Under the pieces are notes generated by a model. The model saw only the letters and a program-made list of their open reading frames with translations, made no database searches and had not been told where the DNA came from. The position numbers were made by a program, and so were the translations under genes. This document shows, one piece after another, positions 1 through 64,000 of a stretch of DNA of 64,000 bases (position 1 is the stretch's first letter; each line of letters begins with the position of its first letter). This DNA comes from Linum tenue (taxonomy: Eukaryota; Streptophyta; Magnoliopsida; Malpighiales; Linaceae): assembly GCA_946122785.1 (NCBI GenBank), contig CAMGYJ010000010.1:32033608-32097607 (forward strand), read 5' to 3'.

Positions 1-2427
1 GATGCATAATTGAAATGCTCCAAGCAAGTTGAAGGCAAACCATGACTTTAGAATTTGGTCATTATAATAACCTTCAAGTATTGATGCTTCTAAGAACTAT
101 CATGTCCAACCCCCACTTATACAACTACGTAGCCATAGTAATTAGTTGTATAATGAGAAATATTACAAAGAAAACTACATAAACAACCAATGTAAGTAAA
201 TATTAAAACTAACAGCTGATAAAACTTAAAATCTCTCTATTGGTATAAATGTATCTATTAGTAACTACTATGCAATCGAGTATATATGATTTTTAGGCAC
301 TGAATAAGAAAAGTATAGATGGCTCACAAATGAAGACGTAGCAACTGAAGGTAGCACACAAAAACCAAAAATAGAAAAAGAGATAAGAAAAAAGGCGAGA
401 AAAAGTCAAACAAAGAAAAAGCCCACATAGGAATACCTCGCTAGCTTTAGGGACTCTCTGCCACAACAAACAACCTTCTTAAAAATCTAACACCCTGAGA
501 CATCAAACAAACCTCCCACGACACTAATGTATGTCATTCCTATTGTCCAATAGGTTTGCCCAATTTAGACTTCTAAATAAATGGACTTTTCACCATTAAA
601 CCAAAACTCACAATCATTAAGAGTTAATGCAAAGACATACATTTCTGAGGCCAATCACAGCATTTAAGCATAATTTTTAGTTGAAAAGAACAACTAAGTA
701 TTTAGCTAAATGATATAGTAGAATGGACACAATCTGCTACCTACTAATGATATAAACGTGTACCGGTACCATCGGTGTATCCTGACTTGCCATTTGCAAC
801 GGGCACTTTGAAAGACAGCTGCATTTTAGAGAATAAACACCCATAAGGGCGTTACGAAACCAAGCTTAATCCAAAATCTTCATATTCCACTTCGAAGACT
901 CCATTTTCAAAAATAAGAGAGTTTAACATGTCAAATCACTCATTTGAAAAATCTCAAACAACTATTAATCAATGCAATATAAAGGCACGTTCCAAATTAT
1001 GTACTTGTAGGAATAATCCCAAATAATTATCAATTAATGTCCCAACTACCTAATGTGCAGAATAGCCCTGGAGCTGTGCTGTTGTTTGCGTTGGTCTACC
1101 TTCAAACATAACATAGTTGCATCACGAACCAAAGCAATTAAGCAAAAATCTTCATATTCCAAGTAGAATGACTCAATTCAATTTGGCCAATGCTTTATAC
1201 ATATTGTTTACCCCTGGACCTGTTGCACTTGCGCCTTCAGATCTTCGTGAACACAATACAATTGCGCAGAGGAGGCTGTCAACGGAATAAAAATTGTTAA
1301 TCAAGTGAATCACCATACAACTAAACAAACGCGCTCTTCTTGATTAGGTATCAAAATAGTGGGGATCAGAATCCCTAAGTAAAATCCTAAAATCCTACGA
1401 TTTTACGATCAAAATCCCGAATTTGACTGCATTGGCGATGGGTGCACGATTAGTGGGCCAAATAACAGTTTGGGCCCGTTTAAATGAAAACATATTTTTA
1501 CTTTCGTGCTCAACAGACCGACCGCACTGGCATCTTCTAAATTTACCCCTAAAAAATTGCTCTGTACGCATCAAATTTGAAATGGAATCCCTCTTTTCTC
1601 ATTTCACATTTCACATTTATATGATGTGTAGATTGTGATGAGTGTAGATGTAGACCTGTCATTGTCCTACAAATTCATTAACACGCCAAAAAGTGGTGAA
1701 ATGAGCCACCCTATTAAACACAATCTTGTATAATGATCATTGGATCCAATCATGCCAGATTATGAAGAAGTTTAAAATGTAGCGGTTATCCCGACTAAAA
1801 CATTAAAAGAACCAGTCTCATATAGTTTGCACAAAGATATAATTTCTCCATAGTAATTCTGAAAAATAATATTAATTTAAGAAGTCGATAATACTTCTAC
1901 ATGTTTAATATTGCAATTCGATATGCAATATTCGAACAAGTGATATTTGGGCTGCAATTTTAGGGTTATTGTATATTTATAAAATAGATAGAAATTTAAA
2001 TTAAGTATTAAACTACAACTAAAATAATCAAAGTATTAAAACACCAAATAAGTACTTACGGGAGATTCAGTGGCCAACTAATCGTTAAAAAAGTCATATG
2101 ATTTTCATAATTTAGGTTCGTGTATGTTTGAATTTAAATAGATACAACAAATATACTTAGTGTGATTGGTTATGATCCTTGCTTGCCTTTAAAGAGACCA
2201 ATGTTCAAATCCCAATGCATGCCTTTTTTATGAATGAATAAATAAGAAAATAAGCAATTGTGAAGACCAAAATGTCCTTCCTATAATCACTCTCGTTGCA
2301 GGAAATTTGAAATGGAGCAACAGTTTTCATCATTCGGTTTTTATTTATTATCTAGATTAGAGCAAATACTAATTATTAATCAGAAAAAATTAATATTATT
2401 TTTTATTAATCAAAATTATTGCATTAT

Positions 2428-2609
2428 TAAATTTTTTATAAATACATCGGCACTCTCCTTCCTCAGAAGTCCTATAAACCAATACAACTAGAAGATCCAA
2501 ATTAAAGATATAATTAGTTAAATTTGTTATAAATACATTGGCACTCTCCTTCCTCAGCAAGCCCTATAAAACAATACAATTAGAACATCCAAATTAAAGG
2601 TATCATATA
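2428..2609. repeat. Tandem duplication, 91-bp unit
   Basis: Two adjacent copies share ATAAATACAT(C/T)GGCACTCTCC, then CCTCAG, CCTATAAA and ATCCAAATTAAAG at a constant offset of 91 bp. The copies differ at several positions, so the duplication is not recent. Confidence 0.8.
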
Positions 2610-2950
2610 ATGTTAGCTAGGGTACGATTCAGTATACATTGTTTGAATGAAACGAGGTTATATTATATATCAGAAAAAAAATTTTATGTATTTTCAAATA
2701 AATATATAATTATCTTTTCTCGTAGTATTCTCAAAAATAACTTCTCAAAAGTAATTGATCATTGAGTATTCTAATGACCCCTTTCAATAAACGCTGCATT
2801 TAACTATTAATCTAAACTATATATCTAAGTTCACAAAAAAATTAAATTAATTTATCAAGATTTAACACTATTACAGAAATTATCCTATTTCTATCTAATA
2901 TATATATATATATATAGAAAAATTAACTAAAGTTTAGTTAAATAACGAAT

Positions 2951-3110
2951 CATCATTTAACTAAATTCACAACTAAATAAAAATCAACTCAATGTGCCCA
3001 AATTTAACCCTAATACATAAACAATCAACATTTAACTAACTAAATTCACAACTAAATAAAAATCAACTCAATTTGCCCATATTTAACCCTAATACATAAA
3101 CAATCAACAT
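2951..3110. repeat. Tandem duplication, 79-bp unit
   Basis: The block with TAAATTCACAACTAAATAAA, TCAACTCAAT and ACCCTAATACATAAACAATC appears twice at an offset of 79 bp with only a few differences. It is non-coding and AT-rich. Confidence 0.85.
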
Positions 3111-3268
3111 ATAACTAAGTTATATAACCAAATATGAAACTAACAAACACCAAATATTTCATTTGTAGAGACAAATTAGATTAGTCGTCTCGCATATTCG
3201 TTGCATATATTCTTTTATCTAGTAGACTAGTTGTTGTGATTCATGCAAATAGTTGATGAAGTGAACTA

Positions 3269-4108
3269 ACATCCAGTCAACCGAAGAGAACTCATTTTCT
3301 TGATTACTCGATCTCCCTTATACTTATACTTAAACTTGATATATTACTTAGTTGCCCACATTTTCCATATCTCTCTATAAAAAAGATGTCCAGCTCAAGC
3401 AATTCGCCATCTCGTGTTCGTTCACGATCATCGAACCCACCTCCTACTGCTCCCCTTGGTTATTCTTGATGCTTTTTATTATTAATGTAATAGGTTCAAT
3501 CCCAGTGTTCATAGCTTAATTTGTTTTTTCTGGACAATTCACCCTACTTTGAAACAAGCTACAGGGTTCATGCTGTGTTTCACTTCTTACATCATTTCCC
3601 TTACAATTACTCTCCTTTTAGGCATCGCGGCTGCTTCATGCTTATGATGTAGGAGGCTCCTCAAAACCTACTTGTATTTCATGCCCACTCTGCTTCTGCC
3701 CAGGATTGGCTTCCTGATCTTCTTCAATGTCGTCACTACTGGTACTCCTACACGTGATATCAGGAACCTGCTATGCACAATCAATACATGAGAGAGTCAT
3801 CAAGATGGTTTATGCAGAAAGTCAATGATGACGAGTTCTGGAACAAGGTGAAGAGCGACCTCATAGAATTCGCACTTTGTAAGGATTCGACTACTAGTGG
3901 AAGCGGGATGGTAAAGCCTAACCCACTATATGGTAATTGCTGCATCAACGACAAGCACTTCACCCCTAATAATATGTGCCCCAACTGAAACAAAGAATCA
4001 AAGAACTAAATTATATAACTGATTCACAAGTATAAAAAATTAACTCCAAGATTTAACACCAATACATAAATAAACATTTAGCAACGTTATATAACTAAAT
4101 AAGGACGC
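3269..4108 (+). repeat. Duplicated segment, copy 1, with remnant of a small secreted-peptide-like gene
   Basis: From the block TAACATCCAGTCAACCGAAG this 0.84 kb segment is repeated starting at 4109. It contains a decayed coding-like stretch. Around 3600-3700 a hydrophobic run resembling a signal peptide is followed, after a frameshift, by a Cys-rich segment (pattern SSKPTCISCPL). A 71-codon open frame at 3773-3988 has paired cysteines near its end (GNCCINDKHFTPNNMCPN). The second copy keeps the hydrophobic stretch and SSKSTCVSCPL in frame. The shared features suggest a former small secreted cysteine-containing protein. I do not recognise the family and regard both copies as broken. Confidence 0.45.
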
Positions 4109-4198
4109 TAACATCCAGTCAACCGAAGAGAACTCATTTCCTTGCTTACTTATACTCAAACTTGATCTAATACTTAATTGCCATGTTTCTCTATAACA

Positions 4199-4569
4199 TG
4201 ATAGAACCTATTTCTAGGGTTCTATCGATAGTGTTGGTTGATTGGAAATTTAGGAATTTGTGGATAGATTGGGGATTGAGATTGAGAACTTGGAGAAAAA
4301 GAAGAAAATAATAAGAGTCGGCCGAAGCCTTGGATTTGGGAAGAGGAGAAATTAGGAGATAGAGAGAAATTAGGGTTTGGGAAGATAGTTCTTCTATTGA
4401 TTTCTGCTTAATTGAACAAAAGAAACAGAATACATATTTATAGCGAAAGACTGGAAAAACCTAATAGACTATCCTAATATGACTCAAAAACTACTAACCA
4501 TATCTAAATAAATCCTAATAATTACTATAAATGATAATTATGATAAAACCGAGAATTGGGTTTCTATCA
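4199..4569 (-). repeat. 3' LTR of the non-autonomous element
   Basis: 371 bp, TG...CA. It is aligned with 6774-7123 by shared blocks such as TTCTAGGGTTCTATCGATAG and ACATATTTATAGCGAAAGAC. It is about 20 bp longer because the other copy has a deletion near its end. Confidence 0.9.
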
Positions 4570-4585
4570 CCTCCTCCCCCTTGAG
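4570..4585 (-). other. Polypurine tract
   Basis: Read on the minus strand this is CTCAAGGGGGAGGAGG, directly abutting the LTR end. This is the expected plus-strand priming site and fixes the element's orientation. Confidence 0.85.
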
Positions 4586-5322
4586 ACCAACCTTGTCCTC
4601 AAGGTTGACCAATTTAATCCACTTCTCCATGTGGCTCGTGCAAATCGCGCCGTGGATTCTCCATTTCTGACTCTTCCGTTTCTTCTAATCATGCTCCACT
4701 ATTTGACTTGAATTTCTTCTATGGCCTTCTCGAGTTGACCTGAATTTTTGATTCCATGATAGAGGACCCAATCCTTCCTTCCTCGAGAAATCTCATTTTC
4801 GGTAACTCCTCTTTCCTTTACATAACCCTCTATGAGATTAAGCAATCCATAGATACTTCTTGGTACAAGAACTTATCCTTAATAACCAACTCATCAAGGC
4901 CTTCAAAATGTTTTCTTGGAGAAAGCCTATAAACTTGCCTTGATGTCTCTCTAATTGCTTTTGGGCTTTGTTCTCTTAAAAGTCCACCTACCAACTCATT
5001 AAACCCACCATTTTCTTCATCCAATTCCATTTTCTTCAAAGAACAGCCCACCCAGAGCCCAATTCGTGCAAGAAGACTCAGCCCACGAACAAGCTCTTTC
5101 TCAACCCGCTTCTCCTCAACTCTCGGCCCATAGTCGGACCCTAACTTGGCATGATTCCTCTTTGGCGGGGACTTGGCCACCAATTTGGTTTTCTCCAGCT
5201 GGACCACATGAAACCTTGCAAGCTCTTTATCCCTCGTTAGACCGCGCCCAAGGCCTCTACGACGAACTTCAATTGGCCTCGCGGCCCACGCGATCCAAGA
5301 AACTCAGCCCAACTGAAGTAGC

Positions 5323-6178
5323 GTGTCCACTTCGTTTCCCTCATCAGGAGAAATGTCCCAAATGGCTTGGCCCAACAAGTCATGCTCCCGTTGCTGCTGC
5401 ATGGTGGGAGGCGACGACCTACTAGGGTTGTCGAGCAGAGGGCCACTGATCTCCTCCCCTGCCATCGCCGTCAGCTCCATTTCCGACTTCATTCCCGGCG
5501 GCGAGCGGCGCACAAGGCGACATGAGTGCCAGCCCGACTCCGCCCTAGTCTTCAGTTTCGTCTCCCCAATCAAAGACGCCACATTTCCTTTAGTCACCAC
5601 CGTCCATGGAATCGTCGTCGCTAGTGGCGCCGCCAGCTTGTTTCACGACTTCGACAAAGATCCCCGGTTGGAGCTCATATGCCTTCCCTCCCTTGGTTCT
5701 GCTCTGCCTCTTCTCGTCGCCACCTCCAGTAGCACCACATTACTCGACGTCGCCCTTGGTAGAGCCGGCTTCTACCTCCCTTCCGAAGCCTTTCTCTGTC
5801 GCGACTCCTCCCTCCCGTCAACGACGCGATAGGAGCCATCGCCCACCTCCGCGCTCCTCGAGCGATCCGGGGCTCCCGAGGACCTGTCTCCCTTTCCTTC
5901 TTCTTCTCTTTTCCCGTCGGTGCAATCTACACCCGCTTCGTGCTCGAGGCCTTCTTCATTTGATGGCGACGAGGCGAGCCCCGCTCCGCCGTCGCCTTCA
6001 GCTCCACCTTCCCGTCTGTCATTGTCGCGGGTGGGGTATTTGTAGATCTCGGCTCCAACGGACCCTTCTTCTTCAACAACGAACATGCTAGCATACGGCC
6101 GAAAGTCCCACTTGATTCGTCGGTGAGCCTTACCCAGACCAGCATTCAATGGTGCAATGGGAATCGCCACCATTAGTC
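5323..6178 (+). other. Coding-like cargo inside the LTR element, antisense to it
   Basis: On the + strand, opposite to the retroelement, an open frame of 169 codons (5323-5832) is followed by further protein-like segments in shifted frames. These include a hydrophobic PVGAIYTRFVLEAFF stretch near 5910 and a segment near 6040-6170 with the pattern VFVDLGSNGPFFFNNEHA. GC content is much higher than in the flanks. The pattern looks like a captured and decayed host coding sequence. I do not recognise the family. The minus-strand frames over the same bases are less protein-like. Confidence 0.4.
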
Positions 6179-6759
6179 ACGTTCTGTGTGCGATTCGACG
6201 CTCCGGCGCGTCAAGCCAGCGGCGCGACATCGTCCCCGCTTCATGTCGTCAGTCGCAGGTAGGAGATGGTGATGCAGCGGCTCCTCGCCATCTTTCGTCG
6301 GGCTCTTTCTTCCTGAATCTCTAGTTCGCCATTCGACCCGGCGTCGACCTCCTCTCAAAACCTTCAGCCTGGGTTTCTTCTCTAGGGGCGATGGAGCTCT
6401 CCTTGACGGAAGAGTAGAGATCTCCTTCTTCTTTGGTCACTACCGCAACAGGAGCCTCCTTGCTCTACTGCTGTACTCGGGATAATTGTTCAATCGCTGC
6501 AAGCAGTTTTGGTGGTGAAGCCGAAGAGGAGGTGGCTGGTGGCTTGTTTTGCCACGTCGAGTTTAGGGTTCATTTAATCTCCTCCATCGATGCAGCACTC
6601 CTCCACGCCTCCCAGTATCGTCGACCAAAGGCTTCATTCCGCAGCTCCTGCAATCGAAACCATTCGAGATCAAAGAGCTTTGACAAACTCATTCTGGCTT
6701 TGGATTAAGATGAAGTCGTCCCCGGTTGAGAGTTGTGAAGAATTCATTCTCGAAACGGG

Positions 6760-6771
6760 GCTCTGATACCA
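6760..6771 (-). other. Primer binding site, initiator-Met tRNA type
   Basis: The minus strand reads TGGTATCAGAGC two bases inside the LTR boundary. This is the standard initiator-Met tRNA primer site of plant LTR retrotransposons. Confidence 0.9.
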
Positions 6772-6773
6772 AA

Positions 6774-7123
6774 TGATAGAAACATATTTCTAGGGTTCTA
6801 TCGATAGTGTTGGTTGATTGAAAATTTAAGGATTTGGGGATAGATTTCGGGATTGAGATTAAGGACTTGGGGAAGAAGAAGAAAAGAATAAGAATCAGCC
6901 AAATCCTTGGATTTGGGAAGAGGGGAAATTAGGAGATAGAGAGAACTTAGGGGTTGGGAAGATAGTTCTTATGTTGATTTCTGCTTAATTAAACAAAAGA
7001 AAAAGAATACATATTTATAGCGAAAGACTGGAAAAACCTAATAGACTATCCTAATATGACTCAAAGACTGCTAACCATATCTAAGGATAATTATGATATA
7101 ACCCGAGAATTGGGTCTCTATCA
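6774..7123 (-). repeat. 5' LTR of the non-autonomous element
   Basis: 350 bp, TG...CA, next to the primer binding site. Compared with the other LTR it lacks about 20-30 bp near its right end (after CTAACCATATCTAA) and carries scattered substitutions. Confidence 0.9.
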
Positions 7124-7520
7124 TAACATCTCTCTATAAGAAGGATGGTAAGCTCAAGCAATTCGTTATATTGTGTTCATTCACGGTCATCGAAACCACC
7201 TCCTATGCTCCCTTGGTTATCCTTTTATCCTGATGCTTCTTATTGTTAATATAATAGGTTCAATATCCCAGTATTCATAGCTTTATTTTTCTTGAAAGTT
7301 CGGCTTGCTTTAAACAAGTTACATAATTCCAACTCCATATCTTTGACATTTACTCTCCTTTTTATCATCGTGGCTTCTTCAGCTTACGTCGTAGGGGACT
7401 CATCAAAATCTACTTGTGTCTCATGTCCACTACGCAGATGTAGACGGGATAAGCAATCGAGACACTACTACGATCGCATTGGCATTCTCCAAAGTCGTGA
7501 AGAGAAATAACAAAGAAAAC
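7124..7520 (+). repeat. Duplicated segment, copy 2, right part (left part is 4109-4198)
   Basis: Sequence 7129-7520 resumes the duplicated segment exactly where the LTR element at 4199-7123 interrupts it. The shared block CTCTCTATAA, AGCTCAAGCAATTCG and CGATCATCGAA (here with changes) matches 3371-3450. A 72-codon frame at 7292-7510 starts with a hydrophobic stretch like a signal peptide (LTFTLLFIIVASSAYVVG) and then SSKSTCVSCPL, the same motif as in copy 1. Its downstream exon, equivalent to 3773-3988, is missing, so it is probably not a functional gene. Confidence 0.5.
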
Positions 7521-8250
7521 AAGAAACAAGTTATCAATCCATATAAAATTATACGTGCTTTTAACTCTCATAACAAAGCAGATTATTTGTATCTAAAAGT
7601 TAAAATACATATACAATTATTTGCCTCAAAATATATTCTTTAGAGACACATATATATTTATATCTCCATAGAATGAAATATAATTGTCTCAAAAATTAAA
7701 ATTATAAACAAATGCATCTCCCTCTAAAGATAAATAAGAACAGAAAAAAGGGCTTTAATTTTAAAAGTAGAACTTCCTTCAAATATATCTTCTTTGAATT
7801 TCTTAATTAGCAACAATATTATTTGATACTAAATTTGCCTATAAAAGGAATTAGAGACAGAGAAGTATGACATCAATAATATATTTGCTTCAAGAAAAAG
7901 TATATAGAGATAAATAAATGTCATTTTGAGGTACCTGAACTTTGTTTCTAAAGCCAAATTTTCTTGTAGTGGTAGTATAATTGGTTGCTATATTTGATTT
8001 GTGAAATTTTAGCACTACCAAATTGGTGATTGCCAGTGAAATGAACAGTAATCTTAACCAATTTTTTACACTGTGATGGAGGAACGGTAGATAAGGTTAG
8101 CATACGCCAGGTGTATGTAAGATTGAACCATATATATGGTAAATGCTAGTGTACGTCTGGTGCATGATATATGTCTGCGTTCACATTTACTATATGCATT
8201 AGATTTCGACGAATTAAAACCATTGATTGTCGGTTAATATTGTTAGAGTA
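7521..8250. other. AT-rich stretch without a gene
   Basis: There is no coding signal. The last ~150 bp (GTAAATGCTAGTGTACGTCTGG) resemble 9945-9985, so they probably belong to the same short repeat family as the foldback element to the right. Confidence 0.5.
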
Positions 8251-9743
8251 TAGGGCTAATACCACTACAACACCCGAACTATCCGGAAAATGCCACTTGT
8301 GTCCTATTGTTTCCAATATTCCATCTGTGTCCTGAACTAATATTCCGTTAGTGTTGACCGGTGTTGACCGTTAGTATTTAACAGAAAATCCTGTCAGCGT
8401 TGACGTGACATCTGACGTGGAATTTTCATTTATTTTTCCATCTAAAATAATTAAAATAAGGAAAAAATTGTAATTAATATTTCAAAATAATCTCCATGAT
8501 TCATTCCTGCATTCCAATCCCTTCTTTTCACTTGTGGATTCCATTTCTATTCCCGGCAGCTACGGAGCTACCAATCCATTTCTATTCCCCGTAGTTACCA
8601 CCGACTGGACTAGGAGCAGGGAGCTAAAACTCGAGCCCGAGCTCCATATCTGGCGAACAACAAGAGAAAAAAATCGAAATCAATCCATCCATGTTGCTTT
8701 CGAAGAGCCCTTTTAGATTGGAAGCCGTTGATGCACCCCAAATGGAGATCTGATTAACTGTGGTAACAAAGGCTTGGCTGTCGGGAAGCAAAACCAAGAA
8801 GAGAAGGGCGACAAAATCAAAAGAGAATCCAGATCTACCTTCGGACCGAAACGCAGAAGGAAAAGAAGTCCAGATCTAGTCAACATGGTCGACCGGAGAC
8901 AGAAGCGGCGTCAGACCTCCGATTTAGTTAGCGATGAAACCCTAAAGCAGCTGCCATCGTCACCGTCTTTGCCGCCATCACACTCATCTCCTACGTTGCA
9001 ATTGGAGCCAAGCGGTGGCACAAAGCTGGAGATAAACTCGCTTGTAAAGGAAAGGTAGATCTGGAGTTGATATCCTGATTCGTCAATGTTTCGAACTAGG
9101 GGAAGCTTGAGGAATCAGTGGCCTATGGTGAACGCGATGGTAGCAGAGCCGCCCGGAGGAGGATACAGAGACATGATGGCGGCAAGGTGAAGCGGCGACA
9201 ACAACTATGGGACCGGATATCTTTTATTTTTCTTTGGATTCGTCGTAGCTTCTTTTGGCAGAGAGGGTCGAAGGTGGTCATCGTCGATGGGAGAAGCAAA
9301 AACGGGAGACACCAGGGATGAAGGTTTATGATGGGATGTGGGGTTTTCCTGGGTTGAAGTAATGGGCATGCTTATCTGATTTCCAGATCGAGAAAGAATC
9401 CCAATTAAAAAATCCCTCCATCCAAATCCCACGAAAATCTGGGTAAATCTCCAAAGATTCAATCGTTCCCAATTTTTTCTTTATTTTCTTTTATTTTTTA
9501 TTTAATTTTATATTACAAAATGATGTGGCATCTACGTGGATGTCGAGTTTTTTGCCACGTCATCGAAAGTCAAAATTACTTTGACCACCGTCTGGTCAAC
9601 CGTTATCTTTAACAGTCAACGAAAGTATCACGATACAAATGACACAAAGTATCATACGATGGGATAGGAATGGAATATTGGAAACAATAGGACACAAGTG
9701 GCATTTTCCGGATAGTTAGGGTGTTGTAGTGGTATTATCCCTA
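8251..9743. mobile_element. Mutator-like element with ~73-bp TIRs
   Basis: Terminal inverted repeats 8251-8323 and 9671-9743 are nearly identical over 73 bp (TAGGG(C/A)TAATACCACTAC... ending TTCCAATATTCCA). Length and TIR style fit a Pack-MULE or MULE-derived non-autonomous element. I could not find a clean 9-bp target duplication, so the exact ends may be off by a few bases. There is no MULE transposase. The interior is GC-richer than the flanks and holds coding-like pieces. The element appears to have landed in a copy of the foldback repeat seen at 10015-10267, because 9744-9850 matches that repeat's right arm. Confidence 0.7.
8938..9055 (+). pseudogene. Captured transmembrane-segment fragment in MULE
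   Basis: One frame reads AAIVTVFAAITLISYVAIG followed by AKRWHKAGDKL. It is a good single membrane span with a basic flank, about 38 codons, with no start or stop of its own. The composition and its location between MULE TIRs suggest a captured host exon. I do not recognise the donor gene. Confidence 0.35.
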
Positions 9744-9912
9744 AATTATATGAATCATGTGGTTTGGGTTATAGAATTAGGGACTAAAGTTCACCCATTA
9801 GAGGTCGGGACATAGTATCATACCACAATCTAAGATCAATTCATGGTCTAAATAACAAAATTTGATGAACATTCGTTAAGATTAGCGTACATTAAGTGTA
9901 CGTAGCCTGAAC

Positions 9913-9943
<31 letters not shown>

Positions 9944-10014
9944 GGAAAATGCTAGCGTATGTCCGGGCGTACGCTAGCCTACCGTACGTCCATTGAGTTT
10001 TGCTATTTAGACAA

Positions 10015-10267
10015 AGAATTAATCGGAGCTTTGGACATGATACTATACCATAACCCCTAATGGTCCCAGTACCCAATTCACTAATCCAAAGCATGAGATT
10101 CGTATAATCTTAAAAATGAAAATCAACGATTCTGATTCGTATAAATTTTCATTGATTTTCATTTTAAGATTAAACGAATCTCATGGTTTGGGTTAAAAAA
10201 TTAGGGATTGGAGTTCACCCATTAGAGGTTAGGGTATAGTATCATGCCCCAAACTCTGATTAATTCA
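10015..10267. mobile_element. Foldback MITE (long palindrome)
   Basis: Left arm 10015-10126 and right arm 10140-10267 are imperfect inverted copies. Shared blocks include GCATGATACTATACC, CATGAGATTCGT and AAAATGAAAATCAA. The spacer is only about 13 bp. A partial copy of the right arm lies at 9750-9850. The RNA would fold into one hairpin, the usual small-RNA precursor shape of foldback MITEs. Confidence 0.75.
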
Positions 10268-10283
10268 TGATATATATATATAA

Positions 10284-10692
10284 GGTGGTTACTTTGGTGC
10301 ACTCACTTTTTAGTGCATTTAGTGCACTCAACTCTCAAAGTGGTAATAATACATCGAATTTTGAATTTTATTGGGTAGCTTTTGTCTAATATGATGATAT
10401 AACATAGAATCACAACTAATCAATCCATTATCATAACCCCTTGACCTTCAATTTTGATTCCCAACCTAAAATCCCAAATTGTGAACCTAAACCCTAACCC
10501 TAAATCCCTAATCCTAAATCCTTCAAATTAAAGCAAATCTTGAATGATTTTTTTGAAAATTCATGTGTTTCTTGTTCATAGTATCATAAGCAACAATCAA
10601 TACGGTTTTGGCATGAATCACATGCTCGGAATGAGGATTGTGAGGCGAGTGCATTGAATGCACCCAACAAAGAGTGTGCACCAAAGACGCCA

Positions 10693-10694
<2 letters not shown>
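10284..10694. mobile_element. MITE with ~23-bp TIRs in TA-rich DNA
   Basis: The left end GGTGGTTACTTTGGTGCAC is inverted at the right end (GTGCACCAAAGACGCCACC). Both ends abut runs of alternating TA, so a TA target duplication is likely but cannot be proven. The interior is non-coding and includes a degenerate CCCTAAA-like run near 10490. Confidence 0.65.

Positions 10695-10745
<51 letters not shown>
10695..10745. repeat. (TA)n microsatellite
   Basis: About 50 bp of alternating TA sit between the MITE and the following Pack-MULE. The run resumes on the far side of the Pack-MULE at 12044-12070, so that element inserted into this microsatellite. Confidence 0.95.
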
Positions 10746-10749
<4 letters not shown>

Positions 10750-12039
10750 TAAAGACACATTTGGTCACTGAGATTATAAAATCGGGACATGTTTAGTCAC
10801 TAGAAAAAGTTAATATCAAATTTGGTCACTACAATTACTAAAACTGGACGCATTTAGTCACTCGCCGTTAGTCTCCTTCCAACTCCGTTAATGAAGTCCG
10901 TTAAGTGCTGATGTGGCAAACAGAATTGCCTAATCAGCCTGATATAACCCAACAAAAATAAAACCCGACCCGCCACATCATTATAACCCGCCACATCATT
11001 AAACCCAACCCAACCCATGACCCCACCCCACCCAACCCTTCTCCCCCGGATCCCAAACTTTCACAGTTTCACCAGTCGCCAATCCCTCTCCAACCTTAAT
11101 GCCAAGCAAATTATACAATTCAAACCCCACATCGCAAACAAACTTCCGTCCCTACCAAAGTCGTCAAGCTCCTCAAATTCCCAAGGGATCACCATGGTCA
11201 AGCTCTCACCAACTCCGACATCCTGACCGTCCTCGCCGTCTCCGGCATCACCCTCACCGTCGCTCTCCCCAACAAGATTAGATTCTTCTGTTGAGTCTGT
11301 GGTGAAACCCATATTGGTCTACGACTTCAATTGAACCCTCAATTCGAGTTGGCTAAACGCGTATTCGAATTGCGAATCTTTCTAGCGGTTGACGACGGAG
11401 TCGATTATGAGAAAGAGCCAAAGAGGGAAACAAAACCCATTGAGAGGAGACAATCGACGATGAAATCTAAAGCCGATCTGGTGGCGAGGTAGCGATGTGC
11501 AATTCCGGCCTCCTTCAGGATTTTCACGGCCTCCCTCGCCGGCGCTTCTTCTTCCCGTGAATCGACGGCTCCACCTTACCACCGTCCTCCTCCTCTTCCT
11601 CCTCCCGCTCCTTTACGCGCCCGCTCTTCTAGCGATTCAACCCATGGCCTCGTTGGTTAAGGATTGGTCTGCTGGGTTTGGTCGAACAGGTTTGCCGGAG
11701 GAGGTGGGAGGAAGGAGGAGAGCAGTGGCGGAGGTGGGAGGTGCCGAGGTGGGAGGAAGGAGGAAGAAGGGTTGGGTGGGGTTGGGTCATGGGTTGGGTT
11801 GGTTTTAATGACGTGGCGGGTCGGGTTTTATTTTTGTTGGGTTATATTCGGCTGATTAGGCAATTCTGTTTGCCACATCAGCACTTAACGGACTTCATTA
11901 ACGGAGTTGGACGGAGACTAACGGCGAGTGACTAAATGCGTCCAGTTTTAGTAATTGTAGTGACCAAATTTGATATTAACTTTTTCTAGTGACTAAACAT
12001 GTCCCGAAATTGTAATCTCAGTGACCAAATGTGTCTTTA

Positions 12040-12043
<4 letters not shown>
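10746..12043. mobile_element. Pack-MULE with ~275-bp TIRs
   Basis: Left TIR 10746-11041 and right TIR 11769-12043 are inverted copies over about 275-295 bp, starting GGGTTAAAGACACATTTGGTC. Long TIRs without a transposase are typical of Pack-MULEs. Both flanks are TA repeats, so the expected 9-bp duplication cannot be told from the microsatellite. The 700-bp interior carries a captured glucanase fragment and a second GC-rich part (11380-11760) with a Leu-rich signal-like stretch (LTTVLLLFLLPLLYAPALLA). Confidence 0.85.
11085..11294 (+). pseudogene. Captured beta-1,3-glucanase (GH17) N-terminal fragment
   Basis: Read across two frames this gives ANKLPSLPKVVKLLK, then QGITMVKLS, then DILTVLAVSGITLTVALPN. 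This is the order and spacing of the start of plant GH17 endo-1,3-beta-glucosidases (the NNLPSP...VV.LLK...GI..VKLYD...VL.AL..SGI.V.VALPN region). At least two frameshifts are present and the catalytic glutamates lie beyond the captured part, so no enzyme can be made. It sits between the TIRs of the Pack-MULE, which explains its presence. Confidence 0.7.
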
Positions 12044-12070
<27 letters not shown>

Positions 12071-12485
12071 GGTGCCTTCTACGGTCTACTGATTCACCCA
12101 CCAATTCACAGCTTATCTCAAAACACTATCGGCAGAATCCTAAGTTGTCCATCTCTACTGATTGCGATGGCCACTAATGAAGATCCATACCAAATATGCT
12201 CTATCCAATCCTAGCCTTCGACACTAATTTACAACCCATTTCGATTCATTGTCAGTGGAATCCTAAATTGTCCTCCATTGTTCCCCGTGGTCGCTGCATT
12301 TTTGGCATTCTTAACTATGTCTTCCAGGTATATGAACAATCAATTGTACGTTAAAAAAATATCATAACATTTGTAATAATTTCAAATCATCTTTCGATTA
12401 AACTAATCACAACCATCTTAAACAATGAACTACCGTTTAACTTTTCAGTCAACATTCAAACTATTACTCTTTAAAATATTGTGTT
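12044..12485. other. Non-coding stretch upstream of the Helitron end
   Basis: It starts with the continuation of the TA microsatellite. A weak direct repeat (AATCCTAA(G/A)TTGTCC near 12136 and 12251) is the only structure noticed. It is probably Helitron interior, but no 5' terminus (TC...) could be placed. Confidence 0.4.
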
Positions 12486-12526
12486 CTCGCTAACATGGGA
12501 AGCGTTAGCGAGCGGGCATATACTAG
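12486..12526 (+). mobile_element. Helitron 3' terminus
   Basis: A 9-bp hairpin stem CTCGCTAAC / GTTAGCGAG (12486-12494 and 12504-12512) is followed 10 nt later by CTAG (12523-12526) and then T. A GC-rich hairpin 10-12 nt before CTRR, with T as the next base, is the diagnostic 3' end of Helitrons, which insert between A and T. No Rep/helicase gene is seen, so this is a non-autonomous copy. Its 5' end was not found. Confidence 0.75.
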
Positions 12527-12669
12527 TAATAAGGAAAAGAAAGTTAGAAACGCGAAATGTTTCATGTTGAAAGTCCTTCTCTAATTCCTTCATGAATCCC
12601 AGTTGCGGTGTTGCCACTATCTCTGCTCATTTTGGGTGATGCCGGACGCCGGCGAACAGAGTTGATGTT

Positions 12670-13150
12670 AGCACGGAGTCCATTGGCTCATATGAAGAAC
12701 TTATCTTGAAAATATTCTAACACTCAAATACTTGACAAACCATCTGAACGGCAAACAAACTGAGCAGGAAAACAACAACAACAACCATTAAAATCTTCTA
12801 GCTATTTTGCAAGCATTTCTTCCCCATAGGCTTCAATTTAACCTTCAGAACTTCCTTATAGTAATCATTGACGCCGGCGAATGTCTCTGATACTCTCTTG
12901 TGCCTAGCGTCGCCCAAGCTACCCAGATCCTTAAATAGAGCCATGATGGATGCCTCTGGCTCGTCTTCCTTTTTTCCAACCCGAATCACCCCCGCTTCCA
13001 ACAACACCGCTAGGTCCTCCGCCTTCCATACGAGTGAGTGGATCAGCATGGAGTACCCGGCAAGAATCGGGGATTTTGGTCTTGCCACTGACTCATAGGA
13101 AATTAAGTTCCTGAGAACAGTCCCCGTGCTCTGATTTATCCATATGAACT
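12670..13150 (-). pseudogene. DUF247 pseudogene, 3' part
   Basis: The minus-strand frame contains VLRNLISYESVARPKSPILA, RVSETFAGVN and GKKCLQ, closely matching the C-terminal third of the intact DUF247 protein at 58571-60403. After an in-frame stop it continues with the C-terminal membrane span (ILMVVVVFLLSLFAVQ) and another stop before NIFKI. It ends against Athila-1 at the target duplication GAACT (13146-13150). The rest of the gene is 33 kb away at 46499-47800. Joining the halves over one GAACT gives continuous DUF247 sequence. Stops in both halves show that it is non-functional. Confidence 0.9.
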
Positions 13151-14495
13151 TGACACGCTAAAACACAACACCTAACAATGGCCAAGTGTAACCAATGAAA
13201 GGGACTGCAGTAACAGGCAAGTTTAATTATCAACCCGGGGTCTAGATCTACTGCTTACTCCGTGATTCTCTATTATCTAGCAAACTAATTCAAGTGATTA
13301 TTGTGAAAAGTAAAAGCAACAAGAAAGCAGTAATTTGTTCGGGTTTCTAAAGCAGGTAAGAGTCACTCGGGATTGAGTCCCCCTAGCCCCTTAGTTAGGT
13401 TCAATTGCAATTCCCTAGGTTGATTTACTGTTGATTAGACTGCGGAAGATCCGACAGTAGCTTGGAATCTCTTAAGCTGACCAAGCCCTCTCAGTCTAAC
13501 TACCCGGCAGACGACTAGTCTTCACCGGGATAGAAAGCTGAGGCTATGAACACAGAACTCCACTACTGGCGCCAAGAACACCAGTACAAAGCAGTCAACT
13601 GGCTAACTCTCGTATAGCCAATCTCCTACTATCGAATGAAGAGGCTCTAACAACCTAATCAGATTCTATCTATCTCAGGCTGAAGCAGAAATTGAGAAAA
13701 GCTGATCAGACTCAAATCAATTCAATAAACATGCGTCATTCGATTAAAATCAAACAATAATATCATCCCAAGTCATTACAATCAAATCCCTAACACAAGG
13801 AACTAGGGTTCTTCATACCCAAGTGAGAGAAGGGTTCTACTCCATAGAGAGAGAAGAGAAAACAAGAATCGGATTAGTCATACTCATAACGATGAGGATA
13901 ATATGCTCCGGGACGATGATTTCCACTCCTATGACGATCTCCAGGCTCGATTCGATGAAATCCAGCTCTAAGACAGCTTCTAGGGTGTGTTCTTCGCACT
14001 TTCTCTCTCTAGGGCTCTGTTTTTGCTCTCAAAACACGATTCTTCCACTTTTGGCTCGGATTAGGCTTTAAAACCGGTTTCCCCGAGTTGCACGGCCAGG
14101 TGCACGGCCTTGCACAACACCATTCTGGCCGTGCACCCTGAAACGCGCCGTTTCATTTAGTTCGAACTCAGACATCTTGCACGGCCAGGTGCACGGCCGT
14201 GCAAGCTTCAGGGCCTGCCCGTGCATGTCCTCGGCCAGAGGCGCACGGCCATAATTGGACTTTGCACGGCCGTGCGTCTCCATGGTCTGGCCGTGCGGCT
14301 CCCCAAACAGCTCGCCATCCGTCCGTTCTTCGTCCAATCGACCCCAGACTCGCTCCTAAGCCTTCATTCACGTACTAGGACCTGAAATATCACAAACAAG
14401 CACAACCTAGCGTGAAATCGGCCTAAAACACGAGAATCAACACCTCAAACGATGTAAGAACGGGGGTAAAAACATGTGTAAATGACGGTCTATCA
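13151..14495 (-). repeat. 3' LTR of Athila-1
   Basis: 1345 bp, TG...CA, adjoining the polypurine tract. It matches 45154-46498 except for about ten substitutions (for example one palindrome here reads GCACGGCCTTGC instead of GCACGGCCGTGC). No protein is encoded; its small open frames are LTR shadows. Confidence 0.95.
14090..14296. promoter_or_regulatory. GCACGGCCGTGC palindrome array in Athila-1 3' LTR
   Basis: Three modules each consist of a half-site GCACGGCC, a full palindrome GCACGGCCGTGC and a half-site GGCCGTGC (or close variants). One of the three full sites is mutated here. In the element's own direction the array lies about 200-400 bp from the LTR start and is followed by a TATA-like TTTTAAA, so it occupies the U3 promoter/enhancer position. 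Regulatory function is inferred from position and repetition only. Confidence 0.55.
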
Positions 14496-14511
14496 AACTC
14501 CCCCACACTTA
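14496..14511 (-). other. Polypurine tract of Athila-1
   Basis: The minus strand reads TAAGTGTGGGGGAGTT immediately before the 3' LTR TGATAGA. The same tract is present in Athila-2, showing the two families are related. Confidence 0.9.
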
Positions 14512-14837
14512 ACCGTTTGCTTGTCCCCAAGCAAACCAAGTCAGACACTAGGTAAGCTTACAAATTTCAATCAACCAACATTGGGGCAAGTCATAAAGGC
14601 ACAGAACACGTGAATCGCACTGGTTTTCAAACATCAATACATGCACAACCTCAATAACAACCTGGACAACCACCACAAAGGACATTCGAGTGCAGCAAAT
14701 CGAGTAAAGGAAGAGTCTCCCGTCTGTTCACTGGCCAACCTAGACTTGATTCAACCACTTACTCAAAACAGTCAACTCATGCATCCAACTCAAGACATCA
14801 GAATAGAGACCGAGCAATCTAGGTCCTCACCGGGGTA

Positions 14838-16368
14838 TGACTCGCTGTTACTGTCACTCTAGAAAATGGCCAAGTGTAACCACTTCCTAAAGCGTAGTAT
14901 AGCGTGTTTGGGTTTTATTGTCAACCCGGGTCCTAGATGTGATGACTACTCAGTGAATTCGTATTATCTAGCAATGAAACTTTAGTGAAGTTCTAAACTA
15001 ACAAGCAAGCAAAGTAACTAAAACGGTTGTATTCAGGTTAAGAGAGGTCACCCGGATATGGTTCCCCCTAGTCTGCAGTTAAGCCGGATTGTAATTACCA
15101 AGTTCGATTTCTATGAAAGTTATACTGCGGAAGGTTCTTAATCAGTCTGAAGTCTCGACTAAAGGTCCTCAGACCCTCTCAATCTGAGTCTCTAGCTGGC
15201 GACTAACCTACACCGGAGTAAACAGATTGAGGCCCTATGAACAAAACCTCCACTACCGAATGGAATTCGGTACAGAATAGTGAACTGGCTCCTCGACTAA
15301 AGTCACCAATTCACTACCTTCGATTAAGGATGCTCTATCAACCTAGGCAGATATTATCATTCTAGGTTAAAGCAGAAACAACAGGAATTTGATCAGGATT
15401 CAAGTCATTCAATCATTCAAACCTCAATCGAATATAATCAAATCATAGAATCAATACTTGGGTTCATACAATCAAACCTAACATACAGATCTAGGGTTTC
15501 CCACACCCAGATGAATGGGGGAACTACTCCATGGAGAGAGAAGCAAAAGCAGAATCAGACGCGGAAATCATACTGTGAAGATGGATTTCTGCTCCTGGAC
15601 GTTGAATCGGCACTTCTCCAAGCTCAAACCAAGCTCCAATGGTGTTGAAGATCGATCTAGGGCACTTGGAGGCTCTTGTTCGTCGCTTTCTCTCTCTAGG
15701 AACCGCTCTGTCTCTCAAAAACTCGAATCCCCTTCTGTTTGGCTCGGAATCCGCTTAAAAACCAGACTTTCCCGACTCGCACGGCCAGGGTGCACGGCCG
15801 TGCACATCACCATTCTGGCCGTGCACTCCTAAACGCGGCGTATCAATTAGTCGAACTTCAGCCATCTCGCACGGCCAGGATTGCACTTTGCACGGCCGTG
15901 CGTGCCCACGCACAATCCCGCACGGCCAGGATTGTATGTTGCACGGCCATGCATAGTGATGGGTTGCCCGTGCGTGCCCACGCACAATCCCGCACGGCCA
16001 AACTGGTTACTTGCACGGCCGTGCGTGGCCACGCACAATCCCGCACGGCCAAACTGGTCACTTGCACGGCCGTGCGTGGCCACGCACAATCCCGTGCATG
16101 CCCACGCACAATCCCGCACGGCCAAACTGGTCACTTGCACGGCCGTGCGGGTTGTGGGTGTGCCCGTGCGACTTCCTCAGAACCTCGCCATGCGTCCGAT
16201 CCTTGTCCAATCGACCTCAAACTCGCTCCCAAGCCTCCATTCACGTACTAGGACCTGAAATATCATAAACAAGCACAACCTAGCGTGAAATCGGCCTAAA
16301 ACACGAGAATCAATACCTCAAACGGAGTAAGAGCAGGGGTAAAAACATGTGTAACTAACGGTCTATCA
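14838..16368 (-). repeat. 3' LTR of Athila-2 (complete)
   Basis: 1531 bp. It shares short blocks with the Athila-1 LTR at both ends (AATGGCCAAGTGTAACCA, ACGGTCTATCA) but is otherwise a distinct family. It contains an expanded palindrome array. Confidence 0.92.
15779..16170. promoter_or_regulatory. Expanded GCACGGCCGTGC array in Athila-2 LTR
   Basis: Five exact GCACGGCCGTGC palindromes and one variant lie in about 390 bp, with half-sites between them. From about 15975 the unit becomes a tandem repeat of roughly 50-60 bp (GCACGGCCAAACTGGTCAC, then the palindrome, then GTGGCCACGCACAATCCC). The array is again in U3. The open frames across it are artefacts of the repeat, with HGRA/CTAV-type periodicity on both strands. 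Confidence 0.55.
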
Positions 16369-16384
16369 AACTCCCCCACACTTA
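16369..16384 (-). other. Polypurine tract of Athila-2
   Basis: The minus strand reads TAAGTGTGGGGGAGTT directly before the LTR, identical to Athila-1. Confidence 0.9.
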
Positions 16385-17623
16385 ACCGTTTGCTTGTCCC
16401 TAAGCAAACCTATCTCAAACCAATGCAACTCTCCAGACCTCTGTAGCAACAAACAACCTCGATCGTAGGTAGAGGACTTCCTAGATCATTTAGCAACTTA
16501 CGAGGTCAACCGTCGCACAAGTCATCTCATAGCTTCTTCGGCGAGAGCACTAGTCTCGAGTCAGCATCATGGCAAATAGTGAACAGAGGACAAATGAGTC
16601 GTGGATGAGGAGACTCTCAAAAACAAAAGATCATGGACTCACATTTTTCAAGGTGCTCGATTTTCTTTTTGGAGATGGTTGGAACCCCTTTTATTTCTTC
16701 TTTTTGCTTGTTTTTCTGTTTTTCTCTTTTTTCTCTCAAGGGTTCCAACCTGATTTTGCAGAAAACGGGGGCTCCCACCTAGCAAAGGTTTTGCGGGAGC
16801 CCGGCTCTTACCGGCCATGCCAGGAGCAGTTGTCTCGAGCCTCGTGCGGGGGAAAGACCTGTAAGGGGGCTGGAGGTAGTAGGTGGAAATTGGGAACGGA
16901 TTCCCGTCTCCCCTTACACACTTTCGCCCTATTCGCACGGGAGACGTCATTTTAAAGCACATTTTCGAGCACCTGTTATATTCAAAACATGATACAAGAG
17001 TCCATGACAGGCAGAGAGTCCACAACACCACACAATTTAAGGGTCCTAAGATCACTAATTCACTCAATCAACCAACACACTATGAAGAAGAAATGAGACT
17101 TCTTAAATGCATCAACATCCTCCATAGTGCTACACTACCTCCCTAGGTTGCAAATCACTACAGAGACTGTCAATTCAAAGCATACTGAGCAGGCAATTGC
17201 AAGGAACACGTACTTGGAGCCCTCAAATTTAAAAATTTGGACAGTGGACTAGGCTCCAAGCACACAAACAGATCTAATGCAGTCTAAAGATAAACATCCC
17301 CCCCACACTTAAGATCGACATTGCCCTCAATGGAGAAGAGGGAAGGAAAGGGGAACGATGTTACCGGTATGCACGGACTGCAGAAGACTGGAAATGGACC
17401 AGTCGGGAACACAACACAGCTCAAGGGGAACAGAAGAGCTCAACCAGAATATGTTAGGTCCGATGTCAGCCCAATAAGACATCATCCAGAACAAAGGAAA
17501 CAAACCAAAACAAAACCAAATCGCAATCCGACTCGAAACACAAGAAAGAAAGTCAAACCGTGGTGGGGTTGCCTCCCCACAAGCGCTTCTTTACCGTCTT
17601 TTAGCTGGACTCCCATGGCGGAA
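16385..17623 (-). other. Non-coding 3' region of Athila-2
   Basis: Between integrase and the polypurine tract there is no ATHILA-domain ORF. A T-rich run with an inverted repeat (GGTTGGAACCCC / GGGTTCCAACC near 16677-16750) and the block CCACACTTAAG..CGACATTGCCCTCAATGGAG (also in Athila-1 at ~21800) are the only landmarks. Confidence 0.7.
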
Positions 17624-20071
17624 CTAAGGGTCCGCGAGTTCCACTACCAACTCCGCACGTTCGACCTCGTCTCCCAGGTAGAGCTTGAGACGATGGCCAT
17701 TCACTTTAAACGGCTCAGTCTGCGGGTTGGCAATCTCAATAGTGCCATACGGGAACACCTGGGTGACCGTGAACGGTCCAGACCACCGGGAGCGGAGTTT
17801 TCCTGGAAAGAGCTTCAGGCGAGAGTTGTAGAGGAGAACTCGATCACCAACCTGGAACTCTTTCGGACCCCGCAACCGTGCATCGTGCAGGCGCTTAGTG
17901 CGCTCCTTGTACAGCCGGGTGTTCTCATAGGCGTGGTAACGCCACTCTTCCAGCTCCAACATCTGCATTTTTCGCTCAATACCTGCAACACGAACATCCA
18001 AGTTGAGCAGCTTAAGGGCCCAGAAGGCCTTGTGCTCTAGCTCCATGGGCAAATGGCATGCCTTTCCATAGACAAGCCGGTACGGTGAAGTACCAATGGG
18101 TGTCTTGTAGGCAGTGCGATACGCCCATAGAGCATCATCGAGCTTGGTGGACCAATCTTTGCGGGACTGATCCACCGTCTTCTCCAGGATCCGCTTGAGC
18201 TCCCGGTTCGTCAGCTCGGCCTGGCCACTGGTCTGGGGATGATAGGCCACGGACACCTTGTGAGTCACACCATAGCGAGACAGTAGTTTATCGAATTGGC
18301 CCTGGAAATGGGTGCCTCTATCGCTTATGATGGCTCTAGGTGTCCCGAACCGGGAGAATAGCTGCTTCAAAAAACCACAAACACGTCTAGCATCATTGGT
18401 GGGCAAAGCTTGCGCCTCAGCCCACCTAGAGACGTAGTCAACAGCAACCAGAATATAGGTGTTACCAAAAGATGGAGGGAAGGGGCCCATGAAGTCGATA
18501 CCCCAGACATCAAAAATATAACAAGTTATAAACACATTCTGGGGCATCTCATCACGGGCAGAGATGTTACCTGACCTCTGGCATCGGTCGCACCTGCGTG
18601 CGAAGGCGTCTGCATCCTTGAAGAGCGTGGGCCAGTAAAAGCCCGACTGGAGCACCTTCCTCGCCGTGCGGTTTCCTCCGTGATGACCGCCAGTAGGTCC
18701 CTCATGACAGTGAGATAGAATGCCCTCCATCTCACTCTCCATAACACAACGACGGATGATCCCGTCGGCTCCGATCCGAAAAAGATGAGGGTCATCCCAG
18801 AAGTAGTACTTCAGATCGGAGAAAAACTTCCTCTTGGCGTGAGTTGCCATCCCCTTGGGCAGCTGCTGGCCCACCAAATAGTTCGCAAAATCAGAGTACC
18901 AGGGGGTGACACTCTCCACCAAGCACATCATCATCAACCTCTCATGTGGGAAGGAGTCGTCAATCTCCTCCACGAGGCTGTCCGCAGGAGGTGCGTCCAA
19001 CCGGGAGAGGTGATCAGCTGCAACATTCTCTGCTCCCTTCTTGTCCCGGATCTCAATATCAAACTCCCGCAGCAGTAAGATCCATCGTATGAGCCGAGGC
19101 TTGGCATCGGCCTTGCTCATCAGGTATCTAATCGCGGAGTGATCTGTGTACACGGTCACATGGGACAAGACCAGATAGGGGCGAAACTTATCGAAGGCAA
19201 ACACCACTGCAAACAGCTCCTTCTCTGTGGTGGTGTAGTTCTCCTGGGCATCATTCATAGTCTTCGAGGCGTAGTAGATAGGTCGGAAGTGTTGATCTCG
19301 CCTCTGCCCTAGAACAGCTCCAATAGCAAAATCACTGGCGTCGCACATCAGCTCAAATGGTAAGGACCAGTCTGGAACAACCATGATAGGAGCCTGGGTG
19401 AGCTTCTCCTTCAAGGTGGTGAACGCTGCTGTTCAAGCATCAGTGAACAGGAAGGGGGCATCCTTCTCTAGAAGCTTGGTCAGGGGCAGGGCGATCTTCG
19501 AGAAATCCTTGATGAACCGCCTGTAGAAACCTGCATGGCCAAGAAAACTCCGGATCCCCTTTACAGACGTGGGGGGAGGCAGCTTGCTGATAGTCTCGAT
19601 CTTTGCTCTGTCCACCTCAATCCCCATCTTGGAGATCAGCTGCAGAAAACGGGAAAGGTGTACCCGGGCTTCCTCATCCTTCAAGCCATGGAACTGGATA
19701 GAGGTTGTGATGAGTTGAATCCAGCATGGCTTGATCTCGAAGTTGTTTGCAGGAATGGGCGGATAGAGGATGACCGGGCGAATGTCAGCAATCCGTGGAG
19801 TATAGTAGTACTCCAAGGTGGGACCCGGTGGTGGCGGGTGATGATGGTGCCCAGCTCCCGGGGGGTTTTGGTCGTTCCCCAGGATCTGGTTCTGAGGAGG
19901 TGGGTTCTGATCGCCTTCCATCTCGTACTCGTCCTCGGAGTCGCTGGTCAATTGGCCGTCTCGGCGCTCCACCGTAGCCAGTCTAGCTTGCTGTTGTCTC
20001 CGAAGTTGTTTGCAGGTGCGCTCAATCTCAGGATTCAACGGCAGTAAACCTCCCGACTGGCTACGGGTCAT
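17624..20071 (-). pseudogene. Athila-2 gag-RT/RNase H-integrase deletion fusion
   Basis: The frame starts MTRSQSGGLLPLNPEIERTC, the same gag start as Athila-1. Near 19640 it jumps in frame from gag (RVHLSRFLQ) to late RT (MGIEVDRAKIETIS), deleting the rest of gag, protease and the RT catalytic part. A TGA at 19433-19435 replaces the Cys codon that Athila-1 has (FTDA-stop-TAAF versus FTPECTAAF). The frame then stays open to 17624 through RNase H (TDHSAIRYL), integrase zinc finger ([13 protein letters not shown]...CDRCQ) and integrase core ([26 protein letters not shown]). It cannot make a working polymerase. Confidence 0.92.
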
Positions 20072-20197
20072 GCACTATCTGCACACAATCAAGCAAAGCA
20101 AACCCGTGAAGGCACAAGTGGGAAAAACAAAAACTCAATGCAAAAAAATGAAAATGCTAAAGTAACAGAAATCACTTTTCTTCAACAACCTAGCCGT

Positions 20198-20214
20198 CCC
20201 CGGCAACGGCGCCA
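20198..20214 (-). other. Primer binding site of Athila-2 (tRNA-Asp)
   Basis: The minus strand reads TGGCGCCGTTGCCGGGG, complementary to the 3' end of plant tRNA-Asp. This is the usual Athila primer site. It lies six bases from the LTR. Confidence 0.9.
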
Positions 20215-20220
20215 AAAACT

Positions 20221-21140
20221 TGACTCGCTGTTACTGTCACTCTAGAAAATGGCCAAGTGTAACCACTTCCTAAAGCGTAGTATAGCGTGTTTGGGTTTTA
20301 TTGTCAACCCGGGTCCTAGATGTGATGACTACTCAGTGAATTCGTATTATCTAGCAATGAAACTTTAGTGAAGTTCTAAACTAACAAGCAAGCAAAGTAA
20401 CTAAAACGGTTGTATTCAAGTTAAGAGAGGTCACCCGGATATGGTTCCCCCTAGTCTGCAGTTAAGTCGGATTGTAATTACCAAGTTCGATTTCTATGAA
20501 AGTTATACTGCGGAAGGTTCTTAATCAGTCTGAAGTCTCGACTAAAGGTCTTCAGACCCTCTCAATCTAAGTCTCAAGCTGGCGACTAACCTACACCGGA
20601 GTAAACAGATTGAGGCCCTATGAACAAAACCTCCACTACCGAATGGAATTCGGTACATAATAGTGAACTGGCTCCTCGACTAAAGTCACCAATTCACTAC
20701 CTTCGATTAAGGATACTCTATCAACCTAGGCAGATATTATCATTCTAGGTTAAAGCAGAAACAACAGGAATTTGATCAGGATTCAAGTCATTCAATCATT
20801 CAAACCTCAATCGAATATAATCAAATCATAGAATCAATACTTGGGTTCATACAATCAAACCTAACATACAGATCTAGGGTTTCCCACACCCAGATGAATG
20901 GGGGAACTACTCCATGGAGAGAGAAGCAAAAGCAGAATCAGACGCGGAAATCATACTGTGAAGATGGATTTCTGCTCCTGGACGTTGAATCGGCACTTCT
21001 CCAAGCTCAAACCAAGCTCCAATGGTGTTGAAGATCGATCTAGGGCACTTGGAGGCTCTTGTTCGTCGCTTTCTCTCTCTAGGAACCGCTCTGTCTCTCA
21101 AAAACTCGAATCCCCTTCTGTTTGGCTCGGAATCCGCTTA
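20221..21140 (-). repeat. 5' LTR of Athila-2 (truncated)
   Basis: It matches 14838-15757 up to GGCTCGGAATCCGCTTAAA and then stops. The sequence continues directly into Athila-1 interior. The lost part includes the whole U3 palindrome array, so this LTR has lost its presumed promoter. Confidence 0.9.
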
Positions 21141-21955
21141 AATTTCAAACACCTGCCCAACTTTTAAGCACTACCTCCAACACTCACATAGACTTTAGCA
21201 GCAACAGCAGAATATATATAAAACCACTCTGTGGAACCTTCTAAAAGATGCAACAAGGGTGATTTTTTCATTATAGACCAAAAGAAAGGATAACACACGG
21301 CTCAAAGGGGCTGACTAGGGGATATGACACATCAGGACAGTCAGTTTTGGGCGTGGGCTAATCCTATGCCCCCATCATCTTAGCTAGTGACAACGTGAAT
21401 GCTACACATCATGGAAGAGGGATCTATCGCACAAGAAAGAAACGAGCAGGCTCAAATCTCACATGGCTACCTATATGCTCTATCTCACATTCTGATACCC
21501 TGAACTAGATGCATAAACGACTGTCAAGAACAAGTAATCAGATCAAGTCAGATCAAGTCACAGTTGGCAAGCAAACAGTTGAAAAACTGAACCCCTACAT
21601 CGTTCTACTGCACATCTCAGTCCTCATCATAGGTTGTCCCAGTCGCAAACAAGTTGTCATGCATTAATCCGAAAACCAATCAATTCATCCATCAAAACAC
21701 AGTGCCAATATGATCAAACAGCAGTACTTGGAGCCCTCAAATCGTAAGATTCGGATAGTGGACTAGGCTCCAAGCACCATCATAAATATTCCAACCGATA
21801 CAAAACATCCCCCACACTTAAGCACGACATTGCCCTCAATGGAGTAGAGGGAAAGATAAGGGGAACGATGTTACCGGGTAAGAACACTGCTGGGGGACTG
21901 GAAGTGGACCAGTTAGCGAAAAACGAATGGGGTAGTGGACGATGCTGCACAAATC
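21141..21955 (-). other. Athila-1 3' non-coding interior between Athila-2 and CACTA
   Basis: Contains CCCACACTTAAG..CGACATTGCCCTCAATGGAG, the block also found in the Athila-2 3' region. No ORF of note. Confidence 0.7.
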
Positions 21956-22316
21956 CACTACAACAATTTTGGGATGTCTTGACGAAATTTTAATTTGTCA
22001 TTTTAGGTTTGTCACAATAGAACCTATAATATGACAGAACTAAAATTTGTCATATTAGTTGTGTTTTTGTGACAAAGAAACATTTTGTCATACTAATTTG
22101 TCATAATAGACCCATATTGTGACAAAGTTATATGATGTCATAATATTTTGTCATATTACATATTTATTATGACAAATAGTGTATGTCATTATAAGTTTGT
22201 CACAATATTGTTCTCGTACTTTATTTCAAGTAACATAATTTTGGTAATGTGACAAAGTTTGATTAGTCAAAACAGGGGTGCTTTTATTCTTTTCCATTTT
22301 ATGTTCAGATAATGAA

Positions 22317-22318
<2 letters not shown>

Positions 22319-22354
<36 letters not shown>
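22319..22354 (+). repeat. (GA)n microsatellite in the CACTA leader
   Basis: About 18 GA units lie at the start of a GC-richer leader (22355-22580) and before a long AT-rich stretch that looks like a first intron ending TTTTGCAG at 23879. Confidence 0.9.
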
Positions 22355-22357
<3 letters not shown>

Positions 22358-23974
22358 ATAGGGCGCGGGACCTAATTCCCTCCAGCGCTCCAAAACCATA
22401 TCCACTCCCAAATTTCGCCGCTCAAAAAACCCTCTGTCAATTGGTCTGTCTTCGCAGTCGCATCGAATCCTCCCCGCGGCAGCGAGCAAGCTCATCGCGT
22501 CATAATCGAGTAAGAGGACTGTACTCTCTTCGATCACCCTCTTCCACTTCTGTCGCATCGTTTTTAGACGATTGAGAGAAGCTTTCATTGGGGATTTTTT
22601 GGGGGATTTTAGGGTTTGCCGATTGTGAGACGATTTTGTTGGGGATTTGGTTGATTGTTTGTATATATCTGCATTTGTTAGGACATGCACCGATCTCTCG
22701 TACTGTACTTCCCGTTTTCCCCAATTCTCTCACGCCCGGAATTCGTCAAATTGCCTCCGATAATCGAGCGGCTTGGATGGCGTAGGAAGCCAGATTCGAG
22801 TTTCATTTGATAAGAGCTGGTGATTGTTTTGTAGATAGGCTTTGTTTGTATCGAGAATTGCTAACGATTTGGATTGATTGGAGGGCTAGATTTTCCCGAG
22901 ATCAGCTCGGGTTTGTCATCTTTAGAGCAGGGAAGCTGATTCTCTTTTGCCCCTTTCGAATCTGATTGCCCGTGGTGGTTGAGCAAAGTTAGCGTTTTAA
23001 TCTGAATGAAATTCTTCGTCCTGTTTTGTGGATGAACTATTCAATTGATGGTAGGATCTCGTGGAATGATGACTTTTGTAGATGGATTCTTACGAGGTCT
23101 ATGTAATTTTGGGAAGTTGGGAATTCAGATCCGGTGAAGCTTTCTTGATTTTACTTTTACTCTTCCATGGCTGCTAGCTGGATATATTCCGACTGTTGAC
23201 AAGTGTTAAATGAAGAGAAACTACCTTTGTCTTGGTCTTTTGTAGAAAAAATCTAGTGTTAATGGAAAGTGAAACATGGAAGCAATAGATTGGGCAAGTT
23301 TGAAGAAAGTGACATCTTATCTTCTTCAATGATATGCATTTGTTTGCTGAGTGATCTTATGAATTGATAATGAAACCTTGTGCTTCGCGGTATACCATGC
23401 ATGGAAGTCGTGTCTGTTTGGTCTTCTTATCGCTTCATACGCAATTTGTATAAGGCTTGCAAGTGTTTGATGTGTGTCCTGATGGAGATTTCCAAGCTTG
23501 GTTTGAGTAGTTAAGTTTCTCACATGAACGAGTAATGTAATGCAGCAGTAACCAGAACAGATCTCTGCCCATGTCATGTCCACTCTGGTGTTATTACAGC
23601 ATCTTTCGACTTGAGGACAGTGTTAGATAGACATTCTGTTTTAAGAATGGAGATGGAAGTGATTAGGTTGATTTGGATAATCTAGTTGCTACATATAGGC
23701 ATGGGATAAGTCTGAGTGTCCTGTAAATAATTGGGGGAAACGGGATCTTGTTGTTATGGTTCTGGTGTGTTTGGTTCTGGTGTGTTTGTTTCAGTGTTGT
23801 GATTGATTTGCTATTGATATTTCGACATCCTTAATTAGGGGAACATTTGAGATTTATTCTCTTGTTTTCATTTTGCAGGTGCTTGCTCAAGTGAAGTTAT
23901 AAGGTCAACCTGCATTTTGTGATCCAAGAATCGTCCCAAGGCACAGGTTAGCCTAATTTATTCACACAGACTAA

Positions 23975-25081
23975 ATGGATAGAGGTTGGTTGAAGCAGAA
24001 GAATCGATTTTCTGCTAATTATGTGAAGGGTGTTGAGTACTTTCTAGGGGTTGCCAAAGCATGTGTTGATGGTAGTGGTAGAATTAGGTGCCCGTGCAGA
24101 AAATGCAACAATTGTTGCTTTAAAACAATAGATCTTGTGAAAGCTGACTTGTTCCTAAATGGGATGGTAGAGGATTACAGTTTGTGGATATATCATGGAG
24201 AGGATTCTGATATTGGTGGTAGCGTGGCAACTGATAGTTTAGAGGACACTGGTCAGAATGATATGCATGGTTTTGACATTGAAATGCCTTCCATGTTGAA
24301 TGATTTGAGTCGAGCTAATGCTGCTAGGTTTGGTACATCAGGTTCTGAATCTATGAATGAGGGTTTTGGGGGAGTGAATCTGGATCCAACCTTATCTAAA
24401 CTACTACAAGATGCTAAATGTCCTCTTTATCCGGGGTGTAAGAAATTTTCAAAGTTATCCTTCATTATGAAAATGATGAATAACAAAATGTTAACCAATA
24501 GTAGCGATAAAGCATTTAACCTCAATTTGGATCTAATCAAGGAAGCTTTACCAAATGGAGAGAATCTCCCTAATTCGTATTATGAGGTGAAGAGGTACAT
24601 TCATGACCTCGGGTTTGGTTATACCATTATAGATGCATGTCCTAACAACTGTGTCTTATTCCGAGGTCCTCTCCAGAATGAAAAGACGTGTCCCAAGTGT
24701 AAGAAATCTAGGTATAAACCAGGCAAAGGGAAGGATATTCCCATTAAAACAGCTAGGTATTTCCCTATAAAGGATAGGCTACTTAGGCTGTTCATGACAA
24801 AGGACATTGCCAAGGACATGAGGTGGCACAAAGAAAAATGAATTAATGACGATGTGCTTAGGCATCCAGCGGATGCAGAAACATGGAAATTTTTTGATAG
24901 GGACCATAGTTGGTTTGCTGCCGATCCTAGAAATATGCGGCTTGCACTTCTTAGTGATGGTTTTAATCCATTTGGGAACTTCAGTTCTAGTTACAGCATG
25001 TGGCCGGTTGTGTTAACCCCTTACAATTTACCTCCATGGTTATGTATGAAGGAGTCTTTTCTGTTTCTAAGTCTTTTATGA
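23975..25081 (+). pseudogene. CACTA TnpD-like transposase, truncated
   Basis: It starts MDRGWLKQKNRFSANYVKGV, the transposase-associated N-terminal domain, with the paired cysteines IRCPCRKCNN. It continues with the zinc-binding region CPNNCVLFRG...CPKCKKSRY and then the start of the transposase_21 domain (RHPADAETWK, ADPRNMRLALLSDGFNPFG, YSMWPVVLTPYNLPPW). One in-frame TGA at 24839 interrupts it. After NLPPWLCMKESF the conserved sequence ends and the frame stops at 25081, so most of the catalytic domain is deleted. A full protein of this family is two to three times longer. Confidence 0.88.
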
Positions 25082-25182
25082 AGAATAGATTGAGTCTGAT
25101 AAGCATTTAATTAGGTAGTTCTGTTATCCTAGGTTAGATATGGATAAGGTGCTAATGAATGTTGTCTTATACGCCGATGCAG

Positions 25183-26053
25183 AGGCAAAGTGATGCTAAT
25201 AAGCGCAATAAAAGCATGCAGACTTTTGCTCATACTACAGGTGGCAAATCATGCAGCCAACGAATGTATGAAATGGTAAGGTTTCTCCTCCATTATACTC
25301 CAATACCAGAATGCACCTTACTAACATTCTATAATCTGGACTGTTATTAGGAAACAACCGATGAAGCAAGCAATGAGGCTGATACGGAGAACAATGATAA
25401 TGAATCTGATGAAGCTGAGGTAGAGCCCAAGGAAATCAGAGTTTATGCCGATACACATAAGAGGAAAAATGGGACTTGGGTCAATGAGCAACCTAAAAAA
25501 AACTATGTAAGTGAACACAACCGGCTGTGGTTCTTCCTTTCTTTAATTAGGGGCTGGTTCTAGTACTTGGATGTGTGAAATAGGGTCTGATTGTAGCTAA
25601 GTTAGTCATATAAGTGAATGAACTTGGTTGTTAGCAAACCTAGCTACTACTTGGATGTTAGCGGACCTAGCAAATACTCTGACTCCACTGTTGTGTTCAT
25701 AGGAGGAAATGAAAAGAATCCATGCTGAAGCAGTGGCAGAAGGGAAAATATTATCCGGTGCTGAGATTGTTCTTATGGTGCTGGAAAAAGCACCCAGCTA
25801 TACCAGAAAAGTCAGCTCGAGTTCCCAAAGAGAGAAAGAACTGGAGGCACGACTGGAGGAGACACTCGCTGTGGGGGAGAGGCAGAGGAAAGAATTTGAG
25901 GACCAGATTCATGCACAACAGGAGCAGATAGAAAACCAGCAATAGGAGATACACAGTCAGAACGGTATTATCAAAGGGTTGCAAGCATCACAGGATACCC
26001 TAGCTAAATATGTCGAGTCACTAGCTGCAAAAATTGATGGAAGACAAGTTTAG
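25183..26053 (+). pseudogene. CACTA TnpA-like (transposase_24) gene, 3' exons
   Basis: Three exons can be drawn with good splice sites and continuous frame: 25183-25275, 25351-25506, 25703-26053. The product has the plant transposase_24 signature (FAHTTGGKSC, then an acidic stretch, THKRKNGTWVNEQ, EAVAEGKILSGAEI) followed by a Glu/Gln-rich coiled coil (EKELEARLEETL...QEQIENQQ). A TAG follows IENQQ, after which the coiled coil goes on to a second stop at 26051. The 5' exons were lost with the deletion that truncated TnpD. Confidence 0.8.
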
Positions 26054-27104
26054 CTGAAGGTAAAATAATAGTCTCATAAGTTGTACTTATACTGTCATCG
26101 GTGTTACTACTCAATTGAATTTTATTTAATAAGTTTTACTCAAACTTTGACCGTTGTATTACGCAGGTACCTAGGTATATGGCAGTAGGTATGCATTTTG
26201 GATGCTCAAGGACCTTTGGAAGGCTGTTAGCTTTTGTTATTTATTACTCTCTTTTGAAAGACGAACATATGTCGCTTTGGAAGACTTTGTTTTGGTGTCT
26301 GGATGGATGGATCAGTAGGTTTTTGGAACAGATTGTAACTATGAATGATGTAGTTTTTTATTTCGGCAATGAATGATGTAGCTTTTGATACATTTGAATG
26401 ATGTACCGTTTTCTTTATGGTATGAATAGTATCAGATTTGGAAAATAGGTCGTCATAATAATGCCCACAGGTTGTCATATATGCATCAGGTTATGACAAA
26501 CAAGTTTAATCAGGACAAATGTCAGATGGAGTTTGAGTTTAAATATTATGACAAGCACATGGCTTTGTCAAAATAGGTTTGCTATGACAAACTATACATT
26601 TGTCACAACAACGTAGCAAAAGTGGTAACTATCGTGACAAAAATTAATAACATATTGTGACGAAGCATTTCTGTATTTTGACAAAACATTTTGTCATAAC
26701 AAGATGCCTGTTATGACAAAATGTGCACGGCGTGCCACTGGAACATGTTGTGACAAGATGCCTATTTTTTGTCATAATAGAGCTATTTCGACGAGGTAGT
26801 TTTGACCAACGGTATGACAAATATTTTTGTCATAATAGAGCTATTATGACAAATGTAGGATCTGTTGTGACGAACGTCGTTGTCATAATATCCCAAAATT
26901 GTTGTAGTGATCGAACACCAGAAACACACTAGCACACTGGCGTTAGGGATAGTGTTAGCCCAGACGGCTACTTCAAACCACAAATGAAAAACCAAAAACA
27001 AAAACAAACGACACAAAGTTCAAGCTCCGCACACATGGAGCAAACACACAAAAGTCTAAAAAGAAAGAAAAAACAAACACACTGAGACGGGCAACGAGTA
27101 CAGC

Positions 27105-27683
27105 CTACTCGTCGCCAAGATCGTCGAGATCGATGTCGTTCATGAACGCATCATCATCAGCAGCGCCAGCCGCACCGTCATGTGGAGGGGAGTCATCCCA
27201 GGGAGTCCTCCAGACAGGTGGATCGCCCGGAATCAGCTGAAGCAGGTGCTGCTGAACCTCCTGCATGCGCCGGGAACGACGCTTCTCCCGCTCGATGTGG
27301 GCGAGAGTCACGCCCTGCTGAGTCTGGATCGTGTCCAGCCTGTGCCGGTACTCGGCCTGATCTGCCGCGTACTGCTGCTGGAACTGCATCTGCTGGTCGA
27401 GGAGCAGCTGGTTCTGGATCCTCAGCTGCTCGAACTGCTGGGTGAAGTAGTCCTGGCCCTGGAAAGTGGAGCTGCTACCCCCAAAATGGAAGTCAGTCTG
27501 TGGGGGATCATCAGCAGCATCAGCAGCAGCATCCACCTCCTCGGGGTCCACCTCATCGTCAGCCTCCTCCTCGGGCTCCGCGGGGATAGGAGGCTCCGGA
27601 AATCCCTCGACCCACTGAACACCGTTCCTCTCCCGCAACAGCAGCATCTTCCCGATCGTCGCGCTGCCAAAAATGGGGGTCTC
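27105..27683 (-). pseudogene. Athila-1 ATHILA-domain ORF, C-terminal part
   Basis: The C-terminal 190 residues of the ORF that starts at 38114. It has an acidic patch (EEEADDEVDPEEVDAAADAA), a Gln-rich coiled coil (QFEQLRIQNQLLLDQQMQFQ) and an acidic tail ending DDLGDE. It is separated from its N-terminal part by the Tekay insertion at GTCTC. Joining the parts over a single GTCTC gives 1332 nt, an open frame of 443 codons plus stop, so this ORF was intact when Tekay arrived. Confidence 0.88.
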
Positions 27684-30200
27684 TGTGAAACCCTTACTTT
27701 ATATTACAAAACGAAACAGTAAAATACATCAAGTTTAAACATTCTCGGGCCCGAGCTCTACATATATTTTTTTTTCTCAAACTTCAAACCATAATTTACA
27801 TTTTCATCAGAGTCAAAACAGAAAACCGGGGAAGTCCGCTTTATTACAAAATCCACACAACATAAAACATTTAAGGAGTTCGGAGTCCTCCGCCCACCTC
27901 ATGGCTTCCCTTCACGCTTGAGTCCCGATATCTACAGTACAGACCTTACTTCTGATCTTGATCTGAGGAAAAATGATGACGAAGGATGAGTCGTCGCTCA
28001 GTGAATAAATTCTAAGCTCAGATCGACATCAATACAAAAACAGTATTGGACAGAAACACCCTAGCACATAACAGGACTTAAGCTGTTTATTCTACTTTTC
28101 ATTCCACAGGATCAATCAAGTTCACATGTTCACATCTCATAGTCAAAAACACATAAAACAGATGACAGATAGAGGCATTTTACTTATACAATTTCACTTT
28201 CAAACTTGCTAAATGATATACTCCTCGGGTAGTACAGTAGTGGAAGGCTGCAGGATAACCATGTACAGCCATTAGATAACTGGAGTACCGCGGGACAAAA
28301 CCCCATCCGGTACGAACAGGATTGCACAAGGCACGAAACAGGAGTGCTCAAGGCACGAAACAGGAGTGCTCAAGGCACGAAACAGGAGTGCTCGCACCAA
28401 CAGGAATATCGCGGGACACAACCCGGACCGATACAAAACAGGAGTCGCCACGGGATTACCCCAGCCCGGCTAACTGAACAGAACAGGAGTACCGTGGGTC
28501 GTCACCCAAACGGCACGGTGCGAAGCACGAGCGCTCAAACAGGAGTATCGTGGGGTTTAACCACATCGATACAAACAGGACACACTACTGTACCGAGGTA
28601 TCATAAAACCTTTTTACTTATTCTTAAGTATTCACCTCTTTTCATTAATAGTTCACTTAGACACTATAGGCTCAAAAGCATTCATAGTGCTTTTGTACCC
28701 TCAGTCACAACAGAATGGAAAGTAAGCTGAAGAGCTTACTCCGAGTTATTCAAGCAGAACAGGATTAGTAAGCCTAATGGCTCACTCCAAATCTGAACAG
28801 ACAAGACGGGTTCGCAAGTTCGACTACTTGCTCATAATCCGCACAATAAATCAACAAAATGTCTTTCCACATCTCATTCACAATTCATGCATTTCCAACT
28901 TCATACCAAATGCAGATAATGAATAAACACAAACAAGCCATATCACATAGCCATATCATTTCCCATAAATTCCCATATTATACCGGAGCCTCTTCATGAC
29001 CCCGATATGTATTCGGGCCGCTTCATGACCCGAATACTGTGATTATGTTGAGGTAGATCTAAGATTAGAATCTACTCACAGCTTTGTCTTCACTCGGCTA
29101 TGCCCTTGCCTTTGGATGAGCCCCCGGCTTGATCCTTACCTTTATGTACAAGATTTCCAGGTTATTCAAGCACCAAGACACGTATACAATCATCATAATC
29201 ATGGTTATATTCATGCATGTCAATAAGACCACAAGGGAAGTCATACGATTGTACACTTTACCATGCTTCCTCATTTTGATCATTTCTCCCTTGATACTTA
29301 ACCAAATCCGTTGATTCTTGTTGCTACTGAAACTATATTCATAGGGCTACAACATATCCAAATTTCAGACCATTTGGATCAGCCTTTTGATCCCAGCAAT
29401 CATTTTAACTTGACATTTCAAAACTGTCAACAACTTTCTTTTCACTTTAAAACCAACTCTCCTTCTTCTAACAATTGTTCCTGACCACTCCGACATCAAA
29501 ACTACATTCTGAACGGTCCATTCGAAGAACCACCTATACTTAACCTCATACCAAATTTATAGAACGATCCAACGGCGGATTCGCACAGGATCTTACCTCT
29601 ATCTGCTGTCCTGCTACAGAAAAACAGTATCGCACCCCTTCTGTCCAGCGACTTTCCTCGCTGAACCAGAGATCATATCGATGATCCCAACGGTCAAATC
29701 GTAGCCAAAGAAGTATGAAACCCAACCTACAAATCTCAGGACGATCCAACGGTTTGATTGTCCGGAATCGTCCTTCTCACAGGCTGTCTCGCTGCTGGAC
29801 GGAAATTGGCAGCACCCCTTTTGCCTCCTTCTTCTTCCTCTTCCTCTCCTTGATATGCTTTTCTTTCTAGCTTTCACTCTTTGTTTCTGAAAGGGGGGTG
29901 GTGGTTTTTGAGGTGGTGAAACCAGGTGAAAGGAAGAGAGCAAGAGAGAGACGTGGGAGAGAGTGAGGGGAAGGGATGAGAAGGAAATGAGAGATAAGAG
30001 GATGGGCAGATTTTATCTCCCTTATCTAGAATTCTCCATCCCTCCAAATTGTCTATTTGGCCCTAAACTTTCCTTCACTTGCAATTAAGTCTAGCACTTC
30101 CACTATTCACTTTCTTTTTGGTTCAAAAGACTAATTTTTGTAACCCAATCACAACCACGTAATTATAACGTAATACTAGTACGAGGGCAGGGATGTTACA
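27684..30200 (-). repeat. 3' LTR of Tekay element
   Basis: 2517 bp, TGT...ACA. It includes three 22-bp tandem units (CAAGGCACGAAACAGGAGTG at 28336-28395) and a set of hairpin modules at 28285-28572, listed separately. Confidence 0.96.
28285..28572. repeat. Hairpin module cluster in Tekay LTR
   Basis: At least four units share the layout stem-GGG-loop-CCC-stem, usually preceded by ACAGGAGT or a close variant. Outer stems are GTACCG/CGGTAC (28285-28290 with 28308-28313), TATCG/CGATA (28407-28411 with 28429-28433), ACCGTG/CACGGT (28491-28496 with 28514-28519) and GTATCG/CGATAC (28545-28550 with 28567-28572). The stem bases change together between units, which points to conserved structure. The same cluster is in the other LTR at 35441-35728. 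Confidence 0.6.
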
Positions 30201-33200
30201 TTTCCTCCCCTCTAAATAAAATTTCGTCCCGAAATTTACCTTGAAACAAGTAGGGGTATTGTGCTTTCATGCTTTCTTCCATCTCCCACGTGGCTTCTTC
30301 TCCAGTGTGACTTTTCCAAATTACTTTCACCATAGGAATACTTCGATTCCTAAGTTGTTTCACCTTTTGGTCCACGATCTCTTTTGGTTCCTCCACATAG
30401 CTTAGATCTTTCTGGACCTCAATCTCATCTGGTTCCAGTACATGTGACGGATTCGATCGGTATCTTCGAAGCAAACTCACATGGAAGACATCATGAACTT
30501 GAGACAATTCTGGTGGTAAGGCAAGTCGATAGGCTACCGGACCTATCTTTTCCAGAATCTCATAAGGTCCGATATACCTCGGACTTAACTTACCCTTCTT
30601 CTGGAATCTCAAAACACCCCTCCAAGGAGACACTTTCAAAAATACTTTCTCTCCACTCTGAAATTCCATCTCTCTTCGGTGGATATCAGCATAGCTCTTT
30701 TGCCGGTTTTGTGTGGCCTTCAATCGGCTTCTGATCACTTTAATCTTATCCACTGTCATCTGAACGATTTCAGGTCCCTCCAATTGCCGTAACCCTTCCT
30801 CATCCCAGCACACTGGGGATCTGCATTTCCTTCCATACAGAGCTTCGTATGGAGCCATACCAATACTACTATGGTACTGGTTGTTATAAGCAAATTCAAT
30901 CAGTGGCAAATGTTCATCCCAAGAACCTTGGAAATCCAGTACACAAGCTCGCAAGATTTCCTCAAGAGTGAGGATTGTTCGCTCGGATTGACCATCGGTC
31001 TGGGGATGAAAAGCGGTTGAAAAGTTCAGACGAGTACCTAGTGCTTCTTGCAAACTCTTCCAGAATCGAGAAGTGAACCTCGGATCTCTGTCAGAGACGA
31101 TGGATACTGGTACTCCATGTAGTCTCACTATTTCCTCCACATACTTCTTTGTCAGTAACTCTAGCGAACAACCCCATCTAATGGGTATAAAGTGAGCCGA
31201 CTTTGTCAATCGGTCCACAATGACCCAAACGGCGTCGTTCTTCTTCTGAGTCCTAGGTAGACCATAGACAAAGTCCATGGTAATCTTTTCCCATTTCCAT
31301 TCTGGAATGGACAGTGGTTGCAATTTTCCCGCTGGGGCTTGATGTTCAGCTTTCACTTTCTGACATACCAGACACGTCAAGACATGTTCAGCCACTTCTT
31401 TCTTCATCCTTGGCCACCAATAATGAGATCTCAACGAACGGTACATTTTTGTCGTTCCGGGATGCATTGCATAAGGAGAGGAATGAGCTTCTTCCAAAAT
31501 CTCCCTTCGCAATTCATCCACATTTGGAACACAAAGTCTTTCATTTAGTGTCAGAACGCCATCTCGGAATGTGAATTTAGTTTCTTCCCCTTTACGACTC
31601 TTATCAATAATCTTCCTCAATTCAGGGTCTTGATCCTGAACTTTAATAATTCTTTCTCTCAGAATTGGTCGCACTTGTAAAGTGGCCAATAACCCTCCTG
31701 TGGAATTCATTTCCAATTCAACACTCATAGCTCTCAAAGCAATCAAATTTGCCATTAAACCAGTCTCCTCATTTTTAGTACGATGCGTGGTCTTTCGACT
31801 CAAAGCATCTTCCACAACATTTGCTTTGCCTGGATGGTATTCGATGGTACACTCGTAATCTTTCAACAACTCTAACCATCTCCTTTGCCTAAGATTTAGC
31901 TCTTTTTGCTCCATCAAGTACTTGAGACTCTTATGATCAGTAAAGATCTGAAAAGTCTCACCGTACAAATAATGACGCCAAATCTTTAAGGCGAATACCA
32001 CAGCCGCCAGTTCTAAATCATGAGTCGGATAAGATTTCTCATACGGTCGTAATTGCCTGGAAGCATAAGCAATTACTTTACCATGTTGCATGAGAACACA
32101 TCCTAACCCTTGATGGGAAGCATCACTGTATACCACATAACCTCCAGTTCCTGAGGGAAGGGCAAGAACCGGTGCAGTGGTTAACTTCCGCTTCAACTCT
32201 TCGAAACTGGATTGACATTTATTATCCCATATAAAAGATTGCTCTTTCCTCAGTAACTTTGTCAATGGTGCAGCAATCAGAGAGAACCCCTCAATGAACC
32301 TTCTGTAGTATCCGGCCATGCCAAGGAAACTTCTTAGTTCAGGTATATTTTTCGGTGGCTCCCATTGTATCACTGCTTCTACTTTCCTTGGATCCACCTC
32401 TATACCTCTCTCAGACACCACATGGCCCAAAAATACTACTTGATCCATCCAAAATTCACATTTGCTGAACTTAGCATACAACTGCTTTTCCCTCAGAATC
32501 TGCAGTACGATTCTCAAATGCTCCATGTGCTCTTCTTCACTTCCAGAATACACTAGAATATCATCAATAAAGACGATCACAAACTTATCTAGATATTCCT
32601 GAAACACTCGGTTCATCAGTGCCATGAACACAGCTGGAGCATTTGTTAACCCGAAAGGCATAACGAGAAATTCGTAATGCCCATACCTAGTACGAAAGGC
32701 TGTCTTCGGTATGGACTCATCCGCTACCCTTAATTGATGATAACCTGATCTTAGATCAATCTTGGAAAAGACCCTCGATCCTTGTAGTTGGTCAAATAAA
32801 TCATCAATCCGAGGTAATGGATATTTATTCTTAACCGTTAACTTGTTGAGCTTCCGATAGTCAATACACAGACAAAAAGTTCCATCTTTCTTCTTCACAA
32901 ATAATACCGGAGCGCCCCAAGGGGAGACACTAGGTCTAATAAACCCCTTATCTAGCAACTCTTGAAGTTGCTCCTTCAGTTCTTTAAGTTCAAACGGAGA
33001 CATCCGGTACGGAGATACAGAGATCGGAGCAGTGCCCGGTATCAGTTCAATAGTGAAATCTATTTCCCTTTCCGGAGGTAATCCTGGCAGTTCCGAAGGG
33101 AACACATCCAGGAACTCCTTCACAACCGGAACATTTTCAGGTTTCAATTCCGGTTTGCCCTCAGTCACATAAGCCAGATACACTTCACAGCCTTCCTTCA

Positions 33201-33231
33201 TCAAACTCACCACCTTGGTGGCCGAGACTAG
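30196..33231 (-). CDS. pol: Tekay pol: RT, RNase H, integrase, chromodomain
   Basis: About 1011 codons are open in one frame, in phase with gag-protease upstream. RT motifs are [23 protein letters not shown] and the catalytic FIDDILVYS. RNase H shows [13 protein letters not shown] and [10 protein letters not shown]. Integrase has the zinc-finger pattern [20 protein letters not shown]...CLVCQ and core motifs [17 protein letters not shown] and QSERTI. The C-terminus has [12 protein letters not shown], then [16 protein letters not shown], a chromodomain-like fold typical of Tekay chromoviruses. It has no ATG near its 5' end and is expected to be made as a fusion with gag. The TAA at 33232-33234 separates the two. 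The last codons overlap the polypurine tract. Confidence 0.95.
30201..30216 (-). other. Polypurine tract of Tekay, overlapping the end of pol
   Basis: The minus strand has an A/G run ending AGAGGGGAGGAAA before the LTR TGTAAC. It also encodes the last residues of pol (RGEE), and the pol stop codon lies just inside the LTR. Confidence 0.85.
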
Positions 33232-34731
33232 TTAACTAGGCACCACCTGTCTAGTCCCTCGAAAAATCACATTCTGACCATCTGGTCTTTCGAAAATTAC
33301 TTCCTTAGTATAACAGTTCATTACGGCTCTATGTTGGCTTAACCAATCCATTCCTAGAATTATATCGAATTCAGTCAGCACTAACCTCAATAAGTTAGCT
33401 GGCAGAATAGTTCCAGCTAGACTTATTGGGGCATCAGGATAGGCATATTCAATCACTACGGTATCTCCTACTGGGGTTTGAACTATTACATTCTTGTTCA
33501 ACATTTCATAGTGCACAGGCAACCCACGTGAGAATGCAGAAGATATGAATGAATGAGTGGCACCAGGATCAATCAACGCATAAGCGGTAAGATCGTAGAT
33601 AAGAACCGTACCAGTAACGACCTCTGGAGAGATGTCAGCCTCCCTCCTAGTCATAGCAAAGGATCGTGGCTGCACTTCACCCCGACTGCTCTGTCCACCC
33701 TGACTTTTGCCACGATTATTACCACCTCTTCCTGATACTCTCACTGAACCTCCAGTCCTTCTGGACCCTTGAATTGTGGTCTGGGATCCAGCAGGCCTGG
33801 ACTCTGACATGTGGGGACAATCACGGAGGAAGTGGCTGGTGTCTCCACATCGGAAACACCCACCAGTCACCCTCCTACAAACACCCACATGCTGATTCCC
33901 ACAATGTGGGCAAATAGGAGCTGGGCCTGCACTTCTCCGCTCCTGTCCGGGGTAACTGGCCACTGGACGTGAAATCTTCGGAATCTGATTAGGTCTACCC
34001 CCGAATGAGTTCCCAGCACTCGAGGAACCCACATTCTTCCACGTCCTCTTCCTTCCTTCAGCCATTTGTGCTCCCATTTCATTCACCAAATCCTCTGCTC
34101 TCATGGCAGCCTCTCTCAAGGTGGCAAGATCAGTCGTCTCTGATTTTGCTACTATCATCTTGATCTGGGGATTCAGGCCTTGCTCATAGCGGTTACATCT
34201 AGCTCGTTCAGTAGGTACCAACTCCATCGCGAAGGTCATCAAACGATGGAAAGTGGCATCATACTCTTTAACAGTCTGCCCCCTTTGCTCTTTCAGGTCC
34301 AGAAACTCTTTCTTCTTCCTATCCACATACAGATCAGGCACATATTGCTTACGGAATTTCTCAAGAAATTCCGCCCAGGTATACCGAATTGTACGATCCT
34401 GAGCCCCGGGTACGGTCAACCACCAGTCATAAACATCAGACCTGAGCAGGTAGTACATATACTCCACTCTTGCTTCATCAGGACACTCAAGGAGGTTAAA
34501 GATTCGTTCCATCTCCTTGATCCAATCCAGAGCATCTTTAGGGTCAATAGCCCCTTTAAAGAACTCAGCCCCCATATTCCTCAGCTTTTCAAAATCCTTG
34601 ACATAAGGATTGGCTCTATTGCGGGACTCAGCATTATTTCCATTAAAATTAGAACCTCCAGCATTAGGATTCCCGTGAGGTTGCGGATCTGCTCCTTGAC
34701 TGAACTCCACAAAAACAAAATCCGGAGTCAA
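33232..34731 (-). CDS. gag: Tekay gag-protease
   Basis: 499 codons. The N-terminal half is a retrotransposon gag domain (KFRKQYVPDL, FLDLKEQRGQTVKEY). A cysteine-rich stretch includes CPHCGNQHVGVC and the CCHC knuckle CFRCGDTSHFLRDC. The aspartic protease follows with ALIDPGATHSFIS and DIILGMDWL. It ends RQVVPS-stop at TAA 33232-33234, while the downstream frame ([16 protein letters not shown]) continues in phase. Relatives usually read straight through here, often with a Cys at this position, so the TAA is probably a mutation, although a readthrough stop cannot be excluded. The primer site and 5' LTR lie directly upstream. Confidence 0.95.
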   Translation of the reverse strand: MTPDFVFVEFSQGADPQPHGNPNAGGSNFNGNNAESRNRANPYVKDFEKLRNMGAEFFKGAIDPKDALDWIKEMERIFNLLECPDEARVEYMYYLLRSDVYDWWLTVPGAQDRTIRYTWAEFLEKFRKQYVPDLYVDRKKKEFLDLKEQRGQTVKEYDATFHRLMTFAMELVPTERARCNRYEQGLNPQIKMIVAKSETTDLATLREAAMRAEDLVNEMGAQMAEGRKRTWKNVGSSSAGNSFGGRPNQIPKISRPVASYPGQERRSAGPAPICPHCGNQHVGVCRRVTGGCFRCGDTSHFLRDCPHMSESRPAGSQTTIQGSRRTGGSVRVSGRGGNNRGKSQGGQSSRGEVQPRSFAMTRREADISPEVVTGTVLIYDLTAYALIDPGATHSFISSAFSRGLPVHYEMLNKNVIVQTPVGDTVVIEYAYPDAPISLAGTILPANLLRLVLTEFDIILGMDWLSQHRAVMNCYTKEVIFERPDGQNVIFRGTRQVVPS

Positions 34732-34823
34732 AATCAGTAATTAGTCACTTCCCCGTCAAATCATTTAAGTATTCCCAGTAAAATCTCGTTTAAAACGTTT
34801 GGTATCCACGGGATCATATCCCA

Positions 34824-34835
34824 GCTCTGATACCA
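34824..34835 (-). other. Primer binding site of Tekay (initiator-Met tRNA)
   Basis: The minus strand reads TGGTATCAGAGC, four bases from the 5' LTR. Confidence 0.93.
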
Positions 34836-34839
34836 AAAA

Positions 34840-37356
34840 TGTGAAACCCTTACTTTATATTACAAAACGAAACAGTAAAATACATCAAGTTTAAACATTC
34901 TCGGGCCCGAGCTCTACATATATTTTTTTTTCTCAAACTTCAAACCATAATTTACATTTTCATCAGAGTCAAAACAGAAAACCGGGGAAGTCCGCTTTAT
35001 TACAAAATCCACACAACATAAAACATTTAAGGAGTTCGGAGTCCTCCGCCCACCTCATGGCTTCCCTTCACGCTTGAGTCCCGATATCTACAGTACAGAC
35101 CTTACTTCTGATCTTGATCTGAGGAAAAATGATGACGAAGGATGAGTCGTCGCTCAGTGAATAAATTCTAAGCTCAGATCGACATCAATACAAAAACAGT
35201 ATTGGACAGAAACACCCTAGCACATAACAGGACTTAAGCTGTTTATTCTACTTTTCATTCCACAGGATCAATCAAGTTCACATGTTCACATCTCATAGTC
35301 AAAAACACATAAAACAGATGACAGATAGAGGCATTTTACTTATACAATTTCACTTTCAAACTTGCTAAATGATATACTCCTCGGGTAGTACAGTAGTGGA
35401 AGGCTGCAGGATAACCATGTACAGCCATTAGATAACTGGAGTACCGCGGGACAAAACCCCATCCGGTACGAACAGGATTGCACAAGGCACGAAACAGGAG
35501 TGCTCAAGGCACGAAACAGGAGTGCTCAAGGCATGAAACAGGAGTGCTCGCACCAACAGGAATATCGCGGGACACAACCCGGACCGATACAAAACAGGAG
35601 TCGCCACGGGATTACCCCAGCCCGGCTAACTGAACAGAACAGGAGTACCGTGGGTCGTCACCCAAACGGCACGGTGCGAAGCACGAGCGCTCAAACAGGA
35701 GTATCGTGGGGTTTAACCACATCGATACAAACAGGACACACTACTGTACCGAGGTATCATAAAACCTTTTTACTTATTCTTAAGTATTCACCTCTTTTCA
35801 TTAATAGTTCACTTAGACACTATAGGCTCAAAAGCATTCATAGTGCTTTTGTACCCTCAGTCACAACAGAATGGAAAGTAAGCTGAAGAGCTTACTCCGA
35901 GTTATTCAAGCAGAACAGGATTAGTAAGCCTAATGGCTCACTCCAAATCTGAACAGACAAGACGGGTTCGCAAGTTCGACTACTTGCTCATAATCCGCAC
36001 AATAAATCAACAAAATGTCTTTCCACATCTCATTCACAATTCATGCATTTCCAACTTCATACCAAATGCAGATAATGAATAAACACAAACAAGCCATATC
36101 ACATAGCCATATCATTTCCCATAAATTCCCATATTATACCGGAGCCTCTTCATGACCCCGATATGTATTCGGGCCGCTTCATGACCCGAATACTGTGATT
36201 ATGTTGAGGTAGATCTAAGATTAGAATCTACTCACAGCTTTGTCTTCACTCGGCTATGCCCTTGCCTTTGGATGAGCCCCCGGCTTGATCCTTACCTTTA
36301 TGTACAAGATTTCCAGGTTATTCAAGCACCAAGACACGTATACAATCATCATAATCATGGTTATATTCATGCATGTCAATAAGACCACAAGGGAAGTCAT
36401 ACGATTGTACACTTTACCATGCTTCCTCATTTTGATCATTTCTCCCTTGATACTTAACCAAATCCGTTGATTCTTGTTGCTACTGAAACTATATTCATAG
36501 GGCTACAACATATCCAAATTTCAGACCATTTGGATCAGCCTTTTGATCCCAGCAATCATTTTAACTTGACATTTCAAAACTGTCAACAACTTTCTTTTCA
36601 CTTTAAAACCAACTCTCCTTCTTCTAACAATTGTTCCTGACCACTCCGACATCAAAACTACATTCTGAACGGTCCATTCGAAGAACCACCTATACTTAAC
36701 CTCATACCAAATTTCTAGAACGATCCAACGGCGGATTCGCACAGGATCTTACCTCTATCTGCTGTCCTGCTACAGAAAAACAGTATCGCACCCCTTCTGT
36801 CCAGCGACTTTCCTCGCTGAACCAGAGATCATATCGATGATCCCAACGGTCAAATCGTAGCCAAAGAAGTATGAAACCCAACCTACAAATCTCAGGATGA
36901 TCCAACGGTTTGATTGTCCGGAATCGTCCTTCTCACAGGCTGTCTCGCTGCTGGACGGAAATTGGCAGCACCCCTTTTGCCTCCTTCTTCTTCCTCTTCC
37001 TCTCCTTGATATGCTTTTCTTTCTAGCTTTCACTCTTTGTTTCTGAAAGGGGGGTGGTGGTTTTTGAGGTGGTGAAACCAGGTGAAAGGAAGAGAGCAAG
37101 AGAGAGACGTGGGAGAGAGTGAGGGGAAGGGATGAGAAGGAAATGAGAGATAAGAGGATGGGCAGATTTTATCTCCCTTATCTAGAATTCTCCATCCCTC
37201 CAAATTGTCTATTTGGCCCTAAACTTTCCTTCACTTGCAATTAAGTCTAGCACTTCCACTATTCACTTTCTTTTTGGTTCAAAAGACTAATTTTTGTAAC
37301 CCAATCACAACCACGTAATTATAACGTAATACTAGTACGAGGGCAGGGATGTTACA
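34840..37356 (-). repeat. 5' LTR of Tekay element
   Basis: 2517 bp, almost identical to 27684-30200. Differences noticed: GGCATGAAAC at 35531 versus GGCACGAAAC, TTTCTAGAACG near 36713 versus TTTATAGAACG, and CAGGATGATCC near 36895 versus CAGGACGATCC. Confidence 0.96.
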
Positions 37357-38114
37357 GTCTCCCCCTCCTTGGTGCACCCCTGCAGTGAGAGGCCGAAGAA
37401 GGTAACCAGGCGGGTGATGAGGGGGGCGCAGTGGAGGCTCTTCAGCTCTGTGGCCGTCTTCTCGAATGTCTTGGCCACCACCGAACCCAGGTGGAGAGGA
37501 TGGCGGCGCTGGCGGATCGAATCGAGGAAGTACAGGGGCCTCTTCGTGATGGCGCCGGCGCTGTCAGATGCAGGAGTGTAAGACTTCGCCAGCAGGTGAT
37601 GGAGAAGTCGGTACTCGATCCGTAGGGTAGAGGCCTTCGTCCTCCCAGACTTGAAAGGACGCGTCTGGCCAGGCTGAGCGAGACTGGTGTACAGCCTCCT
37701 GAAGTCCACCTCCGGTGGCTCAGTTACCTCGGTGACGTAGTCCGCACTGTCGTCAAGGTCGAGGTCGAGAGCCTCAGCCAGCTCGTGATAGCTCAAGGAC
37801 CGGGGGACACCACCCAGCCTGAATTGGACGGCTGTACTGTCATGGTATCTGGTCGTGGAGTTGTGCTTGAAAGTGGTGTAGAACTCCCACACCGGCTCGT
37901 AGTAGACCGTCTCGCAGATCTGGAACAGACGGCGCCATGCGGTGTTGGCGACCACGGCGGAGAGCTGCTTGTAGCAGTGCAATCGCCGAAACTCCCGTTT
38001 GGACCAGCAATGGTGGGCGCCAAACGGGGTTTCCACGACCTTCTTGAAGCGCTCTCCGGTGGAGCCCCTCCTGAGATCCCGGATGAACGGGTGCTGGAAA
38101 TTAGGTTGTGCCAT
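37357..38114 (-). pseudogene. Athila-1 ATHILA-domain ORF, N-terminal part
   Basis: Starts at ATG 38114 (MAQPNFQHPFIRDLRRGS) and runs open to the Tekay insertion. Composition and position after pol match the ATHILA-domain ORF (called env-like in some Athila elements). It includes WEFYTTFKHN and RYHDSTAVQFRLGGVPRSLS, typical of that domain. I see no clear signal peptide or membrane span, so an envelope role is not supported. A splice-acceptor-like TTTTGCAG ends four bases before the ATG, suggesting expression from a spliced mRNA. The C-terminal part is at 27105-27683. Confidence 0.85.
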
Positions 38115-38120
38115 TGCCCT
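38115..38120 (-). promoter_or_regulatory. Candidate splice acceptor before the ATHILA-domain ORF
   Basis: The minus strand reads TTGTTGTTTTGCAG then GGCA then ATG. A pyrimidine-rich tract with CAG right before the start codon is a good 3' splice site. A possible donor CCAG|GTTTGA lies at 38614/38613, giving an intron of about 490 bp. This is prediction only. Confidence 0.5.
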
Positions 38121-38932
38121 GCAAAACAACAACCCAAAGTGGAACCAAAAGAGCCAAAGAAAAGGTCAAGCCCACCCCCACACTTAAGAACAGGAAGCAG
38201 CCGAACCATGGTTTCATCCATAGTTCGGGGGTCAAAAACTCGATAAATCAAGCATAATCTGGGTGGGGGTGCACATTCACAAGAAAGTAGGCAACTCAAG
38301 GTTCACATCCATAGCAAATACACCCACAAACTACATCATTAAGGGCCCCAACCGGTGGCCACAACATGGCATGGAAAACAGGCATTTCATCGAACACCTT
38401 GTGTGCACTATTAAGTTAAGCATGAAATTGGCCAAATTCTTGCACACAAGGGCTCAAACAAGCAAATGGGACATTGCCCAACATAATTCAATCACATCCC
38501 ATGCATTCCCCTCAATCAATTTCACACAAATCACAGGATTCAATAAGATTCTCTAACATACACCCTACACACTCAATTCTCCACAATTAACATAGTTAGG
38601 GACAAAATCAAACCTGGAGACTCAAGTAGAGGTGCAGGGGATGATGAGGGGAAGACAAGGGAATCGACGAAATGCCGAAAATCTGGCCGGAAATGCTCGT
38701 CGGAGCCTCGCCGGATTCTCGCCGGAAATCGCCTCCGGCGACAAAAATGTCGCCCAAACTCGCTCAAACTCGGGGGATAGGCCGCTTTGGGTGTAGAAAG
38801 AGTGGGCTTGGTGTTGGTTTGGTGAAAAAAATACCCAAAGTGGCCGGAAAAATCGAAATAGGGTAGTTTTTGCGCGGTTTTCCGGCGAGGGGGAGAGGTT
38901 TCCGGCGAGAGTTTTGATTTTCTGACCACTAT

Positions 38933-39283
38933 GGCCGTGCACGGCCATTTATATAGCCCGTGCCTCGGCTGCACGGGCAAGGCGCACGGCCGTGCACGGG
39001 TTGCTTTTGCCCGTGCAGGCCGGCACGGCCTGGCCGAGGATGTTGCACGGCCGTGCACAAGGCACATTTGGCCGTGCAACTATCGCCGAGAGCTCGCACG
39101 GCCAGGGGGTGGTACCCGCACGGCCGTGCGAGGCGTCATGTTGCCCGTGCAAGGCGCACGGCCTGGCCGAGGATGCTGCACGGCCGTGCGTTGTGCACTT
39201 TTGGCCGTGCACTCCTGGCCGAGAGCTCGCACGGCCAGGCCAGGCTAGGCGCACGGCCGTGCAAGTTGATTTTCTGGCCGTGC
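38933..39283. promoter_or_regulatory. GCACGGCCGTGC palindrome array inside Athila-1
   Basis: Five exact GCACGGCCGTGC palindromes and many half-sites lie in 350 bp between the end of integrase (39469) and the ATHILA-domain ORF. The module is the same as in the LTR U3 arrays. On the minus strand the array is followed by a TATA box and then the leader of the ATHILA-domain ORF. Part of it is itself a tandem duplication (GGCCTGGCCGAGGATG occurs near 39025 and 39159). Confidence 0.55.
38948..38956 (-). promoter_or_regulatory. Candidate TATA box for an internal Athila-1 promoter
   Basis: The minus strand reads CTATATAAA within GGGCTATATAAATGGCC, at the downstream edge of the palindrome array and about 830 bp before the ATHILA-domain ATG. 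Transcription would be expected to start near 38920. The sequence and spacing fit a plant core promoter; activity is untested. Confidence 0.5.
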
Positions 39284-39468
39284 GACTTGCTGGGGTCCCG
39301 AAATCAACCTGTTTTCACTAAAAAACGACACGTAACTCTGGATCAACGTCTCAAGACTCAAAAACACACAAAATCAAAGGACAAAGAGTAAGAAAATGCA
39401 AACCTCGGTGGGGTTGCCTCCCCACAAGCGCTTCTTTACCGTCTTTTAGCTGGACGCCAGTAGAGGAA

Positions 39469-42127
39469 CTAAGGGTCCTCGAGCTTGATCAGCAGCTCTG
39501 CGCGCTCGACAGCACCTCCCAAGTACAACTTTAGGAGATGGCCATTCACCTTGAATGGCTCGGTTTGAGCATTGCTGATCTCCACCGCACCATGCGGGAA
39601 AACTTGGGTCACCGTGAAAGGACCCGACCACCTAGAACGGAGCTTGCCCGGAAAGAGTTTCAGGCGTGCATTAAAGAGCAGAACACGATCACCTACCTGA
39701 AACTCCTTCGGGCCCCTCAACCTAGCGTCGTGGAGACGCTTGGTGCGCTCTTTGTAGAGCAGGGTGTTCTCGTAAGCGTGGTAATGCCACTCCTCCAACT
39801 CCAGCAGCTGCAACTTACGTTCTATACCTGCAACACTCAAATCCATGTTTAGCAGCTTAATGGCCCAGAAGGCCTTGTGCTCTAGCTCTACCGGCAAATG
39901 GCACGCCTTCCCATAGACAAGCCTATAGGGAGAAGTGCCAATCGGGTTCTTATAGGCAGTCCTATACGCCCAGAGAGCATCATCGAGCTTGGTGGACCAA
40001 TCCTTGCGGGACTGATCCACCGTCTTTTCAATTATACGTTTTAACTCCCGGTTCGTCAGCTCGGCCTGCCCATTTGACTGGGGGTGATAGGCCACCGACA
40101 CCTGATGCTTAACGCCATAGCGAGAGAGGAGTTTAGTGAATTGCCCCTGAAAATGGGTTCATCTATCACTAATAATGGCGCGAGGTGTCCCGAACCGGGA
40201 GAACAGCTGCTTCAGAAATGAGCAGACCCGTCTTGCATCATTGGTGGGCATGGCTTGAGCTTCTGCCCACCTCGAGACGTAGTCCACTGCAACCAAAATG
40301 TACAGATTGCCAAAAGATGGAGGGAATGAGCCCATGAAATCGATACCCCAAACATCAAAAATTTCACAAATAACAGATATATGTTGGGGCATCTCATCCC
40401 GGGCAGAAATGTTACCTGACCTTTGGCAGCGGTCGCACTGGCGTGCGAAGGTGTCTGCATCCTTGAAGAGCGAGGGCCAATAGAAGCCCGACTGTAGCAC
40501 CTTCCGCGCCGTGCGGGTTCCTCCATGATGACCGCCAGTGGGGTCCTTCGTGACATTGAGACAGGATATCTCCCATCTCATGCTCCATGACACAGCGCCG
40601 GATCACGCCATCTGCTCCGATTCTGAAGAGGTAAGGATCCTCCCAGAAGTAGTGCTTCAGATCGGAGAAGAACTTGCGCTTCGCATGAGTAGCCATCCCC
40701 TTGGGTAACTGCTTGCCCACCAGATAATTGGCAAAGTCAGAATACCAAGGGGTCACGCTGTCCACCAGGGTCATCGCCAGCAATCGCTCACCCGGGAAGG
40801 AGTCGTCGATCTCTTCCTCGAAGTTGTCCACCGGAGGGGCTTCCAACCGTGAAAGATGATCTGCAGCAACATTCTCGGCTCCCTTCTTGTCCCGGATCTC
40901 GATATCAAACTCCTGCAGCAGCAAGATCCAGCGGATGAGCCTAGGCTTTGCATCAGCCTTGCTCATCAGATAACGAATCGCCGAGTGGTCAGTGTAAACC
41001 ACCACATGAGAGAGCACCAGATAGGGTCGGAACTTGTCAAATGCATACACCACAGCGAGGAGCTCCTTCTCTGTGGTGGTGTAGTTCTCCTGTGCATCGT
41101 TCAAGGTCTTCGACGCGTAGTAGGTGGGCTGGAAGTGTTTCTCGCGTCTCTGACCCAGAACTGCTCCGACTGCATAGTCACTCGCATCGCACATCAGCTC
41201 AAAAGGAAGAGACCAGTTAGGAGTCACCATGATAGGGGCATGGGTAAGCTTCTCCTTCAGAGTCTCAAATGCAGCTGTGCACTCTGGAGTGAACTGGAAT
41301 GACGCATCCTTCTCCAACAGCTTGGTCAACGGCAGGGCAATCTTCGAGAAGTCTTTGATGAAGCGCCGGTAAAAGCCTGCATGACCCAGAAAGCTGCGAA
41401 TCCCCTTCACAGAAACGGGAGGAGGTAGCTGACTGATCGTCTCAATCTTTGCGCGATCTACCTCAATCCCCTTCTTGGAGATCTTGTGCCCAAGCACGAT
41501 ACCCTCACGAACCATGAAATGGCACTTCTCCCAGCTGAGTGCCAGATTCGTCTCCTCGCACCTCTTCAGAACGAGTTCCAGGTTTTGGAGACAGTGAGTG
41601 AAGGAGTCTCCATATACCGAGAAATCATCCATGAAGACTTCCATGATCTCTCCAACCAGTCGGTCAAAGATAGCCAGCATGCATCTCTGGAAGGTCGCCG
41701 GTGCGTTACACAGCCCAAAAGGAATCCTCCGGTAAGCAAAAGTGCCGAAGGGGCAAGTGAATGTGGTCTTCTCCTGATCCTCCGGTGCAATAGGAATCTG
41801 GAAGTACCCAGACATGCCATCCAGGAAGCAATAGAACTCATGGCCCGCCAACCTCTCCAGCATCTGATCAATGAAAGGTAGGGGAAAATGATCTTTCCTG
41901 GTGGCGTCGTTCAGGCGCCGGTAATCGATGCAGACTCTCCAGTCGGTCACGGTCCGCATCGGGATCAACTCCTTCTTCTCGTTCGGGACCACAGTCATCC
42001 CGCCTTTCTTCGGGACCACCTGAGTGGGGCTGACCCACTTGCTATCAGATATAGCAAAGATGATCCCTGCATCCATGAGCTTCACGATCTCTGCCCGGAC
42101 CACTGCCTCCAAGTTAGGGACAATCTC
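39469..42127 (-). pseudogene. pol: Athila-1 pol: RT, RNase H and integrase, frameshifted
   Basis: RT is complete with VCIDYRRLN, FLDGMSGYFQIPI and the catalytic FMDDFSVYG. RNase H follows ([25 protein letters not shown]). A one-base insertion near 40545 (a run of four C) shifts the frame inside the integrase zinc finger, and the frame resumes as [16 protein letters not shown]...CDRCQRSG. Integrase core motifs WGIDFMG, IISDR and [10 protein letters not shown] are present, but a TGA at 40159-40161 replaces the Gly after IISDR. Upstream, a one-base loss near 42125 separates this region from gag-protease. The C-terminal region ends at 39469, as in Athila-2. It is dead as written. Confidence 0.93.
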
Positions 42128-45009
42128 CTCTGCGGCTGCCTGACTGGCTTAACCTCATCCTCCATCAAGATTCTGTGAGAGCAGAAGGATGGGCTAATGC
42201 CTCTGATGTCAGTGATCTTCCATGCCATGGCCCGGGCATACTTCTGCAACAGAGCCACCAACCTGCTCTTCTGCTCGGGGGTCAGATCCGAGCTGATAAT
42301 AACCGGGAGCTTATTCCCCTCCCGGAGAAATGCATACTCCAGATGAGATGGGAGGGGTTTAAGCTCCAACTCTGGTGGCTCCTCCAATGATGTAGCGAGC
42401 CGGGGCGAGATGGGAATCGGCTTGAATGGCATCTCTCGCCCCTCGCTCGCAGCCTCGTCCAGCTCCGCAAGCTGCTCCGCCAGCTGCATATCCTGTGATG
42501 CCTGTTCCCCTCGCAAAAGACAACGCTCAAGGAAATCATCAGTACCCGCACTCGTGATGGCGAGTGCGGTTTCAAAATCAGCAACAACATCACAGTAATC
42601 AAGATCATCATGGAGCTGGGGGTGTTTCATATTATCAGAAACAGAGAAGGTGATTTGTTCACCCCCAGCTCTCAAAATCAGCTTTCCATCATTAACATCA
42701 ATCAGTGCCTTGGCGGTGGCGAGAAAAGGTCTACCCAGTATCAATGGCACATCAACATCCTCATTTATGTCCAAAATCACAAAATCAACAGGATATAAAA
42801 ATGGCCCTACTGCGACTATCAAGTCCTCTGCTATACCCCTAGGATGCACAATAGATCTATCAGCAAGCTGGATGCTCATCCTAGTTTTATTGGGTTCACC
42901 TAGGCCTAGCTTCTTAAACAGTGAATATGGCATGACATTAATGCTAGCGCCTAAATCCGCCAAGGACTTCCCTACATGCAAACTACCAATCATGCAAGGG
43001 ATAGTGAAACTCCCTGGATCTTTTCGCTTCTCTGGTAGTTTGTTCTGCAGGATGGCAGAACACTCCTCGTTTAGCATCACCGTAGACAGCTCCCCAAGCT
43101 TCCTCTTGTTGGTGAGGAGATCTTTCATGAACTTGGCATACTTGGGCATCTTCGATAATGCCTCCACGAAGGGCATGCTAATATTCACCTGCTTCAGCAT
43201 TGCCATGAATTTGGCAAACTCAGTCTCCAGTCGGTCTTTGTGCAACCGAGTAGGAAAGGGAAGCTGTGGTACATACTCCTTCACCACTGGTTGCGGTTTA
43301 GGAGCAGGCACCTCAACCTCCTTTTCCATTTCTTCCTGATTAGCTGGAAGTGCTGAAGCAGGGGTCTCTCTCTCCTCTGCCCGAACAGGTGGATCGGCAG
43401 TCACCTTGCCACTCCTGGTAGTGATGGCACTCAAGTTTTCATCCTGGTTCTGCGGGTGAGGGATAGTCTGACCAGGCAAGGTACCTGGAGTCCTCCGAGC
43501 AACAGCCTGGGCAACACCACCAAGCTGGGTCTGTATATCTCGCAGCACAGCCTGTGTGTTTCTCTGACCAGCTTCTAGCTCCAAGAACTTGCCAGAAGCT
43601 TTCTCCATGAACTGCTCAATGTTAGTGAACTTACTCGCACTGGAGGTGGCCAGAGAACCCACCAGATCTCTCAGTTCCGCCATCGGGTCAACCTGTGCTG
43701 GGGCTGCCCCTGCCTGTGGAAATGTTCGTGCCTGCGACTGAGGTGGAACTGGCCCCTGTCTGGGCTGGTAGAGTGGCTGCTGTTGCTGCTGAAATTGCCC
43801 CTGTCTGGGCTGGTATGGAGGCCTCTGGAAACCGGGAGGTCCCTGGGGAGCTGGTGGTCTGGGATTTGGCCCAGCCCAAGAAAAGTTAGGATGCTGGCGC
43901 CACCCCTCATTATAGGTGTTGCTGTAGGGGTCAAAGCGCCTGGCATTCCCGATGAAATCCACCTGCTCCTGGGGAGTGGACGACTCCCTCATCACCTGAC
44001 AGTCCTCCACGGTGTGATGAGAGCTCTCACACCACTGGCAGTGCATCGCCTGCGGCTGTCCTGTACCTGCAATCAAACCAGAACGATCGATAGCTGAAAC
44101 CAGCTTCGATACCACCTGCACCAAATCAGATGATTGGGTGCCCACAGCATGCACACCCCGTCCGGGTGCTCGACACGATCTCCTGGCAGTGCCCCAGTCA
44201 TAACCGTTCTCCGCCATCTCCTCAAAGAGTTGATTCAGCTGTGGCGGGGTTTTGGTCAGCATGTTCCCGCCACAAACCGAATCGATCAGCTGCTTGTCCT
44301 CCGGGAAGAGGGCGTGGTAGAAGGTGCCCACCTTGAACGCATCGTTGAAACCATGATTGGGACACCTGAGAAAGAGGCCGGTGTACCTCTCCCAAGCATC
44401 CCTAATGGTCTCATCCTCATCCTGAGAAAAGTGTGTAATCTGCTTCTAGAGATCAGCTGTCTTGGATGGAGGATGGTAGCGGGTGAGAAACTTGTCCGCC
44501 AGGTTGGCGAACGTGGTGATGGAGCACGGAGGTCGAGTGTCTAGCCACTCCTTGGCCTGCCCCTCCAGAGTGAATGGGAAGTACCTCAGCTGGATGGCAT
44601 CTGCTGGTACCCCATTGATCTTGATTCCATCGATGAGCTCGTGGAATCGCCTGAGATGTGATCGAGGGCACTCTCCCTCCTTACCACGGAACACTACTGA
44701 ACCGCGCAGCATGGTGATCACGGAGGTGCTCACCTCAAAGTTGTTGGCTGGGACCTAAGGGTGTTGAATAGGTGACTTCATGTCCGCAGCCCTAGCGGTC
44801 CAGTAGGATCCCATGGTCTGCTCCCCGGGGATCAAATCGTTGTTCTGCGGATCACCCATCTCTCCTTCTTCTTCTTCTTCTCCCAACTGCAGCTGTGTTA
44901 GCGCTTCCTCCGCAGCCAGTCGCGCCTTTAGAGCCCGCTTGAAGTTCCTACAAGTTCGTTCAAGCTCCTGGTCAAGTGGTAGTAGATCCCCCGGCTGACT
45001 ACGGGTCAT
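42128..45009 (-). pseudogene. gag: Athila-1 gag-protease with two stops
   Basis: Starts MTRSQPGDLLPLDQELERTC. The frame is broken by TAG at 44755-44757 and TAG at 44446-44448 but otherwise stays in phase to about 42125. Gag shows FTLEGQAKEWLDTRP and KFLTRYHPP, then CQWCESSHHTVEDC and a Pro/Gln-rich linker. The protease region has CMIGSLHVGKSLADLGASIN and LILGRPFLATAKA, the Athila-type DLGAS active site. Without readthrough only a short gag peptide could be made. Confidence 0.93.
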
Positions 45010-45130
45010 GCACTACCTGCACACAATCAGCAGAAGCAACCCGTGAAGGCACACAGGTGGAAGGAATAAAATGCAGTAAATAAAAGCTAGAGTAACAAAT
45101 TCTCACGTTTCCCCAATAACCTAGAGGGTC

Positions 45131-45147
45131 CCCCGGCAACGGCGCCA
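45131..45147 (-). other. Primer binding site of Athila-1 (tRNA-Asp)
   Basis: The minus strand reads TGGCGCCGTTGCCGGGG, complementary to the 3' end of plant tRNA-Asp, six bases from the 5' LTR. Confidence 0.93.
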
Positions 45148-45153
45148 AAAACT

Positions 45154-46498
45154 TGACACGCTAAAACACAACACCTAACAATGGCCAAGTGTAACCAATG
45201 AAAGGGACTGCAGTAACAGGCAAGTTTAATTATCAACCCGGGGTCTAGATCTACTGCTTACTCCGTGATTCTCTATTATCTAGCAAACTAATTCAAGTGA
45301 TTATTGTGAAAAGTAAAAGCAACAAGAAAGCAGTAATTTGTTCGGGTTTCTAAAGCAGGTAAGAGTCACTCGGGATTGAGTCCCCCTAGCCCCTTAGTTA
45401 GGTTCAATTGCAATTCCCTGGGTTGATTTACTGTTGATTAGACTGCGGAAGATCCGACAGTAGCTTGGAATCTCTTAAGCTGACCAAGCCCTCTCAGTCT
45501 AACTACCCGGCAGACGACTAGTCTTCACCGGGATAGAAAGCTGAGGCTATGAACACAGAACTCCACTACTGGCGCCAAGAACACCAGTACAAAGCAGTCA
45601 ACTGGCTAACTCTCGTATAGCCAATCTCCTACTATCGAATGAAGAGGCTCTAACAACCTAATCAAATTCTATCTATCTCAGGTTGAAGCAGAAATTGAGA
45701 AAAGCTGATCAGACTCAAATCAATTCAATAAACATGCGTCATTCGATTAAAATCAAACAATAATATCATCCCAAGTCATTACAATCAAATCCCTAACACA
45801 AGGAACTAGGGTTCTTCATACCCAAGTGAGAGAAGGGTTCTACTCCATAGAGAGAGAAGAGAAAACAAGAATCGGATTAGTCATACTCATAACGATGAGG
45901 ATAATATGCTCCGGGACGATGATTTCCACTCCTATGACGATCTACAGGCTCGATTCGATGAAATCCAGCTCTAAGACAGCTTCTAGGGTGTGTTCTTCGC
46001 ACTTTCTCTCTCTAGGGCTCTGTTTTTGCTCTCAAAACACGATTCTTCCACTTTTGGCTCGGATTAGGCTTTAAAACCGGTTTCCCCGAGTTGCACGGCC
46101 AGGTGCACGGCCGTGCACAACACCATTCTGGCCGTGCACCCTGAAACGCGCTGTTTCATTTAGTTCGAACTCAGACATCTTGCACGGCCAGGTGCACGGC
46201 CGTGCAAGCTTCAGGGCCTGCCCGTGCATGTCCTCGGCCAGAGGCGCACGGCCATAATTGCACTTTGCACGGCCGTGCGTCTCCATGGTCTGGCTGTGCG
46301 GCTCCCCAAACAGCTCGCCATCCGTCCGTTCTTCGTCCAATCGACCCCAGACTCGCTCCTAAGCCTTCATTCACGTACTAGGACCTGAAATATCACAAAC
46401 AAGCACAACCTAGCGTGAAATCGGCCTAAAACACGAGAATCAACACCTCAAACGGTGTAAGAACGGGGGTAAAAACATGTGTAAATGACGGTCTATCA
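45154..46498 (-). repeat. 5' LTR of Athila-1
   Basis: 1345 bp, identical in length to 13151-14495 and different at about ten sites. It ends against GAACT (46499-46503), beyond which the DUF247 pseudogene resumes. Confidence 0.95.
46093..46300. promoter_or_regulatory. GCACGGCCGTGC palindrome array in Athila-1 5' LTR
   Basis: Three half-full-half modules with all three full palindromes exact (the first at 46105-46116). Half-site starts lie 12 bp before and 25 bp after the start of the first full site. On the minus strand the array precedes a TATA-like TTTTAAA at about 46073. Confidence 0.55.
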
Positions 46499-47800
46499 GA
46501 ACTCCATGATATTTAGGGTTTTTTCCTTGGGTTGGAAACGGATGTGACTGGCGGAGGTCGCCGCCTTGAAACGGAATCTGATGCTTTTGAGCTCCGTCGC
46601 CGAAGGGATTAGCGATTTCTCTTCCTCGAGTAGTTTCTTCAAGTGATCTGAGATTTTGAAGATTTCCCACACCTGGAGAAAGAAACAGTGACCCATTTGA
46701 CGAGCTACTGATCGTCTCTTCCCATAGCTCCCCACAGTCCGCGAACATTCGATGACAAGCCTTGGGGTTTGAATACCTCACTATTGTCCCATGGCCGAGC
46801 ACCCAAGGGCCTGGGAACCCCCATGAACAGGATGAGGCGGTAGAGGAGATCCAAAATGTGGTGCGGATCAATTCCTTCCCACTTCGGGTCAGGATAAGCA
46901 TTGCAAGCTTGAAATGGGGAGATCTGGGCACAGAATCAAGTCAAATTGCGATAAGGGAATTTGTCATCATCACCGGAGCACGAAATCTCTGGCAACGGCG
47001 GAACTGGGAAATTAGGGATTTGATTCTCGGAAACCACCACCACCACCGCATCTTCACTTCGGAGACTCAAAATCACTTACGGGACGAAAATGGGGATCTA
47101 ATTCTCCAGCTTTGCAACATCTTCCAAGGCAGAGCCCTGAATCTTATTCATCTCCAACGAATGCAACTGCATGCGGCGACGGCGGAGGCCGCCTGAATTG
47201 GACGAGGAAGAGGAATTAACGTTTTTCTTGAAGTTGAAGATGTCACCGTCGGTGGTTAATAGTTTGAGAAGGAAAAGGCCATCGATGCACATAATCCAAG
47301 CCAGGATGTGGTCACTGATGGTCAAGTGCTTGGCGTAGTAGGCTCAAATTTTGGGCGCCAGAGCTTCCAGCCGTTCAATGATGAGATGGAAGTCAGGGAG
47401 GTGGAGGTCGATTCGAGCCCGTTTGGCCGCGCCGAGCTTGAAAGTCTCCATCAACATGAGGGCATTTCAAAAATGATGGAGAGGTCTGATGGCGATCAGC
47501 TGTGGAGCGAATGATTCCAATTTGGCAGAAGAAAAAGATTATGGTTCGGGTACTGGGAAGATGCAGGATGAGATTGGGACAATGTGGTTGAGGCTTTGAG
47601 GGATGTGGCCTTGGATTTGGATCAACCAATTGTGTTGTGTGGTCGTTGAGCCGTCGGAATTGGGTATGTTTTTCCAGCTTGTATCGTTGCCGGAGGAGGT
47701 TCGACGGTGGGGGAGCTCTGTGTCGTCTTCTTTGATTTTAATAATTTTTTTGACCAGTTGAGTTGTCGGGGGTATAGATGGCCCGCCCACGGCCTCTTTA
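46499..47800 (-). pseudogene. DUF247 pseudogene, 5' part
   Basis: Minus-strand segments match the intact DUF247 protein in order: HNWLIQIQGHIPQSLNHIVP, SSCIFPVPEP, SFAPQLIAI, HILAWIMCIDGLFLLKLLTT, ISPFQA and KEKTLN, ending in the codons for EF at GAACT. At least five in-frame stops and frame changes are present, and the section matching residues ~235-255 of the intact protein looks deleted. It was probably already decayed, or decayed after Athila-1 cut it. The rest lies at 12670-13150. Confidence 0.9.
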
Positions 47801-48732
47801 AGAGTATCCGTTCCTGGCGACTTTTCTAGTGCTTATTGTTTAGATAGTTCAACAAGTTATTGTTCTAGATACACCCATGGGAGGTCCTTTGAACTGGCAT
47901 TGTGAATTTGTGCTCCGCGGAAAGAATTTCGACGCAACCGAACCGAGAAATTTTAGACAATGGAGAGAAGTATTTCAAGGCAGAGGTTTCGTTGATTGAT
48001 TCCTACTTGTCAAGATATGTACGACACTAAGACGAACTCTCACGGCTCGACAAGCCGATTAGGACGTGGCTTCCCTCTTGGCTTTGTATGTGAGGATAAA
48101 GGAGTGCATCGGCTCTAGGGGTTCCAAACGATAGACGGACGAGGCCGGTTTGTCGGGGGTACGAAATTGTCTTATAAAATATATTTCAAATTTATTAAAG
48201 TAGAGTATAAGTTTTTTAAGAATCCATAAACATTATAAAGCAGATCACAAGTTTATTAACCATATCATAGTTTTTTCAAAGCGTATAAGAAACCTCATAA
48301 AACTAAACATACCAGAAACCTCATAAAATTGACTATAAGTTTCTTAAAGCATACTAAAAATCTCATAGCATTAAACATAGAGGTGGCAAATGGAGTAGAT
48401 TCATGGATTGGTATATTGAATTCATGGATCAAATAGATTTGATCAAGTGGATTGGTGTCCATGAATCCAAATGACATCCTCAACCTTGGACCAATATGTA
48501 AAATGTGAAAAGTTTAGGTACTGAAATGTCGTAATGAAAAAAATTAGGTACCCAAATGTAATTTTTCAATAATTTTTTCGTTTATAAATTTAAATTTTGG
48601 GTAAAAAATGTAAAAATAAAATTTATAGGTACTAAACTATAATTTGCTGACGATCCATTAATCTGCCAATCCAATTGGATTTTGATCAAATGGATTGAAC
48701 TTAAATTGATTTGATTAGTTGGATAATTTTTG
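47801..48732. other. AT-rich stretch without a gene
   Basis: No coding signal is recognised. From 48180 to 48370 a degenerate repeat of CTCATAAA/TTTATTAA-like words recurs, and 48500-48650 has AGGTAC..AAATGTAA repeats. The GC-richer part 47850-48170 has no convincing ORF. Confidence 0.5.
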
Positions 48733-49585
48733 AGGGTAATGACTATTTATTAGCCAAACCTTTTTCAGATTCTTTTTTATTAGTTAAATCTATCAAAACA
48801 CTAAGAATTAGCCAAATGTTATCTTCCAGTTATCAATTTTGTTAGTAATATTAGTTTGGCAACATGATACTGACTTGGAAGAGACACATGAAGGTCCATT
48901 CCAATTTTTTGTATTTTAACTAAGAAAAGAATTACAAATTATAAATGATAACATAAAAATGACTAATATTTTGATACATTACGAAAGATTTGGCTAACTA
49001 AAAGCATTTTAATAGGTTTGGATAGTGTAAAAGAATCTAAAAAAGGTTTGGATAAAAAATAGACATTGCTAGGGGTGTTCAAATGGTGTGGTTACCGTGG
49101 TAACCATTTTAATTGGCAGTATTTTGCTAATTTGGTTTGGTTTGGTTAAATTTTGTAGCTTGTTTGATTTAAGTGGTTTGGTTTGGTTTCAGACACTCCT
49201 AACCAATCAAACCAAATTAACTAGTTAAGTACTTAATACTTTGCATAACAACTCAAGAGTCAAATGTAAGATAATTGTATTTGTTACATTATTTATGTCA
49301 AGGCCTCAAGGGTTAACTATAAATATGTGTTGACTGTTATGTGTTATTCATTATAAATATGTGAATTGATGCACTAAATGAAAATTTTTCTCACTAAATG
49401 ATAATGTGATGTTATATTGGTTAACCAATTAACCAAACCGATTAAATTTTAGTTTGGTTAATTTGGTTGTTGTATTTGTTTGGACTATTTGGTTATAATA
49501 ATGTATTTCATGGTTAATAAAATTTGGACTTATTTGGTTTGGTAATTACCATGGTAACCATTTGAACAACCTTAGACATTACCCT
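48733..49585. mobile_element. MITE interrupted by a second MITE
   Basis: The left end AGGGTAATGACTATTTAT is inverted at the right end, where AAAAAATAGACATT (49054-49067) continues as ACCCT at 49581-49585 once the inner element is removed. Inner TIR sequence AAACCTTTTTCAGATTCTTTT also matches its counterpart near 49030. Without the insert the element is about 340 bp. Confidence 0.7.
49069..49573. mobile_element. hAT-like MITE nested in the MITE's right TIR
   Basis: Imperfect TIRs (CTAGGGGTGTTCAAATGGT and the complement of ACCATTTGAACAACCTT) are flanked by AGACATTG / AGACATTA, an 8-bp duplication with one mismatch. Size (~505 bp), 8-bp TSD and TIR style fit a hAT-derived MITE. The interior is AT-rich with many TTTGGTTTGG repeats and no gene. 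Confidence 0.7.
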
Positions 49586-49973
49586 ATTTTTAATGAATTG
49601 ATGGTTTGGATTGAGAATTGCCACCTCTAATTAAACATATTTGTAAATTCTAAAATGTTCATGTATAAAAAATGTAATTACTAAAATGTAATTTGTAAAT
49701 GAGAATTGCCACCTCTAATTAAACATATTTATATTTTTCAACAATATTCTAAGGACTTACATGCAAAAGAAAATTACACTAAATCTTAAAATCTATTAGA
49801 TACTAAAATGTAATTTATATGTGAAACCCCAATAAAAGAAACGTAGATGAAGGGGTATGGTATAATACTCGTATAATAAATGTTAGTAGGGTGATAACGG
49901 TACCCGTTACAATGACGATAGTAATTCAATTCGCGACCTAGCTAGACAGCAAAATTGTTTGCCTTCGACAACA

Positions 49974-50440
49974 ATGGCTGATTTCGACTTCGTGCAGGTG
50001 ATAAAAGACATACTCGGCAAGCCAAGCAGTTTCTTTCCCTTACACTCTGGCATATGTAGTAGTTTCTTTTGCTCCATTTCATTCTCATTGGTACTAACCA
50101 GGATTCCTTCCCCAACCTAGCACACCCAAGCATAGTGCTTTCATGTTGAGGTTGAGGGTTCAAGTCCCCCTAAGCCAACTCTTGGACGCTACCTTCGTTG
50201 ACCACATCGCCTTCGCCAGAGTCTGTAACTCATGGAGATCCGCTGCTTACCTTCCCCACAACCGCAACCCCCGCAGCAGTCTTGGCATCCTCATGTCAAC
50301 AAAAGCAGGGGATGGAGGTCGTTGTGAAGTCCCTACTACTAATAATATTTCTTACTGCAGCCCACACCATCACTTATTCCGTGATATGGAAATCTCAAGA
50401 AATGGGTGTAATAGGTAATAACGGGTATGTAATATGAGAA
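49974..50440 (+). pseudogene. F-box/DUF295 pseudogene, N-terminal fragment
   Basis: ATG at 49974 begins MADFDFVQVIKDILGK, parallel to MTDFSQVPEDILAK of the intact gene 1.9 kb downstream. The F-box then breaks off, about 150 bp of unrelated sequence is inserted, and it resumes as ATFVDHIAFARVCNSWRSAA, LPHNRNP and LGILMS. Soon after, the similarity fades. The upstream leader (CCTAGCTAGACAGC) also resembles that of the intact gene, so this is a decayed tandem duplicate. Confidence 0.85.
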
Positions 50441-51700
50441 AGTCATGCATAGTGAAGCATGAATTCCTAAACCTTAAAGAGGTTGAGGTAGTAATAACTC
50501 TTGATGAAGTGGAGTCGCTTCCGATGAAATTTTGGAGACACAAAATTTTTATAGCGTTCATTAACCAGGATAGACGTGCAGGGCCATAAATGCATTAGAG
50601 AACAACAATTTGAAAAGATCCGACATACCACATTGTCATAGATAGACTTATGACTTCGAGTAATTCTTGTTGAATCTAAAGTGTAACCACTTTGCTAAGG
50701 TTCAAATCAAAAGATACATTGGTTTATGCTCGATCTTATGTTAACTGTTGATGTTTAGAGATAGTTTCAAAACTATTCAAGTCGGGGATAGTTAGGATGA
50801 ATGGTTTTGAAAATCTATAAATAGTGAATTAATTATCTCTAGTCTTCTTAAACGAAAACAGTGAATAAATGAATAATTAATGCAAAATAATTATCACACT
50901 AATTAAGAAATAATTATTTTCCTAAATTGTGTATGATTCCCTTTTCCCCACGAAAGGGGGAAATCAGGATTTTCTGCTCCTATAAATAGCAAACTCCCAA
51001 ATCCTTTAAGAAGACGATTGAGAGAGCATAAACATAAAGAAAGTGCTCTTAAGAGAACTTCGGTTTTGCACAAACCGAGAGATACATATTAGTTGTTTTA
51101 TTCTGGAGGTGACATGCTAATAATCAGTCATGTGCAATATACGAAGCAGTGTGCCTCGAATTTCTTAAAGAGAGAGCAACCAAGCCCGCACGACCTAGCC
51201 ACATTGGCTACCATAATTTTTGCGTTTGATTTGTAAGAGAAACCAATATTTTTGTCGGCCAAACTGAATCTCATATACCAGAACCGAAAAATCGATTACA
51301 ACAAATCAGCCCACACACCTTTCAAGCCCAACCCACAATCCCACTCTACCCCAACTCAGCCCACAGCCTCACACCCACACAGTCCGCTGCCTAATAAAAT
51401 CTTAGCCCACCTCACACTCACATTAGCCCAACTGCCTTAGCCACTCACACACCGAACCCGAACCCGAACTGCTACTGGCATGTTGGCTGCTGTGGTTTTC
51501 CGTTTATAGTTACTTGCCACCCAAGTTAGGTCGACATACATAGCTGTCCGGCTGTCCCCAACTTAATACATGCCATGCATTCGCGTGCATTCCCGAATCC
51601 CGGTGATCCATTATCGAGAAAGGAGAAAGCTAAACACGGCCACCACAGTCCCCCTTATCCCCCTGTCTTTGACCAATTCCGAACCGGAAAAGGTTTTCCA
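50441..51700. other. Intergenic DNA with a possible LTR remnant
   Basis: No gene is seen. Around 50980 a TATA-like CCTATAAATAGCAAA is followed by a leader with GAGAGAGCATAAAC and a short hairpin (TTCGGTTTTGCACAAACCGA). The stretch 50700-51240 has the composition of a plant LTR, but no matching partner, primer site or target duplication was found. Confidence 0.35.
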
Positions 51701-51707
51701 TCTCATG

Positions 51708-51716
51708 TATATAAAT
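51708..51716 (+). promoter_or_regulatory. Candidate TATA box of the F-box/DUF295 gene
   Basis: TATATAAAT lies 137 bp upstream of the ATG at 51853, with a CCAAT motif at about 51673. This would give a 5' leader of about 100-110 nt. Confidence 0.55.
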
Positions 51717-51852
51717 AAATTAACATCACATTATCGTAATTCCAAATTCCTTCCCCCATACTACATACAACGACCCTAAGTAACAAATATTTAATTTCAA
51801 GAGCTAGCTAGATAGACTTCGAGACAACAACTATATTACGTAAGAAACAATC

Positions 51853-53635
51853 ATGACAGATTTCTCTCAGGTCCCGGAAGACATACTCGCCAAGATAGTA
51901 AACCAGCACCTGACCACAACCTTCGCCGACCACATCGCCTTCGCCAGAGTCTGCAAGTCATGGAGGTCCGCCGCCTTACTCCCCCACAACCGCTGCCGCC
52001 GCGGCACTCCGGGCATCCTCATGTCGCCAAAACTACAATCTTCCCTCGGTCGTCGTGACGTCACCACCACCGCAATTCCTCGCTGTGGCCCACCACATCG
52101 CTTCTTCCCCGACCTCCACCGCACGCCCTCCTTCGATCCTCGCGGCAAACTCGCGGCGGCGAACTCCGCCGCCTCGTTCGCCAGCATAGGGACCAGCCAC
52201 TGCGTGGGTAGCAACGACGGCTGGTTGGTAATCGTCCGGTCCCACCGCCGGCGCCGCGGTGGTATCAGGGTTTGCCTTGTCAACCCGGTGACGGAGGAAA
52301 CGGTGGACCTCCCTTCGCTTCGGCTGGATGCTGGGTTCAGAAACGTCCACAAAGCCGTCCTCTCTTCTTCGCCTGACGACAAGGGTTGCTACGTTTTTCT
52401 GTTTTTCTACTTGTCGCCACAGTTGGCGTGGTGTAATGTCGCCGGCGATGGAGGAGGATGGAAGTTCGCTGGAGATATGGATTCTAGGGTTTTTCAAGGT
52501 GTTCCCGACGCTGCCTCCTACTCCGACGGCAGGCTCTTCGTTGTGGTTGGCGACTGCGTTTATGTTCTTAACATAACTCAAGGTACGTAATTAACAACAT
52601 TATAATTAAAATTCTCATGTGGCAAATTGTGACGTAAACAAAATTACAACTTTTTTTTTATGGTTAAAATAAGGCTTGGGTTTCGGTGCAAAACCCCGAC
52701 CTGCAAAATCTAATCGTATTATCATAATACGATGACATATAAGTGTATCATCATATCACGATGATACAATATAATACGCTCGGATTTTGGTGGTTGAGGT
52801 TTTGTACCTATGCGAGCTCCTTTAAAATAATAATAATAATAAAAAAGTAATTGATCTTTATATTAACAAATCTTTTATTCCGAATCAATTAATTACACAA
52901 CAATGCAGAGAATAGGGTGATCATTCTTTTCTTGTGGTCAAGAAATTCTTTTTATTATTCTCTAATTTGGGAGGATTCAATTTGTGTTTCGAACTGCTGA
53001 CTCTAGTGTTACTCCTTTTTCTGGATGATATGAGTAATCTTTTCGCTTATAAATAATAACTACTATCTAACCATCTTCTTCACATATATATATTTTTTTA
53101 AACAGACGAGGGATCTGTAGTGAGAGCATTAATCCAATTCTCCCCCGCCATGAGATCGTCATGCCTCGAAACGAGGACCGTGCCCTACACGTGCCACATC
53201 GACGGCCAGCTCCACGTGATCCTCCTCCGACGGGTGCGGGTCGGGTCGTCTGACGGAACCACATTTGAAGTCTACAAGCTACTCCAAAACGACGCCGTGG
53301 TCGACAGCTACTGCAAACATCATGGTGCTAGAAGAAATTACTACAGCTGGGCCTGGGAGAGAGTGAGGAGTTTGAACGGGCATGCCGTTTTCGTAGGGAC
53401 ACACCAGTGCTTCAGCCTTGCTGTCATGCCCAACGACGCCGTCCAGAGAAACTGCATCTACTTCGCCCTCAACGGCTGCCAGCTGGACAACATCGATACC
53501 GCCGGCGATAATGGTTGCTGGATTTGGTGTCGTTATGATTGCGGCGTGTTCAATGTTGGAGAAGGAAGGAATCAGGGGGTGGCGTATACTCATGGCGATT
53601 ACAACTGCGTTTGGTTCTTCCCCATGCCATGGTAA
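51853..53635 (+). CDS. F-box protein with DUF295 beta-propeller domain (KIB-like)
   Basis: Two exons, 51853-52582 and 53106-53635, join in frame (donor AG|GTACGT, acceptor AACAG|AC) to give 419 residues. Residues ~4-45 are an F-box (VPEDILAKIV...FARVCKSWRSAA), expected to bind SKP1 in an SCF ubiquitin ligase. The rest is DUF295: HRFFPDL, a Gly/Asp-rich CVGSNDGWLVIV, the LVNPVTEETVDLPSL signature, DGRLFVVVGDCVYVL, then HIDGQLHVILL and a C-terminal NCIYF...GVFNV block ending VWFFPMPW. The target is unknown. An alternative second intron (53632-53749) would replace the stop and add 38 Arg-rich residues, ending at 53867. A decayed tandem copy lies upstream. Confident in family, moderate on the 3' end. 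Confidence 0.9.
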
Positions 53636-53927
53636 ACTCTCTTTTTGTTTTGGTTGAGTAATTCAGGGTAAGTAATGTCTAATATAATGTGTAGAGAGCT
53701 AGATAGATGGACTAACTAATGGTATTGTTGTATGTGTATGGTAATGCAGGAATATTTCCAAGCACAGGGAACAAAATGCCAAGGGCGTAAGAGATGGAAG
53801 GCTGCTCGAGGGGAAGGAAGAGAACACTACTGTCCGCCGCCGCCGTCCAAGTAGACGGAATCGATGAGATTTTCCGACGACAGGACAGGTCAGGGGAGCA
53901 AGGACACCACATAGGGGCTACCGCAAC

Positions 53928-54671
53928 CAGTGGCGGAGCCACTCACAGTGGAGGGGGTGCTTGCTTAGCTAGCACGATATGTATAAGTATCAATCGAATC
54001 CCAAAACCATTGTACAATCATTAATCACATTAAGAAGTTTATGCAAGAATTGTAAAACCATGCTAGATGTGTCAGAAAAGATAGTTGTCTGTATTTTGTG
54101 GTTAACACATCCAAGATTTTAGCCCTTATACACATAACCCTTAATCTATAACAACGATTTCCCCTTAAAATAAAATTGTGGTCATTAGTTGAATCCTGTG
54201 ACTTACCATTCGATGATAGGTTCACAAACTTACAAGGAATTGATGAGTTAGTAAACAAAAAATGGTGGAAGCCAAGAAGCACAAATTATATCCATATGTT
54301 TATTTGCTCTTTAAGTTGACACTCATTCCTCTGGTTGCAACCAAAAGTGCGGAGCGATCATTTTTCATCCGAGAAATATATCAATAATGATCTTCGAAAT
54401 CGACCGATGAGTGGCTGAACAATGCGATGGTGACATATATTGAACAAGATTTGTGTGCTAGTTTGGATAAAAAGAATGTATTCTAGAATGCTTTTAGAAT
54501 ATAAAATCTTATAATGGTTCGTTGTTACCGGTGTAAGTCATAATTGTATGCAGTTTGAGTATTAAGTTGTTGACTTCATATTTCGTTTAGAGTTGACTTT
54601 TTTATAATGTAGTTGATTTTCTTACGATATGAAAAGACACCCTATTAGCTAATTTTCTGGCTCCGGCACTG
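53928..54671. mobile_element. hAT-like MITE downstream of the F-box gene
   Basis: TIRs CAGTGGCGGAGCCAC and the complement of TGGCTCCGGCACTG are flanked by ACCGCAAC (53920-53927) and ACCACAAC (54672-54679), an 8-bp duplication with one mismatch. 744 bp, with no transposase. It lies about 60 bp after the alternative stop of the F-box gene, so it may form part of its 3' UTR. Confidence 0.8.
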
Positions 54672-54989
54672 ACCACAACGACCATTAATTATTTTTTTTA
54701 GCTTTGATTGTATTTGGTGGATGACATGGTACTTACTTTTGTTAAACAGTATTCATAGTGTTAGTGCAGCCCACTCTACGTATATCTTGGCATTTATAAA
54801 TACAAAGAAATACAAGAATATGCAAAACTAGCTCCCAACCAATAGTATAGATGCTATTTATCCTTAAGAAAATTATTTATCCTCTCTAAGTACCCAAGGT
54901 TTATAGAACATTATCCTCCCCTGATAAACGAATTACCTTTTCGTTGTAATGGTACTGCAAACTTTGAAACCCACCAACAACAAAAAAAA

Positions 54990-55790
54990 AAAGAGAAAAT
55001 CACCTCTAGTTTTTTTTTTATGATGAACCGGTTGGATCTCATTCATCGAAATGGGTTGCTAGCAACTGGCTTGCTAGCTAGGCAATGTAACCATAAGTAA
55101 ACGAACAAACAAAGCAATGTACTTGTCCACTGCTATCAATCTCTAAACCAACAAGCTACTTAATCTGCCCAGAACATAAGTCCGGTGACTACCCAGCACA
55201 CAGTCCACCTCTGACTTATTCATACTTAACATGGTAGGAAGATCTATAGCCTTAGCTACATACAAACGATTACACTGTTCCCTCGAGATGTGATTCACCC
55301 GAGCTTGCCAGATTAACCTCCTGTTTCAGTAGCCTCATTCGATGCCCCAAGCTTCCTTATCATCAATGAAAGTTCATCCTCCCAGGTAATCTGCAGAGGG
55401 AGACTATAGAAATTTACTAAATAGTTCGTCAAATAACTGTATCTAGAATGGATTCAGCAAAGAGATAATCCCCGCTCTCAATTCCTGCATTACACAAACA
55501 ACACTCCAACGAGCCTGAGTACCCCCACTTCAACATCTTCTGCTTCGTGCTTATTCTGTCCCTTATCACCAGCCAAGTAATAATCCTGTATCTTGGGATC
55601 GGCTTACCCTTCCAAACAATTTTCCACCAAGGAACAATTTGTTGAGCAAGACGAATTAGATTCCATACTCACTTATATTAGTCATGGGAGAGCCATCAAG
55701 CAGAAGCTGGTTGTTTCTAATAGAGGCAAGAGTCTCTATTCTTCTCCTTAGCTTGAGAATTCTATTCCATTTGCCACCTCTAGTTTTCTT
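54990..55790 (-). pseudogene. LINE (L1-type) relic, reverse-transcriptase zinc-binding region
   Basis: Read on the minus strand: LRRRIETLASIRNNQLLLDG, then IVPWWKIVWKGKPIPRYRII, TWLVIRDRISTKQKMLKWGY and CCLCNAGIESGDYLF. This is the zf-RVT domain that ends plant L1 LINE polyproteins. Downstream comes the short ITWEDELSLMIRKLG motif typical of their C-terminus, followed by several stops. The RT domain itself is absent, so this is a 5'-truncated old copy. A T-rich run at 55011-55019 could be the complement of its poly(A) tail. Confidence 0.8.
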
Positions 55791-56713
55791 TTATATGTTC
55801 TAAGGACGAACGGTTTGTTTACCAATTGTTAGTAACATTTTTGGAATGGAATGAGGCCACTCACCATTCATTCAGTTAGGGCTGAAAATTGGCATGCCCC
55901 GCTGCCCTTGACCAACCTCTGATCTTGTCTGGTCTGCTTCTGAACAGTCAACTTAATAAACGGATCCGTCCCACCCCTGTTTCTTTCTTGACCCTGTCTG
56001 AGCCTCTAGGGTCGGAGCGTGTCAGGACGAGTCAGGCGAGTGGTTTGACTCAAATCAACATATTGATTTTTGAAAATTACATTTTGGTTTCCAAATTTAT
56101 ATTTCCTTACGGTTTTGTATCTAAATTTGTATTTTCTTACAAATAGGTTAAAAAAATAGTGATAAAATTATGGTTTAGTACCTTTATATGGCTCAATCCC
56201 CTCTATTTGAGTATATATACGTACTCGAAATAAGGTATGAGTATGAGTATGATAGCCAGATTGAGTCGAATACATGATTGTCACGTTGGTGGCATGTTCG
56301 GCCGGTTGAACCAGACCGGTTACAATAATGAAACCAGCATAAGTAAAATGATATTGTTTTAGTGAATATAATTAATAAAAAATTTATTTTTTATTTTATG
56401 AATATAAAAGTTGAATGTTGATATTATTTGCTGAATTGTTGTATAACTGTTTAGATTTGACTTTAAATATTTTATTTAAATATGTGTATTTGTTGCTTAT
56501 AAAAAAATGTGTATTTGTTGTTTTATTTAAGTATGAATATGATTATATGAATTGTAAGTATTTTTTTATGTTTTATATATTTATTAACTTCATTTGATGT
56601 TATAACTTTTCACATTTAATTTATGTACATCTTATTAAATTTCGTAAAAGTCAATTGTACTACTATTTCACTTGTACAAAAGCTAATCAGGAAAGACAAA
56701 AGTTGACTTGCTT
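55791..56713. other. AT-rich stretch without a gene
   Basis: No recognisable coding sequence or repeat. The frame at 55889-56146 is probably chance. TTATTTAAAT-type repeats and GTGTATTTGTTG (twice near 56484-56521) are the only local structure. Confidence 0.5.
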
Positions 56714-57170
56714 CGGCTAAATTACACGTTTGGTCACTCAAATTATACAAATATTTCATGTTTGCCACCCGAATTACTTTTCTTTCTTATTCACCACTAA
56801 CTTTACGAATCGTTTCACCGTTAGTCACCCGCCGTTAGACTCCGTTAAGTTTGTCCTACATGGCAGTCAACTATAAAGTTTGACCGTTAACTAAATGACG
56901 TGGAAATTTAAATAAATTAAAAAATAATTTTATTTTTCCACCTCATCATTCCACTTACTTTGTCTATATGCTTTATTATATTTATGATTTAATTAAAATT
57001 AATTATTAGGGAGAGAATTTCTCCTCCTTCCACGTCATCTGCTTTCCGAGGCGGTGATTGAATGGAGAAGGGAATGAAAGGCAGGGGAGGCGGTGAGGTG
57101 AGGTCCCTGTAAATTTATTGTAAAATAAGAAGAGGGTGGTATCATTGGAAGAATCGAGAAGGAAGAAAGA

Positions 57171-57323
57171 ATGACGAGACCGCTGCTGCTGCCGCTGCCG
57201 GCGATGCAATTCGTCGGGCTCGCCGGCGGGTGGTGGAACGAGATCAACGAGTCGGCTCATTGGCAGGACGGGATTTTCTACACTCTCTCCGGCGCTTTTG
57301 CATTCGTCTCGCTGATTGCCTTG
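57171..57323 (+). pseudogene. Captured TOM1/TOM3-like first exon (partial)
   Basis: The frame starts MTRPLLLPLPAM and contains GGWWNEINESAHWQDGIFY, then LSGAFAFVSLIALV. This closely fits the start and first membrane span of the plant TOM1/TOM3/THH1 seven-span membrane proteins (W-x-E-I-N-E-S-x-x-W-Q-D-G-I-F). The exon ends at CCTTG|GTGAGT, a consensus donor, and the following ~180 bp look like captured intron. The remaining six spans are absent, so it cannot work as TOM1. The frame runs on to 57617 if unspliced. Confidence 0.8.
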
Positions 57324-57513
57324 GTGAGTTCCCATGGCTTTATCGATTCATCAGATTCCTGTGCGAATCGGCCTTGGTTCTCGATCGCTCGGAACTTGAA
57401 ACCCTCGCCTTGTCCCGTTGGGGGAGACGAATCTGGCGCTGGTTGTAATGATTCCCGCGCCAAATTCCTAATCTGGTTTCGTATCGAGTTGGATAAGTTC
57501 CGAGTTCATTTTT

Positions 57514-57891
57514 TTGCCGATTATGTTTTTCCGAAGAGAAATCGACGATACGACTACAGACTTCTCTTTGCTGAACCCTATCACCCTCGAAACAATCCGA
57601 CTTCCGAGGCTGATTAATTCGACCGGTAGGTTCGAGAGAGGCGAACTTACGTTGCCACCAACCGATCCCAACTGCAGAGTCGTAATCGCAGACAATGAAA
57701 CCCCACAACACGCGCATTGCAAACCAGGCGGCGGAGCAGATGATACATGGACCGTGCAAACTTTCTCCGAAGAGTTTGGTGCGTTCTGCTGTCTTGTGCT
57801 TTGCAGAGGAAGCTTATACTCCGTCACAGGAAACAGCCAATTGGTCGAGATTACAGGGACCTCACCTTATTTTACAGTCAATTTACAGTGA
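57514..57891 (+). pseudogene. Captured F-box/DUF295 fragment
   Basis: 125 codons, open throughout, with the DUF295 signature SLLNPITLETIRLPRL, PPTDPNCRVVIADN and a later FCCLVLCRGSLYSVTGN block. The F-box and C-terminal part are missing, and the last residues are encoded by the right TIR. It differs clearly from the DUF295 gene at 51853-53635, so another family member was the donor. Confidence 0.8.
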
Positions 57892-58280
57892 CCTCACCTC
57901 ACCGCCTCCCCTGCCTTCCATTCCCTTCTCCATTCAATCACCGCCTCGGAAAGCAGATGACGTGGAAGGAGGAGAAATTCTCTCCCTAATAATTAATTTT
58001 AATTAAATCATAAATATAATAAAGCATATAGACAAAGTAAGTTGAATGATGAGGTGGAAAAATAAAATTATTTTTTAATTTATTTTAATTTCCACGTCAT
58101 TTAGTTAACGGTCAAACTTTATAGTTGACTGCCACGTAGGACAAACTTAACGGAGTCTAACGGCGGGTGACTAACGGTGAAACGATTCGTAAAGTTAGAT
58201 GTGAATAAGAAAGAAAAGTAATTCGGGTGGCAAACATGAAAGATTTGTATAATTGGAGTGACCAAACGTGTAATTTAGCC

Positions 58281-58570
58281 GACTTGCTTATTGTCAATTG
58301 TCATCCTCGTCGAAGAGAGGAAGTAGTAGACCCAAGTACGAGGAAGCATTAGATCTTGTGGATCCACTATAGCCGGGTCAGTCAACATCAACTGGTTATA
58401 GTCTTATAGATCAGATCTAATATACTAATATACTACTACTATAAGACTAGGGGAAAAAATAGTCTAATACAAAAAGCTTTTAAGTTTATTGTTGCTTTTT
58501 AAAAAGCCCTGTAATTGCCGCTTATCAATTCACTCACTACCCATTTCTCCACCCCAAACGAATAGCTCAA
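58281..58570. other. Upstream region of the DUF247 gene
   Basis: AT-rich, with TCTAATATACTAATATAC at 58424. A TTTTTAAAAAG run at 58496-58506, about 70 bp before the ATG, could serve as a weak core promoter. Nothing firm. Confidence 0.35.
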
Positions 58571-60403
58571 ATGAATAAGGACTCCGAACCCGACGCACCT
58601 CTTCCGGCCGGCGCTCCGGCGACGACAACGACCGGGGAATCCACCACCACACAACAACACAATTGGCTGATCCAAATCAAAGACCACATCCCTCGAGACC
58701 TCGACCACATCGTCCCAATCTCATCCTGCATCTTCCCAGTACCCGACCCGTTTTCCTCTGCCTCCAAGCCCGAATCATTCGCCCCACAGCTCATCGCAAT
58801 CGGACCCTTCCATCACTTCCTCAACGCGCTCATGCTGATGGAGACTTTCAAGCTCGGCGCGGCGAAGCGGGCTCGAATCAAGCTCCACCTCCCCGAGTTC
58901 GCAGCCATAGTGGACGGACTTGAAGCTCTGGCGCCCGAAATTCGAGCCTGTTACGCCAAGCACCTGGCCATCGCCGACCACATCCTCGCTTGGATCATGT
59001 GCATCGACGGGCTCTTCTTGATCGAACTCCTCACCAACGACGGGAACATCTTAAAATTCGGCAATTCTTCCTCCACCGACCGCCACCGCCGCGTGCCGCT
59101 GGACTCGTCGGAGATGGGCAAGATCGAGCTCTCTGTTTTGGGTGATGTGATGAAGCTGGAGAATCAGATCCCCATTTTCGTTCTGGAAGAGATTTGGTGC
59201 TTGAACCATCAGGTGCTGATTTCGTTTGACGCCGTTAAAGCCGCGCCTGTGGTGAATCGAATCCCAATTCATGTTCTGCGAGAGATCTGGAGCTTGGAAG
59301 AAACAGAGGAGGAGGAGGTTTCGTCAGAGGTCGCGGCCATCTATTCAAAATTGAAACGGAGAGGGAACTTCGTTTCGTTCCCTTACCGCCAATTGGTTCA
59401 ATTCTGCGTCAAGGTGTCGCCATTTCAAGCTCGCGATGCTTACCCTGATCGGAGGAGTGAAGGAATCGAGCCGCGCCACCTGTTGGATCTGCTCTACCAC
59501 CTAATCCTGCTGCAGGGGATCCCTAGGCCTGGTTCGAAGAAAGCCACACGCCCCAGCTACGATGCTGCTGAATCTCACTCCCCTGCCATGTCGTCAGCGA
59601 TCTCTGGGCTGTGGGAAGTTGTGGGGAAGGGGAATCAACAGCTCGTCAAAGTCGTAACCGCTCCAATTGCCTTCGCCCTGCAACTGGTGGAGATCTTCGG
59701 AATCTCCGACCACTTGAAGAAGCTTCTGGAAGAGGAGAAATCGCTCATTCCTTCTGCGACAGAGTTGGAAAGCGCCGGAGTGCTGTTCAAGGCGGTGGCC
59801 ACCGTCAGGCACGTCGGGTTCTTCCCGGAGGAGAAAACCCTGAACCTGACGGAGTTCAATTGGAGAGATGATCGGAACACGGAGATCGTTCTGAGGAATT
59901 TGATCGCCTACGAGTCCGTAGCCAGGTCGGAATCTCCCATCCTTGCCGGGTACTGTGAGCTGATTCACTCGCTTGTACGGACGGAGGAGGACCTGGTGGT
60001 TCTGATTGTCGCTGGGGTGATTCAGGGGATTGAGAAGAAGCAGACGGGGACGACCTTCATGAAGGTGTTCGAGGAGCTTGGGAAATCCGGGGAGGCGAAG
60101 GACAAGAGGGTGTCAGAGACCGTCGCCGGGGTTAACGCTTACTACAATGGGGTTTTGAGGGTTAAGATGAAGGCAACAGGGAAGAAATGCTTGCAGTGCG
60201 GATGGACGATTGTAATGGTTCTCGCCGTTGTTTTGTTGCTTGGTTTGTTCAGCGTTCAGACGTTCTGCCAGGTTGGTGACTGCCAGAATCTTTTCAAGAT
60301 CGGTTCTTCCTCCGACCAACAGGCAGGCTCTTTATTGTTGTCGTCGACTTCGTCTATCGGCGTCGGCAGAGGTGAAAATCTCCTCCTCTCTTACTCTATC
60401 TGA
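58571..60403 (+). CDS. DUF247 family membrane protein
   Basis: A single exon of 610 codons, ATG at 58571. A low-complexity N-terminus (PAGAPATTTTGESTT) leads into the DUF247 domain from about residue 30 (NWLIQIKDHIPRDLDHIVP, SSCIFPVP), with FAPQLIAIGPFHH, RACYAKHLAIADHILAWIMC, MKLENQIPIFVLEEIW, LLDLLYHLI and the C-terminal LRNLIAYESVARSESPILAG and RVSETVAGVNAYYNGV blocks. A hydrophobic span at about 546-564 (IVMVLAVVLLLGLFSVQTF) near the C-terminus is typical of the family. The 46-residue tail is longer than usual. Biochemical function is unknown; some grass members are linked to self-incompatibility. A broken close paralogue is at 12670-13150 plus 46499-47800. Confidence 0.93.
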   Translation: MNKDSEPDAPLPAGAPATTTTGESTTTQQHNWLIQIKDHIPRDLDHIVPISSCIFPVPDPFSSASKPESFAPQLIAIGPFHHFLNALMLMETFKLGAAKRARIKLHLPEFAAIVDGLEALAPEIRACYAKHLAIADHILAWIMCIDGLFLIELLTNDGNILKFGNSSSTDRHRRVPLDSSEMGKIELSVLGDVMKLENQIPIFVLEEIWCLNHQVLISFDAVKAAPVVNRIPIHVLREIWSLEETEEEEVSSEVAAIYSKLKRRGNFVSFPYRQLVQFCVKVSPFQARDAYPDRRSEGIEPRHLLDLLYHLILLQGIPRPGSKKATRPSYDAAESHSPAMSSAISGLWEVVGKGNQQLVKVVTAPIAFALQLVEIFGISDHLKKLLEEEKSLIPSATELESAGVLFKAVATVRHVGFFPEEKTLNLTEFNWRDDRNTEIVLRNLIAYESVARSESPILAGYCELIHSLVRTEEDLVVLIVAGVIQGIEKKQTGTTFMKVFEELGKSGEAKDKRVSETVAGVNAYYNGVLRVKMKATGKKCLQCGWTIVMVLAVVLLLGLFSVQTFCQVGDCQNLFKIGSSSDQQAGSLLLSSTSSIGVGRGENLLLSYSI

Positions 60404-61681
60404 GAAAAGAAAAAAAAAAAAAAAAAAGTTTGGAAGATTGGGCTTCAAAATAGCCCTGTGAAACCATCAACCATGGGCCATCAGTAGTATAGGCCCCACT
60501 GATGATGGATAAAGGCCTATGTGAGGCGTTGATGTAATGAATCGCTATTTGCCGCCCGTCGTTTTACTATTTGCCGCCCATAGTTAGGACAGAAAAGACG
60601 AATGTGCCCCTTCCCCCCTAACCCTATCTATCCATCTTCTCCCCTCCCACCCACCCCCACCCCACCCCATCTGCTCTCTGTCGCCAAACAGAACCCCCCC
60701 ACCCCACCCCTCTGTCGCCGACGACCCCCCCACCCCACCCCCTCTGGTTTCGCCGACGACCCCCACCCCACCGCCGCCGAGCCGCTGCCGCCATCCCCTT
60801 CCTCTGCTCGCCGCCGAGCCGCTGCCGCCTTCCCCTTCCTCTGCTCGCCGACGAGCCGCCGCCGCCTTCCCCCTCTGTTGCTCCTCTGCTCGCCGCCACC
60901 GCCCAGGAGAAGCAGTCGCCGCCCGACGAGGTATTTTTTTTTTTTAAAACAGTATCGCCGCCGTCCGCCTGGCCGGCGCGGACCCCGTCCGCCTGGCCGG
61001 AGCGGACCCCGTCCGCCTGGCCGGAGCGGACCCCGTCCGCCCGGTCTGGTCGGACCCCGTCCGCCCGGTCTGGTCGGACCGATCTGATTGGGTTTTGGGG
61101 TTCGATTTAAATTAATATTTATTGTATTGATTTTAAATACAATTGTTAGTATCTTAATTATTTTAGTATTGATAGTTGAATAATTAGTATATAATTGATA
61201 ATTATATAATGTGTTAGTTTATTAATTGGGTAAGTTGAAATAATTATTTAAATAACTATATATTGTAAAGTAACTATCTAGTTAAATTAATTAGATAATC
61301 AAGTTGTATATATCATAATTAATAATTGATAAATTATGAATATGAACAAATTGCTAATCAAATAATTTATTATAAGAGATTAATAGATAATTATGGACTA
61401 TGCTAATAGATCATTTATTATAATAAATATGTAAAGAATTATTGGATCATTGTTAATTTTAAATAATTATCTATGATGTTTTAGTTAAGTAATTGAGTAA
61501 GTTGAAATAAATATTTAAATAACTACCTATCGTATTAAGTAAAATAACTATCTAGTTAAATTAAGTAAAATCAAACGAAATAAATTGCATGTATCATAAT
61601 TACTCTATAAAACAACAAGTAATTGCTCAACAAATAATTTCCAATAAGATATTAATAGAAAATTATTGTCTATATTTAGAG
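60404..61681. other. Intergenic or 5' region before the plant-mobile-domain gene
   Basis: It begins with a poly(A) run (60411-60427), then a repeated word TATTTGCCGCCC (60545-60582) that looks like a MULE terminus, a C-rich stretch 60600-60950 and a minisatellite, then very AT-rich DNA from 61100. Frames through the C-rich part give only Pro/Arg-rich low-complexity peptides. The AT-rich part may be promoter or 5' UTR intron. Confidence 0.4.
60958..61083. repeat. GC-rich minisatellite, 24-bp unit
   Basis: About five units of GACCCCGTCCGCCTGGCCGG plus AGCG. The first three are of one type; the last two carry CCCGGTCTGGTCG instead. In one frame it would encode repeats of RPPGRSGP, but there is no sign that it is translated. 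Confidence 0.85.
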
Positions 61682-63819
61682 ATGGCGTCATCTGGTAATT
61701 CTGGAGGATCACGTAGTTCTGGAGGACCAGGAAAGAGATTGAAAAGATTCATTGGGCGTAACATTAGCGCTAGTGTGAGAAATAAGGACGGAAATGATAG
61801 AGCTCAGCCACAGCCTCAGTCCCAGCCACGGCCTCAGCCACAGCCACAGGTGACACCGATGAGATATAGGGCAGACGGTTTCCCTGAGTTTGATTTTCGG
61901 ATGCCTAGTATGGGTGGTAGTGGAGCTGGTCCCAGTATTGATCATCATACTTCACCGTTTGAGCCTTCAGACGAGATTGACGACGAGTCGGAGGAGTATG
62001 AGTCGGATGCTGTTGATACACGTATTCCACGAGTCAGTCCGATCAGAGACAGAGGTGCCCCCAGCGTTGCGTCACCTGTCGTTACTGGGGTTCATGCTGT
62101 TACTGGGATCTATAGAGACCATGCGGGGCGTTTCTATAGAGCTCCACAGCCTGGTGAGGGCCAGAGTTCTACTGCTGATGTAGGAGAGGCCTGGGAGCCT
62201 AGAGGACCGTGTCCTGGAGGGCCGAGCGACCCGAGTTTGCTCTGTAGCTTTCTTGGGCATGTTGCCCACCGTCTGTACACGGGAGAGGCTGATAGAGGGG
62301 TGATCACTTGCTACGACAGGAGTGCGACCCTTTGTCACGTTCTCGGCGGTTATCAGATAGCAGATGATAACGCTAGGACTACCGTAGAGACATCGGGCCT
62401 TGCTCACCTCGTTGATATCACCTTCCAGAGCGAGTTGGACCCTGCTCTCATCTCGGCATTTGTGGAGAGGTGGCAGCCGGATACTAACACCTTCCACATG
62501 CCGTTTGGAGAGATGACGATCCTCCTTCACGACGTGGCACACATTCTTGGGATTGCGGTTGACGGAGAGGCGATGGTAGTGGATCCAAGGCAGTTGGAGA
62601 AGTTTGCACTGGAGGCTGACATCCGAGCACTACTGGGATTAGATCGTGACGAGGATGAGTACGGGGCGCAGGTTGGCGAGGTTGCTAGTCTGTCTAGGTG
62701 GTACAGAGGATTTGGTTTGTCGGGTGTGGGAGCTTTGACTCATTTGCAGCAGTCTGGTCCGCCAGCTAGAGAGGCTCAGTGCTACCTTCTTTTGCTGCTT
62801 GGGTCCACACTGTTCGTAGATAAGAGTAAGGATCGCGTTTCTGCTGTTGTGAACTTGTTTGTGAAGAGGCCGGATATGGTAGGAGAGTATGCGTGGGGGG
62901 CTGGAGCACTTGCTTATCTGTACAGGCAGCTTGGTATTGCCTCCCGGGCGGAGGCTAAGGGAGTGTCGGGTTGTCTGACTTTACTACAGTGTTGGATTTA
63001 CGACCACTTTCCTACTTTGAGGCCTACTCGGTTGGAGCCACGAGAGCTGGAGCAGGGGCAGGCAGGAGCATTCAGGTGGCGCGGTACAGCACCCCGGTCG
63101 AGTAAGAGGAGGGATGCACAGATGCTGGCTTATTGTCGGCAGGCGATTGATAGATTGACCCCTCAGTCAGTTACTTGGACTCCGTATGGTCGTAGTCCTC
63201 ATCTGACGGTGAGACGTACCTTGTATCAGGGCCTGCTCAGATTTGCAGAGATAGCAGAATATTATGATCCCACTAGGTGCCTCCGACAGTTAGGGTACGT
63301 GCAGGGAGTACCGTATCCACCGGAGCGTCCGCTTGTTGTGCGTCGACCTGCTTCCACGCTTGGATACTCTCTTAGCTACCATTCTGTCTATGATTCGTAT
63401 TGGAACAACTTGGGGGCGCATAGTGTGCATCTGGACGTTTTTTCTACTCAGATACGACGTAGGCCATGGGAGTTTGCTGAGAATTACATGACGTGGTACA
63501 TTAGGCACTCGCACCCACATATACTGAGTGACAGCCGACCTGTTGATGACATCTCGGATGCTGATACGGTTAGTACAATTATATTTTAAATTATTTGTAT
63601 TAAATTATTTGTAACTAATATGTATTTAAATTGTATGGTTTTTTATTACAGTTGTCACGCGAGATGTGGGTTGAGATATCTCCCGTGATGGATGCTGCAC
63701 AGGGTAGTAGGGAGGAGTGGATGGCTAGCGCCAACGAGTACTACGACTTATGTCATGGAGTTGGGAACATGTGGCCCGAGTTTAGGAGGAAGTCAGATTT
63801 TCTACCACCTCCACAGTAG
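61682..63819 (+). CDS. Plant mobile domain (MAIN-like) protein
   Basis: Two exons, 61682-63568 and 63652-63819, joined in frame (ACG|GTTAGT, TTACAG|TTG), give 684 residues. The start at 61682 (MASSGNSGGSRSSGG) is preferred over an in-frame ATG at 61589 whose extra residues look like AT-rich UTR. The N-terminal ~180 residues are Ser/Gly-, Gln/Pro- (QPQPQSQPRPQPQPQ) and acidic-rich. The plant mobile domain (~180-605) follows: PGGPSDPSLLCSFLGHVA, FHMPFGEMTILLHDVAHILG, YLLLLLGSTLFVDKS, AWGAGALAYLYRQLG and LLQCWIYDHFP. MAIN/MAIL members help silence transposons and maintain meristems, but most copies of this domain sit inside MULEs or retrotransposons, and this one may too. Confidence 0.85.
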
Positions 63820-64000
63820 TTGTATGATTATTATTTCATATGTATGAGTGTTATTTGTTGTTTTTAGACGAGTTGACTTATGTGTTCTACTACGACTTAT
63901 GTTATGTGGTGTTCAGTTGCTTATTTGTTGTTTTGGGACTATGACTTATGTTATTTGTGTAATCTGATTATGACTTATGTGGTTTATGTTGTACTTTGGA
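63820..64000. other. 3' flank of the plant-mobile-domain gene
   Basis: T-rich, with three copies of (T)ACGACTTATGTTAT-like words (63889, 63945, 63970). Probably 3' UTR; it runs off the window. Confidence 0.4.

What the first reader, a model, noticed from the sequence alone, without database searches (positions are those of the whole stretch)
38933..39283. Internal palindrome array plus TATA box and splice acceptor: a candidate second promoter in an Athila retrotransposon
Seen: between integrase and the ATHILA-domain ORF of Athila-1 lies a 350-bp array with five exact GCACGGCCGTGC palindromes and many half-sites. At its downstream edge on the minus strand is a consensus CTATATAAA (38956-38948), then a ~830-bp leader with a possible donor (38614/38613) and a strong acceptor directly before ATG 38114. 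The same palindrome module occupies U3 of the element's own LTRs. Known: Athila elements carry an extra ORF after pol whose expression route is poorly understood. Inference: the LTR-type module has been reused as an internal promoter, so the ORF would be made from its own spliced transcript.
Basis: partly seen in the sequence, partly recalled or inferred. Interest (0 to 1): 0.8.

Follow-up and report, generated by a model that had tools for sequence, protein, structure and literature searches.

The report
Matched palindromes at retrotransposon's two promoters
A plant jumping gene carries clusters of the same short mirror-image DNA word in front of its main promoter and in front of an apparent second, internal promoter for an extra gene, and in related families both clusters have changed spelling together, which suggests that one partner protein reads both.

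Summary
The palindromes are not local: 11,838 genome sites against 1 for the reversed pattern. Splicing leaves a genomic footprint: 12 copies, ten of this family and two of a diverged one, lack the predicted intron exactly. Array, TATA, leader, intron and ORF recur in three Athila-like families. The strongest new result: each family has its own prevailing half-site (GC-, AC- or TT-ACGG), and the LTR U3 array and internal array carry the same one in 18 of 19 elements read. Between two families the same half-site base mostly switched in place in both arrays, while core and neighbouring base stayed, without the spacers being clearly shared. Best reading: an internal promoter with a spliced leader, sharing a trans-acting factor with the LTR. 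No transcript start was seen. Precedents: the Athila6A ENV promoter and Sirevirus palindromes. Bold reading: the ORF product is the factor.

The parts
45154..46498 (-). 5' LTR of the host element (TGATAG...GTGTCA); PBS-like TGGCGCCGTTGCCGGGG at 45147-45131
   Evidence: 99.3% match of 45150-46505 to 13147-14501; sequence read; the PBS label is recalled
46105..46278 (-). U3 palindrome array, 3 exact palindromes; the region 46080-46330 holds 12 half-site matches, 11 of GC type, upstream of GGTTTTAAAG
42082..44331 (-). ORF with aspartyl protease match, gag-protease part
   Evidence: PF13650
39469..42112 (-). pol: RT and RNase H matches in 40412-42112; no family match in 39469-40101
38957..39283 (-). 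internal palindrome array: 5 exact palindromes, 22 half-sites, all GCACGG
38948..38956 (-). TATA box CTATATAAA, directly after the last half-site of the array
   Evidence: TATAWW 321-344 nt before the donor in 43 of 49 copies examined, the window's own included
38614..38925 (-). inferred leader exon (start = TATA + 30, inferred), without any ATG
38119..38613 (-). intron, 495 nt, GT-AG; precisely absent in 10 copies of this family
37365..38118 (-). second exon and N-terminal part of the ORF (ATG 38114-38112), PF20167-like
26752..27683 (-). approximate rest of the ORF region beyond the nested insertion
   Evidence: relatives match piece 26700-27683 right after the ORF piece
27684..37364 (-). nested LTR element that interrupts the ORF (LTRs 27684-30210 and 34840-37364)
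13151..14495 (-). 3' LTR with U3 array (14191, 14264 exact); purine tract AAGTGTGGGGGAG at 14510-14498

Best explanation
The host is an Athila-like Ty3/gypsy element with two Pol II promoters. One is in the LTR; the second lies between integrase and the extra ORF. SHOWN by sequence: both have an array of half-sites (NN-ACGG / CCGT-NN), often fused into ACGGCCGT palindromes, upstream of a TATA-like box; downstream of the internal one come a leader, a GT-AG intron and the ORF; copies that lack exactly this intron show that it is removed from RNA which is later reverse transcribed; family-specific half-sites match between the two arrays. INFERRED: the internal TATA starts a short capped transcript near 38925 whose spliced form makes the ORF's ATG the first start codon in the window's family; one trans-acting, dimer-like DNA-binding factor reads both arrays, so that both promoters are switched on together, and a change in its specificity forced the same change at most half-sites in both arrays.
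For: Chance excluded locally and genome-wide: GCACGGCCGTGC 11,838 vs 1 reversed, ACACGGCCGTGT 8,581 vs 7, GTTACGGCCGTAAC 66 vs 0. Splice footprint: 12 places with the joined exons, reversed control 0, junction read base by base in one; intron-less G1 copies need 4 changes on the tree, 4-4 in bootstraps, though starred branches force only 1. Intron 494-495 nt in all 34 G1 and G3 copies where both ends were found. Half-site type: G1 LTR 83 GC of 95 matches, 1 AC, 0 TT, and internal 154 GC of 160 (7 of 8 elements sampled had the LTR in place); G3 AC-rich in both; G2 TT in both, three elements. In-place switch G1 to G3: internal core same 0.93, inner flank 0.96, outer flank only 0.23, spacer 0.61; LTR core 0.98, inner flank 1.00, outer flank 0.16, spacer 0.56. 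Spacers of the G1 internal array match a G3 internal array (56 vs shuffled maximum 26), not clearly its own LTR (16 forward; 25 inverted against 23). ORF pN/pS 0.35, pooled over pairs of 39 copies. Element B, which has no match to the ORF in the self-comparison, has an LTR array but no internal array.
Against: No expression data. Intron-less copies arose from RNA that starts upstream of the internal promoter. The ATG-free leader is not unusual for one copy (about 1.1 expected, chance about 0.25) and fails in family G2, where 3 of 5 leaders hold an ATG. The LTR TATA is weak (TTTTAAAG) in the window's family. One of 19 elements (L075/L082) mismatches by majority: internal 12 GC/7 AC, LTR 4 GC/10 AC. 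Copies within a family are not independent, so 19 elements amount to three families. The three G2 elements were found by their TT palindrome; in L057 both arrays hold it, so only L050 and L051 test the LTR blindly, and 2.1 kb between L063 and L050 was not read. Element B is a deletion derivative and may have lost array and ORF together.
Confidence: 0.74

Rival explanations
1. Retrovirus-style expression only: the ORF is translated from a spliced RNA that starts at the LTR; the internal array is not a promoter.
For: Intron-less copies derive from RNA that included sequence upstream of the array; acceptor next to the ATG; splicing of plant env-like RNAs is reported for Bagy2 (PMC7264820, first part read).
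Against: No copy was found that joins the acceptor to another upstream exon: 0 exact matches with non-T at -5 against 79 with T, all 79 listed being TGCAG, TACAG or TCCAG (exact matches only); the small intron leaves all of gag-pol ahead of the ORF; a TATA box and array sit just before the leader.
Confidence: 0.14
2. The arrays are kept alike by gene conversion or template switching between LTR and internal region, not by a shared reader protein.
For: Half-site types match within elements; a paper reports recombination among distantly related Athila elements (PMC2410132, start of abstract in the listing).
Against: Half-site-masked spacers are not clearly shared between LTR and internal arrays but are shared between internal arrays of two families (the inverted G1 score of 25 slightly exceeds the shuffled maximum of 23; the G3 pair tested came from two different elements); the switch is confined to one half-site base.
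Confidence: 0.1
3. The palindromes act in RNA, as hairpins for silencing, packaging or stability.
For: The array folds far better than shuffles as RNA (z -8.3), and palindromic changes keep pairing.
Against: Both arrays lie upstream of a TATA-like box and the inferred start; many half-sites are single; a palindromic array folds well whatever it is for.
Confidence: 0.06
4. Host transcription factors read the arrays, and the families simply exploit different host factors.
For: Sirevirus palindromes were matched mainly to stress-related host recognition sites (PMC2829016 section 9). No library of plant binding sites was on hand here.
Against: All three families live in one genome, and the half-site changes together at the LTR and the internal promoter, next to a conserved ACGG core, which fits a partner that changes with the element.
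Confidence: 0.45

Closest known systems
Arabidopsis Athila6A ENV ORF promoter (Panda et al. 2016, PMC4977677; passages seen)
   Same: Internal promoter for the ORF after pol and an intron in the annotated element; nearly all elements keeping that promoter are targeted by RDR6-RdDM.
   Different: The passages seen give no palindromes, no match to the LTR and no intron-loss copies; figures were not available.
Sirevirus repeated motifs (Bousios et al. 2010, PMC2829016; section 9 and passages seen)
   Same: Palindromes, nearly all with a CGG-CCG core, upstream of the LTR TATA and upstream of ENV; elements without ENV lack the linker copies; offered as support for an internal ENV promoter.
   Different: Ty1/copia; the authors call the motif Sirevirus-specific. 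Here it is Ty3/gypsy, and the lock-step half-site change between families is shown.
VANDAL/VANC anti-silencing systems (PMC5735166 and PMC10398659; abstracts seen)
   Same: Repeated short targets in noncoding regions that differ between related elements in one genome.
   Different: A demonstrated element-encoded binder there; no binder is shown here.
Foamy virus Tas with LTR and internal promoter (PMC8670036, PMC4929722; starts of abstracts in a listing)
   Same: Two promoters; in the virus one viral protein acts on both.
   Different: Animal virus, no homology tested or claimed; used as analogy only.
Bagy2 and other env-like plant elements (PMC7264820, first part seen)
   Same: Extra sense ORF after pol; splicing.
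   Different: Here the ORF shows no membrane segment and the intron is a small leader intron.

Membership tests
Athila lineage of Ty3/gypsy elements | LTRs, PBS, RT and RNase H domains, extra ORF after pol | tested here: met
Athila lineage of Ty3/gypsy elements | Athila ORF-1 domain PF03078 | tested here: not met
   only PF20167, below cut-off, as the main match; PMC6317226 gives PF03078 in 16% of Athila elements (passage), so it is not required
Athila lineage of Ty3/gypsy elements | integrase domain of element A | tested here: inconclusive
   39469-40101 has no family match; element B pol has rve
Internal ENV promoter as in Athila6A | promoter-like elements and intron before the ORF, conserved | tested here: met
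Internal ENV promoter as in Athila6A | transcript start at the internal site | not testable with these tools
   no RNA data
Sirevirus palindromic repeated motifs | palindrome with CGG-CCG core in U3 before TATA and before the ORF | tested here: met
Sirevirus palindromic repeated motifs | element belongs to Ty1/copia Sireviruses | tested here: not met
   RT_RNaseH and RVT_1 matches of element A, rve in element B; that these are of Ty3/gypsy type is recalled. Works like, is not a member
Retroviral envelope gene | transmembrane segment in the ORF product | tested here: not met
   highest 19-residue hydropathy 1.40 in 7 relatives examined; the usual threshold of 1.6 is recalled
Self-encoded sequence-specific activator (VANC- or Tas-like) | family-specific target motifs | tested here: met
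Self-encoded sequence-specific activator (VANC- or Tas-like) | encoded protein binds the motif | not testable with these tools
   both structure models were poor (mean pLDDT 44.5 and 38.8), so no fold search was run

The most novel reading that the evidence does not exclude
The extra ORF, called env-like for decades, encodes a sequence-specific self-activator or anti-silencer: an N-terminal domain, a long predicted coiled coil (dimer, hence palindromes) and an acidic tail (DDDAFMNDIDLDDLGDE-like). It would bind its own family's half-site at both the LTR and its own internal promoter, a positive loop like foamy virus Tas or VANC, and each new family arises by a joint change of protein and sites.
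Probability: 0.3. Interest if true: 0.88.

Novelty: new variant of a known kind. Interest (0 to 1): 0.7.

Why it matters
How Athila-type elements express the ORF after pol, and what that ORF is for, is an old open question. Here the genome itself gives a splice footprint and a natural experiment: three families in one host whose two promoters carry matching but different binding sites. That points to a specific, cheap binding test of the ORF product. It also shows that the palindrome arrangement reported as Sirevirus-specific exists in the other LTR superfamily.

Tried and rejected
Structure route: two AlphaFold2 jobs (16 and 25 sequences) gave mean pLDDT 44.5 and 38.8; no fold search was run on them. 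The predicted coiled coil (residues 330-411 of P0002) comes from the first, poor model. Plant mobile domain relationship: none by profile comparison with the window's own ORF at 61589-63586. RNA structure in the whole intron: z -1.4; 120-nt pieces between -2.5 and 2.2. Acceptor joined to another exon: none among exact matches. Methylation-type decay as the cause of the GC to AC change: rejected, since the CG-containing core stays at 0.93-0.98. ATG-free leader as a general rule: not borne out in G2. L045's own LTRs were not found in the 10 kb fetched around it. A negative control with another flank (TGACGGCCGTCA) did not complete. Count of intron-bearing copies by donor pattern did not complete. 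Aligning the G2 LTR array to the G1 array position by position failed (core identity 0.44), so the in-place switch is claimed for G1/G3 only. G1 and G3 LTR spacers alone do not exceed shuffles once masked (21 vs 22); their alignment leans on flanks and half-sites. Rows dropped: L081 and L085 (no LTR array found) from the correlation; L024, L025, L026, L029, the ten places L035-L044 and L076 (the window served as reference); L071 from the internal table; L090 from the totals; eight of 54 sequences gave no count (three without TATA, five without the exon-end word), of which four G2 ones were counted.

Full report
SETTING. The window lies in a 692 Mb plant genome of 17 contigs, at least ten of them large. 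All 17 proteins found with the ORF are from Linum trigynum, the nearest 96% identical, so a flax relative is likely (inference). On the minus strand an Athila-like element runs from the LTR at 46498 to the LTR ending near 13151; its two LTRs are 99.3% identical. A second LTR element sits inside its ORF (27684-37364, LTRs 99.8% identical), and a deleted relative, element B, lies at about 14838-21142.

OBSERVATION. Fifteen exact palindromes in the window against none in 100 shuffles, and 11,838 in the genome against 1 for the reversed pattern, exclude chance. In the internal array 22 of 22 half-sites read GC-ACGG; in the 5' LTR region 11 of 12.

FAMILY G1, CONSERVATION. A search with the ORF gave 147 scored matches out of 6,062 candidates; 30 were fetched as loci, one of them the window itself. 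Over these, pre-array, array, TATA, leader, intron and ORF align in one order; parts are missing or matched only in part in L019, L024, L025, L028, L029 and L033, and L026 lacks the intron. TATAWW stands 321-344 nt upstream of the donor in 43 of 49 copies of G1 and G3 examined, the window included; four lacked it and two had no readable exon end. An intron of 494 or 495 nt was found in all 34 copies where both ends could be read; 33 have the donor CAG|GTTTGA, L069 has TAG|GTTTGA. The ORF shows pN/pS 0.35, pooled over pairs of 39 copies.

SPLICING FOOTPRINT. L026 has the leader joined to GGCAATGG with the intron gone to the base. A genome search for the joined exons found 12 places, the reversed pattern none. 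Ten are G1 copies, L026 among them, with pre-array and array sequence still upstream, in L040 only part of the array. Two (L045, L046) belong to a diverged family, G2, with the same exon end; intron-bearing G2 copies show the matching donor TCTCCAG|GT and the acceptors GCAG|GAAAATGG (L050, intron 268 nt) or GCAG|GACGATGG (L057, 299 nt). On a tree of 39 ORF sequences the intron-less state needs four changes, 4-4 in the bootstraps, but firmly supported branches force only one. These copies began as spliced RNA that contained upstream sequence, so splicing occurs in RNA that starts before the internal promoter, presumably at the LTR. The acceptor is not seen joined to another exon: 0 exact matches with non-T at position -5 against 79 with T, namely 76 TGCAG and one TACAG, as in the intron, and two TCCAG, as in the junction.

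TWO PROMOTERS, ONE CODE. Relatives of P0018 form family G3 (93 matches scored of 7,239). Ten upstream regions and ten 3' flanks were read. Their half-site is mostly AC-ACGG in both the internal array and U3, with two internal arrays (L071, L075) mostly GC; G2 uses TT-ACGG in both, in three elements. For G1 I took eight elements by their ORF, not by their palindromes: seven had the 3' LTR at the expected place, with 83 GC, 1 AC and 0 TT among 95 matches in U3, and 154 GC, 5 AC and 1 GT in their internal arrays. By majority type 18 of 19 elements match; L075/L082 does not. The 19 include one G3 pair taken from neighbouring near-identical copies (L069 and L077), and three G2 elements that were found by their TT palindrome. 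Within G3 the GC share of the internal array follows that of the LTR (Spearman 0.78, p 0.023, eight of ten elements; two had no LTR array; relatedness not corrected). Families, not copies, are the independent units, so this is three concordant cases plus a within-family trend; the small permutation value ignores that and is not used.

IN-PLACE SWITCH. Aligning G3 to the window, internal half-site cores agree at 0.93 and the inner flank at 0.96, but the outer flank at only 0.23, with spacers at 0.61; in U3 the figures are 0.98, 1.00, 0.16 and 0.56 (nine of ten internal, eight of ten LTR). So one base per half-site changed at most sites in both places while its neighbours were kept. With half-sites masked, the internal arrays of G1 and G3 still match each other (56 against a shuffled maximum of 26), but the internal array does not clearly match the LTR array (G1: 16 forward, 25 inverted against 23; G3, internal L067 and LTR L080 of different elements: 18 and 16 against 25). 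Copying between the arrays is therefore not the likely cause; selection by a shared reader is. Element B, without a match to the ORF, has the U3 array (20 half-sites) but no internal cluster, like the ENV-less Sireviruses in PMC2829016; as a deletion derivative it may have lost both at once.

LEADER. From the inferred start to the donor there is no ATG in 45 of 45 G1 and G3 copies measured; about 1.1 is expected per copy, so one copy alone is unremarkable, and copies are related. In G2 three of five leaders (L046, L050, L057) hold one ATG, against the simple picture. The window's intron holds 21 ATGs. In G1 and G3, splicing an internally started RNA would make the ORF's ATG the first.

THE ORF PRODUCT. 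It matches PF20167 below cut-off, shows no membrane segment in seven relatives, has an acidic tail of net charge -10 to -12 in the last 30 residues of five of these seven (P0003 and P0019 end differently), and a helix at 330-411 in a poor model. This fits a nuclear dimer with an activation tail at least as well as an envelope, but it is suggestion, not evidence of binding.

LITERATURE. PMC4977677 (passages) annotates an ENV ORF promoter and intron in Athila6A. PMC2829016 (section 9 and passages) reports palindromes with a CGG-CCG core in Sirevirus LTRs and before ENV, and calls them Sirevirus-specific. PMC6317226 (passages), PMC7264820 (first of three parts), PMC1142308 (passages), PMC3276544 (passages) and PMC11410651 (passages) do not describe this arrangement in what I saw. 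VANC papers were seen as abstracts, foamy virus papers as listings. Searches combining Athila with internal promoter, env splicing, palindromes or self-activation listed no title or abstract start that reports it; most listed papers were not opened, the library is partial, and Wright and Voytas 2002 was not held.

VERDICT. A real, family-wide arrangement. Splicing is shown by its genomic footprint; the promoter is strongly suggested; the shared reader is inferred from lock-step change; its identity is open.

Noticed in passing
window 38119-38613 and relatives: The intron is the best conserved stretch measured: 98.7% within G1 (ORF 96.6%, leader 94.6%) and 88.8% to G3 (leader 80.2%), with fixed length 494-495 nt. 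No RNA structure signal was found. Why an intron is kept better than coding sequence is unexplained.
   Followed up: partly
G000:C5:85482233-85512430: Four G3 ORF copies repeat with a 9.6 kb period, as if elements share LTRs in a tandem row.
   Followed up: no
window 46060-46090 against 38948-38956: The TATA-like box of the LTR promoter is weak in G1 and G3 (TTTTAAAG, GTTTTTCAG), while the internal TATA is close to consensus.
   Followed up: no
L046: An LTR end like that of the window's lineage abuts the internal array of a G2 element, so it was inserted into or beside the array.
   Followed up: no
window 38614-38920: The leader exon folds better than shuffles as RNA (z -4.6).
   Followed up: no
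L021 (G000:C2:21065876): The one of 79 exact-match copies with the acceptor TACAG instead of TGCAG or the TCCAG junction.
   Followed up: no
window 58571-60403 and 61589-63589, plus strand: A DUF247 ORF and a plant mobile domain ORF lie beside the nested elements.
   Followed up: no
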